Shown here one piece after another: positions 1 through 64,000 of a stretch of 64,000 bases of DNA. The translations under genes were made by a program, and so were the position numbers. Each line of letters begins with the position of its first letter. Position 1 is the stretch's first letter. The notes beneath the pieces are model-generated. The model was not told where the DNA came from. It was given only the letters and a program-made list of their open reading frames with translations, and did no database searches. The DNA is from Aurantiochytrium sp. KH105 (lineage: Eukaryota > Sar > Bigyra > Thraustochytrida > Thraustochytriidae): NCBI GenBank assembly GCA_003116975.1, contig BGKB01000100.1, positions 62,001 to 126,000 on the forward strand, read 5' to 3'.

Positions 1-1439
1 TCCTTGGAGCTTAGCACGTCGCATGTGCCGCTGAGGTGGAAGCTCACGGGGATGCGTGGCTCCACAACTTCCTTGAGCTCAAGACTTGTGGCGCCGTCCT
101 TCCTGCTCGCAATGTCTGCTTCGTCGCGAACGAGCTTGCCCCAGTGGGCCGCGCTTAGCCACATGGGGATCTGCTGATTGCGCTTGCGCTTGCTGGCTTT
201 GCGTCGCGAACTCTTGTCGCTGTTCGAGTCCTTCCCTGAAAGGGTTCCCCAGCTTCCGACAAGAAGCACGACATGCTTGACATTCCATTGTGTGTCACCT
301 TCGTGATCTTCGGTCGTGTACATGGGAAAGATGGGGCGCCAGCTCTTTTTACCCCCGAAGAAGCGAACTGTGCGAGCGAGAAGCCACGACAGAGGCGTGT
401 ACAAATGGTTGCCAACTATGGCCGTATCAAACATGGCTTCCGCGTACTTGCCGATCATGAACTGCCGCCCAAACACGCGGTGGAAGAGCTCGGCACCAAG
501 CTTGACCAACTTGACCTCGTCTTTGTTCTTGACCATAACGGCTCCGCTCAAGAGCGTGTGTCTGATGAAATCCCGTTTCTTCGCAGTTGAATTGATGTCA
601 AAGCGAAGCTTCGTAAGATTCAAAAGTTCCGTGCGCTCTTTGATCAGGACTTTGAGAATTCTCCAGATCCTGTCGATGCTTTCTTCATTTTTCAGCAGCA
701 GCGTCAGATCGGGAAGGTCCCCGATAAAGGTTTGAGCAGGCTGCAGGTTATATCCGAAAAAGACGGTGGACTCCATGAGACGATCAGTCGTGCCATTCAG
801 CGTGTACCCAACAACGCGGGCGTTGTCGTCCGCGATTTGCTTTACGATCGCTTTCGTCGTCGGGTCGCCAGACTTGATGCTTTTGCCACCACGAAGGACT
901 TCGCGAAGGAAACGCGCAAGAGTCGTCGGTTTGTGCTGGCTGCTTAACCACTGCAGCCTTACAGGCATGTCACTCAGCACGTACTGGTACGCGAGGAGAG
1001 TACTCAGCAGGGTCTTGCCCTCGCCTGGAGCCAGAGGCACCTGCAAGCCGGGTTGAGTCACGGCAAGTGGACCCAGGTCGCGATCCTCGAAGACGCGGTT
1101 TTCTTTCTCGCGTTCATGGCGCACGACGCCCGTCTCCAGAGCCGTCATGACGAGCTGCTGCGAGGGGCGAAGAGAAAGATCGTTCGCGCCGCGTTTCGTC
1201 TTGACGAAGTGCGCTAGACGAATGAATTGCTCGTTCTTGCGTATCTCCGCTTCGTCCAGCGAAGAACGGTTCGTGTCCCATTCCTTACACCCCTTCACCA
1301 GCTCATCCAGGTTCTCCTCCGTTATAACCACTTTGACATCGCCCTGGTGCCGCGCCACGGCAAGGGCCTCCGCTTGCCTCAGAGCGACAACACGCGCGCC
1401 CTCGTGGCGGGATGTAGCCATTTTCGATGCTCCGGCCAT
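1..1439 (-). CDS. SF2-type ATPase-like protein, left-unit paralogue, 3' end outside window
   Basis: The minus-strand frame is open from an ATG at 1439 to the left edge, about 479 codons without a stop. A TAG lies just upstream of the ATG (near 1467). The protein is colinear with residues of about 136-600 of the complete ATPase at complement 4723..10005. Shared blocks include LRPSQQ (Q-motif-like), a Walker A in PGEGKTLL, the motif II block VRDEADIAS and the motif III block FHLSGTCDVLS. It lacks the N-terminal Ala-Gln tract of the right-hand copy and begins where homology begins, which supports this start. The motifs are those of superfamily 2 ATPases; I do not recognise the family. The motif I to motif II spacing is about 290 residues, much longer than usual. 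It is transcribed away from the gene at 2544. It could be a helicase, a translocase or an inactive relative; the C-terminal lobe is not visible here. Confidence 0.75.
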   Translation of the reverse strand, partial: MAGASKMATSRHEGARVVALRQAEALAVARHQGDVKVVITEENLDELVKGCKEWDTNRSSLDEAEIRKNEQFIRLAHFVKTKRGANDLSLRPSQQLVMTALETGVVRHEREKENRVFEDRDLGPLAVTQPGLQVPLAPGEGKTLLSTLLAYQYVLSDMPVRLQWLSSQHKPTTLARFLREVLRGGKSIKSGDPTTKAIVKQIADDNARVVGYTLNGTTDRLMESTVFFGYNLQPAQTFIGDLPDLTLLLKNEESIDRIWRILKVLIKERTELLNLTKLRFDINSTAKKRDFIRHTLLSGAVMVKNKDEVKLVKLGAELFHRVFGRQFMIGKYAEAMFDTAIVGNHLYTPLSWLLARTVRFFGGKKSWRPIFPMYTTEDHEGDTQWNVKHVVLLVGSWGTLSGKDSNSDKSSRRKASKRKRNQQIPMWLSAAHWGKLVRDEADIASRKDGATSLELKEVVEPRIPVSFHLSGTCDVLSSK

Positions 1440-2543
1440 TGTTCTCTTGCGCTTGCTTGTTCACCTCTACTGGGTGCTTTGCCTTTGCTCCGCTTGCTTG
1501 CGTGGCGTCGGTCGGGTGCTCTTCGTGCTCGTCTTGCTTTGCTTTGTTCTTCGTCTCGGGGTTGCGGGTTTGCTGCGGCAGGCCGCGCGACGAGCGGAGA
1601 TGCCGCCTTCCTCCTTCATCCCGCCTTCTTCCACCATTTCGCGGCGCCGCTGAGAGTGCGAGTTTATACAGGTGAGATCGATTTGAGAGTGCTCTTTGCA
1701 AAATCGAGAGCGAGAGCGACTTGAGAGCGAGAGCGACTTGAGAGCGAGAGCGACTTGAGAGCGAGAGCGAGAGCACCCCTGCTGGCCCCGCAGCACTGCG
1801 GCCGCGCAGAGATTCTCACCGCGCAGGCTGCGCGCGAAGCGCCCCGCGTGACTCGTGTCCCAGCGGCCAGGTGACACGAGTCGCAGCAGACGGTGGCCAC
1901 GTGACATAAGCTTGCAAAACGTGACACGAAGACACTTCTTTACTTTACCAAGGCAGTTCGCAGCAGCATCGCCCGAACCGGCTACGCTACCGTGGCCACT
2001 GCAGCCAGCATCGGCAGCGGCGGCAGCGGCCGCGCCCTCAAGCAGAAGTCCAGGCCTACCCGAGCCAGGCGGACGCCGAGCGAGCCCGCCCAGTTCTGGA
2101 GCCAGCCCCCCGCCGTGGAGGACGGGAGCGGCAGCGGGTTCGGGCAGGAAACGGCGCTCTCGAGCGCTCTCGACTCGATTTGCTCCCGCGCCTCGCTCCC
2201 ACTCGACGCTCTGTTCTCGCATCTTGCTGAACAGGCCGCGCGTCTCCGCCTCCCAAAACCAGAACCGTGCGCGCGCGAGTCCGAGCGACCGGCGACGCGC
2301 GCTGCACTTACCGTGCGCAGCCCTGCGCCTGCGCCAGCAGCCCTCGCGAGGGCGGCCTCGGACCCGCTCGTGCACGCGCGCGCGCGCGAGAGAAGGGGAG
2401 AAAGATCGCATCGCGTGCGGCGGCATTGGGCGCGACCACAAAGAGACGCGCGGCGAGGCGACGCGAGGCGACGCGAGGCGACCGCGAGAGACGCGACGCA
2501 ACGCGAGACGAGGGAGAACGACCGACGCGACGGTCCTTTAAGA
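1440..2543. other. Divergent intergenic region of the left unit
   Basis: About 1.1 kb separates the two divergent start codons. It holds a 17-bp tandem repeat near the ATPase gene and GC-rich sequence with CGCGCG runs around 2370-2390. Short GCGAGGCGAC-type repeats lie around 2450-2500, just before the plus-strand gene. An open plus-strand frame upstream of 2544 has no ATG and looks like GC-rich read-through. The region presumably holds promoters for both genes; I cannot assign specific sites. Confidence 0.5.
1707..1774. repeat. 17-bp tandem repeat, about 4 copies
   Basis: The unit AGAGCGAGAGCGACTTG occurs three times perfectly (1707-1723, 1724-1740, 1741-1757). A fourth, degenerate copy follows. 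It lies about 270 bp upstream of the left ATPase start. The core GAGAGCG resembles the GGGAGCG core of the 21-bp array at the start of the right ATPase gene. Confidence 0.9.
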
Positions 2544-4127
2544 ATGTCGGCGCCCCTCGCGTCGTCCAAGTCGTGGGCGCCCATGAGCGCGAACGTCATC
2601 CGTGAGAAAGTCGAGCGCTTTGTTCGCGAGAATGGCAATGAAGATCTGGCAAAGATCTACAGCATCGATAAACTCGCCGAGTACGAGCAGGACTTGCGCG
2701 AGGAAAATGGAGTGAATTTTTTTTCCACATTGATGGAGAAGCTCTTTAAGAAAGTGTACTTCACCGACGGAAAGCACGACGAGGCCATGGTTCGCACCAA
2801 GTGGGATAGTGATTGCGAAAAGATGAGACTTGAGCTTATAAGGAAACTTGCAAATCCTTCTCACACGCCCAAAGCAGCTCCGTTCTTGCTGCTGGGTCAT
2901 CTAATGGAAAATTTCATTGCTCCGCAGGCCTCCGTGGACAACGACGAGAACCTTGTCATCAAGAGAATCTGGTCTCTCGTACGCAGTGGGACATGTCAAG
3001 TCTACACGTCTCATATCATCAGTTCTGGCACCGCGAATGGCGGTAGTAGTACCCCATCCCGAGACAACAGCACAAGGCGTTCCATGCAAAACGACGAAAT
3101 AAGCCCAGCTGCCAGAGCTTCGTTTCCTTCAGGTCTTCGGCAGCGCGAAGACCACGCTGTCGCGTCACAAGCTGACGCAGAGCGTTCGGGCTCTTTCGTG
3201 CCTCGGAACCTCGATTCTGAATACGATCAGCTGTCAGCTGACGCGTCGTCGTTTTCGGATGAGCATGAAGCGCCTTCGCCGCCGCCAAGCCAGTTGAACT
3301 CAAGGGAAAAGAGTAACTCCTTTAGCAGCACCCCGAGCACCTCGTCACTGCCCAATTCGGATCGAGCCAGATGGCCTGCTTCCTCATCTTCGTCCTTTTC
3401 CTCATCCTCATCCTCATCCTCGTCCTCGTCCTCATGTTCGCTATCGAAGCGCCCTCAACGGACGTTGTCTTCCGCATCGTTGAAAGACAAGAGTTCGTTG
3501 GCCTCGTCTTCGTCTCCCACACAGCGCACCAAGTCCGCTCCGCTGTCGATTACGACGATGCCTGTAGGAGTGCGGGCGAAGCCATCGTCAGTAGCAGCAG
3601 CTATTGGCGCTTCAACTGCAGAGCAAGCGACAGCGGACGCAACTGTGAAGGAAGAGACGCCGACATTGCGACGCGGAAATTCTTCCACGATCAGCGAGAT
3701 CAAGAAGACGATGAAGAAGGAAAAGAAGAAGAAGCTCCGTGCAGAGAAGTACATCGATCTAGAATTGCCCAGCGACGATAGTGACCTTGAAGAAGAAGAC
3801 GCAGGTAATGAAAAGAGCGCCGATGAGTCATCACAGTCGCTGAGTGACAAGACAACCACGTCTGAATCTCAACATTCACCTCGACGCGAGCGACCTTTGA
3901 AGAGGGAACGCGATGCTCCGAGCAGCTCGAACTCGAATTCTCCAGCTCCCATCGCCCAAAGCTCGTCTTCGTCGTCTTCCGGCGTCCCTGCTCGCACAAG
4001 ACTTTTGACTTCAGGAGGAACCCTTGAATCCTTTTGGGGAACAAAAAGGCCTCGAATCAAGACCGAGAAGCCCTCGTCTGAGAGACCAGGTAGTGCCAGC
4101 AATTTTATCGACCTCACCGAGGATTAA
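2544..4127 (+). CDS. Unrecognised protein with conserved N-terminal domain and SUMO-type motifs, left unit
   Basis: The protein has 527 residues from the first in-frame ATG. Residues of about 10-160 align with the N-terminus of the gene at 10976. Shared blocks are a start rich in W-x-P, a KVxxL helix, LRxE, FxKxYF, a KWxxDC block, DENLxxK and YxSHII. The first 60 residues resemble a DEK C-terminal-type helical domain; this is a weak resemblance. The remainder is Ser-rich and disordered, with a long Ser run near residues 280-300. The tail carries two SUMO-interaction-like motifs, YIDLELPSDDSDLEEED and the C-terminal FIDLTED. It also has psi-K-x-E sites (VKEE, LKRE, IKTE). It is divergent from an SF2-type ATPase, an arrangement repeated 8.5 kb away. 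A chromatin or nuclear-body adaptor is possible but unproven. Confidence 0.75.
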   Translation: MSAPLASSKSWAPMSANVIREKVERFVRENGNEDLAKIYSIDKLAEYEQDLREENGVNFFSTLMEKLFKKVYFTDGKHDEAMVRTKWDSDCEKMRLELIRKLANPSHTPKAAPFLLLGHLMENFIAPQASVDNDENLVIKRIWSLVRSGTCQVYTSHIISSGTANGGSSTPSRDNSTRRSMQNDEISPAARASFPSGLRQREDHAVASQADAERSGSFVPRNLDSEYDQLSADASSFSDEHEAPSPPPSQLNSREKSNSFSSTPSTSSLPNSDRARWPASSSSSFSSSSSSSSSSSSCSLSKRPQRTLSSASLKDKSSLASSSSPTQRTKSAPLSITTMPVGVRAKPSSVAAAIGASTAEQATADATVKEETPTLRRGNSSTISEIKKTMKKEKKKKLRAEKYIDLELPSDDSDLEEEDAGNEKSADESSQSLSDKTTTSESQHSPRRERPLKRERDAPSSSNSNSPAPIAQSSSSSSSGVPARTRLLTSGGTLESFWGTKRPRIKTEKPSSERPGSASNFIDLTED

Positions 4128-4722
4128 TCGAATTGCATGAAAGGAAAACTTGTAAACTCCCAAAAGAATATTGAATGACTGTGAATTGATGCGATGTAGC
4201 GGGAAACAGAAATGTCGTGAGCAGACACTAGCGCCCTCAAAAGTAATGAGATCAATCTGGCGTCCATGGGAAGACTTCTGTAGTCGACGAACATTCAATC
4301 TCGCTTGCCACTTGTCCGTACGACATCAATGAAAATTTGATGCATAATGCTCACAGTAAGAGATTGTGTGTCCAAAGGATCTGTAAATATTTGGCCTTTC
4401 CTGACTCATTGAGAGTATCTTTTGACAGGGGGAAGAGCATCGAAGTCCACCAGCGAAATATATTGCCTTGGCAGGCCCGATTCTATCCTAGTGAGCCTAG
4501 CATATCTGCTTTTATCAACTCCAAAACGACGGTAGAGTGTTTCTCCTACACCATAACGGCAGTTAGGACTACTGTGTCACATAATGGAAAGAATTCAATG
4601 AACATTACTTTCAGAGAAACGGTGCTTGATGAATCGGGCGAAGGATCCATTGAATAAACCAGGAAACGGTCGTGACGCAAGTGAATATTCGATGTTTGGG
4701 CGTGAAATTTTTTGGTCTGACT
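4128..4722. other. Convergent intergenic region
   Basis: This is AT-richer sequence between the 3' ends of the genes at 2544-4127 and complement 4723-10005. An open plus-strand frame with an ATG at 4340 ends at 4657. Its composition and lack of motifs do not support a gene. I see no strong repeat here. Confidence 0.5.
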
Positions 4723-6423
4723 TTAAGATTGGTTAAGAGGAAGGTCAAGTGCCTGACAAGCATCCTGCAGAATATCGTGTGCCCGGTTCTGCTGCTCGAC
4801 ATTGTCCGTTTCGAGATCCAGAACGAGAAGATTGGATCCAACGGTTTCGGCAGAGACACCGGAAGCTGACGTTGTCGAGGGACCCTCTGCAGGCCTGTTT
4901 GAAGCGGTGTGCACATGACGATGAAGTTTGACAGTGTAAGGAGCGGTTGGTGGCCCTTTGCGCAAGAAGAATGAACACGCGGGCGATGGATAGGGGAGTT
5001 TTTCGCGAAGAATTGCCTCGTGCAAACTCGTGTAGACTTTGTGTCGCACCGTATCCTGCTCGCCGTCGACGCGCACCTGCTTCAAAGCGTCGAGAAGCTT
5101 GCGCTGTTGCTCAGAAAGTCCTGATTCCTGTGCACACACCTTGCACTGATCTCTGCTGGGTGCAGTGCTGCACATGCTTGAAGAGGGCAAAGCGCGTCTG
5201 CAGGAAGCGCACCAGAAATGCTCGCTTCCGTGCGTTGCACAGAAACGAGAAGCTCCTTCAGCACGCATCTCTTGGCAGCCTCCTAGACAACAGGTTTTCT
5301 TCCGCTGCTTCTCCGCTTTGAGCAGCTTCGCGTATGACCCCTGAGAGCTGTGCGCTCGCCGAAAGGTTCTTTGCCCGTCTGAACGATTTGGGTTGCGATT
5401 CATGCGTAGGCGGGTGTTTCCCGGTTCCTCGTCCTCCACTCGCTGACATGCGGAGCACATTGTTTCGCGAGATGTGGGTCTTGGGTGAGCGCTAAATATG
5501 AAGGGAGTGCCGTTCTCGTTGCTCGCTTTCCGAAGCCACTGATTGGAGGATACTGGCGCATATCCCGCAGTGAGTCTTTTGCTCCCAATGGGCTTGAGGT
5601 TTTCATTGAAAAGCCAAAGGATCAGTTGCTGCTCGCATCGGGCACATTGGTCGTCGCGGAGAAGCCTGTTGAACACCCGTGGGTCTTCTGACGGATTTCC
5701 GACCAGCTGCAGAAACTCGTCGTCGCGGAGAGGCTTCTTCGCGCAGACGAAACAGAAAAGCTTGAAGTTCTTGGACCTTCGAGTTCCCTGCGCGATAGAG
5801 AAGTCGATTTCCACGTTTCCAGATGAGGAAACATGCTTCTTTTCAACCTTGAAACCGCAGCGCTTGCCATCTGTGTCCACGAGATACATGCCCTGCATGC
5901 AGGCCCTCGGGCTCCGACGTAAAGTGTCCATGAGAAAGTCAGGCACTTGGTCCGTGAAGGATGCAGAGGTGAAGAAGGCTTCCTTGCTACAAACGGAGCA
6001 CTTTGGCCAATTTAAATTGGCTGAGGCACGAACGCTCTCATCCAGTCCATGTGAGACCTGCGACGCGTCGCTTTGGATTGTTTGAGTGCTTTGCCTTTGC
6101 GATCGGCTGCGTCTGGTCCTTGGTCGACGTTGTTGCTCGTCATCAGGAACCCCATCGCCTTCATAGTCAGAATCGCTGTTGCTCTCGTCGGACGAATCGT
6201 CAGAGTCCCCGGCACCATTCTCGTTGACATGCTGTCGACGACCACGTCGAGAAAGGGAAGGAGGCGCGGCATGTGTTACATTGTCTGCGCTCCCATGAGC
6301 ACCATGGGAAGAAGAAGCATCGCGGGTGGGGGCACTGGTATCGTGGCCGCCATTTTGGACACTAGGACTGCTGCGGAGCATATCGACATTTCGGCCCGGG
6401 GTTGCTTCACTACCAGCCCCGCG

Positions 6424-6459
<36 letters not shown>

Positions 6460-9400
6460 TCTGTTCCTGTTCCTGTTCCTGTTGCTAATGCCGCTGTCGC
6501 CAAAGGCGCCATCGTTATAGTGATCCGAAGCGGGATGCGGGTCTAGCCGGGAAGCTTGACCACTGCTCTGCGCGCCAGAGCTCTCGGCGTCGTTTTCGCT
6601 TGCTTCCAACAGAGATGCGTCGTCGCCTGAGGCTCTCTCACTCGAGACCCTGAGCTCGTTGCTCTCCGATCTCCCCGATCTCCCCGTGTGAACGCCTTCG
6701 GCGCAAAGACGAATGTTAGCTTGCGTGGAATTGTTGGCTTGCGTATCAACAACCTCAACAACGTCAACTTCCATCTTCTGTGGACGTGTCGGTGCATTAG
6801 GCGTGTCGCACTCCATCGCAACTACGGGGTTGTCGTCTTGATCATCTTCCCCATCCAAGACTCTCTCGCGCACTGGAGGAGGACCTGCAGGACTATGGTG
6901 TGACAAACGCCGCCGCGCATTGGTGGAAGCAATTGCCGGCAAGGGGCGTGGCGCCTTGCGCTTTGGAGACGGCGATGATGCAGATTCCGAGTCACTGCTG
7001 TCGTGCGACATACCAACGTCGGAAAACTCCTCAAAGGAACGGCGAGTGCTGGACTTGTCAAAGCAGTCCTCGTACGTCTTCAGAGTGATGTCTGCGCACG
7101 GATCGTTCGGTCCACACTCGTATAAGGTGGACGATGGCGTTGACTCGAAGTTCTGAGGCTTACCACATTGCATGCACTTAGAAAACCCGGATTGAAGTAG
7201 CGTCGCAATGTCCTCCTCGACAATGCCATTCTTGAACAGCGCCTTTGCTGCGAGAAGCTTGTGTTCCTCGTCATCCCGAATGATTAGGAACTTTGCGAGA
7301 TGCCTTTTGGGAATACCAGTGCCACAGAGGTAGTACTGCACAAGATGGTCAAGCGCATCGTCGACACTTCCTTCTAATCGACCTTTGTGCGTCTCGAGGA
7401 TCTTCCTGATCATATTCGTGTCATGGTGGTTACGGGTGACGCGCCCAAGGACCTGAATGAACTGATTCATCTTCACACCCTGCGTACGGAGAACCATGAC
7501 GAACTGCTGGAGAGGAAAGTTGAAGCCACGAATCTTTTTCATGAGGACAACGAGAAGGTTTGCGGCACCTTCTCTGAGGATAGTCTCGACATTTCTGGGG
7601 TCGATAGGCTCAAAGTCACCCGTATCGGGATTCCAACGCTCGTGAATGTTCATCAGATCGATGATGGGGATCAAAAACTGCTTGAGTTTGGGCCTTTCAG
7701 CTTCCGGCAAACTCACCCATCGCTCAGCGTTACCCGGCCCCGTGACAATATAGCCCGAGTAGAGTCCATCACCGGCTGGATTGCAGCAATGGTAGCATTC
7801 CACGACCCTCGCAGACGCGTTTGGGCCAGGCGGACTCTTTTTCCGGGCAATTTTCTTAAAATCTTGCTTGAAGGTATCGACGGCGGCCTTGCTTGAGAAG
7901 GAAGCTGTTCCGGCAAACGGCAAGTACTCCATCATAGCCTTGTAGTGACTTCGCTCCTTCGCAGAGCTCGCCGCAGCCTCCTCGGAGATCTTACCAGCCC
8001 GGGCTTGAACCGTGTAAGAGAACACGGACATTCCAGAAAAGAAGTCACCAACGTCACTTTTGTACTTGCCTCCAAGGCGGCGTTTCCCGTCCGCATCGTA
8101 CAAGATGATGGAGGGCAGTGATGATGGAGGATTTTGAATGCTTACCGACTGGCCGAGACCGTATCCAAACTTGTGTCGAGCACCAAGAATGTTGCGAGCT
8201 ACGCGTTGCTTGGTCGACAACACGTCGCACGTGCCGCTAAAGTGAAACGAAACAGGGAAGCAAGGCTCAACGGTCGTCGCCAACGTCCTGGCCATCTGTC
8301 GCTCAGCTTTGCTGGCGATGTCGGCTTCGTCGCGGATTAGCTTGCCCCAATGCGCCCTGGAGAGCCACGTCGGCGTCTCGCTCTCACTCTGCTCTTGCCC
8401 TCTTCTGGTCCCTGCGAGGGTTTTCCAATTCCCTACAAGAAGAACTGCGTTGTAGGCCTGGGACGGTTCTGTGCAGGACGAGTTCTCGTAGCCCAGCAAG
8501 GGCATCAAGGTACGCCACTGATCTTTCCCGCCATGAAAGCTGACGGTGCGCGAGAGCAGCCAGGAAAATGGCGTGTACAGGTGGTCGCCAATGATGACTG
8601 TCTCAAACAGGGCTGGCGCGTACTCCCCGATCCTGAATGTTTTCCCAAAGACGCTCGTGAAGAGCTCAGCTCCGAGCTTAACAATGTGAACCTCGTCGCC
8701 CTGTTTGTAGGCCACAGCTCCGCTCAGCATGGTCTCCTTAATGAGAGTCATTAACTCAAAGTCGGTGTCTTCGGGCCGAACACCAGTCCTTTCCTCGATG
8801 ATGCCTTGAATGATGCTCCAAACCTTGTCAAGGCTATCCGGGTCCTCGAGCAGCTTGGTAAGATCCGGAAGTTCCTCAAGGAAGGTCTCCGCAGGCTGGC
8901 GATGGTAACCAAAGACGACTGCAGACTCAAAGAGACGGATAGATTTCTTGCCGCTCTTCTTGTCGCGAACCACGTACCCTGAAACGTCGGCATTGTCGCA
9001 GGCAATCTGATCCAGGATCGACTGTTCGGCTGGGACGTCAGAGCTGAACGCTCGCGTCAATACGCCATGGAGAAAGCTGGCCAGAGTCCACGCTTGCTTT
9101 TTGCATTGCAGCCAGTCGCACTGTACGGGCATCTGGCCCAGCACCGTGAGAAGCGCAATGATGGTGCAAAGGAGAGTTTTTCCTTCTCCTGTGGCGATGC
9201 GGCACTGCAAGCCCGGTTGCGTCAACGCAAGAGGCCCAAGATCTCGTTCTTCGAGCCGAAACTCTTCTTGGTCATTGCCTAGGGCATTCTGGATCCTTTC
9301 AACCTGGTGCTCCACCCTCCCGCTCTGGAGTGCGCCGACAACCAGCTGCTGAGAGTGGCGTAGCTGTAGAGCGGACGAGCCACGGTGACTCGTAACGTAC

Positions 9401-10005
9401 TTGATGACAGCAATGTGCTGTTCGTTCTTTTTCATCTCGAATTTCTTCAAGGGGCGTTCCTTGCCCCACGGCTCAAACTCCATCGCGTCCAGTTGCTCGG
9501 ACAGTATCACCTTGGCGATCCCCTCGTCCACCATGGCGTGATTCAGAGCCGCGCGGCTTTTCACGGACAGGATTTCGCAGTTGTTCTCGGACATCTTGGA
9601 GTTGCTTCGAAATGCGTCGAAGTCTTGGTCTCGTGCTTGAGCTTGTGCTTGAGCTTGTGCTTGTGCTTGAGCTTGTGCTTGTGCTTGAGCTTGAGCTTGT
9701 GCTTGTGCTTGTGCTGGTGCTTGCTTTGGAGGCTTGCTCGCTTTGATTTCGGGTTTGCTGCTGCTGCTGCGCACCCGCTGCCTCCCGGTGCCTCCTTTCG
9801 CTGCCCTCCCGCTCCTCCGATCGTTATTACCCATCCGGATCGCTCTCGTCAGGGGGGGGTTGGAAGGGCAATCAAAAGAGTTGGGAGCGATCTCATCGAA
9901 AGTGGGAGCGTTCTCATCGGAAATGGGAGCACACTCATCGGGATCGGTAGTGCTCTCGTCGAGATTGGGAGCGATCTCATCGAAAGTGGGAGCGCTCGCT
10001 CTCAT
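4723..10005 (-). CDS. SF2-type ATPase-like protein with Cys-rich C-terminus, complete right-unit paralogue
   Basis: The longest frame encodes 1760 residues. Order of elements: degenerate heptads APxxDEx (residues 1-45), an Ala-Gln repeat (about 95-123), LRHSQQ (Q-motif-like, about 225), Walker A ATGEGKTLL (about 270), IRDEADI (about 557), FSGTCD (about 588) and QVLGRVTR as motif VI (about 848). A disordered region with a Ser run near 1190 follows, then a Cys-rich tail (about 1330-1700) with several CxxC pairs. The motif set fits superfamily 2 ATPases, with a SecA-like GEGKT. The motif I-II gap is about 285 residues. No named family is recognised. The start is uncertain: ATGs exist at 10005, 9834 and 9594. 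The paralogue at the left edge begins at the point matching 9594, so the repeat-rich 137 residues may be leader. The tail contains CLGGCx(11)CxxHG, like the repeats of the zinc-finger gene at 17010. Confidence 0.8.
6423..6458. repeat. CTG/CAG trinucleotide run
   Basis: About eleven CTG triplets inside the right ATPase gene read as polyserine on the minus strand, near residue 1190. This is a low-complexity linker and a possible length polymorphism. Confidence 0.9.
9635..9722. repeat. 6-bp repeat array encoding Ala-Gln
   Basis: A GCTTG[A/T] hexamer array on the plus strand gives a (Gln-Ala)n tract in the minus-strand ATPase frame. The left-edge paralogue has no counterpart, so the array was probably acquired or expanded after duplication. 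Confidence 0.85.
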
Positions 10006-10011
10006 CGGGAT
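9882..10011. repeat. 21-bp tandem repeat, 6 copies
   Basis: Five copies of exactly 21 bp begin at 9882, 9903, 9924, 9945 and 9966, and a 25-bp sixth copy starts at 9987. The first and fifth copies are identical (TGGGAGCGATCTCATCGAAAG with 21 bases, core TGGGAGCG). The phase of 21 keeps the ATPase frame open and yields A-P-x-x-D-E-x heptads. It could be coding sequence, leader or promoter. Confidence 0.9.
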
Positions 10012-10975
10012 CGGGAGTGCGAACCGCAGAAGGAAAGGCCTGAGTGCATTGGCCGAACGTGCGTGGGACTTCTTTCATCGAGAGCAAGCTGGCGAGCCCG
10101 TGCCTTTGAGAATGCCCTTCCTTCCCCCTCCACTTCCTCGGTCGGCGTCGTCATCGTCATCGTCGTCTGAATGCATTCGAGAGCGCTCGGTACTTCCTTC
10201 ATCGGGAGCAAGTCCAGAGCAAGTCGAGACAAGGTCGAGCGAGAGCAAGCCCAGCTAGAGCGTCCATCCACATCCGACGGACCAATCAGCATCGCGCGAG
10301 CGCACGGCATGCTCGAGCCGCGTGCTCGCAAGCGCCATCAGGAGCTCCCGAAGGTGCTCGCTCGCTGCCTGCCTGACGCCTCGAACCTCGCGACTCGCAG
10401 CTCGAGCTCGCGCCCTGGAGCTCGCGCCCAAGCAGGAGGCGGCCGCGGCTGGTCTTGGATTCCTGGCGCCGCAGATCCCTCCCGAGAGCGAGGCCGCGCG
10501 CGGGCGAGAGCGCGCGCGAGCGGACGCGCACGCCGGGAGCGCGCTCGCACGCGACGGCGCGCGACGCACTGCAGAGGCCCGCGGCGCGGGGCCGGCCTCG
10601 GTCTGTCTGTTGGCCGGCGGGAGGAGGGAGCGGACCGCGCGTGGCGACGCGAGGCGAAGACCACAGGACGCGGCGGCTCGCGTCGCGCTCGTGCGGCGCG
10701 CTCGCTGACTTGCTCGTGCGGCGCGCTCGCTGACTTGCTCGTGCGGCGCGCTCGCTGACTTGCTCGCTCGCTTGGTGCTGCTTCGCCCTCGAGGCGATCG
10801 ACGACGAAAGAGGCTCGTCTGCCTGCTCGTGCGACTGAGCATCGGGCATCTGGGCAAGCGCGAGCCAGGGATCCACGACCACGCGAGCTCGAAGCGCTCG
10901 GTGTCTCGCGCCTACGCTGTCCACCCGGCTCGTCGCACGGCTGCGGACGTGGACTTTCACGTCAACACGACCAAG
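10006..10975. other. Divergent intergenic region of the right unit
   Basis: About 970 bp of very GC-rich DNA separates the right ATPase and its divergent partner. Scattered GGGAGCAAG/GAGAGCAAG motifs around 10080-10260 echo the 21-bp array. Three 25-bp direct repeats lie near the partner gene. Open frames exist on both strands, but their Arg/Ala-rich translations lack conserved features. It is probably a bidirectional promoter region. Confidence 0.5.
10690..10764. repeat. 25-bp tandem repeat, 3 copies
   Basis: A unit beginning CGTGCGGCGCGCTCGCTGAC and ending TTGCT is repeated three times perfectly (10690, 10715, 10740). It lies about 210 bp upstream of the ATG at 10976. Confidence 0.9.
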
Positions 10976-12154
10976 ATGACAACGTCTTTGACACCGTCGC
11001 ACGACCCCAGGACCTGGCGACCCCTTGATGATGAAGCCATCCACGCAAAGGTGACCGTCCTGCTGGAGGAGGTCCCCGAGTTGGCTTGGATCTGGGACGC
11101 CCCAACTCTCGTCGAGATAGAGATGGAGTTGCGTAAGAAGGAAACGAGGCCCTTTTCTAAAATTTTGGAACACTGCTTTGAGAAAAATTACTATCCCCGA
11201 GGGCATCACGTTCCCGAAGTTATACGCGCTAAATGGGCAAAAGATTGTAGAACCCTGGGCACCCAACTTTCGAGGCGATTTAAGCGCAGGGTTTCACGAA
11301 ACTTTGCAGCACAATTTATTGTCATGCGTTGTGCCTTGCATGATCGTCTCTCGCCTCATCCAACCATCTCCATGGATGAAAATCTTGCCGTCAAGAAGCT
11401 TTGGTGGCATATTTGCGCGCCCACGAGTGGGATCTATCGCTCGCATATTATTAATCATGGCATGGCAATACCTTCGTACGGCAAAATAACAAAGCGACCA
11501 CAACAGGAAAGTGACGAGGGGAAGAGTGTTACGATCGATCTCTCGGGCAGTCCAGACCCGGACGTAGCTGTATGTAAATCACCTGTATCATCATCAGCCA
11601 AATGCAGCAAGACGAGGCGTCAAGCGCCTGCAGTTCGCTCGCAAAATGATGTAAAAACTGAATATAAAAGACGCGACGAGTCGCCAAGCGAACTCGATTC
11701 AAACGGCTGTGGCTCTTCTTCGCGTTCGCTGGGAAGAACTCGATCTGCGGAGCCACTATCTGAGAAGAAGCCACAACGCTCGGCACGGATGGAGAAAGAC
11801 CGTGCTCAACCCAAGGTCCTGCCTTGCAAGCAGGAGATTGATGTTTTTGACAAGAGTCGGTTCGATGACAGTAGCGACGATGAAGCTTTTATCGGTAGCA
11901 AGTTGGATGGACCAGGTTGTTCAAAGGCCTCGACTACATTGTCCTCTTCGGCAGCCGGCCGCACGAGAACTCCGTTGCTCTCGGCGCGATCGGCGTCTCC
12001 AGGGTCAGGAAAAGGAATTTTGAAGTTAGAATTTCGTCGGAGTGCAGCGTCGTCTGCGCCGAGTCGGGGCGTCATCAAGCTCGAGCACAAGCCATTCGCG
12101 AAGCGGCGCAAAGTGTTGCCTGGCATCTCGGATCTCTCCGAAGCCTTCATTTAA
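10976..12154 (+). CDS. Unrecognised protein with conserved N-terminal domain and SUMO-type motifs, right unit
   Basis: The protein has 392 residues from the first in-frame ATG. Residues of about 10-165 are paralogous to the gene at 2544: an HAKV helix, MELRKKE, FSKILEHCFEKNYY, RAKWAKDC, DENLAVKKLWW and YRSHIINHG. The rest is disordered, basic and Ser-rich. It carries a SUMO-interaction-like motif (VTIDLSGSPD) and psi-K-x-E sites (VKTE, LKLE, IKLE). The two paralogues therefore keep the same motif classes while their tails have diverged. It is transcribed away from the complete SF2-type ATPase, and the MDR gene follows on the same strand. The function is unknown. The conserved pairing suggests that it works with the ATPase, but that is inference. 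Confidence 0.75.
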   Translation: MTTSLTPSHDPRTWRPLDDEAIHAKVTVLLEEVPELAWIWDAPTLVEIEMELRKKETRPFSKILEHCFEKNYYPRGHHVPEVIRAKWAKDCRTLGTQLSRRFKRRVSRNFAAQFIVMRCALHDRLSPHPTISMDENLAVKKLWWHICAPTSGIYRSHIINHGMAIPSYGKITKRPQQESDEGKSVTIDLSGSPDPDVAVCKSPVSSSAKCSKTRRQAPAVRSQNDVKTEYKRRDESPSELDSNGCGSSSRSLGRTRSAEPLSEKKPQRSARMEKDRAQPKVLPCKQEIDVFDKSRFDDSSDDEAFIGSKLDGPGCSKASTTLSSSAAGRTRTPLLSARSASPGSGKGILKLEFRRSAASSAPSRGVIKLEHKPFAKRRKVLPGISDLSEAFI

Positions 12155-12522
12155 AATTTGTTACTCTAAATGTTATGTTTGCCAAATGATCATTTGTTGG
12201 TGCAGGCCTACTACCAGCGGTTGCGGTTTGCTGCGGCGCCAACCAAATGGGCGAAATCTTTTCAACAACCATTTTGTATACTTGTTCCTTGTTCCTGGAG
12301 CCAGCTGCAGAACATTACATTCTCAAGTCCCCGCGAGATCCCGGAAAAGAGAGAGAGAGAGAGATTCCAGCTAGCTGGGCAAATCAGGAACTCGATCCTC
12401 GTAGCGCTTTCGGAGAGCGACTCCCACACGCGAGCTGTGAGCGAGCCCGAGCTACTCCAAAGACGAGGCGTGAGCTTGCTCGGAAGCGCGAGCCTGGACC
12501 AGAGCTTGAGCGAGGCAGAACG
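12155..12522. other. Intergenic region upstream of the MDR gene
   Basis: This is 368 bp between two plus-strand genes. The first half is AT-rich and the second has a GA dinucleotide run (about 12349-12364) and GC-rich leader sequence. I see no separate gene. Confidence 0.5.
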
Positions 12523-13707
12523 ATGGCGTCGGGTAGTACTTCTTCGGCCGCAGCCGACACGATGCAAGCGTGCTTCTACGCCAAGTTCGGCGGGCCCGAG
12601 GTGGACCAGGTGGGCAAAGTGCCACGACCCAAGGCGCAAGATCTTGCAGAGGGCCAGGTCCTGCTAGAAATGCGTGCATCTTCTTTAAACCCGGCAGACT
12701 ACAAGCAACGCAGTGGAAAGCACGCGGCCATCCTGTCCATCAAGCTGCCTCAGGTGTACGGCTTTGACTTTTGTGGCAAGGTGGTCGCTTCCAAAAGCAC
12801 GGAATGGGTTGCTGGCGACGAAGTCTTTGGCATGTGCAAGGGCCTTCGTCGAGGCGGTCTTGCCGAGTTCTTCATCGTGGATGGTGACATTTGCGTGCGG
12901 AGGCCACCAAACATGCCGAGTTTCGACGCCGCAGGCCTCCCACTCGTGGGCATCACCGTGCTTAAAGCGTTTTCTAAATGCAGAGTGAAACCCGCTGCTC
13001 AACGGAGCTCCTCGCAAAAAGCGCCGAGAATCCTTGTTCTCGGAGGAGCAGGCGGTGTCGGAACTGTGGCAATTCAGCTTGCCAAAGGGTACTATGGCGC
13101 TAGTTTCGTGGCAACAACAGCCTCGGCCGGCGAGAAGTCAGATCTCGTTCGCGAGCTGGGCGCAGACCAGGTCGTGAACTACCGTGACGAGAAGTTTTGG
13201 CAAGTTCTGGCGTCATCGTCCCAGGACGATCTCTTTGATGCGATTCTTGATTGTACCGGCGAGGCGGCCAAGTGCCCCTCTCTGCTACGCGATGGCGGCG
13301 GTCTCGTTAGCATTGCAGCTTCGCCGACTGTTGCTGCTTTGCGCGAGTTCATCGAGGAGTCAGACACGCGAAGCTTTCATAGAATCACCTTTGGCGTCGA
13401 TGGGTTTCTGCACAGTAGTCTCGGAGGAGTAATCTTCGATCGTCTTACGGGCGCCACCTCTCTCGAGTCCAAGTGTCGTAAACGAGGCGGCGGGACCTTT
13501 GCGCACATTATTGGAACAGGCCATCGCGAGTACGTTGAAATCCTTGCAGACGAGTACAATGCAGGTCGTCTGCGCACAGTCATTGACCACGTCTATCCAT
13601 TGCGGGATGGCATCAAAGCGATCGAACGTATAGAGAGCGGGCGTGCCAAGGGTAAAGTCATCATCTCCATCGCAGACGAAGAGGCGAGTACCACAACGGC
13701 CATCTAG
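12523..13707 (+). CDS. Zinc-free MDR oxidoreductase, quinone reductase-like
   Basis: The protein has 394 residues from an ATG at 12523. The N-terminal GroES-like half includes MQACFYAKFGGPEV, SSLNPADYKQRSG and YGFDFCGKVV. A Rossmann half carries the nucleotide-binding motif VLGGAGGVGTVAIQLAK, followed by ELGADQVVNYRDE and DCTGEA. The C-terminal block ends GRAKGKVIISI, typical of the medium-chain dehydrogenase/reductase family. Catalytic and structural zinc Cys residues are missing, which fits the NADPH:quinone reductase or RTN4IP1-like branches. Open frame continues upstream of the chosen ATG but is Arg-rich and not conserved-looking. The substrate cannot be predicted. No clear targeting peptide is seen, so it is probably cytosolic. 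Confidence 0.85.
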   Translation: MASGSTSSAAADTMQACFYAKFGGPEVDQVGKVPRPKAQDLAEGQVLLEMRASSLNPADYKQRSGKHAAILSIKLPQVYGFDFCGKVVASKSTEWVAGDEVFGMCKGLRRGGLAEFFIVDGDICVRRPPNMPSFDAAGLPLVGITVLKAFSKCRVKPAAQRSSSQKAPRILVLGGAGGVGTVAIQLAKGYYGASFVATTASAGEKSDLVRELGADQVVNYRDEKFWQVLASSSQDDLFDAILDCTGEAAKCPSLLRDGGGLVSIAASPTVAALREFIEESDTRSFHRITFGVDGFLHSSLGGVIFDRLTGATSLESKCRKRGGGTFAHIIGTGHREYVEILADEYNAGRLRTVIDHVYPLRDGIKAIERIESGRAKGKVIISIADEEASTTTAI

Positions 13708-14379
13708 GAACTGCGCAAGTCGCTGTCGATGCAACACAGCTCCATCATCCGCGGGCGAAACATTCCGGAGTCGGTCCAGGCCTATAAAAAAGTAAAACTC
13801 ATTTGGTATCATCACTTCTTTCTTGCGCGCACGTTTCGAAGAAATGCTTCGGGCAAGTGAAAGTAAGAAAGGACAAACTTTGCTTTTTTCCGGGCAGGTC
13901 AATCCACGCAAGAGATCGAAGACCACCTCCACGCAAGAGTTCGAAGACCACCTGGTAGGTCTATCTCTGACTTCTCTTTCTTTTTTTCGGCTGTGTGGCT
14001 GTCAGGAGTGTGTTTTTTAGAATAGTATGGATGGATGGTTGCTTGGTTAGGTTTGTTCGGGTTAGGTTAGCGTTTGTGCAAGGCCAAGACCAATCCGTCG
14101 GCGGCGCAGACCACGCAACGACTGTCGAAGATCTCGCGAGCGCAGCTAGTCTGCGACAAGAGCCTTCTTGCCGCGCACTCGCACGCCCGAGCTCGCGGCC
14201 TTGCGAGCTCTCCCCCACCCCCGCGCCCGCTCTCCTCGCGATACCGTTCGTTCGCCGAGGGGCGCAAGCAATTTGCAGCGAGCGAGTGGCGAGCAGCAAC
14301 CGCGGACCTCGCCCGGGACGCGCAGCCAGAATCTAAGGCCGCAGGAGTCGCGTAGCGCGGCAGCATAAGCTAGCTAGTT

Positions 14380-14412
<33 letters not shown>

Positions 14413-14414
14413 AG
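13708..14414. other. Intergenic region upstream of SerRS
   Basis: About 700 bp. It contains two imperfect copies of a CCACGCAAGAG...CGAAGACCACCT unit (about 13905-13952) and a GGATGGATGG stretch at about 14030. An AAGC tetranucleotide run (about 14380-14411) abuts the SerRS start. GC content rises towards the gene, as expected for a promoter and leader. Confidence 0.5.
14380..14411. repeat. AAGC tetranucleotide repeat
   Basis: About eight GCAA units end only three bases before the SerRS ATG, so the array probably lies in the 5' leader. Confidence 0.85.
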
Positions 14415-15779
14415 ATGCCTCTCGGCCTTCCCCTGTTTCGCGACCCCGAGTCGTTGGAGCAAATCCGCAAGTCGCACGAGGCGCGCTTTCCCTCGGAGCA
14501 GGACAAGGACCTCGTGGACCGCATCGTCAAGGCGGACGAGGAATGGCGCCAGCTTGAGTTTGACGCGCAAAAGACCAAGGAAGAGAAAAACGCGGTGAGC
14601 AAGCTCGTTGGCCAAAAGAAGAAGAACAAGGAAAACGCGGACGAGGAACAGGCCAAGGCCCGCGAGCTCGGCGCCGAGGTGGAGCGCTTGCAAAAGGCCG
14701 CCGAGGAGAAGCGCGCCGAGCTCGACACCTTGCTCCCGCTTGTCGGCAACCTTGTGCACCCTTCGGTGGTCGTGCACGATGACGAGGATTACAACAAGAT
14801 CGAGTCGACCTACGGCGAGAAGAAGCCCGCCGACGGCCTGCAGGCGCACAACCAGCTGCTCTGGCGCATTGATGGCTACGAGCCAGAGCGCGGCAACAAG
14901 ACCGCAGGCCACCGTGGCTACTTTCTCAAGGGCCCTGCTGTGATGCTGAACCAGGCTCTCATCACGTACTCGCTGCAGTTTCTCACCAAAAAGGGCTACA
15001 CCCCGTTGCAGCCGCCGTACTTTATGAACAAGGACGTAATGGCCGGCGTTGCGCAGCTCTCTGACTTTGACGAGTCCCTCTACCACGTGACGGGCGAGAA
15101 GGGCGACAACGAAAAGTATTTGATCGCCACCAGCGAACAGCCCATTTGCGCCTATCACATGGGCGACTGGATGCAGGACAGCGATCTGCCTATTCGCTAC
15201 GCCGGCATGTCCACCTGCTTCCGAAAGGAGGCCGGAAAGGCGGGCAAGGACACCTGGGGTATCTTCCGCGTCCATCAGTTTGACAAGGTCGAGCAGTTCT
15301 GCATTACTACGCCTGAAAAGTCGTGGGAGATGCACGAGGAGATGCGCAACATTGCCGAGGAGTTCCTTCAGTCGCTCGATCTTCCATACCAGGTCGTCAA
15401 CATTGTCTCTGGTGAGCTCAACAACGCCGCCGCTAAAAAGTACGACATTGAGGCCTGGTTCCCTAGCTATCAAGAGTACAAGGAGCTTGTGTCTTGCTCG
15501 AACTGCACGGACTACCAGGCCCGCGCCATGAACATTCGCTTTGGCGAGAAGCAGGATAAGCAGTACGCACACATGCTCAACTCCACGCTCTGCGCTCTTA
15601 CGCGCACCATCTCCTGCATTCTCGAGAACTACCAGGAGAAGGACGGTGTCCGCGTTCCTGCGGTCCTCGTGCCCTACATGGCTGGCATGACCTTTATCCC
15701 CTTTGTGCGCGAGCCGATGGAGAACAAGGCCGAGAAGAAGCAGCAAAAGGCCAAGGCCAAGAAGGCCGCCGCCAAATGA
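14415..15779 (+). CDS. SARS1: Seryl-tRNA synthetase, cytosolic
   Basis: This class II synthetase charges tRNA-Ser with serine; the protein has 454 residues. An N-terminal helical hairpin (about 30-115), rich in Lys/Glu, is the tRNA-binding coiled coil. The catalytic domain follows, with EKYLIATSEQPI, the motif 2 block STCFRKEAG and GIFRVHQFDKVEQF. Motif 3 is seen as TLCALTRTISCILENYQ. A Lys/Ala-rich C-terminal tail (KAKAKKAAAK) is common in eukaryotic cytosolic enzymes. There is no mitochondrial presequence. The ATG directly follows a tetranucleotide repeat. A long open frame on the opposite strand is a compositional shadow. Confidence 0.97.
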   Translation: MPLGLPLFRDPESLEQIRKSHEARFPSEQDKDLVDRIVKADEEWRQLEFDAQKTKEEKNAVSKLVGQKKKNKENADEEQAKARELGAEVERLQKAAEEKRAELDTLLPLVGNLVHPSVVVHDDEDYNKIESTYGEKKPADGLQAHNQLLWRIDGYEPERGNKTAGHRGYFLKGPAVMLNQALITYSLQFLTKKGYTPLQPPYFMNKDVMAGVAQLSDFDESLYHVTGEKGDNEKYLIATSEQPICAYHMGDWMQDSDLPIRYAGMSTCFRKEAGKAGKDTWGIFRVHQFDKVEQFCITTPEKSWEMHEEMRNIAEEFLQSLDLPYQVVNIVSGELNNAAAKKYDIEAWFPSYQEYKELVSCSNCTDYQARAMNIRFGEKQDKQYAHMLNSTLCALTRTISCILENYQEKDGVRVPAVLVPYMAGMTFIPFVREPMENKAEKKQQKAKAKKAAAK

Positions 15780-17009
15780 TAAATCCATTCTCTCTTTCTC
15801 GTTTTTCTTTTTTATTGCTTTCCTTTTCTCTCTTCCTTTCCTTTCGCAAGATCGCGTCTGATTAGGCCAGGCCACGCCAGGCCAGACCTGATCAGCTTGC
15901 CTGCCTGCCTGCCTGCCTGTTGGCCTGGCCGTGCTGTGCAGTATCTACCACTATCGCACACTAATGAATCTACTCCGCGAAAGAAGCTGTGCAAATTACC
16001 ACGATTACTTGCCTGCCTAGTAGTTGGAGTAGGGTCTAGCTTCTGGCCGATCGGAGGTTGCATTTTCACCCCGCCGCCAAGCTCGCCGAAGCGTAGCCCC
16101 AGCTCTCGCGTCCCGAGAGCAACAGCCCCTCACCTTGCCTTCATCGCTATCGCGAAGGGGTTTCGTTGGCAACAGTCAACTCCGGCCAGAATGCTCTCTG
16201 TACCCGTCACGATCTCTTGCCAACTGTCTCCGTCTCCGAGGCGGGCGCGGTCGCAGCGTCACGTTGCGCTGTGTTGCACGAGCCTTGTAGGGTTGCCTAC
16301 TCTGCAGCTAGCTGGCCTGTCGTGTGTGAAATGGGCGCTGCAGCCGCATGTCCATCGCACCGCCGGCGGTGTCCATACACGCGTGCACGTGCGCACACAC
16401 AACATCATCACATCACCTAGAAGGTTGACCGTCTCCGTCCCGTTGACCTCTCGATTGCCTTTGATGCGGCCGAAGCCGGTGCCTGTGCGGCGCGAACGTC
16501 TGTCTCTCGGATTGGAGCTGTCTCTGCGTTGCGTACGCACCGAAATCGAGCGAGATACGCCCGCGACCGCGAGCCGAGCCCCTCGCGTTTGCCCTTTTTT
16601 TTTACATTGAAGTTGGGACATTGTAATTCGCGCACGTGACATGACCGACCCAGCGTCTGCAGCTATCCCGGTCGGCCCAAGCATCAAGCATCTTCTGCGC
16701 AGGGTCGCGGCGCGCAGGGCGCTGCAGCCGCGACGTAAGGCTCGTGCGCCGGCCGGCCTGCGCGGCGCTGGCGGCAGTGCGGCCAGGAGCCTGGTTTGCC
16801 AGCACCACCTCCAGCAAGCTGGAGCGTTGGCACGCAACAGCAAAACCCGTGTGTGCTGCCACGCGTGCTGTGCGCGGTGCGGCAGGCAGTGGCGAGCAGA
16901 GTCGTGTCGTAGGCAGGAAGGCGAGCAGCGCAGGCATCAGCAGCATATCGCAAACACGGGCTCGACGTGCGGCGGCAGCAGCGGCTGCGGCAGGAGCAGC
17001 AGCGAGGCC
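15780..17009. other. Intergenic region between SerRS and the zinc-finger gene
   Basis: About 1.2 kb. A pyrimidine-rich 3' stretch follows SerRS (15785-15845), then GCCAGGCC repeats and a CTGC tetranucleotide run (about 15897-15918). An open frame from 15897 to 16610 lacks an ATG at its start and is compositionally non-coding. An ATG at 16641 is in frame with the zinc-finger gene, so 16641-17009 may be an N-terminal extension. Confidence 0.5.
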
Positions 17010-18128
17010 ATGGCGCCCACGGCGCGCTGCAGCGAGAAGAAGTCCTTCACAACGTGCTCGGAGACCGGGTGTGCCAAGCTCGCGAGACGCGGCGGCAAGT
17101 GCGTAAGGCATGGCGGCGGGTACAGGTGCAAGGCTGAGGGCTGCACGCACAGCACAGCGGGGCCGAACAAGCTTTGCGTCTCGCACGGCGGCGGACGCAA
17201 GTGTACGCACCCAACGGGTTGCCGTAAGACCGCGAGGACGTCCTTGGGCCTCTGCTCAACGCATGGTGGAAAGCCGCGCTGCTCAGAACCCGGCTGCACG
17301 CGTTTTGCGCGTCTCAAATCCAAGTGCAATCGCCATGGAGGCAAATACTTTTGCTCGCATCCCTCTGGTTGCCGTAGGACGTGCGATGGGCCCATGGACC
17401 TATGCAGAGCTCATGGAGGCGGCCGTAATTGCGTAGTCAAAAATTGCACCCATGCCGCAAAGCAAGGAGGTCGCTGCTTTGCGCATGGCGGCGGCGCGCG
17501 ATGCACTGTGCCTTCGTGCCACAAGGTTCCAAAGATGCAAGGCATGTGCATGTCGCACTATCGCTTGCACTCAAAAGACGAAACGAGTCGCGCTCCTGAC
17601 AGAACCCTCGCTCCACAGAATGAAGCGCCCGCCTCTCTTTACAACAATGAGCCTGTTAACGACAACTTGAGCACGCTCAATGAACGCGGTATATCAGACT
17701 TGGCGTTCAAAATCGCTGTTGCGGCCGCACTCGCCAAGAGACACGCTTTTGCGCGTGATCTCACCACGCCTCGGGAACACGACCTTGATTGTGATTCTTC
17801 CAGCTCACATACGGATTCTGGATCGTCTACTCCCTCGATTTCTTCGCGGACGTCCATACCGCTATTGGCGCAAGCGCCAGTATGGGCGCCGTGCTCGCTA
17901 CGCTCGCAGGTCTCGCAATCTTCTCCGGGAATAACGCTCCCGCAAGTTACCCCAGTCCCGATTCTTCGGCCGCACATTTCGCAAGAGCCGTCATCAAATC
18001 CAAGTCTTCTGATGCTACAGGCGCGAGCAGAACCTATTTCCTCGTCCCAGCTTCCTTTGCCATTCTCGCAAAACTCAACTTTCTTAGTTTCGTCCATCCC
18101 TCTTGCGTCATCAATTCCAGACGCGTGA
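17010..18128 (+). CDS. WRKY19-like zinc-finger repeat protein
   Basis: The protein has 372 residues from the ATG at 17010. Residues of about 5-185 hold seven tandem Cys/His units of the form C-x4/5-C-x8-10-C-x2-H-G-G, such as GCAKLARRGGKCVRHGG. The seventh ends CMSHYRLH. This repeat type is known from plant WRKY19-like and many oomycete/stramenopile proteins, with likely nucleic-acid or protein binding. The C-terminal half is Ser/Pro-rich and disordered. An upstream in-frame ATG at 16641 would add 123 Arg/Ala-rich residues. I prefer 17010 because the first finger starts soon after it. A regulatory nuclear protein is plausible. Confidence 0.8.
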   Translation: MAPTARCSEKKSFTTCSETGCAKLARRGGKCVRHGGGYRCKAEGCTHSTAGPNKLCVSHGGGRKCTHPTGCRKTARTSLGLCSTHGGKPRCSEPGCTRFARLKSKCNRHGGKYFCSHPSGCRRTCDGPMDLCRAHGGGRNCVVKNCTHAAKQGGRCFAHGGGARCTVPSCHKVPKMQGMCMSHYRLHSKDETSRAPDRTLAPQNEAPASLYNNEPVNDNLSTLNERGISDLAFKIAVAAALAKRHAFARDLTTPREHDLDCDSSSSHTDSGSSTPSISSRTSIPLLAQAPVWAPCSLRSQVSQSSPGITLPQVTPVPILRPHISQEPSSNPSLLMLQARAEPISSSQLPLPFSQNSTFLVSSIPLASSIPDA

Positions 18129-18470
18129 AGAAGAAGAAGAAGAAGACCTCTGAAAATTACTATTTTGTCAATCAATTATCGTCGACATCAAAGCGTAGAC
18201 CTCTACTTTGTGTTCTTTGTGGTAAAGTGCAGACTTGCTCCAGCCTCCGTTTCGCGAAGACTGCGCCTCGAATTTGCTCGATCCTCGCATCAAGAAACGC
18301 CCTTTCGCACGCAAGCAGGGGAAATAAAGAGTGACGAAAACAACAAAGGTTCTAAAGGCGCCAGCACCAGAACCAACCAAATAGAGAGAGAGAGAGAGAG
18401 AGAGACAGACCTACAATTCCGTGCGCACAGACTCGGCCTCGGGAGTCCTTTTACTCGCCTTGAGCACAAG
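18129..18470. other. Intergenic region upstream of DDX31
   Basis: 340 bp. It contains an AAG run (18128-18146) at the end of the preceding gene and a GA dinucleotide run (about 18381-18404) in the likely leader of the helicase gene. I see no independent gene. Confidence 0.5.
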
Positions 18471-20948
18471 ATGCTTCTCAACATTATCGAGGACGGCGAC
18501 GATGCGCCGTCGCCGCCCCCTCCTGCACGCAAGAAGCGCACGAATCCGCAGCAGCAGCAGCAACGCCGGCACCAAGAGGTCAAGCGTGCCAAGATGGCGC
18601 CTGGCGCGCGGACCAACCCTTCGAGGCCCGTTGCGCAGCGAGGAGCTGCGCAGGCAGCCAACAAGCAGCGCCAACCGCAAGGGCAAGAGCAAAAGTCTTT
18701 TGCACGGGCACCTAAGCCCGTCGCAACCGCCAACCCAACAGCCAATGGCGTCGAGACGAGCTCCACCCCCGCCGCCCCTGCCGCCACCGCCGCAACCCCC
18801 GCCACCGCCACTCAACGCAAGAATCTGAAAACGACATCTTTCCCGAAGCGCCAGCAACAGCAGCAAAAGCAGCAGCCACGCCATAACAAAACTGCGCAGT
18901 CAACGTCTGTGGCAACTTCTACAGCAGTTTCAAGCGCCAAAAAGCGTCCGCGGCCTGAAAGCAATGGTAGCGCTCCCCAAGCTGTCTCGCGCGTGGCTAC
19001 GGCTACACCCTCGGCCCCTCCTCGCGTTGCCACACCTTCTGCTCCTCCGCGTGAGCAGCATGCAGACCTCTCGTTCGATGAGCTCGGCCTGTCGACCGAG
19101 CTTTCGAGCCTTCTCGTGGCGCCCACGAGCGAAAATGGCATGGGCTTCATCCGGCCCACCCTTGTCCAGTCGCGTGCCATTCCTGCTCTTGTAGACGGCC
19201 GCGACGTCCTCATCAAAAGTCAAACCGGGTCCGGCAAGACACTTGCCTTTGGACTGCCAATCATTAACAGTCTCCACAGACGCGAGGAGAGAATTTCTCG
19301 TTCGAGCGGTCTCCGTGCACTCATCCTCTCTCCCACACGCGAACTCTGCTACCAGATTATGCAAGTACTCGAGCGCGTGTCGAAGCCGTTTCACTGGCTC
19401 ATCATTGGTTCTCTGATCGGTGGCGAGAAACGTAAGAGCGAAAAAGCACGTCTCCGCAAAGGATTCAATGTTCTCGTTGCCACACCAGGTCGCTTCCAGG
19501 ATCACCTCAAGAACACGCAGACGCTTGGCGATACGCTACGCAAGGGTACACTCGAGTGGCTCGTTCTCGACGAGGCAGATCGACTCACGGACCCTGGTTT
19601 CTCCAAGCAAATCGAGTCGATCCTCGACTGGATCGACGAGAACGTCAAGACCGAGGAGCGCGTTCGCACACAGACCGTTCTTTGTTCTGCAACGCTTAGC
19701 AGCGAGGTCAAGGAACTCTCAAATCGCAGCCTTCACGACCCAGTTACTATCGATATCGACCCAGCCGAGGCGGCGCGCGCAATGGCTGCCGCCTCCGGGT
19801 CGCTTTCGGGGGCCGGAGCAGAAGGAGACGAGGTTGCAGAGAATGAGGTCGTCGGCAGTGAAGCAGTCGCTGTGCCAAGCACGTTAATGCAGCACTACAT
19901 GATTGTTGAGCAAAAGCAACGCCTTGCCGCGCTTTGCAGCTTTGTTCTCCGTCAGGTCAAGCGCTATCGCTACAACGTCAAGATGCTTCTCTTTGTATCG
20001 TGCCGAGCCGTCGTTGACTTTTTGCATGCCGTCCTGACCAAGATCGAGTGGCCTCCTCGGCGAAAGTCGGACCTTGGCGACAGCGACGACGAAGACGATG
20101 ACGACGCTGCCATGGATCACAACAGAGGCATGGGTACGAACTGGTGGAAGTTGCACGGCAGTATCGACCAGACGGAGCGCCGCAAGGCTATCAAAGACTT
20201 TAGCAAGGCGAACCACGGCGTTCTCATTTGCACCGATGTTGCAGCTCGTGGTCTTGATCTCCCCTTTGTGGATTGGATTGTGCAGTATGATCCTCCCAGT
20301 GAAATTTCCGAGTACGTGCATCGCGTTGGACGCACGGCGCGCTCTGGACAACGAGGATCGGCGCTTATTTTTCTTACGCCCTCTGAGCAGGCGTATTTGG
20401 GAATTTTGCAAAAGCATGGAATGCGACTTTCCCAGATGCACGTGCAGACTGTGTACGCTGCGCTCTCAAAGTACGCGACCCCGGCCGGGGAGACTGCGGC
20501 TCCTGCCCGACGGGCCAAGGCCAGATCCAGCGCGCTCCTCAAAGCCCAGAATGACCCCGAAGCCGCCGCAGGTCTCTTGCAAGTGAAGATTGAGGATCTC
20601 GTCGACAGCGGTGCCGCAACGCGGGAAGGTGTCAAGGGAAAGAAGAAGCCTGCTTTTCGCGGATCTCTCAAAGCCCGCGCTGAGGACGCATTTGTTGCCT
20701 ATGTGCGCGCCTACGCTGTGCACTCGAAAGAGACCAAACACATTTTTCACCCCAAGCAGCTTCACCTCGGTCATGTGGCACGAGCCTTTGGTCTCCGGGA
20801 ACAGCCCAAGGGCGTGAGTTCTACCAGCAAGACTCGTTTTGTCGCCAAGAAGGAATACAAGTCCAAGAAGAAGTCTGAGCGGGATTTTGAGAAGCTTGCT
20901 CGCAAGGTGTCGCAAAACGTCAAGACCCACTCTGAGTTTTCTGCATAA
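18471..20948 (+). CDS. DDX31: DEAD-box RNA helicase DDX31/Dbp7, ribosome biogenesis
   Basis: This ATP-dependent RNA helicase is expected in the nucleolus, acting in large-subunit pre-rRNA maturation. The protein has 825 residues. An N-terminal low-complexity region (1-200, Gln/Ala/Pro-rich) is followed by the helicase core. Motif I is SQTGSGKT (250-257), PTRELCYQI is motif Ia, DEAD is at 367-370, SAT is motif III and HRVGRTAR (617 on) is motif VI. The DDX31/Dbp7 signature is FHWLIIGSLIGGEKRKSEK, together with the C-terminal block YVRAYAVHSKE...LHLGHVARAFGLRE. Long acidic insertions occur in the second lobe (EDDDDA near 545). The ATG at 18471 was chosen because the upstream frame is leader-like. 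An AATAAA lies 46 bp past the stop. Confidence 0.95.
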   Translation: MLLNIIEDGDDAPSPPPPARKKRTNPQQQQQRRHQEVKRAKMAPGARTNPSRPVAQRGAAQAANKQRQPQGQEQKSFARAPKPVATANPTANGVETSSTPAAPAATAATPATATQRKNLKTTSFPKRQQQQQKQQPRHNKTAQSTSVATSTAVSSAKKRPRPESNGSAPQAVSRVATATPSAPPRVATPSAPPREQHADLSFDELGLSTELSSLLVAPTSENGMGFIRPTLVQSRAIPALVDGRDVLIKSQTGSGKTLAFGLPIINSLHRREERISRSSGLRALILSPTRELCYQIMQVLERVSKPFHWLIIGSLIGGEKRKSEKARLRKGFNVLVATPGRFQDHLKNTQTLGDTLRKGTLEWLVLDEADRLTDPGFSKQIESILDWIDENVKTEERVRTQTVLCSATLSSEVKELSNRSLHDPVTIDIDPAEAARAMAAASGSLSGAGAEGDEVAENEVVGSEAVAVPSTLMQHYMIVEQKQRLAALCSFVLRQVKRYRYNVKMLLFVSCRAVVDFLHAVLTKIEWPPRRKSDLGDSDDEDDDDAAMDHNRGMGTNWWKLHGSIDQTERRKAIKDFSKANHGVLICTDVAARGLDLPFVDWIVQYDPPSEISEYVHRVGRTARSGQRGSALIFLTPSEQAYLGILQKHGMRLSQMHVQTVYAALSKYATPAGETAAPARRAKARSSALLKAQNDPEAAAGLLQVKIEDLVDSGAATREGVKGKKKPAFRGSLKARAEDAFVAYVRAYAVHSKETKHIFHPKQLHLGHVARAFGLREQPKGVSSTSKTRFVAKKEYKSKKKSERDFEKLARKVSQNVKTHSEFSA

Positions 20949-21674
20949 AATCTGCATCCCCCTGCGTGAGAGGCAGACAAAGCACAAAAATTGAATAAAG
21001 TGGTAAAATTTCGAACTCGTTTCAAGTAGGTCTATTATCAATCTGACACTTGAACGCCGAACGCTGGTGGCTCAAGCGATACAGTACGCTCGGTGCTCTT
21101 GAGACTGTCAGAAGTAAACCAAAAGCGCGAAATTTTGATAACTGATCCGGGCAGGTGGGTTTGTTCTGATTGCGTATCACTAAAGGGAAAAGTGATTCCG
21201 CAACATTTAAGTACTGCCAGAGCGCCAACTGTTGCCATCTTGGCGACCCGCCGCAGACGAACTCAAGTGGGTGGTCAATGTACATTTTTGCAAAACAAAG
21301 CAGAGCTGAGTGAATCTTGGACCCAATTTGAAGCAGTCTGGCGAGGTCCAAGGTAAACAGCAGGAGCATTAAACCAGCGCTCTTGTCGCAATCTCGAAGT
21401 TTTTGACGGCGGCGCACAGCAGATCGCTTTAGGCATAAATTAATTTCGCGAGGTGATGTGCTTGAATTCCACTACAAAAACCAACGAGTTGCACTTACAC
21501 CCAACCAACACACAACACACACGGAGGGAGAATGAGAGAGTCTCAGAGAAATATCTCAAGACCGCACATACCTACACAAGCCACAACTGCACGCTTGGGC
21601 CCTCGGGAACAAAGAAATGCGAACGGCCAAAATAATTCAAAGGAAATAAGAGTAGGAAAAAGAGCAGAACCAGA
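20949..21674. other. Convergent intergenic region
   Basis: About 725 bp between the 3' ends of DDX31 and USP10. It contains AATAAA at 20994-20999, a candidate poly(A) signal for DDX31. It is AT-richer than its neighbours. I see no conserved open frame or RNA gene. Confidence 0.5.
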
Positions 21675-23295
21675 CTAGTTTTTCCGTGAGTAAAAAAGCA
21701 AATAAGCGTCACGGTTGTCAAGCACCTCACTGAGCGATTTGGGCTTGGCTTTGTCATCGTTGTGCTCCATCCAGGCGCCCGTAGCAGTGTCCAGGGTCCA
21801 GGAAATGTAGTGGCCCTGCACAGCCGCATTTCCTTGGTGTTGTACGACAGCGTGCAGTTGGTACTCACGAAGTTCTGCCGGCGACGAGATGCGCGTCGCA
21901 AAAGCGCCAGGCGTAACCATCGAAGGGACCGCCCCAGGGCCCGCTGCCGTTATTGGTTCTGTTCCTGACTCTCCTGCACCCGCTGTTGCTGAAGTTGCTG
22001 CTGAAGATGATGCCGCAGAAGAGGCAGCAGCGCCTTGCGCGTGCAGCTGCTGCCTTAGCTTGGTCGACAAGTAATTGTCCGGAATGACTAGTTTGGACGG
22101 ATACGTCACAAGCTTGTTGAGCTTGAGCGGACTGTTCGTCTTTTTATCGTACACGAACCGTTTGAGATGCAGAATCAGCACGCGCGGGAGCTTGTCAAAG
22201 AGCAGCGATTTTTGTCCACGCTGAATATTGCCGTGTTTCTGCGACAGGAGGTCCGTGAGGATCTCCGGGGACATGAAGAGGTCCAGACCGTCTAAAACGG
22301 ATCGCACCGCCTTGTTGAGCACCTCGAGCTGCAGACACATGAATGGCTGCAGTGTAATGGATTCGCGCGCTCCTGAAGTTCGTAGACTGCTGCGCACGAT
22401 GCCCTGGAAGCTCTCCGAAATAAAGGTCTGCACCGACGCCTCGTCGTCGTCGTGGTGGTGCCCGACCCTGGTTGTGACGTGGTTTCGCCCCTTGCGACCC
22501 ACTTCCTGCCAGCCGTCGGCATCCGCGTCTCCGTCTCCGCTCGCCTCGTCGGCCCAGGCGCCCATGTTTGAAGCCTCAATGCTTTCGAGCGAGACATCCA
22601 GATGGTTGTTTCCATTGGCAGCCTCGTTGTTGCTACCGTTTGCCCACGGCGCATCTGAAGAGGGTGACTCTGACGAGGATGAAGCGCCAGACTTGAGGAG
22701 GGCTACCTGCTCATCGTTGAGGCGATCCAAGAGCCATTCGAGGAACTCATGGGCATCCTGCTGCGGCACGTGGACCCGAACTCGAGTTTCCTCCGAGGTC
22801 GGATCTTTTTGGATGCGATTGGTGAGGCCCTGGTTCTCGAAAAAGTCCCGAATGAGCCAAATAAATTCGTCAGGCCGCACTGCTGTGGCGCCTGCTGTCA
22901 CTGGACGATCGAGGTACGCCTTTGCGAGCTGCTCGGATCCGAGAAGTTCCACTGCCAGCTCGGACAAGCTACGAAGGGTCTGCACCTCCTCAAGACGTTC
23001 GGCATCGAGGGAGGCCTCAAGATCCGGGATCTTGTCGAGTACAGCGAACCAGACGGAGCCGAGCGAAGGTGTCAAGACTAGACTCTGGATTACAGCGTTG
23101 ATGAAGCACGTGTTGCCCAGATTGTACAACCCACGCCTTGCTGATACAAGCGTTTTGCGCTCTGGCGCGTCGAGGTCCAGACGGTGTTTGGCTTTGCGTT
23201 GCACGAGCGCTCGCAAGTACGAGGCCATTTCGGCCTTGGCGTTCGGTGGGCTCGAGATTTCCTCGGGCACATTTGATGGCTGCTGCTGCTGCTGC

Positions 23296-23346
<51 letters not shown>

Positions 23347-23756
23347 GCAGCCTGGACGGGTTCTTGTTGCACGATCCGGGGCGTCGATTTCTGCTGCGAA
23401 GGCTGGACGGCGGCAGGCGCGGTTGCCGCCGCGGGAGGCTGCGTCACAAGGAGCTTGTGGGGCTTGTGCCACACCGAGACGGGAGCAGCGGCGGTGCCGC
23501 TGTCGTTCGCCGCTGTGGCGGCTGCTGTTGCTGCTGCGCGGGTCGCCTGTGCTTTTGTAGGCGCGCCATTTTGGGCAGCGCCGGGGCCTGCGCTCGTGCT
23601 CGTGCTCGTGCTCGTGGCCGCGGCGGCAGTGGCGGCGGTGGCAGCGGCGGCGGCGGCGCGCGACTTGCGCTGCAGCGCTGCCTTCACCGCGGGATGATCG
23701 CCAGCCGAGATGTCACGCACCTCCTCCGCCGAGAATCTGCCAAAGGCCACCATCAT
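21675..23756 (-). CDS. USP10: Ubiquitin-specific protease, USP10/Ubp3-like
   Basis: This Cys protease removes ubiquitin from proteins. The protein has 693 residues. The Cys box GLYNLGNTCFINAVIQSL places the nucleophile at Cys217. QQDAHEFLEWLL follows, and the His box GHYISWTL places the base at His649, with WMEHNDDK and YLLFYSRKN at the end. The domain spans about 205-690 with an acidic Ser/Asp-rich insertion (about 345-440). The N-terminus is low complexity with an Ala/Thr-rich stretch and a polyglutamine tract (about residues 138-160). The first residues, VAFGRFSAEEV, resemble the FGDFS segment by which animal USP10 binds G3BP, which supports the assignment. The partner in yeast is Bre5. 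It is divergent from the Fis1-like gene across 1.8 kb. Confidence 0.9.
23278..23345. repeat. CTG/CAG repeat encoding polyglutamine in USP10
   Basis: A run of about 22 CTG triplets, interrupted by one CCG, reads as polyglutamine on the minus strand. It is likely to vary in length between strains. Confidence 0.95.
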
Positions 23757-25539
23757 CTCGTGCGCGCGCGCGAGGGGCGCGTGCGCTTGACGCCCGCCGC
23801 GCTTCCGCGCTCGCTTTCCCGCACTCGCGGACCCGCGCTCGTGCAGCGGGCGGCGAATGATGTCTACTAGGGAGGCAGGCCTAAACAGTGACTAGGCTAG
23901 GCCTAATGTAGTAAATCTTCCGAGTCATCATTGCAAGATGTGGTGCGCGTAAGAAATCACTTGACTCACAGCCCGCAAAGTACGGCCTTGACGGCAATAG
24001 GCCTTGGCCTGTGAAGATCATCATCGATCATCGCCATCATTATTTTCGTCATCATCACCGTAGGCCTAGGCCTAGAAGACAATCAGAATCCAAGATTGTG
24101 AAGGGGCGGGCGAGTGAGCCCAGCCCGCTTACGCTTGTGGCCAGGCAAAGCTGTGAACGTGGAATCTCGGACTCGTCTGTGACAGTTTGTGCTGCCACAC
24201 CCTGCAGATCCGAGAGGGATCCGAAGAAACCAAATGTGTCAAAAATTACACTCGGAAAGAACAAACCCGGTTCTGCAAGACTTGACTCTTTGCTGCCTTT
24301 TCCAAGTCTTTGGTGCGTTTTCTCCAAAGAGACACAAGTATTTAGTATGCATCATTTTTACTCGAGAAGAGCAAACATTGGGCTCTTCAAATTTTGACAG
24401 CGATACCTCGACCCTACATTGCCTTTTGCGTGTTACTGATGCGTTTTCTTCAGCTCTCCGCGCACCATCAGGCCCATGACAATCATTCTTCTCTCTTTCC
24501 CCTTCCCCCTCCCAGATAACAAAAACCAAAAAAAACGAGAACAGCAACCGAAGACTACACGACCTCTCTCTCCTCCGCGCCATACCAACCTCTTCCTCCT
24601 CTTCCTCCTCCTCCACATGTCCGTCCACATTCCCCAAACACACATCACCCGCCTCGGCCTCCGACGCCTCCTCCGGCGCTTCTTCCCTCCTGCGCTCGCT
24701 CGCGCGCCAGCGAGCGCAGCGGGTCCACGACGTCGTCGCTGTGCGCACTCCCCTCTCTGCGGAAAAGCAGAAACACAACACAACAGCCAGACCGCGAGAC
24801 AGACAGGCAGACGGTCCGCGAGACACCCGCTCCCCCACCCCGCCGCCGCGAGGCCGCGCTGCGCAGCGCAGCGCAGCACAGCGCGCCGCGCCGCGGGCCG
24901 TGCACTCGCGCGGCTCGCCGCGCGGAAGGAACCGCGGTCTGTCGAGGTTTTGAATTGGCTGCCCAGCTATAGTAGTTAGCCGGACCAGCTTGGCGAGGGA
25001 GAGCAGGAAAAGGGAGGAGAAGAAGAGTCCAGCCTGCGAGAGCAGAGCAGAGCCCGAGCTCGCTCGCGACACGACCGTCTCCGCGCTGCGCTGCGCTGCG
25101 TCGCGGGCCTTCTCCGGCGGCGGCTCCTCTCCGCCCGCCCCTGGTCCCGCGCGGAGCACCGGCGCGCGGGCGAGGGCCGAAGGCGGCGCTCGCGACGGTG
25201 ATCGATCGCAGTCGAGCTCGCCGGCAAGCTCGACCTCGACCTCGAGGCCGTGTCCTGCGACAGCTGACGTAGGTGCGCAAAAGCGTCCCACCCACCCCGG
25301 GCGGAGGTACGTACGCACGTACGCGCAGACCACGATCGAGCGGGCCGACCTCGTGCGCGGCAACGGCGAGCGAGCGGGCAAGCGGGCGAGCCGGCCAGGC
25401 CAGGCCAGGCCAGGCCTCGAGTGAGGGCGGGCGGAAGGCGTGCAGCGGAACGGAACGGGACGGGACGAGCGCACGAGGTGGCGCCGCGATACGCGACGAG
25501 AGGATCCACGAGTCGCCTGTGAGCGTTGCTGCGCCCGCG
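23757..25539. other. Long divergent intergenic region
   Basis: 1.78 kb between the USP10 and Fis1-like starts. The USP10 side has nested AGGCCT palindromes (around 24056-24075). The middle (24230-24540) is AT-rich, and a CTTCCTCCT pyrimidine stretch sits at 24590-24615. The Fis1 side (24660-25430) is very GC-rich, with GCCAGGCC repeats at about 25396-25420. Long frames here translate into Arg/Pro-rich sequence without conserved motifs. No gene is supported. Confidence 0.5.
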
Positions 25540-26442
25540 ATGTTTGCCAAGGAGCTTGCCAACGCGGAGGCGCTGGCCACGACGGAGTTTCTACAGAAAC
25601 TCAAGGCGGAGTACGACTGCGAGCTGCGCAAGGAGCACGCCTCGCACTTGTGCAAGCTGCGCTACGGAAGTCTGCTGTGCTGCAGCGCCAGCCGCGGCTT
25701 GACGCGCCGCGGCATCGAACTGCTCGAGGAACTCTACGCGCACCTGCAGCACGAACCACCGTCGACACAGCCCATCACCCCCAAGAGCATCCCGGTGAGT
25801 GACGAACTCCCGCATGCACCTGTGCGCTTCGCGCAACGTGGCAACCATCAAGAGGGCGTCGAACCCGTGGTGGAGGACGGCTACGTTCTCCTCAGGTCTG
25901 TCAACCCGGACGACGGTGATGCCACAGACCAGGATGTCGACGTGGATGACTTTGACTCCGACAACGGCGCGGGGGATTCTGGCAACGATGACGACGACGG
26001 ATTCGAAAAGACCCCCTGGAGCGATGCCGGGGAGGACGAAGACCAAGACGCCGCCGAGCCCGAGCCCGTGACCCCAGGCTTTGACACCGACATCCCAGAG
26101 GATCCAGCGCGTGTGCTCACGCGACGTATCTCGGTGGACTCCCGTGGTGGACTTGGTTTTGCGGATGAGCCGATGCAAGAGTCGCTCATGCCCGTTGAGT
26201 GTCTTTATTACATTAGCCTTGCGTACTACCGCCTTGGGGATTACACGCCTGCGCTAGCTACTTGCGACAAGCTTCTCCAGGCCGCCGAGGGATTGCTCAC
26301 GGATACAGTGTGCGAACGCACCCATCGTCTTCGCAAAGCTGTCACGTATGCTCGTCTCGGTCGCGGTGCTCTGGGTGTCTTTGTCACCATTGGCATGGTC
26401 GTCCCGGCTATCCTCTGGACGCGCGGCGCTCCCTCGAACTAG
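25540..26442 (+). CDS. FIS1: Mitochondrial fission 1-like protein with acidic insertion
   Basis: Fis1 is a tail-anchored outer-membrane adaptor that recruits fission machinery to mitochondria and peroxisomes. This protein has 300 residues, against about 150 in the family. The N-terminal helices include LCKLRYGSLLCCSASRGL and RGIELLEELYAHL, the first TPR-like half. An acidic, disordered insert of about 120 residues follows (about 85-210; EDEDQDAAEPEP). The second TPR-like half is ECLYYISLAYYRLGDYTPAL, then a C-terminal membrane anchor, GALGVFVTIGMVVPAILW, with a short basic tail (TRGAPSN). A GTGAGT near 25794, at the start of the insert, matches a splice donor. The insert has no stops and coding-like composition, so I read it as exon. 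The start is the first ATG with a conserved-looking N-terminus. Confidence 0.75.
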   Translation: MFAKELANAEALATTEFLQKLKAEYDCELRKEHASHLCKLRYGSLLCCSASRGLTRRGIELLEELYAHLQHEPPSTQPITPKSIPVSDELPHAPVRFAQRGNHQEGVEPVVEDGYVLLRSVNPDDGDATDQDVDVDDFDSDNGAGDSGNDDDDGFEKTPWSDAGEDEDQDAAEPEPVTPGFDTDIPEDPARVLTRRISVDSRGGLGFADEPMQESLMPVECLYYISLAYYRLGDYTPALATCDKLLQAAEGLLTDTVCERTHRLRKAVTYARLGRGALGVFVTIGMVVPAILWTRGAPSN

Positions 26443-26801
26443 CAGGCAAGCCAACGTATCACATCGCATCACATCGCATCGCATCGCATCTCCATGCTCC
26501 GAGTGAGCGACACTCGTACGAGGTTGACCAAGAGAGAGGGCTTGCTCGAGACCGCCCCCTGTACATATGCACGGTTCGCGCGCGTCTCAAATCGTCTTTG
26601 GCCCCTCCTCTGAACCGTCTTCATTTAGAATTTTTATTTATTTTATCATTCCTTTCTCTTTCCCCATGTTCAACTTGACCCCTTGCCTCATTTCTTTCCG
26701 TCATACTACATTGATATCTGTCTCTATCTGTTGAGGTGAAACGCAGGGGTACGTCGGTGCATTGAGCCTTGGCCCGAGGAACACACAATCTCATCTTCAT
26801 C
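26443..26801. other. Convergent intergenic region
   Basis: About 360 bp. A CATCG/CATCACATCG array lies at 26458-26490. Further on the sequence is AT-rich, with TTTATTTATTTT at about 26632-26644, a possible poly(A) signal for the minus-strand gene when read in reverse. No gene is seen. Confidence 0.5.
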
Positions 26802-28178
26802 TCACTTGCTTCCCTTTCTTCGGCCCCGGCTGCTTTCGCCCTTGCGGCGCACAACAAAGGCTGCCAGACCAAATACAACAATTCCAACAAGTAGAACAAT
26901 CCCGACGTCCTCGAGAGTTATCAAGCCATCGTTTGTGGAAGAGCCGAGCCCCACGGGATCGCCGCCGTTGCTCGTTCCCTTGGAGAAAATGCTGCTGCCA
27001 TCAGCGCCACCATGGCTGGGACCTTTATTATGAGTTGCAGACGTTGCGCCCGAGCCCTGTCGCATGAGAGCGCGCAAATCCTGCAGTCTTTGAGCAGCAG
27101 GCTTAAAGTCTGGCTTCTTTTGGAGACAAATCTGAAAATTTTCCAATGCCGCCTCGGGTTCACCGAGTTCGATCAGTTGGTTCCCAAGAAGATAATGCAC
27201 CAATGCTGTCGCGGACCCAAGCGATATGACGTACTGAAATATCTTGGCTGCGTCAGCGGTATAACCCGCGTCCCGAAGGACAATAGCCAAGTGCGTCAAC
27301 GCGTCCTTGTCATCTGGCTTCAGGTATAGAGCGCGGCGCAAGCTTTGCACAGCTGCGTGCGACTCGCCCATGAGGCGAAAGGCGTTACCAAGGTGACCCC
27401 ATGTTCCAAACATGATTGGATTTCCCCGTCCAAGCTCAAGTAGCTTACGCTGCATGGCGTCGCGAACGAGTGATGGTTTCATGCCACCAATCAGCCGCTT
27501 CTCTGACTCTGGTTCGGTAAAGCCCGGGAGGTGTTCTGCGCGGCGCGAAATTCCTGGCAAATCATCCCACCGCGTCTCGAGTGCACCCCACGAGGGCTCG
27601 TCCCAGCCTGTGCGAGACTTGTGGCGCTCCACTGTCGGGAAATCGTCTTCGTTTAGCACCGTGCCGTCCTCTAAAAAGACGTCATCGTACAAGTATGCCT
27701 CCTCGGCGAGCGAGAGATCTTCAACTTTGGCGCTACCATCAGCTCTAGCTGACAGGGGGTTGGCACGGCCGTTTTCCAGGCCGAGGCTAGAACGATCTTC
27801 ATTGCGTCTCTTTGCAAAGGCAAGATTGCTTTTGCCATTGTGTCCACCACGCTGCGATGAGCGGTCGGTGCCATCTGTCCCATAACCCTTTGCCAGAGGT
27901 GCCGACACGCTCGAAGCGTACATTTCGATAAAGCCTGCGTCCATGAGAGTCTCCACGTCGATTCTGCTTTCCGAAAAGGTCGCGCACGTCTCCCCAACGG
28001 CGGTGTCATCGCAAGCCACCGGTGCACGTGGTGATTGCAGCACGTTGGCCCGCGTTACGTCGTCTGCGGCCTCCACGGCGCCGTTCACGTTCACGAACCT
28101 TCTTGTGGCCCGTACAGACGCCACGAGCAAAAGAAGCGCAAGTCTCCATGCCGCGCGAGTTCCTGCACCGCGTCCCAT
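26802..28178 (-). CDS. TPR-containing type I membrane protein, unrecognised
   Basis: The protein has 458 residues from the ATG at 28178. A basic start (MGRGAGTR) leads into a hydrophobic stretch, AWRLALLLLVASVRA, read as a signal peptide. The luminal region is acidic and disordered (about 50-235). TPR repeats follow at about 270-385, such as GHLGNAFRLMGESHAAVQSL and HYLLGNQLIELGEPEAALEN. A single membrane span (LEDVGIVLLVGIVVFGLAAFVV) and a short basic cytosolic tail end the protein. It was probably targeted to the endomembrane system, with the TPRs in the lumen or outside. The frame extends 27 codons further upstream, but the signal peptide fixes the start. The gene converges on the Fis1-like gene. 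No specific function can be named. Confidence 0.7.
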   Translation of the reverse strand: MGRGAGTRAAWRLALLLLVASVRATRRFVNVNGAVEAADDVTRANVLQSPRAPVACDDTAVGETCATFSESRIDVETLMDAGFIEMYASSVSAPLAKGYGTDGTDRSSQRGGHNGKSNLAFAKRRNEDRSSLGLENGRANPLSARADGSAKVEDLSLAEEAYLYDDVFLEDGTVLNEDDFPTVERHKSRTGWDEPSWGALETRWDDLPGISRRAEHLPGFTEPESEKRLIGGMKPSLVRDAMQRKLLELGRGNPIMFGTWGHLGNAFRLMGESHAAVQSLRRALYLKPDDKDALTHLAIVLRDAGYTADAAKIFQYVISLGSATALVHYLLGNQLIELGEPEAALENFQICLQKKPDFKPAAQRLQDLRALMRQGSGATSATHNKGPSHGGADGSSIFSKGTSNGGDPVGLGSSTNDGLITLEDVGIVLLVGIVVFGLAAFVVRRKGESSRGRRKGSK

Positions 28179-29104
28179 CTTCTCCGAGCAACCGCAGATA
28201 TAGATCGAGACTTGAAGCCGCCTCGTCCTTGGCCAAAGGGCCACGGTTTGCTTGTACACGTGCGCCGAGCGACCATGGAATCCCTGCGGAACGTTTGAAG
28301 AACTGCTGCTTCGTTGTAGTCATTAGAGTCATTGCCAAGGTTGGACGCCCCGGAACGACGCAGGAGAGATGGATGCCTGATCGCGGTAGGCCTACTCGCT
28401 TTCAGACGTAGATGAGCTTGTGAGCTAAGATTCACAGACCCCTTCATCGTGCTTCTTTGTCCAAGCCACCAGCCGCAAACTCCGAAATAGGCTAATGCCA
28501 TGGTTGTTTCCTCAAGCGAGAAACTTGAAGCATCGACGCATGGCGAACTTGATCCACGCCCCTCACTCTCCACAATTGCTTCACCGGCCGTGCGGCAAGC
28601 ATGGTAAAGGCCTATAGCACTACAAACTCTCTGTCGAGGCGAGGCGAGGCGAGGCAAGGTCTTCCTTTCATTCATCACTTACTCACTCACTCGTTCATTC
28701 ATTCCTCACTTTCCAGCGGAGGTGGCTCGAGGTGGTTGTTCAACTTTGGCAGCGCGCTACGAGTCGGGCAGGCTGTTGCTACGAGCCCGTCGAGAAGCGC
28801 AGAGAGAGAGCCCGAGCAAGCAAGGCAAACCAAGTTCGCGGCAGGTCGAGCGCGGCACGCGGGGCGAGCCGGACGACGGCGGCGAGGCGAGGCGCTCGGC
28901 ACGGCGCGCGGCGAGGCTTCTCCCCCGCGCAGCGCACGGTAGCGCGAAGTTCCGCGCGCAGGGGCGAGGCGAGGCGAGGCGATCTGCCATTTTTTGGTGG
29001 CTGCGAAGCCGCAGCGGCGCGAGCGCGAGCGCGAGCGCGAGACGGACGAGGAGAGCAAGCTAGGCGCGGCGAGAGCGACTGCGACAGACAGCGACAGCGG
29101 CAAG
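28179..29104. other. Divergent intergenic region
   Basis: 926 bp between the TPR gene and ABCF1. It contains GGCGA repeats near 28630-28655 and 28963-28981 and ACTCACTCACTC near 28680. A GAGCGC repeat (about 29018-29040) lies in the probable ABCF1 leader. No gene is supported on either strand. Confidence 0.5.
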
Positions 29105-31951
29105 ATGGGCAAGGGCAAGAAGAAGGGCGGCAGGAAGAACTTCCTGGACGACCTCGACACCGAGGCGCAGCAGGCCCAGGAGAAGAAGAAGGAGGAGCAG
29201 GCCCAGGAGGGCAATGGCGAGAAGCTCTCGCGCAAGCAGAAACGCATGCTTAAGCTTGCCAAAAAGGGCAAGCTCAACGACGACACCCAGTCCAAGAAGA
29301 CCGAAGACGATGATGACGACAACGACGATGACGACGACGACGACAACACCAATTCCAAGTCTGGTGGCTTTGGCGCTCTTGACTCAGAGGATGATGATGA
29401 TGACGAGGAAGAGGACGAGGTGCCCCAGCCCAAGGCCGCTGCAGCAGGCTTTGGCGCGCTAGACGACTCCGAGGACGAAGAGGACGAGGAAGAAGCGGCA
29501 CCGGCGCCAAAGTCTAACAAGAGCAAAAAGCAGTCCAAGAAGGACAAGAAGAAGCAAAAGGCGGCCTCCGCTGGCGGTTTCGGCGCTCTGGACATGATGG
29601 AGGATTCCGAAGACGAAGCCCAGGATGAGAACGACGACGACGATGACGATGGCGACGACGACGCAGGACAGGCCGCCACCTCGTTCGCGGCTCTCAACAT
29701 GGATGATGACGATGACGAGGAGGAAGAGGAAGAGGAAGAGGACGATACCAAGAGCTCCAAGTCGAAAAAGAGTAAAAAGGACAAAAAGGAAAAGAAAAAG
29801 AAGAAGGAAAAGTCGAGCCGCAAGTCTCGCAAGGGCGGCAGCGACGAGGACCAAGACGACGAGGATGCCAACGAAGATGATGCCGACGAGGCCTCGAGCA
29901 AGTCGAAGAAATCGTCGAAATCAAAGAGCAAGAGCAAGGACGACGACTCGGAAGGTGACGCCAAAAAGGGTCGCGGAAAGAAGGGCAAGCTGAGCAACAA
30001 AGAGCGGCGCAAGCTCAAGGAGGCACAAGAGGCAGACGAGCGCGAGCGCCTCGTGTCCGAGATCAAGTCCAAGCCCACCGAGTTTGCCGTCTCAGCCACC
30101 GCCATTAATCGTGACGACGCTTGGGAGAACGGAAGAGATATCAACATTCCCAGCTTCACCGTGAGCGCCTATGGCAAGACTCTCTTCCAGAACGCAGAGC
30201 TCAAGATTGCGGAGAACCGCAAGTACGGTCTCATTGGCCGCAACGGCGGCGGTAAGAGTACGCTTTTGCGCCTCATTGCCAACGGAGAACTCGAGATCCC
30301 CCCCAAGATCGATACCATCTACGTTGACCAGGAAGTCCCAGCCGACGACACCCCGGCCGTCGACATGGTGCTTCAGGCTGATACAAGGCGCACTCAGCTT
30401 CTCAAGCGCGAGGAGGAAGTCATGGCCATTCTCGACCGCGAGGAAGCCGACGACATGTCCATGGAAGAGCACGAAGCCCTATTCAACGAGCTCTCGGACA
30501 TTAGCAACGAGCTGCGGTTGCGCAACTCCGACGCCGCCGAAGCCAAGGCTCTCACCCTGCTTACGGGTCTTGGATTCACCCAGGACATGTTGCGCGCCCC
30601 AACAAAGAGCTTTTCCGGTGGTTGGCGCATGCGCGTCTCCATTGCGCGCGCTCTCTTCCTCGAGCGCACGCTGACCCTGCTGGATGAACCGAGCAACCAT
30701 CTCGATCTCAATAGTGCCATCTACCTCACTGATGTGCTGCAAAAGTGGAAAAAGACCATTATTCTCGTCTCGCACGATTCCTCGCTTCTCGAGGCCGTGT
30801 GCACCGACATCATGTGTCTCGCGGACCTCAGCATCCAGTACTACCGCGGCACGTACTCCCAGTTTGAGGATCAGCACAAGATTTATTTGGAGAAGATCAA
30901 GAAGGAGTACGAGAAGCAAGAAAAGGAGCTGCGCTCTATGAAAAAGAAGGGTGTCACCAACAAAAAAGCCGCCGAGCAGCTCGCGGCGAAAAAGAAGCGC
31001 GAGGGCGGCGGGGCGCGCAAGAAGAAGGGCGCTGGCGGCGACGATGATGCTGGTGGCAACATCGGAGGCTCCCTGGCAGATCGTCAGCTCTTGCAGCGCC
31101 CCAAAGACTACGTGGTCAATTTTGACTTTCCCGAGCCTGAGATTGAGCTCCAGGGCAACTATATCTCGGTCGAGGACGTTGCCTTCAAGTATCCTGGCGG
31201 CAAGACTCTCTTCAAGAAACTCTCTTTCGGTATCGACAAGGACTCGCGTATCACCATCGTCGGCGCCAACGGTATCGGAAAGAGTACGCTCATGAAGCTC
31301 TTTGTAGGCGACTTGGAGCCGACCAAGGGCGAGGTCAAGATTAACCGTGGTGTGCGGATTGCCAAGTATCACCAGCACTTTCTTGACGTTCTCCCTGCAG
31401 CCGAGACCCCTGTGGACTTTTTGCGGCGCATTCACAACATCACCTATCAGGAAGCGCGCAACACGCTCGGCCGATTCGGTCTCGAGGGCTCGGCTCACGT
31501 AATCAAGCTCATGAACTGCTCGGGAGGTCAAAAGAGTCGCGTTGTCTTTGCGAACATGGCGCTGCAGCGCCCGTCCATCCTCTGTCTGGATGAGCCCACT
31601 AACCATCTCGATTTGGAGTCCGTCGAGGCTCTCATCGACGGCATCAACAACTTTGAAGGTGCAGTCATTCTTATTTCGCACGACGAGCGTGTCATTGTGG
31701 AGACCGAGTGCCGCCTCTGGGTGTTGGAGAACAAGACTGTCGTCGAGTGGGAAGGCGGCTTTGACGAGTACCGCGACTCGATCCTCGAGGACATTCAGCG
31801 CCAAGAGGAGGAGAACCGTCAAAAGATGCAAGAAAAGATTGAACGCGCCGCCGAGGAGCGCAAGAAGAAGATGGAGGAGTTCGAAAAACGCAAAAAGGCC
31901 AAGGCCGCCGCCGCTGCGGGTGGTGGCGCGGAGCCACCCAAGGCACCTTAG
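29105..31951 (+). CDS. ABCF1: ABCF-type ATPase, ABCF1/GCN20-like translation factor
   Basis: A soluble twin-ABC protein without membrane spans; family members act on ribosomes in initiation, elongation or stress signalling. The protein has 948 residues. The N-terminal 310 residues are Lys/Asp/Glu-rich, with repeated GGFGALD-type blocks separated by acidic runs. Such charged extensions occur in animal ABCF1, which binds eIF2 and ribosomes. ABC1 has GRNGGGKST (about 377), SGGWRMRVSIARAL (about 504) and LLDEPSNHLDL. A charged linker (EKIKKEYEKQEKEL) separates it from ABC2, with GANGIGKST (about 720), SGGQKSRVVFANMAL (about 806) and LDEPTNHLDL. Both sites look catalytically intact. The ATG at 29105 gives the conserved MGKGKKKGG start. 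A long opposite-strand frame is a shadow. Confidence 0.93.
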   Translation: MGKGKKKGGRKNFLDDLDTEAQQAQEKKKEEQAQEGNGEKLSRKQKRMLKLAKKGKLNDDTQSKKTEDDDDDNDDDDDDDNTNSKSGGFGALDSEDDDDDEEEDEVPQPKAAAAGFGALDDSEDEEDEEEAAPAPKSNKSKKQSKKDKKKQKAASAGGFGALDMMEDSEDEAQDENDDDDDDGDDDAGQAATSFAALNMDDDDDEEEEEEEEDDTKSSKSKKSKKDKKEKKKKKEKSSRKSRKGGSDEDQDDEDANEDDADEASSKSKKSSKSKSKSKDDDSEGDAKKGRGKKGKLSNKERRKLKEAQEADERERLVSEIKSKPTEFAVSATAINRDDAWENGRDINIPSFTVSAYGKTLFQNAELKIAENRKYGLIGRNGGGKSTLLRLIANGELEIPPKIDTIYVDQEVPADDTPAVDMVLQADTRRTQLLKREEEVMAILDREEADDMSMEEHEALFNELSDISNELRLRNSDAAEAKALTLLTGLGFTQDMLRAPTKSFSGGWRMRVSIARALFLERTLTLLDEPSNHLDLNSAIYLTDVLQKWKKTIILVSHDSSLLEAVCTDIMCLADLSIQYYRGTYSQFEDQHKIYLEKIKKEYEKQEKELRSMKKKGVTNKKAAEQLAAKKKREGGGARKKKGAGGDDDAGGNIGGSLADRQLLQRPKDYVVNFDFPEPEIELQGNYISVEDVAFKYPGGKTLFKKLSFGIDKDSRITIVGANGIGKSTLMKLFVGDLEPTKGEVKINRGVRIAKYHQHFLDVLPAAETPVDFLRRIHNITYQEARNTLGRFGLEGSAHVIKLMNCSGGQKSRVVFANMALQRPSILCLDEPTNHLDLESVEALIDGINNFEGAVILISHDERVIVETECRLWVLENKTVVEWEGGFDEYRDSILEDIQRQEEENRQKMQEKIERAAEERKKKMEEFEKRKKAKAAAAAGGGAEPPKAP

Positions 31952-32459
31952 ATTGCCTGTCGCTATGGCTACCTTCCACATTTGCCATGCGTTTACGTTT
32001 TTTCTCTTTTCGGAACGAGACATTCCTCTTTTACATATACACTCACAGGAAAAAAGAAAAGAAAAGAAAAGCTTCAGAGTCATATTCCCATTTTCATCAA
32101 AAGACCCTGGACCAATCGGCAGGACTCACGTACATCTTTTCTTGCAATGATGAAAAGCTGAGACAACTCTTATTTCCGCCATTGAGAAAAACAAATTAAC
32201 GCCTTGGCTTCCTTACATATTCGCTGTTGCTGTCGCTGTTGCTGTCGCTGTTGTTGTCGCTGTTGCTGTCGCTGTTGCTGTCGCTGTTGCTGTCGCTGTT
32301 GCTGTCGCTGTTGCTGTCGCTGTTGCTGTCGCTGTTGCTGTCGCTGTTGCTGTCGCTGTTGCACACGTGAACGAGAACACAACACATTCAAAACACCCGA
32401 ATTCTCCTTTCCAAACTGTACATGAACGCAAAGGACTCACTTCCGGTGACATCGACTTT
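31952..32459. other. Convergent intergenic region with a minisatellite
   Basis: About 510 bp. An AT-rich 3' flank of ABCF1 contains AAAAGAAAAGAAAAG (about 32050-32070), followed by a 12-bp minisatellite. No gene is supported; the array gives repetitive open frames in several phases. Confidence 0.5.
32221..32362. repeat. 12-bp minisatellite, about 12 copies
   Basis: The unit CGCTGTTGCTGT is repeated nearly perfectly for 142 bp, with one TTGTTG variant near 32251. It lies between two convergent 3' ends. Confidence 0.95.
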
Positions 32460-33614
32460 TCATCCAATTGACAAAATTCTTCGCATACGAGAACGAACCG
32501 CAGCTGCTACCTCATCGTCCTCGGAGGGGAGCTGCGCTCTTTTATGAAGAATGCCTTGACTCTGAGCCCGCTCTCGATTTCGTTCACAATCGTGATCCTG
32601 ATCTGAATCTTGATCTTGATCTTGATTCAAGTCTGAATAATCTTCCTCAGCCCACGTCGGCCAACCTTGAGCATCAATTTTAACAGGTAGCCCGTGGCTA
32701 CAATAAGTATCGTCTTCGACGCGGTCGACGTGTCCACAAGATTTGGTCTCACAAATTGATCTTGACCCATCAAGGTAGCTTGCACGACATGTCCGTATCT
32801 TGCGATTGGAGTGTGTAGATTTCCTCGACATTCGGATGTCGTCACCTTCGTCAAGCTTACAATCGAAAACGCTCGCGCTGTCAAAGGAAATGCTCGCATC
32901 TCCAAATCCAATACTTGCGCTTTCAAACGATAAACTCGTCTCTCCGCCATCGCACTTGATGTTGTCTTCGTCGAATGAAACGCTTCTCATACCGCGGCCA
33001 TGTCGAACTGGTGCTGACTCGCTTCGTACCTGCCTCGTGTTTGCCGTTTCTGAAGGGGCGTCGCTTGTAAATGAAGGAGGAATAGGAAATATAGGTCCTT
33101 TCGATGCTCGAGAGGCGTGTAGATGAGTCGCTGCGGCAATTCGCGCCTGTTGCTCGAGCTCAGATCGCAATCTCTGCAGCTCTTCGCGCAGACACGAAAC
33201 CTCCTCTTCCAGCGCCGATGCGCCAGTGGACTCGGTCCGAAGAGCCGCCTTCAATTCTGTGACTTTGCGTTGTTGCATCTCCTCCCGCGCCCGCCACTTT
33301 TTCATCGCAGAAATCGCGCTCTGCAGGTCTTCATGTGCACGATCGCGCTCGCGCTCGACGTGCTCGACATGGTCCATGATAAACTCAAACATGAGTAAGA
33401 GGGCGCGCGCGCTGTGAGAAGCAGTGTCAACCCCAAGCTCGCCATGGAGCGCAGCATCTTCGCACGCCGACCACAACTCGCTCTGCAGGTGCTGCAGGAC
33501 GCTCGTCGGTAGCGGTCTTGGTCTGCTTCGCGCGCGATCTCGGCACTCGAGCGCAGCGGCGCACAGCTCCCGCGCTGCGTGCCAATACAGGCCTTCCGGT
33601 CGTGGCTGAGCCAT
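32460..33614 (-). CDS. Coiled-coil protein, unrecognised
   Basis: The protein has 384 residues from an ATG at 33614 (MAQPRPEGLYW). An N-terminal helical region (1-80) precedes a predicted coiled coil (about 80-175), for example LEEEVSCLREELQRLRSELEQQ. The C-terminal half is Ser/Asp-rich and disordered. It contains three repeats of a S-F-x-S-A-S type (SLSFESASIGF, ASISFDSASVF) and an Asp-Gln-rich stretch near residue 345. No membrane span or catalytic motif is seen. It converges on ABCF1 and is divergent from the ARM-repeat gene. I cannot assign a family. Confidence 0.65.
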   Translation of the reverse strand: MAQPRPEGLYWHAARELCAAALECRDRARSRPRPLPTSVLQHLQSELWSACEDAALHGELGVDTASHSARALLLMFEFIMDHVEHVERERDRAHEDLQSAISAMKKWRAREEMQQRKVTELKAALRTESTGASALEEEVSCLREELQRLRSELEQQARIAAATHLHASRASKGPIFPIPPSFTSDAPSETANTRQVRSESAPVRHGRGMRSVSFDEDNIKCDGGETSLSFESASIGFGDASISFDSASVFDCKLDEGDDIRMSRKSTHSNRKIRTCRASYLDGSRSICETKSCGHVDRVEDDTYCSHGLPVKIDAQGWPTWAEEDYSDLNQDQDQDSDQDHDCERNRERAQSQGILHKRAQLPSEDDEVAAAVRSRMRRILSIG

Positions 33615-34164
33615 GCTCCCCGCGAGGAGCCGCAGGTCCGCGTCAGGCAGTCAGTCAGTCAGTCACCTTTGGGCGCGCTGCCGGCCACCGAGCGGGCGAC
33701 CAAGCGAGCGATCGATCAAGCGTAAGCTTGGTACCTGGTTCGTTTCCCCCTTCGCCGCCGCCGCCGCCGCGCGCATGCTCTGGCTACTTCTTCAACCCTT
33801 GAGCTGTGATGACGAAGTTAGCGGCGAAAAGCGCCTCACCTTGGCTTAAAAGGTCCGTTGAGTCGTAGGATATCCTTGCTCTCGCGAGGGTCTTCTCGGC
33901 GGCCGAGGCCCAGCGAAGCGTGCGTAGCGTATAAGTGGGGAGGAGAGAGAGAGAAAGGGAGAGCGAGACAGGGGGAGAGAAGTTGATTCGGAGTTCATCC
34001 GGGTCAGACATTGTCAGGCCCGGCGAGCCCGGAGCAGCTTCCTCTCTCTCTCTCTGTCTCTCTCGGTCTTGGAGAAGTGGTGGCCACGCAGCAGATTCCG
34101 AGACTCCCTCGCAGATCCCGGTTCACTTCTAATTGCTGGAGAGTCGCTTCTTCGAGGACTAAAG
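33615..34164. other. Divergent intergenic region
   Basis: 550 bp. It has CAGT repeats (about 33650-33662), a GCCGCC run (33755-33770), a GA run (33940-33952) and a CT run (34042-34064) near the ARM gene. It is a likely bidirectional promoter region; no gene is seen. Confidence 0.5.
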
Positions 34165-35835
34165 ATGAAAATTCACGTGCATCTATTCGACACGCGCTTT
34201 GTGACAAGCTGCGACCGCAGCACGACACTCGGAGAACTTCGACACGATATTGAGACACAATACGCTTCACTTCACCCACGCGCTCCCCCCCTCGCAGCGC
34301 ACGCTCTTCAGGATGCAAATGGATACCTCTTGCCAAGTCGATTGCTTGTGGGCGACGTCTTAGCGGATGGCGACAAGATCACCGTGGTGCTGGAAAAGGA
34401 GCTTCCACCGGTCGCTCAAACAGATATTGCCCAAGTATTGACGCGATGGCGCTACTTTCAACGATATACACTCCTTGCAATTGAAGCAAGTCTCGAGCAA
34501 AAGAAAGGACTCACGGAAGGCCCAATGCTAGTTCTCCTTGAAATGCTCGCCGCTGAAGATCAGTCGCTTGTCGAAAAAGCATGCGCAACGCTTTGCAAAG
34601 CTGTAGAGGCCAGGGACTCGACCGTGCCCCCACTTAATGGTACCCTTTACGGCAAACTGCTGTGTGGACTTGGACGCGAGACGCGCGATCAAAAGATGCA
34701 ACAGCACTGTGCAACTATCATTGCCGCCTGTCTTCAACAACCATCCTCTGTTGCGGCCTTGGAGGCAGCCGGTGCAGCGAACACACTCGCACGACTATCG
34801 CGCTCCGATTGCCAGGAGACAAGGGCGCTCGCCACTTCTGCACTATGGGAGCTATCGCATGCCGGCACCGCGTCTGCAAAGTATACCCGGTCTCTCTTGA
34901 AGCCAACGCAGTCTTATCGGCGACCTGAGGAAAAAATTGACACAGGCTCTGCATCTGCGGTGGAGTCACTCAACATGCTCGAAGAGGCCTCGGCGCCAGC
35001 AGTGGCCAAAATGGCTCTCGATGCACTTGGACGGGAATGCGGCGAGACCTCTTTTCACGAGCTTGCGCTGCTTGATGGCCCGCGCATTGTCAAAGCGCTC
35101 TCAAGAGCTGTGACGCACTTTGATACTCCAGATGTGCATTTAGGCGTCACGAACCTCTTGGCGAAGTGCCTTGAGAACCAAGACAGTGAAGCGCAAGTCG
35201 TTCTATTGCACGGGGGGTTCAGCCTTCTCGTGCAGATTGTGGAAGAGACCGAGATTGCTCGCCACGCCTTCTTGCAGGAGGGCAAGCGTTCTCAGACTGG
35301 CATGACAGCAGAGGATACTTCCCGCGCGCTCGCGGCCTTTGAGTTTGCCTGTTTGAATGCTCGACATCCGTGTCCCACGGAGGTTCTTGCGGAAGCGCTT
35401 ACTGCATCGTCTTCTCTATCTGTTCGGAAAACGACAAGCGAGGCACTGCTGCAGCGTGCTCAAAACGATGAGCACAACGATATGAAGCAATTCATTCCTT
35501 CGATCATGTCTGCTGCATCGCAGGCCGCTCCAGGGAGCGAAGAGAGTCTCGCTTTGGTGAAAATTATTGCCGCACTGAGTGTCAAAGAATCCAACAAGAT
35601 GCAGCTCATTCGATACGGATGTACTCGACACTTGTGCCTCATTCTCGCCGAGCCCGCCGTGGATGTCGGCCTTCAAATGCACCGAGGCGCTGCCAAGGGT
35701 CTAGCGAACCTCGCATCCAGCACGGAAGATAACCGTGGTCACGTCATGCAAGCGATGCAGACGCTCATGCCACCAATTGCATCGTTCACAGACTCTATCG
35801 TGAATATGTACCTCGAAATGGTGTGGTCATCATAA
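34165..35835 (+). CDS. Armadillo-type helical repeat protein with ubiquitin-like N-terminus
   Basis: The protein has 556 residues from the ATG at 34165. Residues of about 1-85 (MKIHVHLFDTRFVTSCDRST ... GDKITVVLEKELP) have the strand-helix pattern of a ubiquitin-like fold: short strands, a Leu-Arg helix, then GDKITVVL. The rest is alpha-helical and repetitive. Armadillo-like blocks are recognisable, such as LEAAGAANTLARLSR...ETRALATSALWELS and MHRGAAKGLANLASSTEDNRGHVMQAM. It is probably a scaffold with protein-binding repeats. No family name is supported. The SFI1-like gene follows on the same strand after only 93 bp. Confidence 0.65.
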   Translation: MKIHVHLFDTRFVTSCDRSTTLGELRHDIETQYASLHPRAPPLAAHALQDANGYLLPSRLLVGDVLADGDKITVVLEKELPPVAQTDIAQVLTRWRYFQRYTLLAIEASLEQKKGLTEGPMLVLLEMLAAEDQSLVEKACATLCKAVEARDSTVPPLNGTLYGKLLCGLGRETRDQKMQQHCATIIAACLQQPSSVAALEAAGAANTLARLSRSDCQETRALATSALWELSHAGTASAKYTRSLLKPTQSYRRPEEKIDTGSASAVESLNMLEEASAPAVAKMALDALGRECGETSFHELALLDGPRIVKALSRAVTHFDTPDVHLGVTNLLAKCLENQDSEAQVVLLHGGFSLLVQIVEETEIARHAFLQEGKRSQTGMTAEDTSRALAAFEFACLNARHPCPTEVLAEALTASSSLSVRKTTSEALLQRAQNDEHNDMKQFIPSIMSAASQAAPGSEESLALVKIIAALSVKESNKMQLIRYGCTRHLCLILAEPAVDVGLQMHRGAAKGLANLASSTEDNRGHVMQAMQTLMPPIASFTDSIVNMYLEMVWSS

Positions 35836-35928
35836 AAGGCGCTCGCAAAAGACGAAAGAAGAGGAATTTCCTCGTTCGGCCGAGTTCGGCCCCAAAAAGC
35901 AAAAAGCGAACCCTTGCTCGAAGCCGCG

Positions 35929-36867
35929 ATGGAGACCGCAGCGGCTCTTCGCATGGCGGCGCTCTCAGGCGGGCCACGGGCATCGGCGCTGGGAGCGGCA
36001 CTGGGCGCCTCGCTAGGAAGTGCAGCGCTTGGGCTCTCGGCCGGCCGTCAGGGCCTGATGAGCAGCGGTGAGCGGTGGGCCGTAGGCGCCTGGCGCACGA
36101 AACTTGATACCCTTCGCACGCGACGCTGGTTCGAAACGTGGCGGCGACGCGTCGAGGCCCGCAAGAGGTGGCGCGCCCGAGCGGCGCCAGCAGCGCGTCG
36201 CGTCAAGGCTTATTCCCGAAAGAGACGAAGGGAAGCATGTTTCCGTGCATGGGCTGCGTTTGTGGCAGAGAAACGCGAGGAGAAATGCAAGGAAAAGCGC
36301 TTGAAAAAACGCGAGAAGGAATGCTTAGGAAGACGCGGCTCTTCGTCATCACACGAATCCGCCGTGAGAACGACGGCCACAACGAGTACGACAGCTGAAA
36401 GAACTGCATATGACCATAAATACCAATGCCAAAAGTCAGAGGTAGCAAGCATACAAGTGCCACGCCACATTGACAACAACGCTATTCGTACAAGAAAAGG
36501 TTGCGACGATCAAATCCAAATGACACGTGAGGACCTTTCCCCACCAACTTCAAGAGCAAAATCACTGCGAGGACCAAGTCCAGGACCTGAACCAGGACCT
36601 GATCCAGAAGCATTGGTTTCATCAGGGCCATCCCATGAAAGCAGGTTCTCTCCACTTCCAACGTCACCACGATCGGACGCGAGCATTTCGGCGTTTCACG
36701 ACGCGCTCGCGTCACCAACTGATCTCCAAAAAACGGACGTCATCGGAGGGTTGCTTGCACGGCAGTCGCACATGGCGCTTTTTCAGGCATTTCGAAAATG
36801 GCGATTTACGTGCGCGGTCATGCGCGCACGCATGTTGCGAGCACGTTGCAAAGTCAAGCACAGATAA
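35929..36867 (+). CDS. SFI1/calmodulin-binding-type repeat protein, small
   Basis: The protein has 312 residues from the ATG at 35929. An N-terminal Ala/Gly-rich segment (1-45, GAALGASLGSAALGLS) is followed by Trp/Arg-rich helices with the spacing of SFI1-type repeats. Examples are WRTKLDTLRTRRWFETWRRR, ACFRAWAAFVAEKREE and, at the C-terminus, LFQAFRKWRFTCAVMRARM. Such repeats bind centrin or calmodulin-like proteins at centrosomes and basal bodies. The central part is disordered with a Pro-Gly-Pro repeat (SPGPEPGPDPE). The repeats are few, so the assignment is tentative. The gap from the preceding gene is only 93 bp, so an alternative single transcription unit is possible. Confidence 0.55.
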   Translation: METAAALRMAALSGGPRASALGAALGASLGSAALGLSAGRQGLMSSGERWAVGAWRTKLDTLRTRRWFETWRRRVEARKRWRARAAPAARRVKAYSRKRRREACFRAWAAFVAEKREEKCKEKRLKKREKECLGRRGSSSSHESAVRTTATTSTTAERTAYDHKYQCQKSEVASIQVPRHIDNNAIRTRKGCDDQIQMTREDLSPPTSRAKSLRGPSPGPEPGPDPEALVSSGPSHESRFSPLPTSPRSDASISAFHDALASPTDLQKTDVIGGLLARQSHMALFQAFRKWRFTCAVMRARMLRARCKVKHR

Positions 36868-37078
36868 TGCTTGGACAAGTGTCACGATCGAGCCATAGCC
36901 GATGGATGGAACCCTTGGGAGAGAGATAACTCGTAAATTCTATTGTGTAGGTGTACTTTTGAAAAGAGAGGGAAAGAGCATGTGTACCTAGGGTATGCCC
37001 CGAATCACAAGGAGGAGACACGACGACCGTCTACTAAACGCTCAAGGATAGTAAGGGAGGCGCGAGCCACCTCACCGA

Positions 37079-39238
37079 CTATCGAGCCCGTTTGATCTTG
37101 CGCGGAAAGCGCAAGGGGACCTCGAGGACAATTTTGCGCGCCTTCTTGCCATCAGGAAGGCTGGCGCTGCTGTCCGTCTTGGTGCGCGTGCCGAGCTGAG
37201 CGGCATACTCGAATACCCAAGAGGGCGTTTGTGAAAGATCCTCGGCAAGCATCTTGACCCTTCGATAGTCAATGACACAGCCGCAGAGGATCAATGCGAG
37301 CGCAAGAATGTGAAGAGAGAGGCGATCCTGGTGCAACTTGGTTCGGTTCATGGACCCGGTCGCAATTTCGGGTTCCGCAAAGGTAGAAAGAATGGCACCG
37401 GAAACTTCGTAGGGCGCGCCCAACACAGACCCAAGTTTCTGTTGCAAACGAGGCCTGATGACGCGGTGGAGCTTGGAAAAGTTGATGAGGTACTGCATGT
37501 AGAGCGCAGCACAAGCGACAGCCTTTTGCGCCTTCTTGTTCATGCCGCCTGCAGAGATGCGTTCCAAGTGAGAGCGCACAAAGGTTCCGAAGCGATCTTG
37601 GGCGGCAAATTCGGCCGATGAGCCTGCTCGTTGCGCAGCCTTGACAAGCTCCTCCACGGGCTTTTTCAGTGCGCGAAGCTCGTTCTTGGAGACCATGTCC
37701 TGCAGCAAAAACACTTGTTCCGGGCGCTCTGCCTCGGCGTGGAATGGCGGCAAGAGATGTTTGCGACTTGCGGCGTCGGCGTCCTCTCCTCCAAGAACAG
37801 GGTTCTCTTTGGCTTTTTCCTTGAGCATGGCGCGCACAGCCTCGCCTGAGGTGACAGCTCCGCTGGAGATGCGATTCAGATCCACGGCAGCGGCGTCCTT
37901 GCGGCGTTTGGCAGCGCCAAAAGTCTCGATGAGCGCACGTCGGCGCTGCTGCGCGACAGAAAGGCTTCCGTCTTCGAGGTCTTCTGTGAAAACGCGAACG
38001 TTGGGCATGGGTAGCTTGCGCACAGTGTTATGCACCGAAATAGGGCATTGCGAGGAGGTATCAGTGTTCAACAGTATGGCCTCGCCCGTGGCGGGATTGA
38101 AGCGGAACGCCAGGTACCGACGCAGTCGTCCAGAGAGTTCGCCCTCGCGACCCTCCATTTCGACGCCGTCGCCGCGGCTATACAGCACGCGTTCCTGCGT
38201 GCGCTTGGTCTTGAAGAGTCCAAATGACTTGTTTTCGTCAGGAGCCTGGCCTTGCGGGAAGGTAGCGAGCACGCACCGTGAGGAGTCGACCTCCGTTTTG
38301 AATTTGGCTCGTCGAAAGGGTTTCGCCGACACCAGTGGCTGCCCGCCGTCCATGTCCGAAGCGGACGATTCTTCCTCTTCTTCCTCTTCCTCCTCCTCTT
38401 CCTCTTCTTCGCTGAGATTCTTTGCAGTTGTTGATGATCGCCCTGCGCGTTTCTTCTCGACGCCGTTTGTGTCATCGTCGTCGTCGCCGCTGCTATCGCT
38501 GTCATCACTTTCTGCTTCCTCATCCAATGCCGCCAGCGCACTGGGCTGAGCCCGCTTCTTGGACGATTTAGCAGCTGCTTTGGCCTTGCCTGATGCGTGT
38601 CCGTTGCTTGTTTTGCGAGCATCTTCGTCACTGCTGCTGCCGCTGCCGCTGCTGCTGCTGTTGCTGCTGCTGTCACTCCCAGCATCACTTTCGCTGTCAC
38701 TTCCACTACTGCTGCTGTCCTCCTCATCCTTGTTAGCGCCCAGAATGTGGGTCTTGGCGGTCGTGTTGAAGGAGACTCTGCGCTTCGCGGCCTTGTCGGC
38801 AGCAGCACCGGGTTTGGGCTTCTTCAGAGCAGACGCAAGCGTCTTCTGCTTCGGCGTCTTCTCGCCATCGCTGTCGCTGTCACTGTCACTGCCGCTACTG
38901 CTGTCGCTGCCACTGCCGCTATTGCTGCTGTCGTCATGCTGCATGCGTTTCAACTTGTCGCTTTCGCTGTCGCTGTCGTCGCTGTCGTCGAGGTCGCGAG
39001 CGCTGGCTGCGCCGTTCGCCTTCGACTTCTTCTTCTTTTTTCCCTCCTTCTTGATGGAGGTCTTTTCCGCCTTGGCTTTCCCGCGCGACGAAGCCTTAGC
39101 ATCGCCGCCGTCCGACGCCTCGGCGGCACGGCCTGCCAGCTTCTTCGCCCTCTTGGCGGCCTTCTTGGCGCTGTCGCCAGCGCTGCCCGGGGTCCGCTTG
39201 CGTTTGCGGGCCTCGAGGTCCTCCTCCATCTTGGCCAT
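37079..39238 (-). CDS. POLR1E: RNA polymerase I subunit A49/POLR1E-like
   Basis: A49 pairs with A34.5 on Pol I and supports rRNA initiation and elongation. The protein has 719 residues, longer than usual (about 420-480). Residues 1-330 form a Lys/Ser/Asp/Glu-rich extension with acidic Ser runs and a polyglutamate stretch (about 280-295). The conserved part includes RYLAFRFNPATGEAILLN (dimerisation module). The A49 signature follows in RRALIETFGAAKRRKDAAAV and LNRISSGAV. C-terminal winged-helix segments include YMQYLINFSKLHRV. The ATG at 39238 was chosen because the upstream frame overlaps the divergent MARCHF6 gene and is Arg/Pro-rich. The sequence suits a nucleolar protein. The 5' end lies 525 bp from MARCHF6. 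Confidence 0.85.
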   Translation of the reverse strand: MAKMEEDLEARKRKRTPGSAGDSAKKAAKRAKKLAGRAAEASDGGDAKASSRGKAKAEKTSIKKEGKKKKKSKANGAASARDLDDSDDSDSESDKLKRMQHDDSSNSGSGSDSSSGSDSDSDSDGEKTPKQKTLASALKKPKPGAAADKAAKRRVSFNTTAKTHILGANKDEEDSSSSGSDSESDAGSDSSSNSSSSGSGSSSDEDARKTSNGHASGKAKAAAKSSKKRAQPSALAALDEEAESDDSDSSGDDDDDTNGVEKKRAGRSSTTAKNLSEEEEEEEEEEEEEESSASDMDGGQPLVSAKPFRRAKFKTEVDSSRCVLATFPQGQAPDENKSFGLFKTKRTQERVLYSRGDGVEMEGREGELSGRLRRYLAFRFNPATGEAILLNTDTSSQCPISVHNTVRKLPMPNVRVFTEDLEDGSLSVAQQRRRALIETFGAAKRRKDAAAVDLNRISSGAVTSGEAVRAMLKEKAKENPVLGGEDADAASRKHLLPPFHAEAERPEQVFLLQDMVSKNELRALKKPVEELVKAAQRAGSSAEFAAQDRFGTFVRSHLERISAGGMNKKAQKAVACAALYMQYLINFSKLHRVIRPRLQQKLGSVLGAPYEVSGAILSTFAEPEIATGSMNRTKLHQDRLSLHILALALILCGCVIDYRRVKMLAEDLSQTPSWVFEYAAQLGTRTKTDSSASLPDGKKARKIVLEVPLRFPRKIKRAR

Positions 39239-39762
39239 GCTCACCGGCGCGCCGCAGACCGCGCTCGACACCCGATGACCGGCCGTGCGCCCGAGCGCAA
39301 ACGCGACCGCGACCGCGACCGCGAACGCAGCGCCAGCCCCGCTCGCTCGCCCGCGTCCTCGCGTGCGCGGCAGGCAGTCACTGGCTGGGTCTGTCTGCGC
39401 GGTCCTGCGGCTCCTCGTGGAGTCCACCAACTTTCGAAGCGGCCTATCCTGCTCTCCAAAGGGCCTATCTGGATCTGGATTTAGCCCCGCATACGCGAGA
39501 TAAGCGAACGAGGAAAGCGGGGGCTGCGCCGGGGGCGCGCCAAGAGCAAGCAAACCCCTACGCGCGCGACGCGGGTCTGCGCGCGCGGAGTCGCGGCCGG
39601 CCGGCGCGCGGGGCGGGAGCGGGAGCGGGAGCGGGAGCGAGAGCAGACGCGGGGGAGACTCGCGCGGGACGCAGGTCGACCTCTCCGTCGCCGGCGCGGA
39701 GGCCGGTGCTGCATGGGAGACCGAGGCGCGGACCCGGTTTGAAAATCGCAGCTCCGGGCGCC
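39239..39762. other. Divergent intergenic region
   Basis: 524 bp between A49 and MARCHF6. It is very GC-rich, with a CGACCG/CGACCGCGA repeat (39300-39330) and GGGAGC repeats (39612-39640). It is probably a shared promoter region; no gene is supported. Confidence 0.5.
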
Positions 39763-42700
39763 ATGCGCGAGAATGCAGACGACGACGACGACGCTGCCGT
39801 CGCCGCCGCCACCGCCGCCGCCGCTGAAGGTGGAGGAAGGGAGGGACGGGCCGATGATTTGGGAGCAGTAGATGGCGTCGGAACGATGGCCTCGGAAATG
39901 GCCAGAGCAGGAGCGGCAGCTGCTGCAACAGCCGCCGCAGCCGCAGCCGCGAGTGCCGAAGCCGCACTTGGCCTTGCAAGAAGGCGGCCTTCCTCGCACT
40001 CGGTCGTCTCGAGCTCCTCGAGCAAGGACGAAGAAGCACTCTGCAGGGTGTGTCGCTGCGGTGAGGAGGCCGGACCCCTCTACTATCCTTGCAAGTGCAA
40101 GGGATCAATACGCTTCGTGCACGAGGACTGTCTCGTGCAATGGCTCAAAATTTCGCACAAGAGGTCGTGTGAACTTTGCCTTACCGAATTCGAATTCAAG
40201 TCAGTCTATCATGACAATACGCCACAGCGCCTGTCATCACTTGAAGTGCTGATTGGCACTCTACAACTCTCGATGGGTTACATTCCACTTCTTATTCAGG
40301 CGATTGCCGTGGCGATCATCTGGGCTGTTATCTTTCCGGTCTATACCGACCGGATCCATTGGCTATTTTTAGCGCGCACACGCGCAGAAGCCTGGTCCGT
40401 TTTTACGGACTGGAGTGTGGACATTGTCTTGCGCCAATGTGTATTCGGCATTATTCGCTCGGCCTGGATTGTGGTGGCTTTCCTTGTGCTCATGGTGTTG
40501 CAGGATCTGGCAAATGAAGAGGACCAGGCCCGAGATGGCGAACAGCGTCAGCACTTGGATCATCGAAATATTGCTCAATTCGCCGATAGGGTTGTCGAGC
40601 GCGCCGTGGCTGCAGCTGCAGACGCCAATGAGTTGGTAGGAGAAATCGAAGCAGCAGGCGAGGAGAATCGTCTCATGGAGCTGGGCAACCGTATTTTGCG
40701 AGAGCACGTGGGGCAAAATCTCAACCTTCGTGGACTGCTCAACGAGGGAGCAGACGATCTGCGCATCATAGAGGATATTGGTGAAGGAGGAGAAGCAGCC
40801 GACGACGTGAGGCCGGATGATGTGCAAGACTTTCCTCATGCCCCAGATGAAGCAATCGCTGCTGCAGTGGCAGCAGCAGATGCTGCTGAAGTGGCAGCTT
40901 GGCAGGATGACGCGCATGATTTTGATGCAGATGGGGTTGGCGAGTTTGCTCCTGTTGTAGCGCATGACGCGCCCATCCGTCCTGCTCCTGCAGATGAGGA
41001 CATGGCTTGGGATGCGCTCATAGGTCTCCGGGGTGGAACGCGAGGGATTCGTCGTGGACTGTACACAATGATTCTCGTTTCGCTAGGCAATACGGGCTTT
41101 CTCTTCTTTTTCCAATTTGTCCCGCTCGCCATGGGCCTCTTGATGCTCGAGGCGGTGCGCCAATGTCAAATCCGGTGGGGCATGACCCCGGGCCATGGCG
41201 AGGGAGCCGAGATGCCTGGCCATGGGTATCTGTTGAGCTTGGGATATGTAGGATTCGTTCTCCTTGTTGGGGTCTATGTGTGTGTGCTCAAGCTCCGGGA
41301 TATTTGGGCCGGTCGCTCTGCGGTGCCGGGTCGCGGCATTGTGGCGTCGTATGCGATTTCCGTACTCCGCGGAATCGGCGACATGTTTGTCATTGCTCTC
41401 ATCATGCTGCTGGAGCTTCTCGTACTCGAGCTTCTTGTTGGCGGCATCGTACATATTGGGGCCATGGGCGTTTCGGGCGACGTTGCAAGTGTATTTTGGG
41501 CGCGCGCCGAGCTCTGTGGATCCTCACCCAAGACGTGTGCCTTTATCCACTGGGCCATTGGAAGCGTGCTCATTGCGAACTGGTCTGCCGTGATCTGGGC
41601 TTTCCGGCAAATTGTCCACCCGCGCTTCAAGGTGCGCTTCTTTGAGGGATGGTATGACGCCACGAAAAATATTGAAATGGGCATTTTTGGACCCATGATT
41701 GACCGTCATCGCCGCGAGATTGAGGAGCAAAATCGACTGTGGCAGGAACGAATTGCCCTCGTCACCTCGCGCATCGTCTCGGACCAGACCGACTACGCGC
41801 AGACACAAGGCGCAGAGGAAGTCCAGGACGATGACATGTTTGCGGAGTGCATGGACCAGGCCCCTGTCGCCGGCCCCGACACGGGCGATGTTGCACGACT
41901 CGATCTCGTCTCACACACCCTTGAAGAATGCCTCTCTTATTTTATCACGGTGGTATTGTGGAGCTTTCCTGCGGTCCTGGTCCTCTTGATGATCCCAATT
42001 CATCTCGTCAAGGTCTTGGCACCCTCGATTTTGCCAATCCGCATTGGATCTTTCAAACAGCCCTTTGCCGATGCACAGCTGCCCCTTGACATGTTTCTCT
42101 TTCATTCGCTCCCTTACGTGATTGAGCGTCTCGATCTAAATCGTTTGTTGCTTCAGGCATCGCGCCAGGTCGCCGTTATGCTCACGTACCCACTCGATCT
42201 TCATGGCTATGTGCTTAAACCAATGCTGCAGCACATGCGTTCGGGTTTTGTCTATGTCGATCCTGCGCATGGTCTGCGCGGGGCTCGGCGCGAAGGACCC
42301 CTACAGCCAGCAACGCATGGCGCCAATGCCAATGACTGTCCTGCTCCGGGTGAGAATGGGGAAGGACATGAGGCGTCCAAAGTTGCCGAAGCAGCGCCAG
42401 GAATACGTAGCGAAGGCGATCGCGGAAGTGAACTGCGCGGCAGCTCACGTTCAGCCCGCGAAAAGCTTCCGGGAGCCATTCGGTCACTGCAGCTTCTCTC
42501 GCGCCATGATCCGGGAAGTGAAGTCGATTTTCTCGGCATCGTCTGCCATGCCACGGCGTGGACAAAATTCGCGCCGCAGGTACTGCGCAATGCTGCCCCG
42601 CTGCAGGGTGGCGGCGGTCTCGACGCAGATGATAAGCTCCCGCCTCTTTTCCTCTTCTCTGTTACAGATGTGCATGGCTACTGCGTGCCGGTCTTCCTGA

Positions 42701-44079
42701 GCGCCGAGGCGCAACGGGCGATACAAAACGTCGAAGGTGGTGTCCCTGATGAAGATTTGCTCGGCAAGGTTCTTGGCTTGGTCGACGATCTGTGCGCATT
42801 GAGCGATGAGGTCAATGCAGATCGAGTGCGGGCAATCTGCGCGCGCGCAATGGAGGACATTGTTCGCGACGACGAGGATCTGAGTCGATGTCCGTCGAAA
42901 CGCGTTGTTCGTTTGTTGCGCGGCATGCGCGAGGCCCTGCAAGAGTCGCCAGTGCTCATCGACGAGCTTGTGCGGCTCATGCCCGCAGGCTTTGGCACCA
43001 AGTGGGCAGGGGGTGAGTCTGTGTCAACGGTGCTGGCGTTGCGGCGGATAGTTGCCATTTGGCGCGACAGCAATTTGGCGCCGGTGCTGGCAATTCGTAA
43101 TGCTCGTGTGAGCGGCGAGAATGGCCGAAGCTTGGAGCTCGACCTGAACTCGCAATTATTATTGGAACCCGACGCGGGCAGCAAAGCGGAGCTGGCTCGC
43201 ATTTGCTTCCAAGCACGCCACGTAGAGAATGCTTCGACGGGCCAATTCTGCGTCTTGCGCCACGAACCGCGCCTGCTGACGCCGCGCTTGCGCGTGCTTG
43301 GCATCATGGCCGTGCTTGCGGCCGTTTTGGCTTCATTTATTGCGCTGGTGCTACCTCTTGTTGCGGGGCGTGGGGCCTTTGCTCTTTTGGGCGATCCCTT
43401 AAAGCACGATGTCTATCATTGGGGAGGCGGTTTTGCGATACTGTGGTTCATTTTTACGTTATCGCGATGGTTTTTCACGGCCGTCTTTGGCAAGGATGGT
43501 GGGTGGCGACGAGCACTGCGCCTATGCTTTCTCTGGTTGCGACTTGGGCTCAAATGGTGCGTCGCACTCATCGTCTTTGGCATGATTTTGCCGGTTTTGG
43601 CCGGATCAGTCTTCGAGTTTGTTGTTCTCGATCCAATCTACGTGCCTGTGGACCGAACGCCGGTTGGTCTTGTCTTTCAGAAGTGGGCCCTTGGTCTTGC
43701 GGTACTCAAGGCGTGGACTCGTCTTGTGCTTTTGGGCGTTCTAGGAGGCGATGTTTGGGCGGACCGCCTCGAGCGCGTCCAGTACGACGGAGGATACGGA
43801 ATCAATCTGCGCTGGACGCTCTTAAATGTGGCCGTCCCAATGTTGGACGCGATCCTCTTACGGCTCTGTGTTCCTTATGTCGCAACGTGTCTTCTTCAGC
43901 ACGGATTGGAGCTTGACCCTGTCTCCGCGGAAGCAACCAAGCGCTATAGTTACCCTACGTTTGCAGTTATGCTCTTCCTCTTCGACATGGCGAAAGCCCT
44001 CGCTTCGTACGCGGACATTCTGCATGATCGTGTGCGGGATCGTCGCTATATGGTCGGTCGTCAGCTGCAGAATCGCTAA
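39763..44079 (+). CDS. MARCHF6: RING-CH E3 ubiquitin ligase MARCHF6/Doa10-like
   Basis: This ER/inner-nuclear-membrane ubiquitin ligase serves ER-associated degradation. The protein has 1438 residues. After a low-complexity Ala/Asp N-terminus, the RING-CH spans about 94-141 (C-x2-C, CKCKGSIRFVHEDCLVQWL, C-x2-C). The first membrane pair follows directly (about 160-190). Many further hydrophobic spans are seen, including IVVAFLVLMVLQDL, FLFFFQFVPLAMGLLML and MFVIALIMLLELLVLELLV. Later spans include VLRIMAVLAAVLASFIALVLPL-type and FVVLDPIYVP regions. The arrangement matches the 14-span Doa10/TEB4 topology, though I cannot count spans exactly. The loop at about 270-420 is Ala/Glu/Asp-rich and unusually long. 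The GTG-initiated upstream frame is excluded; the first in-frame ATG is used. Confidence 0.93.
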   Translation: MRENADDDDDAAVAAATAAAAEGGGREGRADDLGAVDGVGTMASEMARAGAAAAATAAAAAAASAEAALGLARRRPSSHSVVSSSSSKDEEALCRVCRCGEEAGPLYYPCKCKGSIRFVHEDCLVQWLKISHKRSCELCLTEFEFKSVYHDNTPQRLSSLEVLIGTLQLSMGYIPLLIQAIAVAIIWAVIFPVYTDRIHWLFLARTRAEAWSVFTDWSVDIVLRQCVFGIIRSAWIVVAFLVLMVLQDLANEEDQARDGEQRQHLDHRNIAQFADRVVERAVAAAADANELVGEIEAAGEENRLMELGNRILREHVGQNLNLRGLLNEGADDLRIIEDIGEGGEAADDVRPDDVQDFPHAPDEAIAAAVAAADAAEVAAWQDDAHDFDADGVGEFAPVVAHDAPIRPAPADEDMAWDALIGLRGGTRGIRRGLYTMILVSLGNTGFLFFFQFVPLAMGLLMLEAVRQCQIRWGMTPGHGEGAEMPGHGYLLSLGYVGFVLLVGVYVCVLKLRDIWAGRSAVPGRGIVASYAISVLRGIGDMFVIALIMLLELLVLELLVGGIVHIGAMGVSGDVASVFWARAELCGSSPKTCAFIHWAIGSVLIANWSAVIWAFRQIVHPRFKVRFFEGWYDATKNIEMGIFGPMIDRHRREIEEQNRLWQERIALVTSRIVSDQTDYAQTQGAEEVQDDDMFAECMDQAPVAGPDTGDVARLDLVSHTLEECLSYFITVVLWSFPAVLVLLMIPIHLVKVLAPSILPIRIGSFKQPFADAQLPLDMFLFHSLPYVIERLDLNRLLLQASRQVAVMLTYPLDLHGYVLKPMLQHMRSGFVYVDPAHGLRGARREGPLQPATHGANANDCPAPGENGEGHEASKVAEAAPGIRSEGDRGSELRGSSRSAREKLPGAIRSLQLLSRHDPGSEVDFLGIVCHATAWTKFAPQVLRNAAPLQGGGGLDADDKLPPLFLFSVTDVHGYCVPVFLSAEAQRAIQNVEGGVPDEDLLGKVLGLVDDLCALSDEVNADRVRAICARAMEDIVRDDEDLSRCPSKRVVRLLRGMREALQESPVLIDELVRLMPAGFGTKWAGGESVSTVLALRRIVAIWRDSNLAPVLAIRNARVSGENGRSLELDLNSQLLLEPDAGSKAELARICFQARHVENASTGQFCVLRHEPRLLTPRLRVLGIMAVLAAVLASFIALVLPLVAGRGAFALLGDPLKHDVYHWGGGFAILWFIFTLSRWFFTAVFGKDGGWRRALRLCFLWLRLGLKWCVALIVFGMILPVLAGSVFEFVVLDPIYVPVDRTPVGLVFQKWALGLAVLKAWTRLVLLGVLGGDVWADRLERVQYDGGYGINLRWTLLNVAVPMLDAILLRLCVPYVATCLLQHGLELDPVSAEATKRYSYPTFAVMLFLFDMAKALASYADILHDRVRDRRYMVGRQLQNR

Positions 44080-44460
44080 AAAATGATGTCTTTCACCTGG
44101 TTTTATTTATTTGATAAATATTCAAGGCTGTCCAAGTCGCATCGGATGAAGCCGAAACCTTTTGCTCCCTTGCGCCGTCGCCTTGCGCGCTACCAAACAT
44201 CGCAAGTAGAGCGTCCTTTACGTCACACGCTCGCATCCTTTCTTCCCTTGCCCTCGCTCTCGATTTCATTCTTCGCATTGCATTGCGCGGAATCGTCATC
44301 GCGAGATCGCGGAAAGGTCCTCCTTCTTCCCCCTCTGCTTGAAGAGTTTGGTTTGGCGTCGGGATGACGATGCGGCGGCAGAGTGGAAAGGAAGTCTCTG
44401 CTGGCCTCGAAGGCGTGTCGAGGCGGGGCGGTGCGGTCGCGCGAATCGGAGGCAAGAAGC
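44080..44460. other. Intergenic region upstream of R3HDM4-like gene
   Basis: 380 bp between two plus-strand genes. The AT-rich start (TTTTATTTATTTGATAAATA near 44100) fits a MARCHF6 3' end. The remainder is the likely leader of the next gene. No gene is seen. Confidence 0.5.
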
Positions 44461-45762
44461 ATGGAGGATGATCGCGTGCGGCGCGTGCGGCTGGAGCCCG
44501 CCGCGCGAGAAGTGGACGATGCCGAGCGCATCTTGGAGGACATGGCCCGGGCGCTCGCGGCGACAAACCTGACGGAACCTTTCGGAGGCGACGGCGGCGG
44601 CAGCAGCGGCAGCGGCGCGCAAGAGGCAGCAGCGGCAGCGGCGTCGTCAGCTACTGCGTCCGAGGCCCCGGCAGACGGAGTGCCCATTGCGGGCGTGCCA
44701 TCGGAAGCCTCGCCTCTGTCACCTCCGCCCGTGGGAGAGTTGGCCGGCGCTTCAGTAGCCTTTTCGCCCCTGCGCCCGCGTTCCCAAGGGCGTAGCAGAC
44801 CCCGCTCGCGGCCTCAGGAACGACCTGCTGCTGTGCAAAACGTGTCTGCCATCGCCAGCGAGCAGCGCAGCACCTCGCGTAAAAATCTAAGCAGACGCAA
44901 GGAGCGTCGCTGGGCCAATGACCGTCGTGCGGGCGCCGGACCGCTCTCGCTCGACCCTTTTTCCTCTACTGAAGAACGAGGCGCGTTCATGGAGCCAGGT
45001 TCGTCCGTTCCCCACGGGAATCTAGCGGCATACTTTCCTGATCTCGATGAGTTTGATGTGACCCGGGCGTCACGTCTCATTTTCGAGCAAGAATATATTT
45101 CTGTCTTCGATGGTTTCACGGATGAAATGCGACGCGCTTTTCTGGATTGTGAGGATGGCTTTGTTCGAGGCGGCGCCAACGTGGCTAGTGAAAGGCTTAG
45201 CGCAAAGCAGCGTACGCAGCTGAGGCCCCGATCGGCCGAGTCGATGCTTGCTCGCGTCGACAAGAATCTCAAGTCGCATCTGCAAACCCGAGGAAGGCGG
45301 CCCCCTTTCAACGCTTTCTTGAATGCTCTCGAAGACTTTCTCATTGAGGTCATCGAAGATCCTCGTGCTCACGATTTGCAGGCGCGTGCTCCGGAGCCTT
45401 TGCGCAAAGCTCTCACGCGCAAGCTTAGCCTGTGCGGAACGCCAAGGTCTCCGCACGCGGAGGGCGAGGAAACCCCCGAAGTCAAGCGTGTTGCGATCGA
45501 ATTTGCCTTCAAGACGGGCTTGCATCGTTTGCTGACGCATGGACTTTGTCAGTTCCATGGGCTGGTCTCTCAATCCGCTACAGAACCCACCACGGGGGCG
45601 AGAGTTCTTCGTATCTTGCGACCAAGCAAGGATTCCAGCATGCTCGGCTGGGCGACCGTTGAAACGAGCTCACGGCCTGAAGACGTGCAGAACCTTTTGT
45701 TTGGTGAGGAAGTCATTCGGCTCGTTCCGTACCTGGCCACACTGCCCGTCCACGATGCGTGA
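44461..45762 (+). CDS. R3HDM4: R3H-domain protein, R3HDM4-like
   Basis: The protein has 433 residues from the ATG at 44461. The N-terminal region is Ala/Ser/Pro-rich and disordered (1-145). An R3H-associated segment follows with SRRKERRWANDR and the acidic FPDLDEFDV block. The C-terminal R3H region shows LEDFLIEVIED then VKRVAIEFAFKTGLHRLLTHGLCQFHGL, with the R-x3-H core in RLLTH. R3H domains bind single-stranded nucleic acid. The order (R3H-associated block then C-terminal R3H) matches animal R3HDM4. The cellular role of that family is poorly known. The gene lies directly downstream of MARCHF6 on the same strand. Confidence 0.75.
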   Translation: MEDDRVRRVRLEPAAREVDDAERILEDMARALAATNLTEPFGGDGGGSSGSGAQEAAAAAASSATASEAPADGVPIAGVPSEASPLSPPPVGELAGASVAFSPLRPRSQGRSRPRSRPQERPAAVQNVSAIASEQRSTSRKNLSRRKERRWANDRRAGAGPLSLDPFSSTEERGAFMEPGSSVPHGNLAAYFPDLDEFDVTRASRLIFEQEYISVFDGFTDEMRRAFLDCEDGFVRGGANVASERLSAKQRTQLRPRSAESMLARVDKNLKSHLQTRGRRPPFNAFLNALEDFLIEVIEDPRAHDLQARAPEPLRKALTRKLSLCGTPRSPHAEGEETPEVKRVAIEFAFKTGLHRLLTHGLCQFHGLVSQSATEPTTGARVLRILRPSKDSSMLGWATVETSSRPEDVQNLLFGEEVIRLVPYLATLPVHDA

Positions 45763-45986
45763 ATGAACCAATGCAGCCAGTAAAAGTAAAGTCGAGTCTG
45801 TCAAATCTAGGTCTAGATTGCTTACAATATGTGGGTGAAGTTGTATCTGCTCTTTTGTCCTCTCTCTCTCTCTCTCTCTCTCTCTCGTTGCACACGATAA
45901 TTCGGAGCCACGTTGAGTTGAATATTTTGCAGGAGCGTCACACTTCAATTCAAACATTGCATGCGTGTGGGAACGAATTTACTTCT

Positions 45987-46712
45987 TCATGATGCAGCAT
46001 GATCGAACTTGCCCGTAACGATATTGTACAAACGGCCTGGAGGGTCTGCGGGTGGCGGGCGATCAAAACATTTCTTGTCACCAACATGGTGCTTGGGGAC
46101 GGTTTGGCCGTCGAAACAGACACCCCTAAAGTTGTACCCCAGGTCTCCTCGCGTCGCGTTGAGGCGCTGATTCGCCCGAGCTCGCGCTGACCCAAAATAC
46201 TCTCTACTCGGCTGCACAAGAGCTCCTGATGTGGTGGTGGAGAATCGCGTTCGCGCTGACACCGTGTCTCCAGCAGCGAGGTCATAGTTGGTTTTGCACG
46301 CCGAAATCCGGTCAAAGGCCGCGGGTCGACGCTCAAAGGATGCTGCCATAACTGAGTGTTCTTTACTAATTTCTTGCATGGTCTCGCTCTCATATCGCGG
46401 CGCCCCGCGCGGCGGTTCATAGTTGTCAGAATGAGGTATGGGTCGCGCGCGGCTCGTGTTTTGCATCCCCTGAAAGAACGAGTCTGCGGTGGTCGACCAT
46501 GTGGCGTCTCCCCGCGTGCCTCGCTGCGAGGAGGGTTCGGCGAATGACCAGTGCGAGGCCTTCATCGTCTGGCCCATGGCCGTCATTTTCTTCCCCATGG
46601 TTGCGACTGCCACGTGCGTCGCGCGTGGCTTCGATTGTTCTTCTGCATCGACTTTGTGCGGGCGAAATGGAGAAATGGCAGCTCCCTCCCTCGAGTTGTT
46701 CACGATTGTCAT
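45987..46712 (-). CDS. Unrecognised 241-residue protein
   Basis: The start is an ATG at 46712 (MTIVNNSREGAA); a GTG further upstream is in frame but less likely. The protein is basic, without membrane spans or low-complexity tracts. It contains recurring short aromatic/Ser blocks such as SHWSFAEPSS, ATWSTTADSFF and YNFRGVCFDG. It ends PPGRLYNIVTGKFDHAAS. This spread-out, repetitive pattern resembles some axonemal inner-lumen proteins, but I cannot name one. Its 3' end converges on the R3HDM4-like gene across 224 bp, which contain a TC run at 45865-45888. Confidence 0.6.
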   Translation of the reverse strand: MTIVNNSREGAAISPFRPHKVDAEEQSKPRATHVAVATMGKKMTAMGQTMKASHWSFAEPSSQRGTRGDATWSTTADSFFQGMQNTSRARPIPHSDNYEPPRGAPRYESETMQEISKEHSVMAASFERRPAAFDRISACKTNYDLAAGDTVSARTRFSTTTSGALVQPSREYFGSARARANQRLNATRGDLGYNFRGVCFDGQTVPKHHVGDKKCFDRPPPADPPGRLYNIVTGKFDHAAS

Positions 46713-46788
46713 TCGAGACAAAGAGACTGCCACGGTGCAGTGATACCGAGTAGTGTACCGGATCTATGTGTGTTCTTGTCATTTATTA

Positions 46789-47085
46789 TCAAGAGCTGTG
46801 TTCTGCACTGCTTCGTAAGCGATCAGAACGTGGGCTCGTGGCACCATCGTGAGGAGTCTGAGATTGAGAAGGCGAAGGCGAAATGCTTTGTCCGCGATAG
46901 CGCTCGAGAATGCGCTTTGGGCCAAGTACGTCCATGACGTCAAACTGAGATTCTCGGGAATCGATGGACTTTTTGGTCCTCGATGTAACCAATCCTCTTG
47001 AAAGTACTTGAGCATGCCGCGCTTCGGTCTGAGCGCCGACTTGGGCCTCAGCTTGCAAACTGATAGTCCAAGTAGCCATCGTCAT
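46789..47085 (-). CDS. Small unrecognised protein, 98 residues
   Basis: An ATG at 47085 (MTMATWTISLQAEAQVG) opens a frame to 46789. It includes TSRTKKSIDSRESQFDVMDV and LGPKRILERYRG, and ends in a Ser/Pro-rich tail. The composition looks coding rather than a shadow, because no gene overlaps it. Its start is 80 bp from the divergent spliced gene at 47166, and its end is 77 bp from the next minus-strand gene. It may be part of a longer spliced gene. There is no recognised domain. Confidence 0.4.
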   Translation of the reverse strand: MTMATWTISLQAEAQVGAQTEARHAQVLSRGLVTSRTKKSIDSRESQFDVMDVLGPKRILERYRGQSISPSPSQSQTPHDGATSPRSDRLRSSAEHSS

Positions 47086-47165
47086 GCCTTCTGCCCCCCT
47101 CCCTCCCCTCAGCTGGCAGCTTGAAAGGCGAATCTAAACACGATTCTTGGGCACGCAGGCAGAAG

Positions 47166-47652
47166 ATGAGCGGCTTTGACGAAGCGGCCGCGCTGGACGC
47201 TGCGCTGCAGCGCGTCGAGGCCAGCGGGGAAGCCTTCTTTGCAGCACTGTAAGCAAGAGGAGAAGAGCGCGCGCGCGACGGCCTTCACGGGCTTGCCTTG
47301 CGAGCGGCGCGGACATCGACCGGTGAGAGAGACATGTTGAACATCCAACTAACGCGCGGCGTGGCGTGGTGGTGCGCCTGGAACGCACGGACGCAGTCAT
47401 ACCTCGAGCAAGAACGCAGCGCAGCTCGGTCATGAAGCGATGCGCGAGATACGCAAGCTCGAAGGCGAGCTCGAGCGAACTGGGGCCACGGGCCTAAGTT
47501 TGCTGGTGGGCAGCAAGAACATGGAGGGCCCCGAGCTCAATCAAAAGCTCACCGAGCTCGACGAACAAGTCAAAACGAAAGAGTCTCAGCGTCGCAAACT
47601 CCACTCAAACCTCGTCGTGCTCGAGCAGGAGCTGACATCGCGCCCGAATTGA
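47166..47652 (+). CDS. Small spliced coiled-coil protein (exons 47166-47248, 47397-47652)
   Basis: Two exons encode 112 residues. Exon 1 starts MSGFDEAAALDAAL and ends in the codon split CT/T. The donor is GTAAGC at 47249 and the acceptor ...CGCAG at 47391-47396. The branch-like CTAAC lies about 45 bp upstream of the acceptor (47348-47352). The intron is 148 bp. Joining the exons keeps one open frame through LHTSSKNAAQLGHEAM and into the helical second exon (LEGELERTG, LTELDEQVKTKESQRRKL). Without splicing, exon 1 hits a stop at the donor (TAA in GTAAGC). The protein is almost entirely helical, as in small subunits of larger complexes. The family is not recognised. Confidence 0.7.
47249..47396 (+). 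other. Spliceosomal intron, 148 bp
   Basis: GTAAGC donor, CTAAC branch-point candidate and CAG acceptor. The join restores a continuous frame between two coding segments. It is the clearest intron in a window whose genes are otherwise single open frames. Confidence 0.7.
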
Positions 47653-48290
47653 TTTAGTCAAAGGCGAATGTGCCTGGCAAATCAACTGACTGGTTGGCGA
47701 GCTGGGTGGCAAGCTGGGTGGCAAGCCAGCCGGCTGACTAGCTGGCTGGCTAGCTGTCAAGTTGAAAGGGGGGCTTAGTGGCCACATGGCTTCGCTGACG
47801 AGCCAGCTCTTTCTTCTAAATGAACTGAGCCCAGCTTGCGCAACATTTCTTTCGATGTTGTGTCCAAGGAGCTATTCCGAATGGTGAGATATTTCTCTCC
47901 GACATCCTCTTCACCATTGCCTTGGCCTCTTTTTGTAAAAAAAAAATAAAAGGAACAAAGGAAAACATTGCTCACGTGATTTTGTACTCAAGGATTCATG
48001 CTACCATTTGCCCCCCCCCCCCCTTGAGGTTACGGCTTCACTTGATTGAGTTCGCGTCCCACCTTGAGAACCTGAAAGTAGCGCAACAAAATTGCTGAAA
48101 GCTGGCTGGTGGCTGATTTTTGAGGACATCGCACCCAATTGGAAGTCCTAAACTTTGCATAGAAATGAGCGCGGATGTTCATTTCAAGGCTCATTCAGAG
48201 GGTCATTTGGAAATTACATTTGAAGGCTCGTTTCGAAACGAGTTTGAACGTGAATTTAGCACCATCTTGACCTTTTCAAAGTAAAAAAGA
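47653..48290. other. Convergent intergenic region
   Basis: 640 bp. It holds imperfect GGCAAGCTGGGT/GGCTGGCTAG repeats (47695-47755), an A run at 47937-47946 and a 13-base C run at 48011-48023. A perfect 16-bp palindrome sits at 48227-48242. No open frame with coding character is present. Confidence 0.5.
48227..48242. repeat. Perfect 16-bp palindrome
   Basis: CTCGTTTCGAAACGAG is its own reverse complement. It lies about 50 bp past the end of the P2X-like gene in the convergent spacer. Confidence 0.9.
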
Positions 48291-49493
48291 TTAAGTTGGC
48301 CTTAATTCACTTTGTTTTGTTGGCGCAGGCTCGGGGACAATGGAAGCCTTCGACCATCCTTGGCCATTTGGTGGTCGGGGTGGCGTTCGGTCGAGAGGCG
48401 CACGTTTTCGGTCTCGGAACTTTGCTGCGACTTCAGGCGTCATTTCCGCGGCAAAATCTGCAACAAGACCGGCCAGTGCGAACATAACACTGTACGTAAC
48501 AATAGCATTGATTGCTGTCACAAAGTCGGGCTGGCCAATCTCGCCTGAAAAGTCTACTCTGGCAAAAAGACCATAGCCGTATCGATCGCGCGCCTGAAAG
48601 TCGCGAAGCCCCGTCTCGGCGTCAAAATTTTCGTGTACGAAGTCTATCCTTGGCCCCGTACCGCCCCAGCCGGTATTCACAAGCTCGATCTCGAGAGTCC
48701 CGAGAATTTCTTCGCCTGACCATGTGTGTAGATTGTGGTAGGTAATGTGGAAATTTAGCTTCACACCAGTAAGACGGAAAGGCGCAAAGCCTCTGGAGCC
48801 CTCGACCGAAGCCTGCTCGTTCTCCGTATCAAGACCGTCAAGACCGGCGGCTTGCAATGCCTCGACGAGAGTCAAATGAACTGGCTCCCCAGCGGCGAAT
48901 TCTGCAATGCTGTTTCCATCCTTATCCAGCAGTTCGAGAGCAGCATCTTTCATACTTAAGAACGACGTTGTCAGCACATGGTCGAACCAAATGACAGCAC
49001 CATCGTTTGCGGGTACAAAGTAATTGGCGGATCTCGTGTTTTTGCTCTCGCAAACCTGAGATGCTGCATCGCAACCTTTGTAGTCAAGCCATGTTTCTTG
49101 CACATACGTAAGAAGAAAGATGCCACCATCCGGGAGCTTTTCCATCGCCTCGCCAAGAGCGAACTCACGGCAGCTGTTGTTCACGTACACGAAATCGTGG
49201 CTATAGTAATAATCATACTGATCGTTGTCGCAATAAAGGGGATATCCGTCAGGTGGGTTGTCAAAGCCCGTCATCCAAACATTGGCATGGCCACGCGGCA
49301 CTTCGTACCGAAAGTACGATTTCTTTCCCAACAGCGACCACGACATGTACAGAAAGACTGCTAGTTGCGCGAGTCTCAGGACAATGCCCACCTTGACATT
49401 CTCGACGACAATAAAGGAGGCCGTTTTGTGTCGGATCGAGTGGCGCAAGAACCACCATGCGCTCTTCGACAGAGCCGAGGAGATGCGCCCCAT
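48291..49493 (-). CDS. P2X-like ATP-gated channel subunit
   Basis: The protein has 400 residues from the ATG at 49493. The N-terminus shows the P2X layout: HKTASFIVVENVKVGIVLRL followed by a first span (AQLAVFLYMSWSLL) and KKSYF. A large extracellular region (about 75-330) with only a few Cys follows. Then come FDAETGLRDF...YGYGLFARVDFSGEIGQPDF and a second span, TAINAIVTYSVMFALAGLVADF. P2X channels are trimeric cation channels opened by ATP and occur in some protists. The typical ligand Lys and NFR residues are not obvious, so ATP binding is unproven. The cytosolic tail is Pro-rich (RTPPRPPNGQGW). It is divergent from the PX-kinase gene. Confidence 0.6.
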   Translation of the reverse strand: MGRISSALSKSAWWFLRHSIRHKTASFIVVENVKVGIVLRLAQLAVFLYMSWSLLGKKSYFRYEVPRGHANVWMTGFDNPPDGYPLYCDNDQYDYYYSHDFVYVNNSCREFALGEAMEKLPDGGIFLLTYVQETWLDYKGCDAASQVCESKNTRSANYFVPANDGAVIWFDHVLTTSFLSMKDAALELLDKDGNSIAEFAAGEPVHLTLVEALQAAGLDGLDTENEQASVEGSRGFAPFRLTGVKLNFHITYHNLHTWSGEEILGTLEIELVNTGWGGTGPRIDFVHENFDAETGLRDFQARDRYGYGLFARVDFSGEIGQPDFVTAINAIVTYSVMFALAGLVADFAAEMTPEVAAKFRDRKRAPLDRTPPRPPNGQGWSKASIVPEPAPTKQSELRPT

Positions 49494-49980
49494 CTTAATT
49501 TGTCCAAAGTTGCTTTGCTTGGACGACTGCCCCTCGTACCATCGTATATTCGTGCACGTACACCCTGCCAGCACGTGAAAGATTCGTTGTTGAGCGCGAG
49601 AATAGAAAAAGCCTGAAGTCAGTCCACACTATTTGCGTTCCACTGTGTAGCTTCTTCTTGCCTAACGTAACAAATACAGAGTCTTGCCTTAGTGCACGTG
49701 TCACCCGCCGTATTTTTCACAAGAAGCCTCTGCGCCGAAATGAATTCTACCGGAATCTCCAGAACTTATAATTATGGCAGAAGATCTTCGAGCATCTCCA
49801 GGACTTTGGTGATCCGTGCCAGCTTCGAAGAATTGTGGACCATTGCCACTCTCACTGTTACCATCACGACTGCTCCATGTCATCGGGTCTGCATATTTGA
49901 GGCTAGGCCTGGCCTATCTGCTGGGAGTCATTCAACGTAAGTGCCGGTGCCACTACTGTGCACAGACAGACAAACTGAAG
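49494..49980. other. Divergent intergenic region
   Basis: About 490 bp between the P2X-like and PX-kinase starts. An ATG at 49740 opens a short frame to 49940. It contains a consensus donor GTAAGT at about 49934, so a non-coding or alternative 5' exon of the kinase gene is possible. No other gene is seen. Confidence 0.4.
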
Positions 49981-52900
49981 ATGTCAGTTCACCCTGCTGA
50001 TGGTACACAAATTCGTCACAGTGACAGCACTAGCACCTTTTCAGCACTGGAAGGAAAGTCGGCGGCGGCGCTCACAATCACCGCCCAAAACGTAACGGAA
50101 AAGGGCCCAAGGCGCTTGCTTCCTTGGCAAGAAAGTGGACCATACAAAGTGGGCCAAAGAAACCGTGCGATCGTCGGGCCTCTTGAGCGAGCCGAGCAGA
50201 AGCAAGACAAAACCCGCGGCGAGGCAGCGGCGGCAGCGGCGGCGGCGCGGCGAGCGATGCGCGACGCCGAGAGCAGGCCCCGCCCCTCCGCCGGCGGCAC
50301 GCTCAAGTACCGCGGCCCCGCGCCCGTGCCTGTGACGCCGGCCAACACTGCCCGCAGGGCGTCGAACCTCGCGAGCCCAGAGACGACGACCTCGAGCGCG
50401 GCGAGCGCCAGGCCCAACGAGAAGCTACTGCAGCAGCAGCAACAGGCTGAAGGCGGAAGTGCAAAGGGACTCTCGATCGTCGCCGCGGCTCGTGTCGTGG
50501 ACATTGTGCGACAGTTCGCCGACGTTGGCTGCACCTCGAAACAAGTGCTCGAAGAACTCGGCGTCGCAGCAGGGTCTGACGCAGCTAAGGCCGTGGCTAA
50601 GGCACTTAGCGTCCAGTCGACCCGCGTCTGCTCCCGTCGACAAGAGCTTCACGGCAAGCCTATCATTCGCCTGCCGGCCCCACCCGGTTCCGACGCAAAG
50701 GTCATCTACGTCCACGCCGACGAATTCCTCGCGGCCACGGCAGAGGAACGGTGCCGGCTTTGCTTTCTTTGCGGAAAGAATACGCTCGGCGCCTGGCAAG
50801 TTCTTGGAGGTGATTATTCGCAGAGCACACGAGTTGCTGCTTTTCGTGACGCGCTCGTGCACTGCATCTGCGAGGTCTGCTTTCGCGCGTCTTTCCTCGG
50901 TGTGTCCTCTGCTGAGCCCGTGGGCTTTGCCGTACTCCCTCACGGGTTCTTCAGCCCACCTTCTCTTGCGAAAAGACCCGTGGTTAGCGAAGTACCCACC
51001 CTCTCGTCCGCTTACGCAAACTTCAACGCCAAAGTCGGCATCGCGGGGCCGATTGCTACTATCGAAAGGAAGATGCAAGCTGCTTGCGCACAAGTGAGCC
51101 TGCTCGCAAGTACACGCGACAAGGTTCTTAGCGAGACTGTCACGGAGGTGCGCAATTTTGGGACGCGCGGTGGGACCTGGCATGACATTGTGGAGCGCGT
51201 GGGCACCGCCATTCTCCCGCAAAAGCTCGAAAACCTCAAAGAGGTTGTCCAGTGGAGCCTGCATGTATCCTCGAGCAAGACGTTGAGTTCTGATAAACCC
51301 CTTTTACGTCGTGCCATGATTGGCTTTGATGGTGCTGTGCAAATCCTCTTTGTGGCCAAAGAGTTTGTTGACCCTCACTTTGACACCGAGGGCGGGGCAA
51401 GACGCAACGGCCTCGCCTGCGGCATTTGCCTCGAAGTCGCCGAGCAGACCGTCCCAGGCGCCATCTTTGGCCTGCGTTCTTTCACTAACTTCCGCGTCCT
51501 GGTCGAGGGAGGCGAAGGCCTGCCAGGTTTCGAGGTGCTTCGACGGTACAGTGATTTTGCCTGGCTCAGAGAGGAGCTCGAGCAGTGGCACGGGGATGAA
51601 AGTGTCGTCCCGCCCTTGCCGCGCAAACGATTTCTCGGTCGCTTCAATGAAACCTTTCTTGAAGCGCGCATGCACGCCCTCGAGCACTTTCTCGCCATTG
51701 CGGCTGTGCACCCCGTTCTCCACAAGGCTGAGGCTCTACAAGCATTCTTCAAGCGATGCCCGCTCGACCAGGCCAAGCCGGACTATTACGCGCGTACTCC
51801 ACAGCGCGCCGCTGAAAAGAGATCGCGCAGACGAAGGTCTGCAGAATGGGCGGCTGCCTCTGCCGGCGCACCTTTCGACCCCGAAACCGACAAGCCCGCC
51901 ATCGTTCTTCAAGATGGCGCTGCAACGTCGAAGCGCCCCAGCGTTGACCTCGAGACACTCGACCGCTTGCTGCTTTCTGGAGGTACGCGTCGTCGAGACG
52001 GAGATGTGCGCGTGATCCTCGGTCGCGACTATCAACGCGCGCTTCGCAAGTGCTACAAACGTATGGAGGAGCTTGCCACATGCTTTGTGAAACAGGCTGC
52101 GCTCCAGGAAGACAGAGCCAAAGCCTGCAAGTTTCTTGCTGCCACGGAACTTCCAGAAATCCGTACGCTTGCTAACGACCCGCGCCGCTTTCAAGAGCTC
52201 TTGCACGCTGTAGGTGCCGATGCACCAGTCGACGGGCCAGCAACTAATGTTTTCTCCGAGGTGCCTCTCACGAGCGATCGTCTGCCACTGCCGTACTCGG
52301 CCATGGCTGTTGTTGAACTTCTTTCTTCTCTCTCGCGCATGGACATTGTTGCAGCGACGGCCAACCGCGCTGCAAGTATTCGACACATGGAGACCAAGAT
52401 GCAACTAAAAGAGTGGCAACGCTCTCTTCAAGAAGCTACGGCCTGGTTCGAGAACCGAGCGCACTCGGTGGTTCTCTTGCAGCGCTCTGTACGCGCCAAG
52501 CAGTCGCTCTTGGACGGCGCGCATTTAGGCATTAATACACCCGTCAATTCTGCCGAGAATCAGTCTCCAGGCAGCACGCGTCGCGGAGCCCAGAGTAATG
52601 TCGATGACGATAATAATGGGGTGCACACTGCAAAAACTGGAGCGCAGTCTGCCAGCGCTGCGCGCCATGGCGTCGAGATGCTCGAGGAGAAAATCAAGAG
52701 CACGCGCGCCGACGCTTCACTTGAGGCAAATTGGCTGTCGGGCCGGAACAAGCAAGAAATCGTTAGCCATATGACGACCTTTGTCGAACACCAGATTGAG
52801 CACGCGCGGCAGCAGTCACGCATGTGGCAAGAATTTCTTCCGCAGTTGTTGGCGTCACTCGAAGCCCAGGTTCCGCTTTTGTCGGGGCCGCTCGACGCCG

Positions 52901-54105
52901 ATCCGGGCGACGCTCAAGGAGCAACGTCGCCTACAGATACTGAGGCTCTGGCTCGCGGCAGCAGCAACAATAATGGCAACCCCCGCAACAACGAGAACAA
53001 CAACAACCTCGCCAGGCGAGGTGGTGCGTTGATGGAGAACAGCGAGCTCTCCTTTTTAGATACTGACGTTTCGCTCATGGGCGGATACGGGCAGCAAGCT
53101 TTTGAGACGGACGAGAAGACCCGCATGGCTCAGGCTCAAAATGATGGCGCCTGGGAAATTGATCCCGCTGATCTCGTCTTTGGAAACTGCATTGGACGTG
53201 GTTCCTTTGGTGAAGTGCACGAGGGTGTCTTTCATGGTCAGCGCGTTGCAATCAAGACGTTCCACACCACGTCTTCATTGAGCGCACGCGCATTGCTGGA
53301 CTTTCGTCGCGAGGCCCAAGTCATGCGCGGTCTTCCCTCCCACGAGAATTTGGTGTCCTTTTTCGGAATGAGCTCACAGCCCAAAAATATTTGCCTCGTC
53401 ATGGAGCTGGTCGCCACAGGGTCCATGCTAGAGCTTCTGCTGCGCAAGGACGCTGCTGGCGGCAACGTGGCTCGACCTCCGCCGTTGCGACATGGCACGA
53501 ATGAAAACGCCGTGGTGAACGCCAACATAACGGTGCGACGAGGAGGCCGTGGAAAGCGCGCTGCGGGGTCACGGAACGCCTGGGATCTTGACGAGCTTGA
53601 CCCTCAGTGGCGCATCAAGCTCGCACTCGGTGCAGCCCGAGGCATTCGTGTACTCCACGAATCGGTTCCACAAATTCTGCATCGGGACATTAAGACGTCC
53701 AATCTGCTCGTTTCCATGCCGGACCTGACTGTAAAGGTCTGCGACTTTGGACTCGCTCGCTTCAAGCTTGAGACGCAGTCGGTGCGCTCTTTTGTGGGTA
53801 CTGCATCGTGGGTGGCCCCCGAGGTCATTATCTCTCGCGAGGACGGCTACTCGGCCAAGGCAGACGTCTACTCTTTTGCGGTTGTCCTCTGGCAAATTTA
53901 TGCCCGACGACAGCCTTACCCGAAGATGCATGCGACGCAAGTCTTGTACCAAGTTGCACGCGAGGGTTTGCGTCCGCGCATGCCAGCGAGCGTTCCCGCA
54001 CCAATGGACAAGCTTATTCGCGAGTGCTGGGCAACAGATGCTGCGCAGCGCCCTGTATTTAAAGATGTCGAGGCGCGCCTCGAGGCAATGATGAACGAGA
54101 GCTGA
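49981..54105 (+). CDS. PX-BAR sorting-nexin-like protein fused to a TKL protein kinase
   Basis: The protein has 1374 residues from the first in-frame ATG. An N-terminal helical region and a Cys cluster (CRLCFLCGK...HCICEVCF, about 250-305) precede a PX domain (about 495-590). Its phosphoinositide-binding pattern includes VLRRYSDFAWLREEL and PPLPRKRFLGRF. A long helical region (about 640-1020) resembles Vps5/SNX-BAR C-termini, especially FVEHQIEHARQQSRMWQEFLPQL. The kinase (about 1065-1370) has GRGSFGEV, Lys1092 in AIK, HRDIKTSN with Asp1236, DFG Asp1255 and WVAPEV. It has TKL-type features and looks active. A basic insert of about 50 residues sits between the lobes. It probably acts on endosomal membranes. 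AATAAA lies at 54228-54233, past the stop. Confidence 0.85.
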   Translation: MSVHPADGTQIRHSDSTSTFSALEGKSAAALTITAQNVTEKGPRRLLPWQESGPYKVGQRNRAIVGPLERAEQKQDKTRGEAAAAAAAARRAMRDAESRPRPSAGGTLKYRGPAPVPVTPANTARRASNLASPETTTSSAASARPNEKLLQQQQQAEGGSAKGLSIVAAARVVDIVRQFADVGCTSKQVLEELGVAAGSDAAKAVAKALSVQSTRVCSRRQELHGKPIIRLPAPPGSDAKVIYVHADEFLAATAEERCRLCFLCGKNTLGAWQVLGGDYSQSTRVAAFRDALVHCICEVCFRASFLGVSSAEPVGFAVLPHGFFSPPSLAKRPVVSEVPTLSSAYANFNAKVGIAGPIATIERKMQAACAQVSLLASTRDKVLSETVTEVRNFGTRGGTWHDIVERVGTAILPQKLENLKEVVQWSLHVSSSKTLSSDKPLLRRAMIGFDGAVQILFVAKEFVDPHFDTEGGARRNGLACGICLEVAEQTVPGAIFGLRSFTNFRVLVEGGEGLPGFEVLRRYSDFAWLREELEQWHGDESVVPPLPRKRFLGRFNETFLEARMHALEHFLAIAAVHPVLHKAEALQAFFKRCPLDQAKPDYYARTPQRAAEKRSRRRRSAEWAAASAGAPFDPETDKPAIVLQDGAATSKRPSVDLETLDRLLLSGGTRRRDGDVRVILGRDYQRALRKCYKRMEELATCFVKQAALQEDRAKACKFLAATELPEIRTLANDPRRFQELLHAVGADAPVDGPATNVFSEVPLTSDRLPLPYSAMAVVELLSSLSRMDIVAATANRAASIRHMETKMQLKEWQRSLQEATAWFENRAHSVVLLQRSVRAKQSLLDGAHLGINTPVNSAENQSPGSTRRGAQSNVDDDNNGVHTAKTGAQSASAARHGVEMLEEKIKSTRADASLEANWLSGRNKQEIVSHMTTFVEHQIEHARQQSRMWQEFLPQLLASLEAQVPLLSGPLDADPGDAQGATSPTDTEALARGSSNNNGNPRNNENNNNLARRGGALMENSELSFLDTDVSLMGGYGQQAFETDEKTRMAQAQNDGAWEIDPADLVFGNCIGRGSFGEVHEGVFHGQRVAIKTFHTTSSLSARALLDFRREAQVMRGLPSHENLVSFFGMSSQPKNICLVMELVATGSMLELLLRKDAAGGNVARPPPLRHGTNENAVVNANITVRRGGRGKRAAGSRNAWDLDELDPQWRIKLALGAARGIRVLHESVPQILHRDIKTSNLLVSMPDLTVKVCDFGLARFKLETQSVRSFVGTASWVAPEVIISREDGYSAKADVYSFAVVLWQIYARRQPYPKMHATQVLYQVAREGLRPRMPASVPAPMDKLIRECWATDAAQRPVFKDVEARLEAMMNES

Positions 54106-54274
54106 TCGGGAGGCTCGATTCGGCAATACGAACGTCCCTCTGCAACCGGAGCTGGTTTTCTTTTCTCTCAGGACCCGTTGGGAGGAGGTGAAGACGAAAA
54201 GTAGAAGAAGGCACGAGAAAGTGAAAAAATAAAGAGTAAAAACAAAATCAACGTATCGTAGAGTAGAATAAGGA
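54106..54274. other. Convergent 3' spacer
   Basis: 169 bp between the PX-kinase and PKG-like stops. It is A-rich and carries AATAAA at 54228-54233, a candidate poly(A) signal for the plus-strand gene. Confidence 0.5.
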
Positions 54275-57200
54275 TCATATAAGCGGGGCTCCCTCGTCAT
54301 GTGAGATGGACTGGCGGTGGTGTTCCTCGACTGAGATCGCGCGGTAAAGAATGGCGGCCCCGATCGAGCCAGAGACCTGTGTCCGGCGCTTGAGATCGAG
54401 GATCTTGGCTCGGCGGCGGTTCTGAAGTTTGGTCTCCTCGCGGAGCCGCTGCTGGGAGCCCCCAATGTCAACCGTTTCCAAGCAGCGACGCACGACTTCC
54501 TCGACCGTTGACACGTGATTACGAGCAGCATCGAGTTCGAACTGCTCAATTTCTTCCATCTCCGACGCCACTGTTTGCAGGGTTTGCACAGAGTGACTTT
54601 GCATCTTTTCGGTGGCCGTGAGCAGCGACATACCTGCAGCCCCGCTTCCCGAAGGCCGTTTGGAAATGCCTTCTCTGTCATCATCGAGGTCATCATCGTC
54701 GTCATCATCGCCATCGCTCATGCTGGTGGTGCTGGAAAGCAGCTTGGCCTTGCCTCCCGTGCGCAGAGCCCGCAATCTGACCCGACGGTTGATTCGCACC
54801 GAGTCGCCGACATGAGACATTTCATCGTCTTCCATTACTACTTGCATTGACGGGCCGCGTCTCTTTTTACTTTCTTGTTTGAGCTCGTGCCGGATTCGTC
54901 GGTGCATGCTACGGAGATGCTCGGTGTCAACGATAAGGCTGTCCTGGTGCAGGTGGAGTGGGGATTGAATCTGACGACTGAAGAGAGCGTCAAAGTCGAG
55001 GGCATCGAGGTCTTTCTCGCGCACTTCCTGAAAAAAAGAGTGTTGCAGCGCACTGCGCGGGCCCCAATGATTTGCACCGAGTCGCAGCTTGGCGTCAGGA
55101 TGCAAGAGCTCGGCGATGAAGCCGCTCAGGAGACGCCAGGCCTTGGTGGATGCTGGATCAAGCGCATTGAGTCGCGGGTCACTGAGGATGACCAGACAGC
55201 GATCGTTACGACGTTCCATAGGGGAAGAATTCGAATGATGACGATCGTCAAAGTTCAGAACGGCGCTCAGGATGGAGGTAAAGCTCTCGGGTTGCGAGCC
55301 GTGCTTCTTTTTTGACTTTGTGGGTGCAGCTTCGCGCGCGCCTCCGCCGCTCAATGTGCCCTCATTGCTGCCCGCGGCACCTCCGATATTCACACTTTGT
55401 CTCCAAGTGCGTGTGCTGGAGCGCTTAAGCGGCGGGACGACCTCATGCTCGGCATCTTTTCCGGAGAAACAATCGACCCCCGTGGCAAGCTTGTACATGA
55501 CACAGCCAAAAGCCCACCAGTCGACGCCGAGACCATAGCCACTGCTGTTGCCACTCGCGAGAGCAGCTTGTTCGGGCGCCATGAAGCGCGGCGATCCAAC
55601 AAAGGTTGATGTACGCGAGGTGCGGTGCTGCAGGGCCTTACTACAGCCAAAGTCCGCGAGCTTAGGGTAGCCGTGGTGATCAACGAGAATGTTAACCGTC
55701 TTGATATCCCGGTGCACGATGCGCAGCTCGTAGAGATGTTTGAGTCCGAGCAAGATGCCCGCAGCGAAAAAGCGACACATCTCGAAGGGCATGCCGCCAA
55801 ATTCGCCACGTTGCTCGTCGGGGAGCAAAGAGAGTCGGTGCTCGAGCGAGCCCGCTAGCGCTGGTTCCAGCGCGACGAACTCTACCGGCTCTTCCGTCCA
55901 TGCGGACAGAAGTTTGATAATAAACGGGCTCTCAAGCTGAGAGAGAATGGTCTGCTCGGCGAGAACGTACTGGCCCATGCCAGCTTTATAGGCGTGATCA
56001 ACATTGGTGCTTTTCACAACGCAGAGCTGAATCGTTGGTGTGTGCATCGCCAAAAAGACATTCGTTGTCCAGGTTTCGTGCAACCTTGACACAACCTTGA
56101 GATTGGACTTGTTGATGGTCTGCTTGAGAGAACGACGGCGAGCTTGCATTGTGCCGTCGTCTCCAGATTCGAACTCGAGGAGCTCATGCAGCAAAAGAAA
56201 TTTGTCGCTCATGGAAAAGGACTGTGCCAAAGACATGGCAGCGAGCCTTCGCCAAACGCGACGATGTCCGCCGGCTGAGGACACCGATGATTTACGCTTC
56301 TCAGACGCAGGTTGTTGCGGTTCTCCAACATAGATGCGGCGAATTTTGTCCAGGACACCTTCCTTCTTGAGAAGCTTGCGAGAGAAACGAGCGCAGACCA
56401 CGGCGCCACGAGCACGGCAGGTCACCATATGGACGCCATCGGGTTGCTGGTCGAGGCAATCTTCGCCAAAGGTGTCGCCATCGAGAAGTAGTGCCGTTTC
56501 CGTATCATGCTCAAGAGGCATGGACCGTGGACTGGACGCGCCATCCATGGAATCGAACGAAAGGCCATGCTGGCTCCGGTCTCGTCGAACCGCAAGACTC
56601 GCTCTCCAGGACATCTCGCGCGAGCTTTCGCGCGAAAGGCTGCCGTGGAATGGGCCTGACTCGGGCGGAGAGCTAACTTGACCTGAGAGCTCGACGACGC
56701 CGTGCAGGACCATGTAAAGCGCGTCGTCAACATTCGTGGAGTCTCCCTCGGAGAGAATGACTTCATTGTCTGCAGCAACGCAGAGCTCAAAGTTGTCCAC
56801 AAGAGCCCCAATCTCTGCGATGCTGAGCAAGGCAAACAAGGAACACGACTGCAGCATGTCACGAGCGAGGCTGTCGCTCACCTCTGCACCGATTTCGACA
56901 AGCGAGCGCTTCTGCGCTATGGAGGATTTCCGCGTTCGCCGTTCGGTCTCGTCCTCCTCTTCTCCATACGTGCCGAAACTGCTTTCGTCTTCCTCGTCGT
57001 CGCAATTGTTGTCGTTGCCGCCGGCATATTCTTTTTCGTCGTCGTCGTCGTCGTCGTCAATGTACGCGCCTGTTTGACCGACTTTACCCATTCTGGTGCC
57101 ACTCTCAGAATCGTCTGTATCCTTTGACTCGCGCACATCCTCGAGAGCCGAAGGGGAGGCGGTTGAGGACTGTGAACGGTAGAGCATCTCCTGCCAGTCT

Positions 57201-58834
57201 AGGAAGAGACACTCGACATGTTCTTCGCCCGATACGCAAACTTCGAGGCCATTTCGGAGCGCGACAGTCTTGGAGCGCGACATCAGTTTATCGGAGGCGA
57301 GCAAAAAGATACCACGCCCTACACAGTCCCCTTGACGAAACCAGCTCACTTCCTCTCCGCTTGAATCGCGCATGGCAAGAGTGCCCGACAGGACAATATA
57401 CATGCCCTCGAGAGGCTTGCCGACCTCGCACACTGTTTCGCCAGGACCGAATGAACGCGATGAAAGGATTTCGGCAAATTGGTCCAGACTCTCAGAGTCG
57501 ACGTTGTGTAGAAAGGGAAAACGCTGCAACCAGTGCATGCGATCCTTTTGACTCTGGCGCAGACGATTCCGTTGCGACACGCGCTGTGTGGCCTCTTGGA
57601 ACTGGGCGCTATGAATCGCGAGCAAAAGAGTATCTCGCTTTGCTGAAACAGTCCACGAGTGCGGGGTGTTGAGGAGAACGCAGTGGGTTCCGAAAGCGCG
57701 TCCTGGTCCAAGCGTTCGCGAACTATGTGAATTCAGGGCATAAATTACGGAGGAACCAAAGCCAGTGTGAGATCGACCATACTCTTTGTCCTCGACCGTC
57801 TCGATGGCGTTGAGAACATCGGATTTCGTACCCATGCGAGACGAAAAAGGACTTTCATCACTGCCGTGGCCTTCGCTTGCAATCCTCTTGCCTTCGGGAC
57901 CGTGCGAGGTGGTGAATCTAGAGACTGTCGTGCCGCGCGTGGACATGGAACGCTGAGAGGGCCCGGAGCGTTCTTCGATGCTTGTTGCCTGTCTGCCTAA
58001 GGTATTCATGCGTCGAATGCTGAACATGCCACGAAAGATGCCTCTGCGTGCGGTGATGTCCGCATCACCGTTAGAATCCTCCGTATCATCGCCCTCGGCC
58101 CTCGAGTCGTCATCTTCGTCGTCGCTTTTGTCAATGCGGAGGATCTCAGCTTGGCGATCACGCGATTTGCGATCGCCGAGTCTTCGTTGTCGTCGTCGCC
58201 GCCGCCGCCGTCGTCGCTGCTGCTTCTGCTCCCTTTCGCGTTGGCTTCGGTCGTTCTCTTCTTCCTCGGCACCAGAATGCGAGTCGGAGTCAGACTCCGA
58301 AGAATCTGAGGACGAGGAGGAGGAGGCGTCGGAAGACAAGGAGGAGTCACCATTAGCACCCTCTTGGCCTGCGTCTGCAGCGATGAGCGTATGGAATTTA
58401 GAGACTACGGCTGCTTGGTCTTGACCGCGATGCGTGCGGTGTCGCGTTCTTGAAGAGTCGTCTTTGATAGCTGTGACGGCACCTTTGACTACGACAAACA
58501 TGACTTGACCAATGGCACCCTTTTCGAGAATCTTATCACCACGCTTGACAAAGAGAACCGTGGCCTCGTTGAAAAGCTCCCCTACAAGTTCATCGTTGGC
58601 TTTGGAGAAGAGATTTGAGTGCTTTAACGCGGTCTTGAACTGTCTGCGGGCCTCTTGCCCAGACACCTCCTTGAGCTTTTGCAGAGACCTTTGCTGGCCG
58701 TCGGAGAGCGTTTCTTGTCCCTGTTGAGATACAATTTTGGAACTGAGCTCGAGTCCATTGGAGACGCGGCGTTCCCACAAGGCCTGGTCCCCCTCGGGCT
58801 CTTCATCATTGCTCTTGGAGATTCCCGTACCCAT
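54275..58834 (-). CDS. Cyclic-nucleotide-domain AGC-type kinase, PKG-like, large
   Basis: The protein has 1519 residues. The N-terminus MGTGISKS fits an N-myristoylation site. Three cyclic-nucleotide-binding-like domains follow: A (70-127, resuming at about 365-415 after a charged insert of about 240 residues), B (about 455-590) and C (about 690-850). Their phosphate-binding cassettes (FGTHCVLLNT, GDCVGRGIFLLAS, FGEDCLDQQPDG) lack the usual Arg-Ala. The kinase (about 920-1300) has Lys941, HRDIKTVN with Asp1043, DFG Asp1061 and FMAPEQ. Its phosphate loop, VVSRLHETWTTNVF, has no glycines. A PKG-type tail follows, with acidic Asp and polyacidic stretches. The family phosphorylates Ser/Thr, but cyclic GMP control is doubtful here. 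It may be membrane-anchored. Confidence 0.8.
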   Translation of the reverse strand: MGTGISKSNDEEPEGDQALWERRVSNGLELSSKIVSQQGQETLSDGQQRSLQKLKEVSGQEARRQFKTALKHSNLFSKANDELVGELFNEATVLFVKRGDKILEKGAIGQVMFVVVKGAVTAIKDDSSRTRHRTHRGQDQAAVVSKFHTLIAADAGQEGANGDSSLSSDASSSSSSDSSESDSDSHSGAEEEENDRSQREREQKQQRRRRRRRRRQRRLGDRKSRDRQAEILRIDKSDDEDDDSRAEGDDTEDSNGDADITARRGIFRGMFSIRRMNTLGRQATSIEERSGPSQRSMSTRGTTVSRFTTSHGPEGKRIASEGHGSDESPFSSRMGTKSDVLNAIETVEDKEYGRSHTGFGSSVIYALNSHSSRTLGPGRAFGTHCVLLNTPHSWTVSAKRDTLLLAIHSAQFQEATQRVSQRNRLRQSQKDRMHWLQRFPFLHNVDSESLDQFAEILSSRSFGPGETVCEVGKPLEGMYIVLSGTLAMRDSSGEEVSWFRQGDCVGRGIFLLASDKLMSRSKTVALRNGLEVCVSGEEHVECLFLDWQEMLYRSQSSTASPSALEDVRESKDTDDSESGTRMGKVGQTGAYIDDDDDDDEKEYAGGNDNNCDDEEDESSFGTYGEEEDETERRTRKSSIAQKRSLVEIGAEVSDSLARDMLQSCSLFALLSIAEIGALVDNFELCVAADNEVILSEGDSTNVDDALYMVLHGVVELSGQVSSPPESGPFHGSLSRESSREMSWRASLAVRRDRSQHGLSFDSMDGASSPRSMPLEHDTETALLLDGDTFGEDCLDQQPDGVHMVTCRARGAVVCARFSRKLLKKEGVLDKIRRIYVGEPQQPASEKRKSSVSSAGGHRRVWRRLAAMSLAQSFSMSDKFLLLHELLEFESGDDGTMQARRRSLKQTINKSNLKVVSRLHETWTTNVFLAMHTPTIQLCVVKSTNVDHAYKAGMGQYVLAEQTILSQLESPFIIKLLSAWTEEPVEFVALEPALAGSLEHRLSLLPDEQRGEFGGMPFEMCRFFAAGILLGLKHLYELRIVHRDIKTVNILVDHHGYPKLADFGCSKALQHRTSRTSTFVGSPRFMAPEQAALASGNSSGYGLGVDWWAFGCVMYKLATGVDCFSGKDAEHEVVPPLKRSSTRTWRQSVNIGGAAGSNEGTLSGGGAREAAPTKSKKKHGSQPESFTSILSAVLNFDDRHHSNSSPMERRNDRCLVILSDPRLNALDPASTKAWRLLSGFIAELLHPDAKLRLGANHWGPRSALQHSFFQEVREKDLDALDFDALFSRQIQSPLHLHQDSLIVDTEHLRSMHRRIRHELKQESKKRRGPSMQVVMEDDEMSHVGDSVRINRRVRLRALRTGGKAKLLSSTTSMSDGDDDDDDDLDDDREGISKRPSGSGAAGMSLLTATEKMQSHSVQTLQTVASEMEEIEQFELDAARNHVSTVEEVVRRCLETVDIGGSQQRLREETKLQNRRRAKILDLKRRTQVSGSIGAAILYRAISVEEHHRQSISHDEGAPLI

Positions 58835-60521
58835 GATGACGTTTCGCTTGCGAACGTGTACAACCCTTTGCGATATTCGATGGGCGCGCTGCTTCTCTCA
58901 CAATGTAGCAGCGTGGCGCGACGAAGATAGCAGCGTGTCGTGAACCGTGGGAGCAAGGCGCGGGCCGAGAAGGAGAAGGTTGGTCTTCGTTTCCCTTTCC
59001 CAGGCTCCCCGAAGTTTCCCAGAACAGCTTTCTTCGCCCTTGCCGCGCCTGCACAGAACCACGCTCAGCCGGCCACCTTCGCGCGGCGCGTCTGCTCCCC
59101 TCCCCCCCTCCCCCCCTGCACGCCCGCGCGCCTGGTGCCGCCCGCCCGCTCGCGCGCGCGCGCGTCTGCCGCGGTCGAAGGACGCCCAGCAAAGCAATCG
59201 ATTTTCAAACGCAAGCCCGCCGAGACGAGACGAGACGACGCAAGACCAGACGGAACGAGGCCAATCGAGCCAGCGCCCTCGCGCGCTCTGCCGCGCGCGT
59301 GCCCGCCCGCCCGCCCGCCCGCGCGCGCGCGCCTGCCCGCCTGCCTGCGCCGGTCTGCGGCCCCGCCTCGCGCCGCGCCGCGCTCGGGCTCTGCGCGAGC
59401 TCGTGCGCGCCCTCGCCCGCGTCTCTGTTCGCGCTTTGCCGCGCGGACTCGCCGCCTGACCCCCGCGCGCCGCACGTGCACGGGGCGCGACTGCGTGCAT
59501 GCACGCAGCAGGCGGGCAGCCTGCAGCGGCGCGCACGTGCCGCCGCACACCCTGCCTCTTTCCATCTTTCCCGCGCCTAGCCCGGCCTCTCGCCGCCCCC
59601 CGCCCCCTCTCCGGCGCGCGAACCTGCGGGCGGGCGCGGCCCCGCGCCGCGCGGAGACCTGCAGCCCGCGCGGCCGGCGCCGGGCCGCGCGCTGCGCTCG
59701 GGAAGAGGCCGAGACCGGGCGGAGGGGCCGCCCTGGGTGCCGCCGCGGGCGACCCGGGATTCCGGGCCGGTCGCGGGAGAAGTACCGGAGGTCCGGGAGA
59801 ATTGGGGTACCCGGCCCGGATCGGGGGCCCCGGCCAGCGACCAGGCGAAGGCGCAAAAACAAAAGCGCAAGGGCGAGAGCGGCGGCGCTATGGGCGTGGA
59901 GTACCCTCGGGGCGTGAGTTGACTTGGCCTGGGTCGAGACGCGCTCGGCGGAGACGGAGCTTGGGTGCGAGCCCGGGAGGGAGGGAGAGCAGATTCGCTC
60001 GCTCGCGAGCTGCGGAAGAACAGCGCTGCGCGAAGGCGGAGTCCGAGAGGGGGCCGCGACGCAGCGCACCACCCAGCCAGCAACCGCCGCAGACGCTGCT
60101 CGAGCGAGCGAGGCCGTGGCCGAGGGCGAGGGCAGAGGCAGGGGAAAGGCGAGGCGAGACGACGCGAGAAAGGTCACAGCAACACAGCGGAGCGATTCGC
60201 GTGGTCGTGCAGTTTAGTTTGTGGAGAGAGTACTGACTGACTGACGTTTGCTTGTCTATATCTTTTCGTCGCGGGACACCTCTGCGGGATATTTGCGTTA
60301 TTCCGTGCGGAACTGGTAACACAACGCGACGTATCGCGATAAAACACAGTGGACCTCGTCCAAGTTCAAAAAAGTGGTCGTGGTCGAAGAGCCGAGCAGG
60401 TCGCTCTTCGGACCCGAGCCTCGTGCCGTCACAACTTGGCAGCTCGCTGTCGTCATCTTGGCAGCCGTGATTCTCTCGTGGGTCGCCACCGGAGAGCAAG
60501 GAGCAGGCACTGTTTAATATT
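58835..60521. other. Long divergent intergenic region
   Basis: 1.69 kb, among the most GC-rich in the window. It contains CCCGCC/CGCGCG runs (59295-59335), CCGG-rich stretches (59750-59830) and a TGAC repeat at 60232-60243. Open frames on both strands reach over 300 codons but translate into Arg/Pro/Ala-rich sequence without conserved features. The last 280 bp before LSM8 are AT-richer. Confidence 0.5.
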
Positions 60522-60812
60522 ATGGCAGGATACCTGAAAGAGCTCATCGGCACCAAAGTATCCATTATCGCCAACGACGGCCGTCACTACATTGGTACTC
60601 TTCACGGCCTGGACTTGCGCACGAACTTAATTGTCACCGATTGCGTCGAACGCATTTATTCGGAGGACGAGGGTTGCGAGGTCGCCCCATATGGGCTTCT
60701 CGTTCTTCGCGGCGATAATGTCGCGCTGATTGGCGAGCTTGACGAAGACGTCGAAGCGCGGACAGACCTTGAGAACGTGCGGGCGGCGCCTCTCAAGCCC
60801 ATTGTGCACTAA
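60522..60812 (+). CDS. LSM8: U6 snRNA-associated Sm-like protein LSM8
   Basis: LSM8 forms the nuclear LSM2-8 ring on U6 snRNA. The protein has 96 residues and full family length. Sm1 motif: GTKVSIIANDGRHYIGTLHG with LDLRTNLIV. Sm2 motif: LLVLRGDNVALIGELDE. The C-terminal block, ENVRAAPLKPIVH, matches the LSM8-specific NIRAEPLNSVAH-like ending and distinguishes it from LSM1-7. A single ATG opens the frame. The gene stands alone on the plus strand, and its 3' end faces the taxilin gene. Confidence 0.97.
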   Translation: MAGYLKELIGTKVSIIANDGRHYIGTLHGLDLRTNLIVTDCVERIYSEDEGCEVAPYGLLVLRGDNVALIGELDEDVEARTDLENVRAAPLKPIVH

Positions 60813-61399
60813 CGAAATGATCTTTGCCTAAACTCTTTTTCCTATGTGGTGTGTGATAACTTAAATCTCTTGCGTCTTTCGACTGAAATACTCTGTTGTC
60901 TTTGCTTTTGATGTTTTGGGGGGGCAAGCGCAGCCCTTTTTTCGCCCTATGCACCAACGTTGATACAAATGGAGAGGCGTCGAATGCCCTCAAGCAATTT
61001 CCCAAAGAGGTATTGAGGAGTTCACATCTGGATTTTGCCAAGCACATGGTTTTGCCAAGCACATGCTTGCTTTGAAGAAATACATCTCACGCGGGACATG
61101 CTGGGCGCAAAAAGAGAACCCGCGGAAGGAAAGATCGATTCCATCACGATGGATATAAAGTGATACAGCTTTTAAAGTTAGAAATGATTGCCACAAGAGA
61201 CAAGGATCAAGGGCTCAAAGACACTGTGTTTCGAGACCCTGAAGAACAAAGTGGCGGCTCATGTCATCGCGAGAAGGCCTTCCGTAATGGGTGGATCACA
61301 TCATCGTCGGCATCCCCAAAACAGTCAATCTAAGCGATTGACATCGCGAATGAAGCTTTTCCTTTTTTTTTTCCTTTTTTCATTGTAATCAAAATGCGT
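60813..61399. other. Convergent intergenic region
   Basis: About 590 bp of AT-richer DNA between LSM8 and taxilin. A pyrimidine run (61362-61379) and a short G run (60918-60923) are present. No gene or RNA is recognised. Confidence 0.5.
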
Positions 61400-62707
61400 C
61401 TAGTTTGCAGCCTGGTTTTGATCCCGAGCATCGAGCTGTTCCTTGAGCGAACGCGCAAGAGCCTTGAGCTTGTCGAGCTGCGCGCTCTGCTTCGAGGCCT
61501 GCGCTGTGAGACGCTTCGTCTCGGTCTTGTGCGTTTCCTGCAGCGTCAAGTAGCGATCGCGCAGTTGTTTGTTCTCCTCGGTGATCTTGGCTTTATTCTG
61601 CAAGAGACCCTTCATCTCTTGACGCATGCTCTTGAGCGCCTTGTCAGTTTCGCCAACGGTGCTGTGCAATTTGCCAAACATGCTTTGCGAGGACTCAAGC
61701 GATGCTTTGAGGGACTTGTTCTCCTCAAGCAAAGTCTCTTGCAGCTGCGCGCGCAGCTGAAACTCTTTCAGTCTGCCCTCGGTGATTTGCTGCTGTTGCT
61801 TTGCCTTGGCCTCGCTGAGCTGAAGCTCAATGCTCTTGGCCTCGAGCTGCCGCGCGTGGTGCTCCTCCACGAGCTTGAGACGCGCGCTCGCATCCTCGAG
61901 AGCCTTGTGCAGCTGGCCGTTGATCTTCTCCATCTCGCCATTGGACTCGATCTTCTTGCTCAAGCTGTCGAGAGCGCTCTGAAAGTCTGCGTTTGATTGC
62001 TTGCGAAGCTCTTCTTGTTTGGCGTTGGCAGACTCACTCTTCGCGATAATGTCTTTGTTGCGGGCCTGTAGCTCACGGCAAAGCGCCTCGTAGCGATCCT
62101 TGAGCTTGATCGTCTTCGCCAGCTCGCTCTCACTCAATTCCAGCCGATTTTCAAGCAGCGAGGTGTAGGTTTTGAGACCGTTCTGCTGCATAAGAGCTTC
62201 TGCGTGCGCCTCGCGCAGAGATCTGAGGCGCTTCTCTACGGGTATCGAGGTGTTCTCGGTCAATTGCTTTAGCGTCTGCTGTTGGGCCGGCGTGAGCCCA
62301 TGCTGCGCGGGTCCCTTCTTTTTCTTCTGTTTCTTCTTGTCCGTCTTCTTGGCGCCCTTTCCATTTGCCTTGTTTGTCGTGGCTACCGGGCTCTCTTTCT
62401 TCTTGTTGTCGTCCTCGACTTCGACCTCGACCTCGATCTGGCTGGTATTCTCCTCTTTCACGTCTTGCGCTGGCGGTACCTCCACGGTCTGCTCCGCAGG
62501 CTCACTCTTCGTTTGCTGCGTCTCGCTTTCGTGCCCTTCGTCCACGGCTCCGGCTTCAGACTCCACGTCTGTTTCGCCATCCACCGCTGCTTCGATGCTG
62601 ACCTCCACGGCGTCCTCCTCCACGTCGGTGGCCTCATCCTCGGTGGCCACATACGTTGCGTCCAGGTCGCCGCTCCCCGCGGACTTGGGGCTCGCCATGG
62701 CGTCCAT
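61400..62707 (-). CDS. TXLN: Taxilin-like coiled-coil protein
   Basis: Taxilins bind syntaxins and nascent-polypeptide complex and act in vesicle traffic. The protein has 435 residues. The N-terminal 110 residues are acidic (EVEVEVED), then a Lys-rich patch (KKTDKKKQKKKKG). A long coiled coil (about 150-425) follows. The family signature is KLKDRYEALCRELQARNK. Further coil segments include LEEHHARQLEAKSIEL-type and AKITEENKQLRDRY. Length and order fit the family. The start is the ATG at 62707; the next Met is at residue 4. It is divergent from the Esa1-type gene across 385 bp. Confidence 0.85.
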   Translation of the reverse strand: MDAMASPKSAGSGDLDATYVATEDEATDVEEDAVEVSIEAAVDGETDVESEAGAVDEGHESETQQTKSEPAEQTVEVPPAQDVKEENTSQIEVEVEVEDDNKKKESPVATTNKANGKGAKKTDKKKQKKKKGPAQHGLTPAQQQTLKQLTENTSIPVEKRLRSLREAHAEALMQQNGLKTYTSLLENRLELSESELAKTIKLKDRYEALCRELQARNKDIIAKSESANAKQEELRKQSNADFQSALDSLSKKIESNGEMEKINGQLHKALEDASARLKLVEEHHARQLEAKSIELQLSEAKAKQQQQITEGRLKEFQLRAQLQETLLEENKSLKASLESSQSMFGKLHSTVGETDKALKSMRQEMKGLLQNKAKITEENKQLRDRYLTLQETHKTETKRLTAQASKQSAQLDKLKALARSLKEQLDARDQNQAAN

Positions 62708-63092
62708 GCCGGCAACACAGACAAAGCGCCGCCGTCTTCACGCTCGTCCAGTCAGATCTGCTCGACGACCTGCCTTCCCGATTGCTCGCTCGCTCGCTCG
62801 CTTGCTTGCTTGCTCGCCGGCGCGCACAGGTCCGCAACGCGTCGGGGTCGTCGCGCGTCTTCGCGTCCAAGTTTGTTCGCCTGGCCGTCAACGGCCTCGC
62901 CGGGCAAGCAGAGCGAGTCTTTTTGCGGTTTGCGCGACGGGTTTTCGGGCTCTGGCGATCGGCCGCGCGCCAAAGCCCTGAGCGACGGCGTCTTGCCTGC
63001 GCGCTTGCCAGCGAGGGGGCGGCGCGCCCCGCCCGCGCGCGTCTTGGCGTCGCGCGCCCGCGCTCCAGCACGCGCGCCCGGGTGTGCCCAGC
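62708..63092. other. Divergent intergenic region
   Basis: 385 bp between taxilin and the acetyltransferase gene. It contains CTCGCTCGCTCG/CTTGCTTG runs (62788-62815). GC content rises towards both genes. Probably a shared promoter. Confidence 0.5.
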
Positions 63093-64000
63093 ATGCCCGG
63101 CCAAAAGTCGAAGCGGCGCGGCGCCGACGAGGCTGCCGCGGGATCCAAGAAGCGCAAGGGCGACGGCGCCGCGAGCAAGAGCAGCAAGGCGAACAGCAGC
63201 GGCAGCAGCAACAACAGCAAGAATGGCGGTGGGGCCAGTAGCAAAGGCGCGGCAAACAAGAATGCCAAGAACAAGACGGCGGCGGACGAAGCCGATACTG
63301 GCAACTGGGAAGATATGCGCGACGAGGACGGCACCTTCAAGGTAGGCGCCAAGATCTTTTGCCCATACCGCAAGGACGGATCGTATCGGCCATGCATCGT
63401 CATTGATGTGCAGCATAATTCAGACGGGTCCGTCAAGTACTATGTACATTACGTGGAATTCAATCGCCGGATGGACACCTGGATTCCCGGGCCCGACGCC
63501 ATGGACCACGATCCGACGGGACGCACGCGGCGACAGGACGTGGTCGAGTTCGTCGAGGAAGAGTACGGTGGGAGTAACGGAATGGACCCAGACAGTATCC
63601 GCGAACACGAGGAAATCACCAAGGTGAAAAATGTCAATCGCATCGAACTTGGGCGAAACATTATCGACACGTGGTATTTCTCCCCAATCCCACGCGAGTT
63701 CTTCCCCGAGGGCTCAGTGGATATTCTCTACGTGAGCGAGTTCACGCTAGACATGTACAGGCACAAGTCGGAACTCGAGCGGCACTACCGACGGTGCAAG
63801 ATTCGCCACCCGCCAGGCGACGAGATTTATCGCGACGACGAGAACAAACTTTCCATGTTCGAGGTCGACGGCGCCAAGTCCAAGATTTATTCGCAAAATC
63901 TGAGCTACTTGGCCAAGTTCTTTCTCGACCACAAGACGCTTCACTGGGATGTGGATCCCTTTCTCTTTTACGTTCTCTGCGAGTACGACGAAAAGGGATA
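63093..64000 (+). CDS. KAT5: MYST histone acetyltransferase, Esa1/KAT5-like, 3' end outside window
   Basis: MYST enzymes acetylate histone H4 and others in NuA4/TIP60-type complexes. About 302 residues are visible. A Ser/Lys/Gly-rich N-terminus (1-75) precedes a chromo-barrel domain (about 83-145; GAKIFCPYRKDGSYRPCIVI and YYVHYVEFNRRMDTWI). The MYST start follows, with KVKNVNRIELGRN, DTWYFSPIPREFF and RHPPGDEIYRDD. The segment normally holding the C2HC finger reads LYVSEFTLDMYRH, without its first Cys pair, as in yeast Esa1. FFLDHKTLHWDVDPFLFYVL leads into the catalytic core, but the acetyl-CoA and catalytic Cys/Glu lie outside the window. The frame is open at the right edge. Confidence 0.93.
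   Translation, partial: MPGQKSKRRGADEAAAGSKKRKGDGAASKSSKANSSGSSNNSKNGGGASSKGAANKNAKNKTAADEADTGNWEDMRDEDGTFKVGAKIFCPYRKDGSYRPCIVIDVQHNSDGSVKYYVHYVEFNRRMDTWIPGPDAMDHDPTGRTRRQDVVEFVEEEYGGSNGMDPDSIREHEEITKVKNVNRIELGRNIIDTWYFSPIPREFFPEGSVDILYVSEFTLDMYRHKSELERHYRRCKIRHPPGDEIYRDDENKLSMFEVDGAKSKIYSQNLSYLAKFFLDHKTLHWDVDPFLFYVLCEYDEKG

Follow-up and report, generated by a model that had tools for sequence, protein, structure and literature searches.

A three-unit array of head-to-head gene pairs in Aurantiochytrium sp. KH105 encodes SF2-helicase-like proteins and partners rich in SUMO-related motifs

What is encoded by a locus in which two pairs of divergently transcribed genes recur on the same plan? 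The first-pass annotation of a 64-kb stretch of DNA (here the window) had read these pairs as tandem copies of a two-gene unit, duplicated and retained together as a functional couple. Both pairs exist where it placed them, and their spacing of about 8.5 kb is correct. The paralogy it proposed is also real, for the helicase-like proteins (P0001 versus P0003, 44% identical over 489 columns, E 2e-121) and for the partners (P0002 versus P0004, 30% identity over 174 columns, E 1e-24, confined to the N-terminal domain). We find that the array consists of three tandem two-gene units, in each of which a long SF2-helicase-like gene lies head-to-head with a shorter, divergently transcribed partner gene. 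The window begins within the second of these, unit 1; a third unit, unit 0, lies upstream of the window (C100:47484-55541). The genes and intergenic regions within the window are as follows.

1..1439, minus strand: unit 1 helicase-like gene, N-terminal 479 codons (open frame, motifs, weak SecA_DEAD match)
1440..2543, no strand: unit 1 divergent intergenic region, 1,104 bp (compared with that of unit 0)
2544..4127, plus strand: unit 1 partner gene, 527 aa from its ATG (N-terminal domain and serine-rich tail)
4723..10005, minus strand: unit 2 helicase-like gene, encoding 1,760 aa when read from the first ATG (open frame, alignment)
10006..10975, no strand: unit 2 divergent intergenic region, 970 bp (between open frames)
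10976..12154, plus strand: unit 2 partner gene, encoding 392 aa when read from this ATG (open frame, constrained N-terminal domain)

The unit 1 helicase frame is truncated by the window edge alone and in full spans C100:58571-63439 (1,622 aa), and the true start of the unit 2 helicase is uncertain because the first ATG of the C107 frame falls at the position of residue 58. Approximately 450-500 bp upstream of the helicase ATG in the unit 1 intergenic region are common to unit 0. The allelic contig C107 carries the same three units as C100, so that copy number is equal on the two haplotypes. Each haplotype thus has three helicases and three partners, all paired head-to-head at one locus, and a search of the 76-Mb assembly at E 0.001 found no further copies of either family elsewhere; this supports the retained couple that had been proposed. 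The array is surrounded by genes of recognizable families: Pfam assigns 18 of 28 scanned neighbouring frames to a family at E 0.01 (in two cases only below cut-off), including SerRS, topoisomerase I and Pol I A49. One neighbouring frame gave a WRKY19-type zinc-finger match, and PfaD-type PUFA synthase gave ten matches in the assembly, four of them over cut-off on four contigs. Both features mark thraustochytrids, and by them the genome is thraustochytrid-like.

The annotation had recognized neither family, and our searches agree with it: neither protein could be assigned, above cut-off or beyond chance, to any entry of Pfam, NCBIfam, PHROGs, PADLOC or the PDB. The PDB sequence search returned nothing meaningful, and none of four sequences matched PADLOC, a collection of anti-phage defence systems, at E up to 1. 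No relative was detected by short peptide-pattern scans of viral contigs and of genome contigs (collections without eukaryotes) or by plain tblastn of the helicase core against phages. An EcoR124_C match to the unit 0 partner (E 0.019, under cut-off, in one of three partner domains) was attributed to chance, as were weak Ribosomal_S21, cpYpsA, EntC, PHROG, mediator-subunit and decoration-protein matches. No report of such an array was found in a partial collection of papers; this does not prove novelty, and the gene pair is undescribed within that limit.

In an alignment of six helicase sequences, SF2 motifs I, II, III, V and VI follow one another in order and do not vary (GEGKT, DEAD, SGT, IRGFNFP and QVLGRVTRN, respectively). 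In the unit 1 protein, GEGKT occupies residues 139-143, DEAD 439-442 and SGT 470-472. In unit 2, motif III (SGT) follows DEAD by about 30 codons, and the remaining elements lie at these positions.

9175..9189, minus strand: motif I (GEGKT), where a profile including the unit 2 sequence aligned to E. coli SecA
8320..8331, minus strand: motif II (DEAD), where the profile aligned to the DEAH stretch of E. coli RapA
7429..7569, minus strand: motifs V-VI (IRGFNFP...QVLGRVTRN), where the profile aligned to RecG and to the window's own DEAD-box helicase
5134..6000, minus strand: cysteine-rich C-terminal tail with six CxxC motifs

Profile comparisons support the proposed register at motif I, through SecA (hhalign E 0.0008, probability 25%), and at motifs V-VI, through RecG (E 0.004, 9%) and the DEAD-box helicase (E 0.026, 1.9%). 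They support it weakly at motifs II-III, where the RapA probability (0.4%) is no better than that of a spoT control (0.3%). In Pfam, SecA_DEAD (PF07517) matched five of the six helicase sequences scanned, all from units 0 and 1 (E 0.004-0.014; 15-17 bits versus a cut-off of 24.6) and including the unit 1 window fragment (E 0.0057), and gave no match in the full unit 2 protein. Helicase_C matched three of four cores of units 0 and 1 at 12-13 bits versus a cut-off of 23.5, and no Pfam SF2 profile exceeded its curated cut-off in the helicase-like proteins. The array motif I stretch APGEGKTLLSTLLAY aligns with RTGEGKTLTATLPAY of E. coli SecA. SecA carries its preprotein domain (PPXD) inserted between motifs II and III, where the array helicases have only about 30 residues from DEAD to SGT, and on this count identity with the SecA preprotein translocase was rejected. 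The array helicases also differ in having some 300 residues from motif I to motif II and a cysteine-rich tail. All six CxxC pairs of the tail are invariant across the six sequences, and the tail probably binds zinc.

The partners had been described as SUMO-motif proteins, a description that holds for the tail; Pfam detects no SUMO-like domain in them. The unit 1 partner comprises an N-terminal domain of about residues 1-166 followed by a serine-rich tail. A SUMO or ubiquitin-like identity was rejected, since no Pfam family matched P0002 or P0004 at E up to 1; a search of the three partner domains for Rad60-SLD likewise gave no match with E up to 10. AlphaFold modelling from the window sequences with a two-row alignment gave an all-helical partner domain of low confidence (pLDDT 50) and a helicase core with a pLDDT of 31 (AlphaFold2); neither model was good enough to serve as a fold-search query. 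The tails contain the following candidate motifs.

3750..3767, plus strand: unit 1 partner, internal SUMO-interacting motif YIDLEL (the C107 allele has YIDLDL)
4104..4124, plus strand: unit 1 partner, C-terminal SUMO-interacting motif FIDLTED (alignment, shuffle test)
11531..11545, plus strand: unit 2 partner, SUMO-interacting motif TIDLS (pattern match)
12125..12151, plus strand: unit 2 partner, C-terminal ISDLSEAFI, which lines up with the IDLT ends of the other two partners; degenerate, failing the strict SUMO-interacting motif pattern

[VIL]KxE and IDL-type patterns are the canonical sumoylation and SUMO-interacting motifs, respectively; we fixed the patterns after the partners had been read. 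The partner tails contain seven [VIL]KxE sites in 804 residues versus 0.42 expected, a count reached in none of 20,000 shuffles, and are enriched relative to ten other frames with seven in 9,976 residues (p 3e-5; one control frame, 28994-31951, may be no gene, and the result is unchanged without it). Four IDL-type motifs occur in the tails versus 0.01 expected, with at least one in each partner, and [VIF]IDLT fell within the last eight residues in none of 50,000 shuffles of the unit 1 tail. This excess of motifs holds on both haplotypes. By these canonical motifs above chance, the partner is a predicted SUMO-binding or SUMO-modified adaptor. PML is a SUMO-wired scaffold of nuclear bodies, and the partners resemble scaffolds of this type in joining sumoylation consensus sites and SUMO-interacting motifs in one protein; they differ in having no RING or TRIM domain detected by Pfam, in possessing an unassigned N-terminal domain of their own and in being encoded beside a motor gene. 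The genome also has candidate SUMO machinery: six of 25 Rad60-SLD matches in the assembly were examined by translation, and we take these to be two ubiquitin fusions, three further proteins with ubiquitin-like or SUMO-like domains and one SUMO, on C18, a SUMO-type gene read by eye as two separate exons. SP-RING (zf-MIZ) is over cut-off on two contigs (two of the four matches listed).

In units 0 and 1 the two genes appear to have had different histories. While the units do lie in tandem, as the annotation stated, they are not simple copies: the partners of all three are anciently diverged (24-28% identity; 27-28% at the protein level between units 0 and 1, saturated with dS about 3); the unit 0 and unit 1 helicases, by contrast, share about 95% DNA identity. 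Along these helicases the first ~1,220 codons cluster by haplotype, and the last ~350 cluster by unit. Of 81 informative sites up to codon 1,220, 76 are haplotype-wise, and of 76 from codon 1,269 onwards, 71 are unit-wise (mosaic score 147/157 versus at most 105 in 2,000 shuffles). Support for ingroup splits in segment trees is 36-80, and the C-terminal segment tree does not unite the two unit 1 alleles. Such a haplotype/unit mosaic is the pattern that recent gene conversion restricted to the motor leaves behind, and conversion appears to have homogenized the helicases of units 0 and 1 and left the partner out. The gradient may reflect only where similarity permits conversion, or the likeness of units 0 and 1 on each contig may be an assembly or polishing artefact that makes adjacent copies alike. 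The greatest difference between units 0 and 1 falls at about codons 1460-1545, numbered on the unit 1 protein, with this counterpart in unit 2.

4990..5211, minus strand: approximate unit 2 counterpart of the codon 1460-1545 segment (alignment)

Divergence between alleles also differs among units. Allele-to-allele omega is 0.96 for the unit 0 partner and 0.71 for the unit 1 partner, against 0.01-0.22 in seven neighbours and 0.40 in an eighth, ADH, which was omitted from the initial control pool owing to differences between the 5' ends of its two alleles. The excess of amino-acid over synonymous codon differences relative to neighbours was significant for partners 0 and 1 (p 2e-9 and 1e-8; with ADH included, 7e-8 and 6e-7), weak for the unit 2 partner (p 0.025) and not distinct for it once ADH was included (p 0.14). 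The N-terminal domain of the unit 2 partner is under strong constraint (omega 0.06), and omega in the helicase core is 0.17, 0.32 and 0.11 for units 0, 1 and 2, with no difference in rate between units 0 and 2 (p 0.34). Frame-breaking indels are absent from partners 0 and 1, although 6.2 and 7.2 would be expected from the noncoding rate; this rate takes in the repeat-bearing unit 0 region and is about the same without it (29 per 241).

We consider the chances roughly even that each unit encodes a two-part nuclear machine in which an SF2 motor and a SUMO-wired adaptor act as a couple. The long gene would encode an ATP-driven motor (helicase or translocase) in which a large insertion separates motif I from motif II and the tail is rich in cysteine. 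The short gene would encode the adaptor, whose helical N-terminal domain precedes a flexible-looking tail able to carry and bind SUMO. The adaptor may concentrate the motor at SUMO-marked nucleic-acid or chromatin sites, its putative substrate, and the motor tail may make physical contact with its own partner or with a target. Unit 2 has the look of a housekeeping pair under constraint, and units 0 and 1 that of fast-changing pairs in which conversion would keep the motor alike while motor tail and adaptor keep the identity of the unit.

These patterns could also have arisen if a general genome-maintenance or transcription helicase and a SUMO-regulated cofactor were duplicated locally, the change in units 0 and 1 being relaxed constraint. 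We regard this as a doubtful but serious explanation: unit 2, constrained in both core (0.11) and partner domain (0.06), could alone carry the essential function, omega near 1 is what relaxation predicts, and the unit 0 core shows no significant excess in rate over the unit 2 core. Yet units 0 and 1 are old, as partner dS of about 3 indicates, and all four partner alleles are intact, with no frame-breaking indels where about 13 would be expected in total, and their helicase cores remain constrained. Descent from a domesticated mobile or viral element, with helicase and partner as former replication genes, would account for orphan proteins and for a long helicase-like gene adjoining a small partner, but is very improbable given the single locus, the familiar neighbours and the lack of relatives in the viral-contig and phage scans described above.

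Alternatively, units 0 and 1 may form a conflict system that senses a changing opponent, a virus or mobile element, through adaptor and motor tail while sharing a homogenized motor. The high omega of partners 0 and 1, their excess relative to neighbours and the unit-specific motor tail favour this reading, which we nevertheless think unlikely, as omega did not rise above 1 in either partner, copy number is the same on both haplotypes, the four sequences had no PADLOC match and there is no known opponent. A precedent in layout comes from plant NLR sensor-executor pairs, for which one paper documents a head-to-head arrangement and correlated diversity statistics of the two halves (PMC6709784). 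The array resembles these in keeping divergently transcribed partners together, and by gene layout alone; its proteins have no NLR, TIR or LRR match in Pfam and are other proteins from another kingdom. By extension, the locus would be a previously undescribed eukaryotic recognition system, with a conversion-homogenized motor, adaptors and a matching motor end diversifying by unit under conflict and one conserved founder unit, a proposal that we put forward as speculative.

If the motor and adaptor truly are a couple, eukaryotic nuclear biology would gain an orphan SF2 motor that has a SUMO-wired adaptor of its own. The locus also amounts to a natural experiment, as a single cell contains three paired units, two of them with homogenized motors, while the adaptors are free. 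The array thereby makes the question of which part of the motor specifies its partner directly testable, and the motor segment at codons 1460-1545 is a concrete candidate for the determinant of partner specificity.

The divergent gene pair belongs to an array of three tandem units, each a long SF2-helicase-like gene facing away from a shorter partner gene; the first-pass annotation, which had proposed that the pairs act as functional couples, covered units 1 and 2 only. The window lies in a eukaryotic assembly of 76 Mb and 367 contigs, on contig BGKB01000100.1 (C100). A second contig, C107, is collinear with it at the array and 93-94% identical across long matches, and the two are therefore taken as two haplotypes. 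C107 also carries three tandem units, and all six of the following array genes are open frames on it as well.

C100:47484-52334, minus strand, unit 0 helicase
C100:54381-55541, plus strand, unit 0 partner
C100:58571-63439, minus strand, unit 1 helicase
C100:64544-66127, plus strand, unit 1 partner
C100:66723-72005, minus strand, unit 2 helicase
C100:72976-74154, plus strand, unit 2 partner

Searches of the whole assembly at E 0.001 with the unit 2 helicase (P0003), the window part of the unit 1 helicase (P0001), the unit 2 partner (P0004) and the unit 0 partner turned up no family copies beyond the array genes; for repeats and large families, counts from such searches are minimum values. Between units 0 and 1, outside the repeated unit, is a 714-aa frame (C100:56140-58284; allelic omega 0.22) with no Pfam match in its N-terminal 361 codons or in the entire 647-aa C107 allele.

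The helicases are 1,616-1,760 aa long across the six frames, in all of which GEGKT, DEAD, SGT, IRGFNFP and QVLGRVTRN are invariant and correspond in order to SF2 motifs I, II, III, V and VI. A profile of the core aligned with E. coli SecA at motif I (E 0.0008, probability 25%), and at motifs V-VI with RecG (E 0.004, 9%) and a DEAD-box helicase encoded in the window (E 0.026, 1.9%); the alignment with RapA at II-III (E 0.16, 0.4%) was alone no better than the spoT control (0.19, 0.3%). Pfam SecA_DEAD was matched below threshold in five of the six helicase sequences scanned (16.4 bits in P0001, 15-17 bits in four cores of 835 residues each from units 0 and 1) and had no match in full-length P0003, while Helicase_C reached a sub-threshold 12-13 bits in three of those four cores. 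Identity as SecA was ruled out because motifs II and III are hardly 30 residues apart. The unit 2 helicase tail holds six CxxC motifs, all invariant across the six sequences.

The three partner paralogues have in common an N-terminal domain of ~165 residues, predicted with low confidence to be all-helical, within which units 1 and 2 are 30% identical; whole proteins show 24-28% identity over aligned codons. On C100 the tails of the unit 0, 1 and 2 partners contain 1, 3 and 3 copies of [VIL]KxE (0.42 expected in total) and 1, 2 and 1 IDL-type SUMO-interacting motifs (0.01 expected in total), the C107 counts being 1, 3, 2 and 1, 2, 1. VIDLT or FIDLTED forms the extreme C terminus of the unit 0 and 1 partners, with a degenerate ISDLS in unit 2. 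Neither motif class is in excess in the N-terminal domains, and across ten other frames of the region (9,976 residues) there are 7 [VIL]KxE sites and IDL-type motifs are lacking. Since the patterns were fixed only after the partners had been read, the motif p-values flatter, but the excess itself remains large. The genome has machinery to match these signals, namely a two-exon SUMO-type gene, read by eye, on contig C18 (~164070-164670) and SP-RING matches above cut-off on C72 and C149. The Gly-Gly C terminus of the SUMO-type gene falls in its second exon, which indicates intron use in this genome; the six array genes, by contrast, are single open frames.

Unit 0 and 1 helicases are 95.0% identical in DNA on C100 and 94.6% on C107, with dS of 0.08-0.10, not above the allelic dS of 0.09-0.11, whereas their partners have 27-28% protein identity and dS of ~3. 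Similarity at the DNA level reaches ~450-500 bp upstream of the helicase ATG and ends ~10 bp past the stop codon. Up to codon 1,220, 76 of 81 informative sites join units within a haplotype, and from codon 1,269, 71 of 76 join alleles, giving a mosaic score of 147 (of 157 sites) against a maximum of 105 among 2,000 shuffles; the third, cross grouping has 5 additional sites. Differences between the two helicases are concentrated at codons ~1460-1545. Trees built for each of the two segments match the mosaic only in part and with modest support (47 and 80; 36 and 79), and the C-terminal tree does not recover the unit 1 alleles as a clade. The simplest account is that the motor underwent recent gene conversion between adjacent units on each haplotype; an assembly artefact is another possible source of the haplotype-wise likeness. 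A 269-bp repeat (2.8 copies, C100:52727-53499) in the unit 0 divergent intergenic region overlaps the upstream end of the putatively converted tract.

Allelic omega for units 0, 1 and 2 was 0.96, 0.71 and 0.27 in the partners, 0.96, 0.86 and 0.06 in their N-terminal domains, and 0.34, 0.48 and 0.19 in the helicases; seven neighbour genes gave 0.01-0.22. In the partner domain, units 0 and 1 both differed from unit 2 (uncorrected p 0.0004 and 0.002), and in the helicase core unit 1 did so too (uncorrected p 0.005); the unit 0 core did not differ significantly (uncorrected p 0.34), and helicase C-terminal parts differed weakly (uncorrected p 0.035 and 0.044). Across seven noncoding stretches within or next to the array there were 44 frame-breaking indels per 391 substitutions, counted from lists (29 per 241 omitting the repeat-bearing unit 0 region). 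Partners 0 and 1 had none, with 55 and 64 substitutions and 6.2 and 7.2 expected, and the unit 2 partner none against 5.2. Together with the allelic omegas, this indicates that the partners are kept as proteins, two of the three changing fast. No allelic comparison of array genes gave an omega above 1, so positive selection is not established.

Adjoining unit 2 is a zinc-type alcohol dehydrogenase gene (window 12247-13707), which differs between haplotypes at its 5' end and has the top allelic omega (0.40) among the eight neighbours compared. Beyond it, C107 has a ~4.7-kb stretch, possibly a hemizygous insertion, that C100 lacks at window ~13,926-14,030; it holds a FEN1/XPG-type nuclease frame (XPG_N and XPG_I domains; C107:103837-106050). 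The protein encoded at window 16641-18128 has five matches to the WRKY19-type zinc finger.

Searches of viral, prokaryotic and phage collections, whose coverage leaves out eukaryotic genomes, found no relative outside this one; in other thraustochytrids, members of the family may well carry the annotation 'hypothetical'. A putative motor-adaptor couple is the best account of the units, favoured because all copies are paired, each pair has a common divergent intergenic region, and the partners bear SUMO signals; its role may lie in maintenance, silencing or defence. A homogenised motor with a unit-specific tail and adaptor is the pattern expected if specificity resides in the tail and the adaptor, which is the testable core of this analysis.
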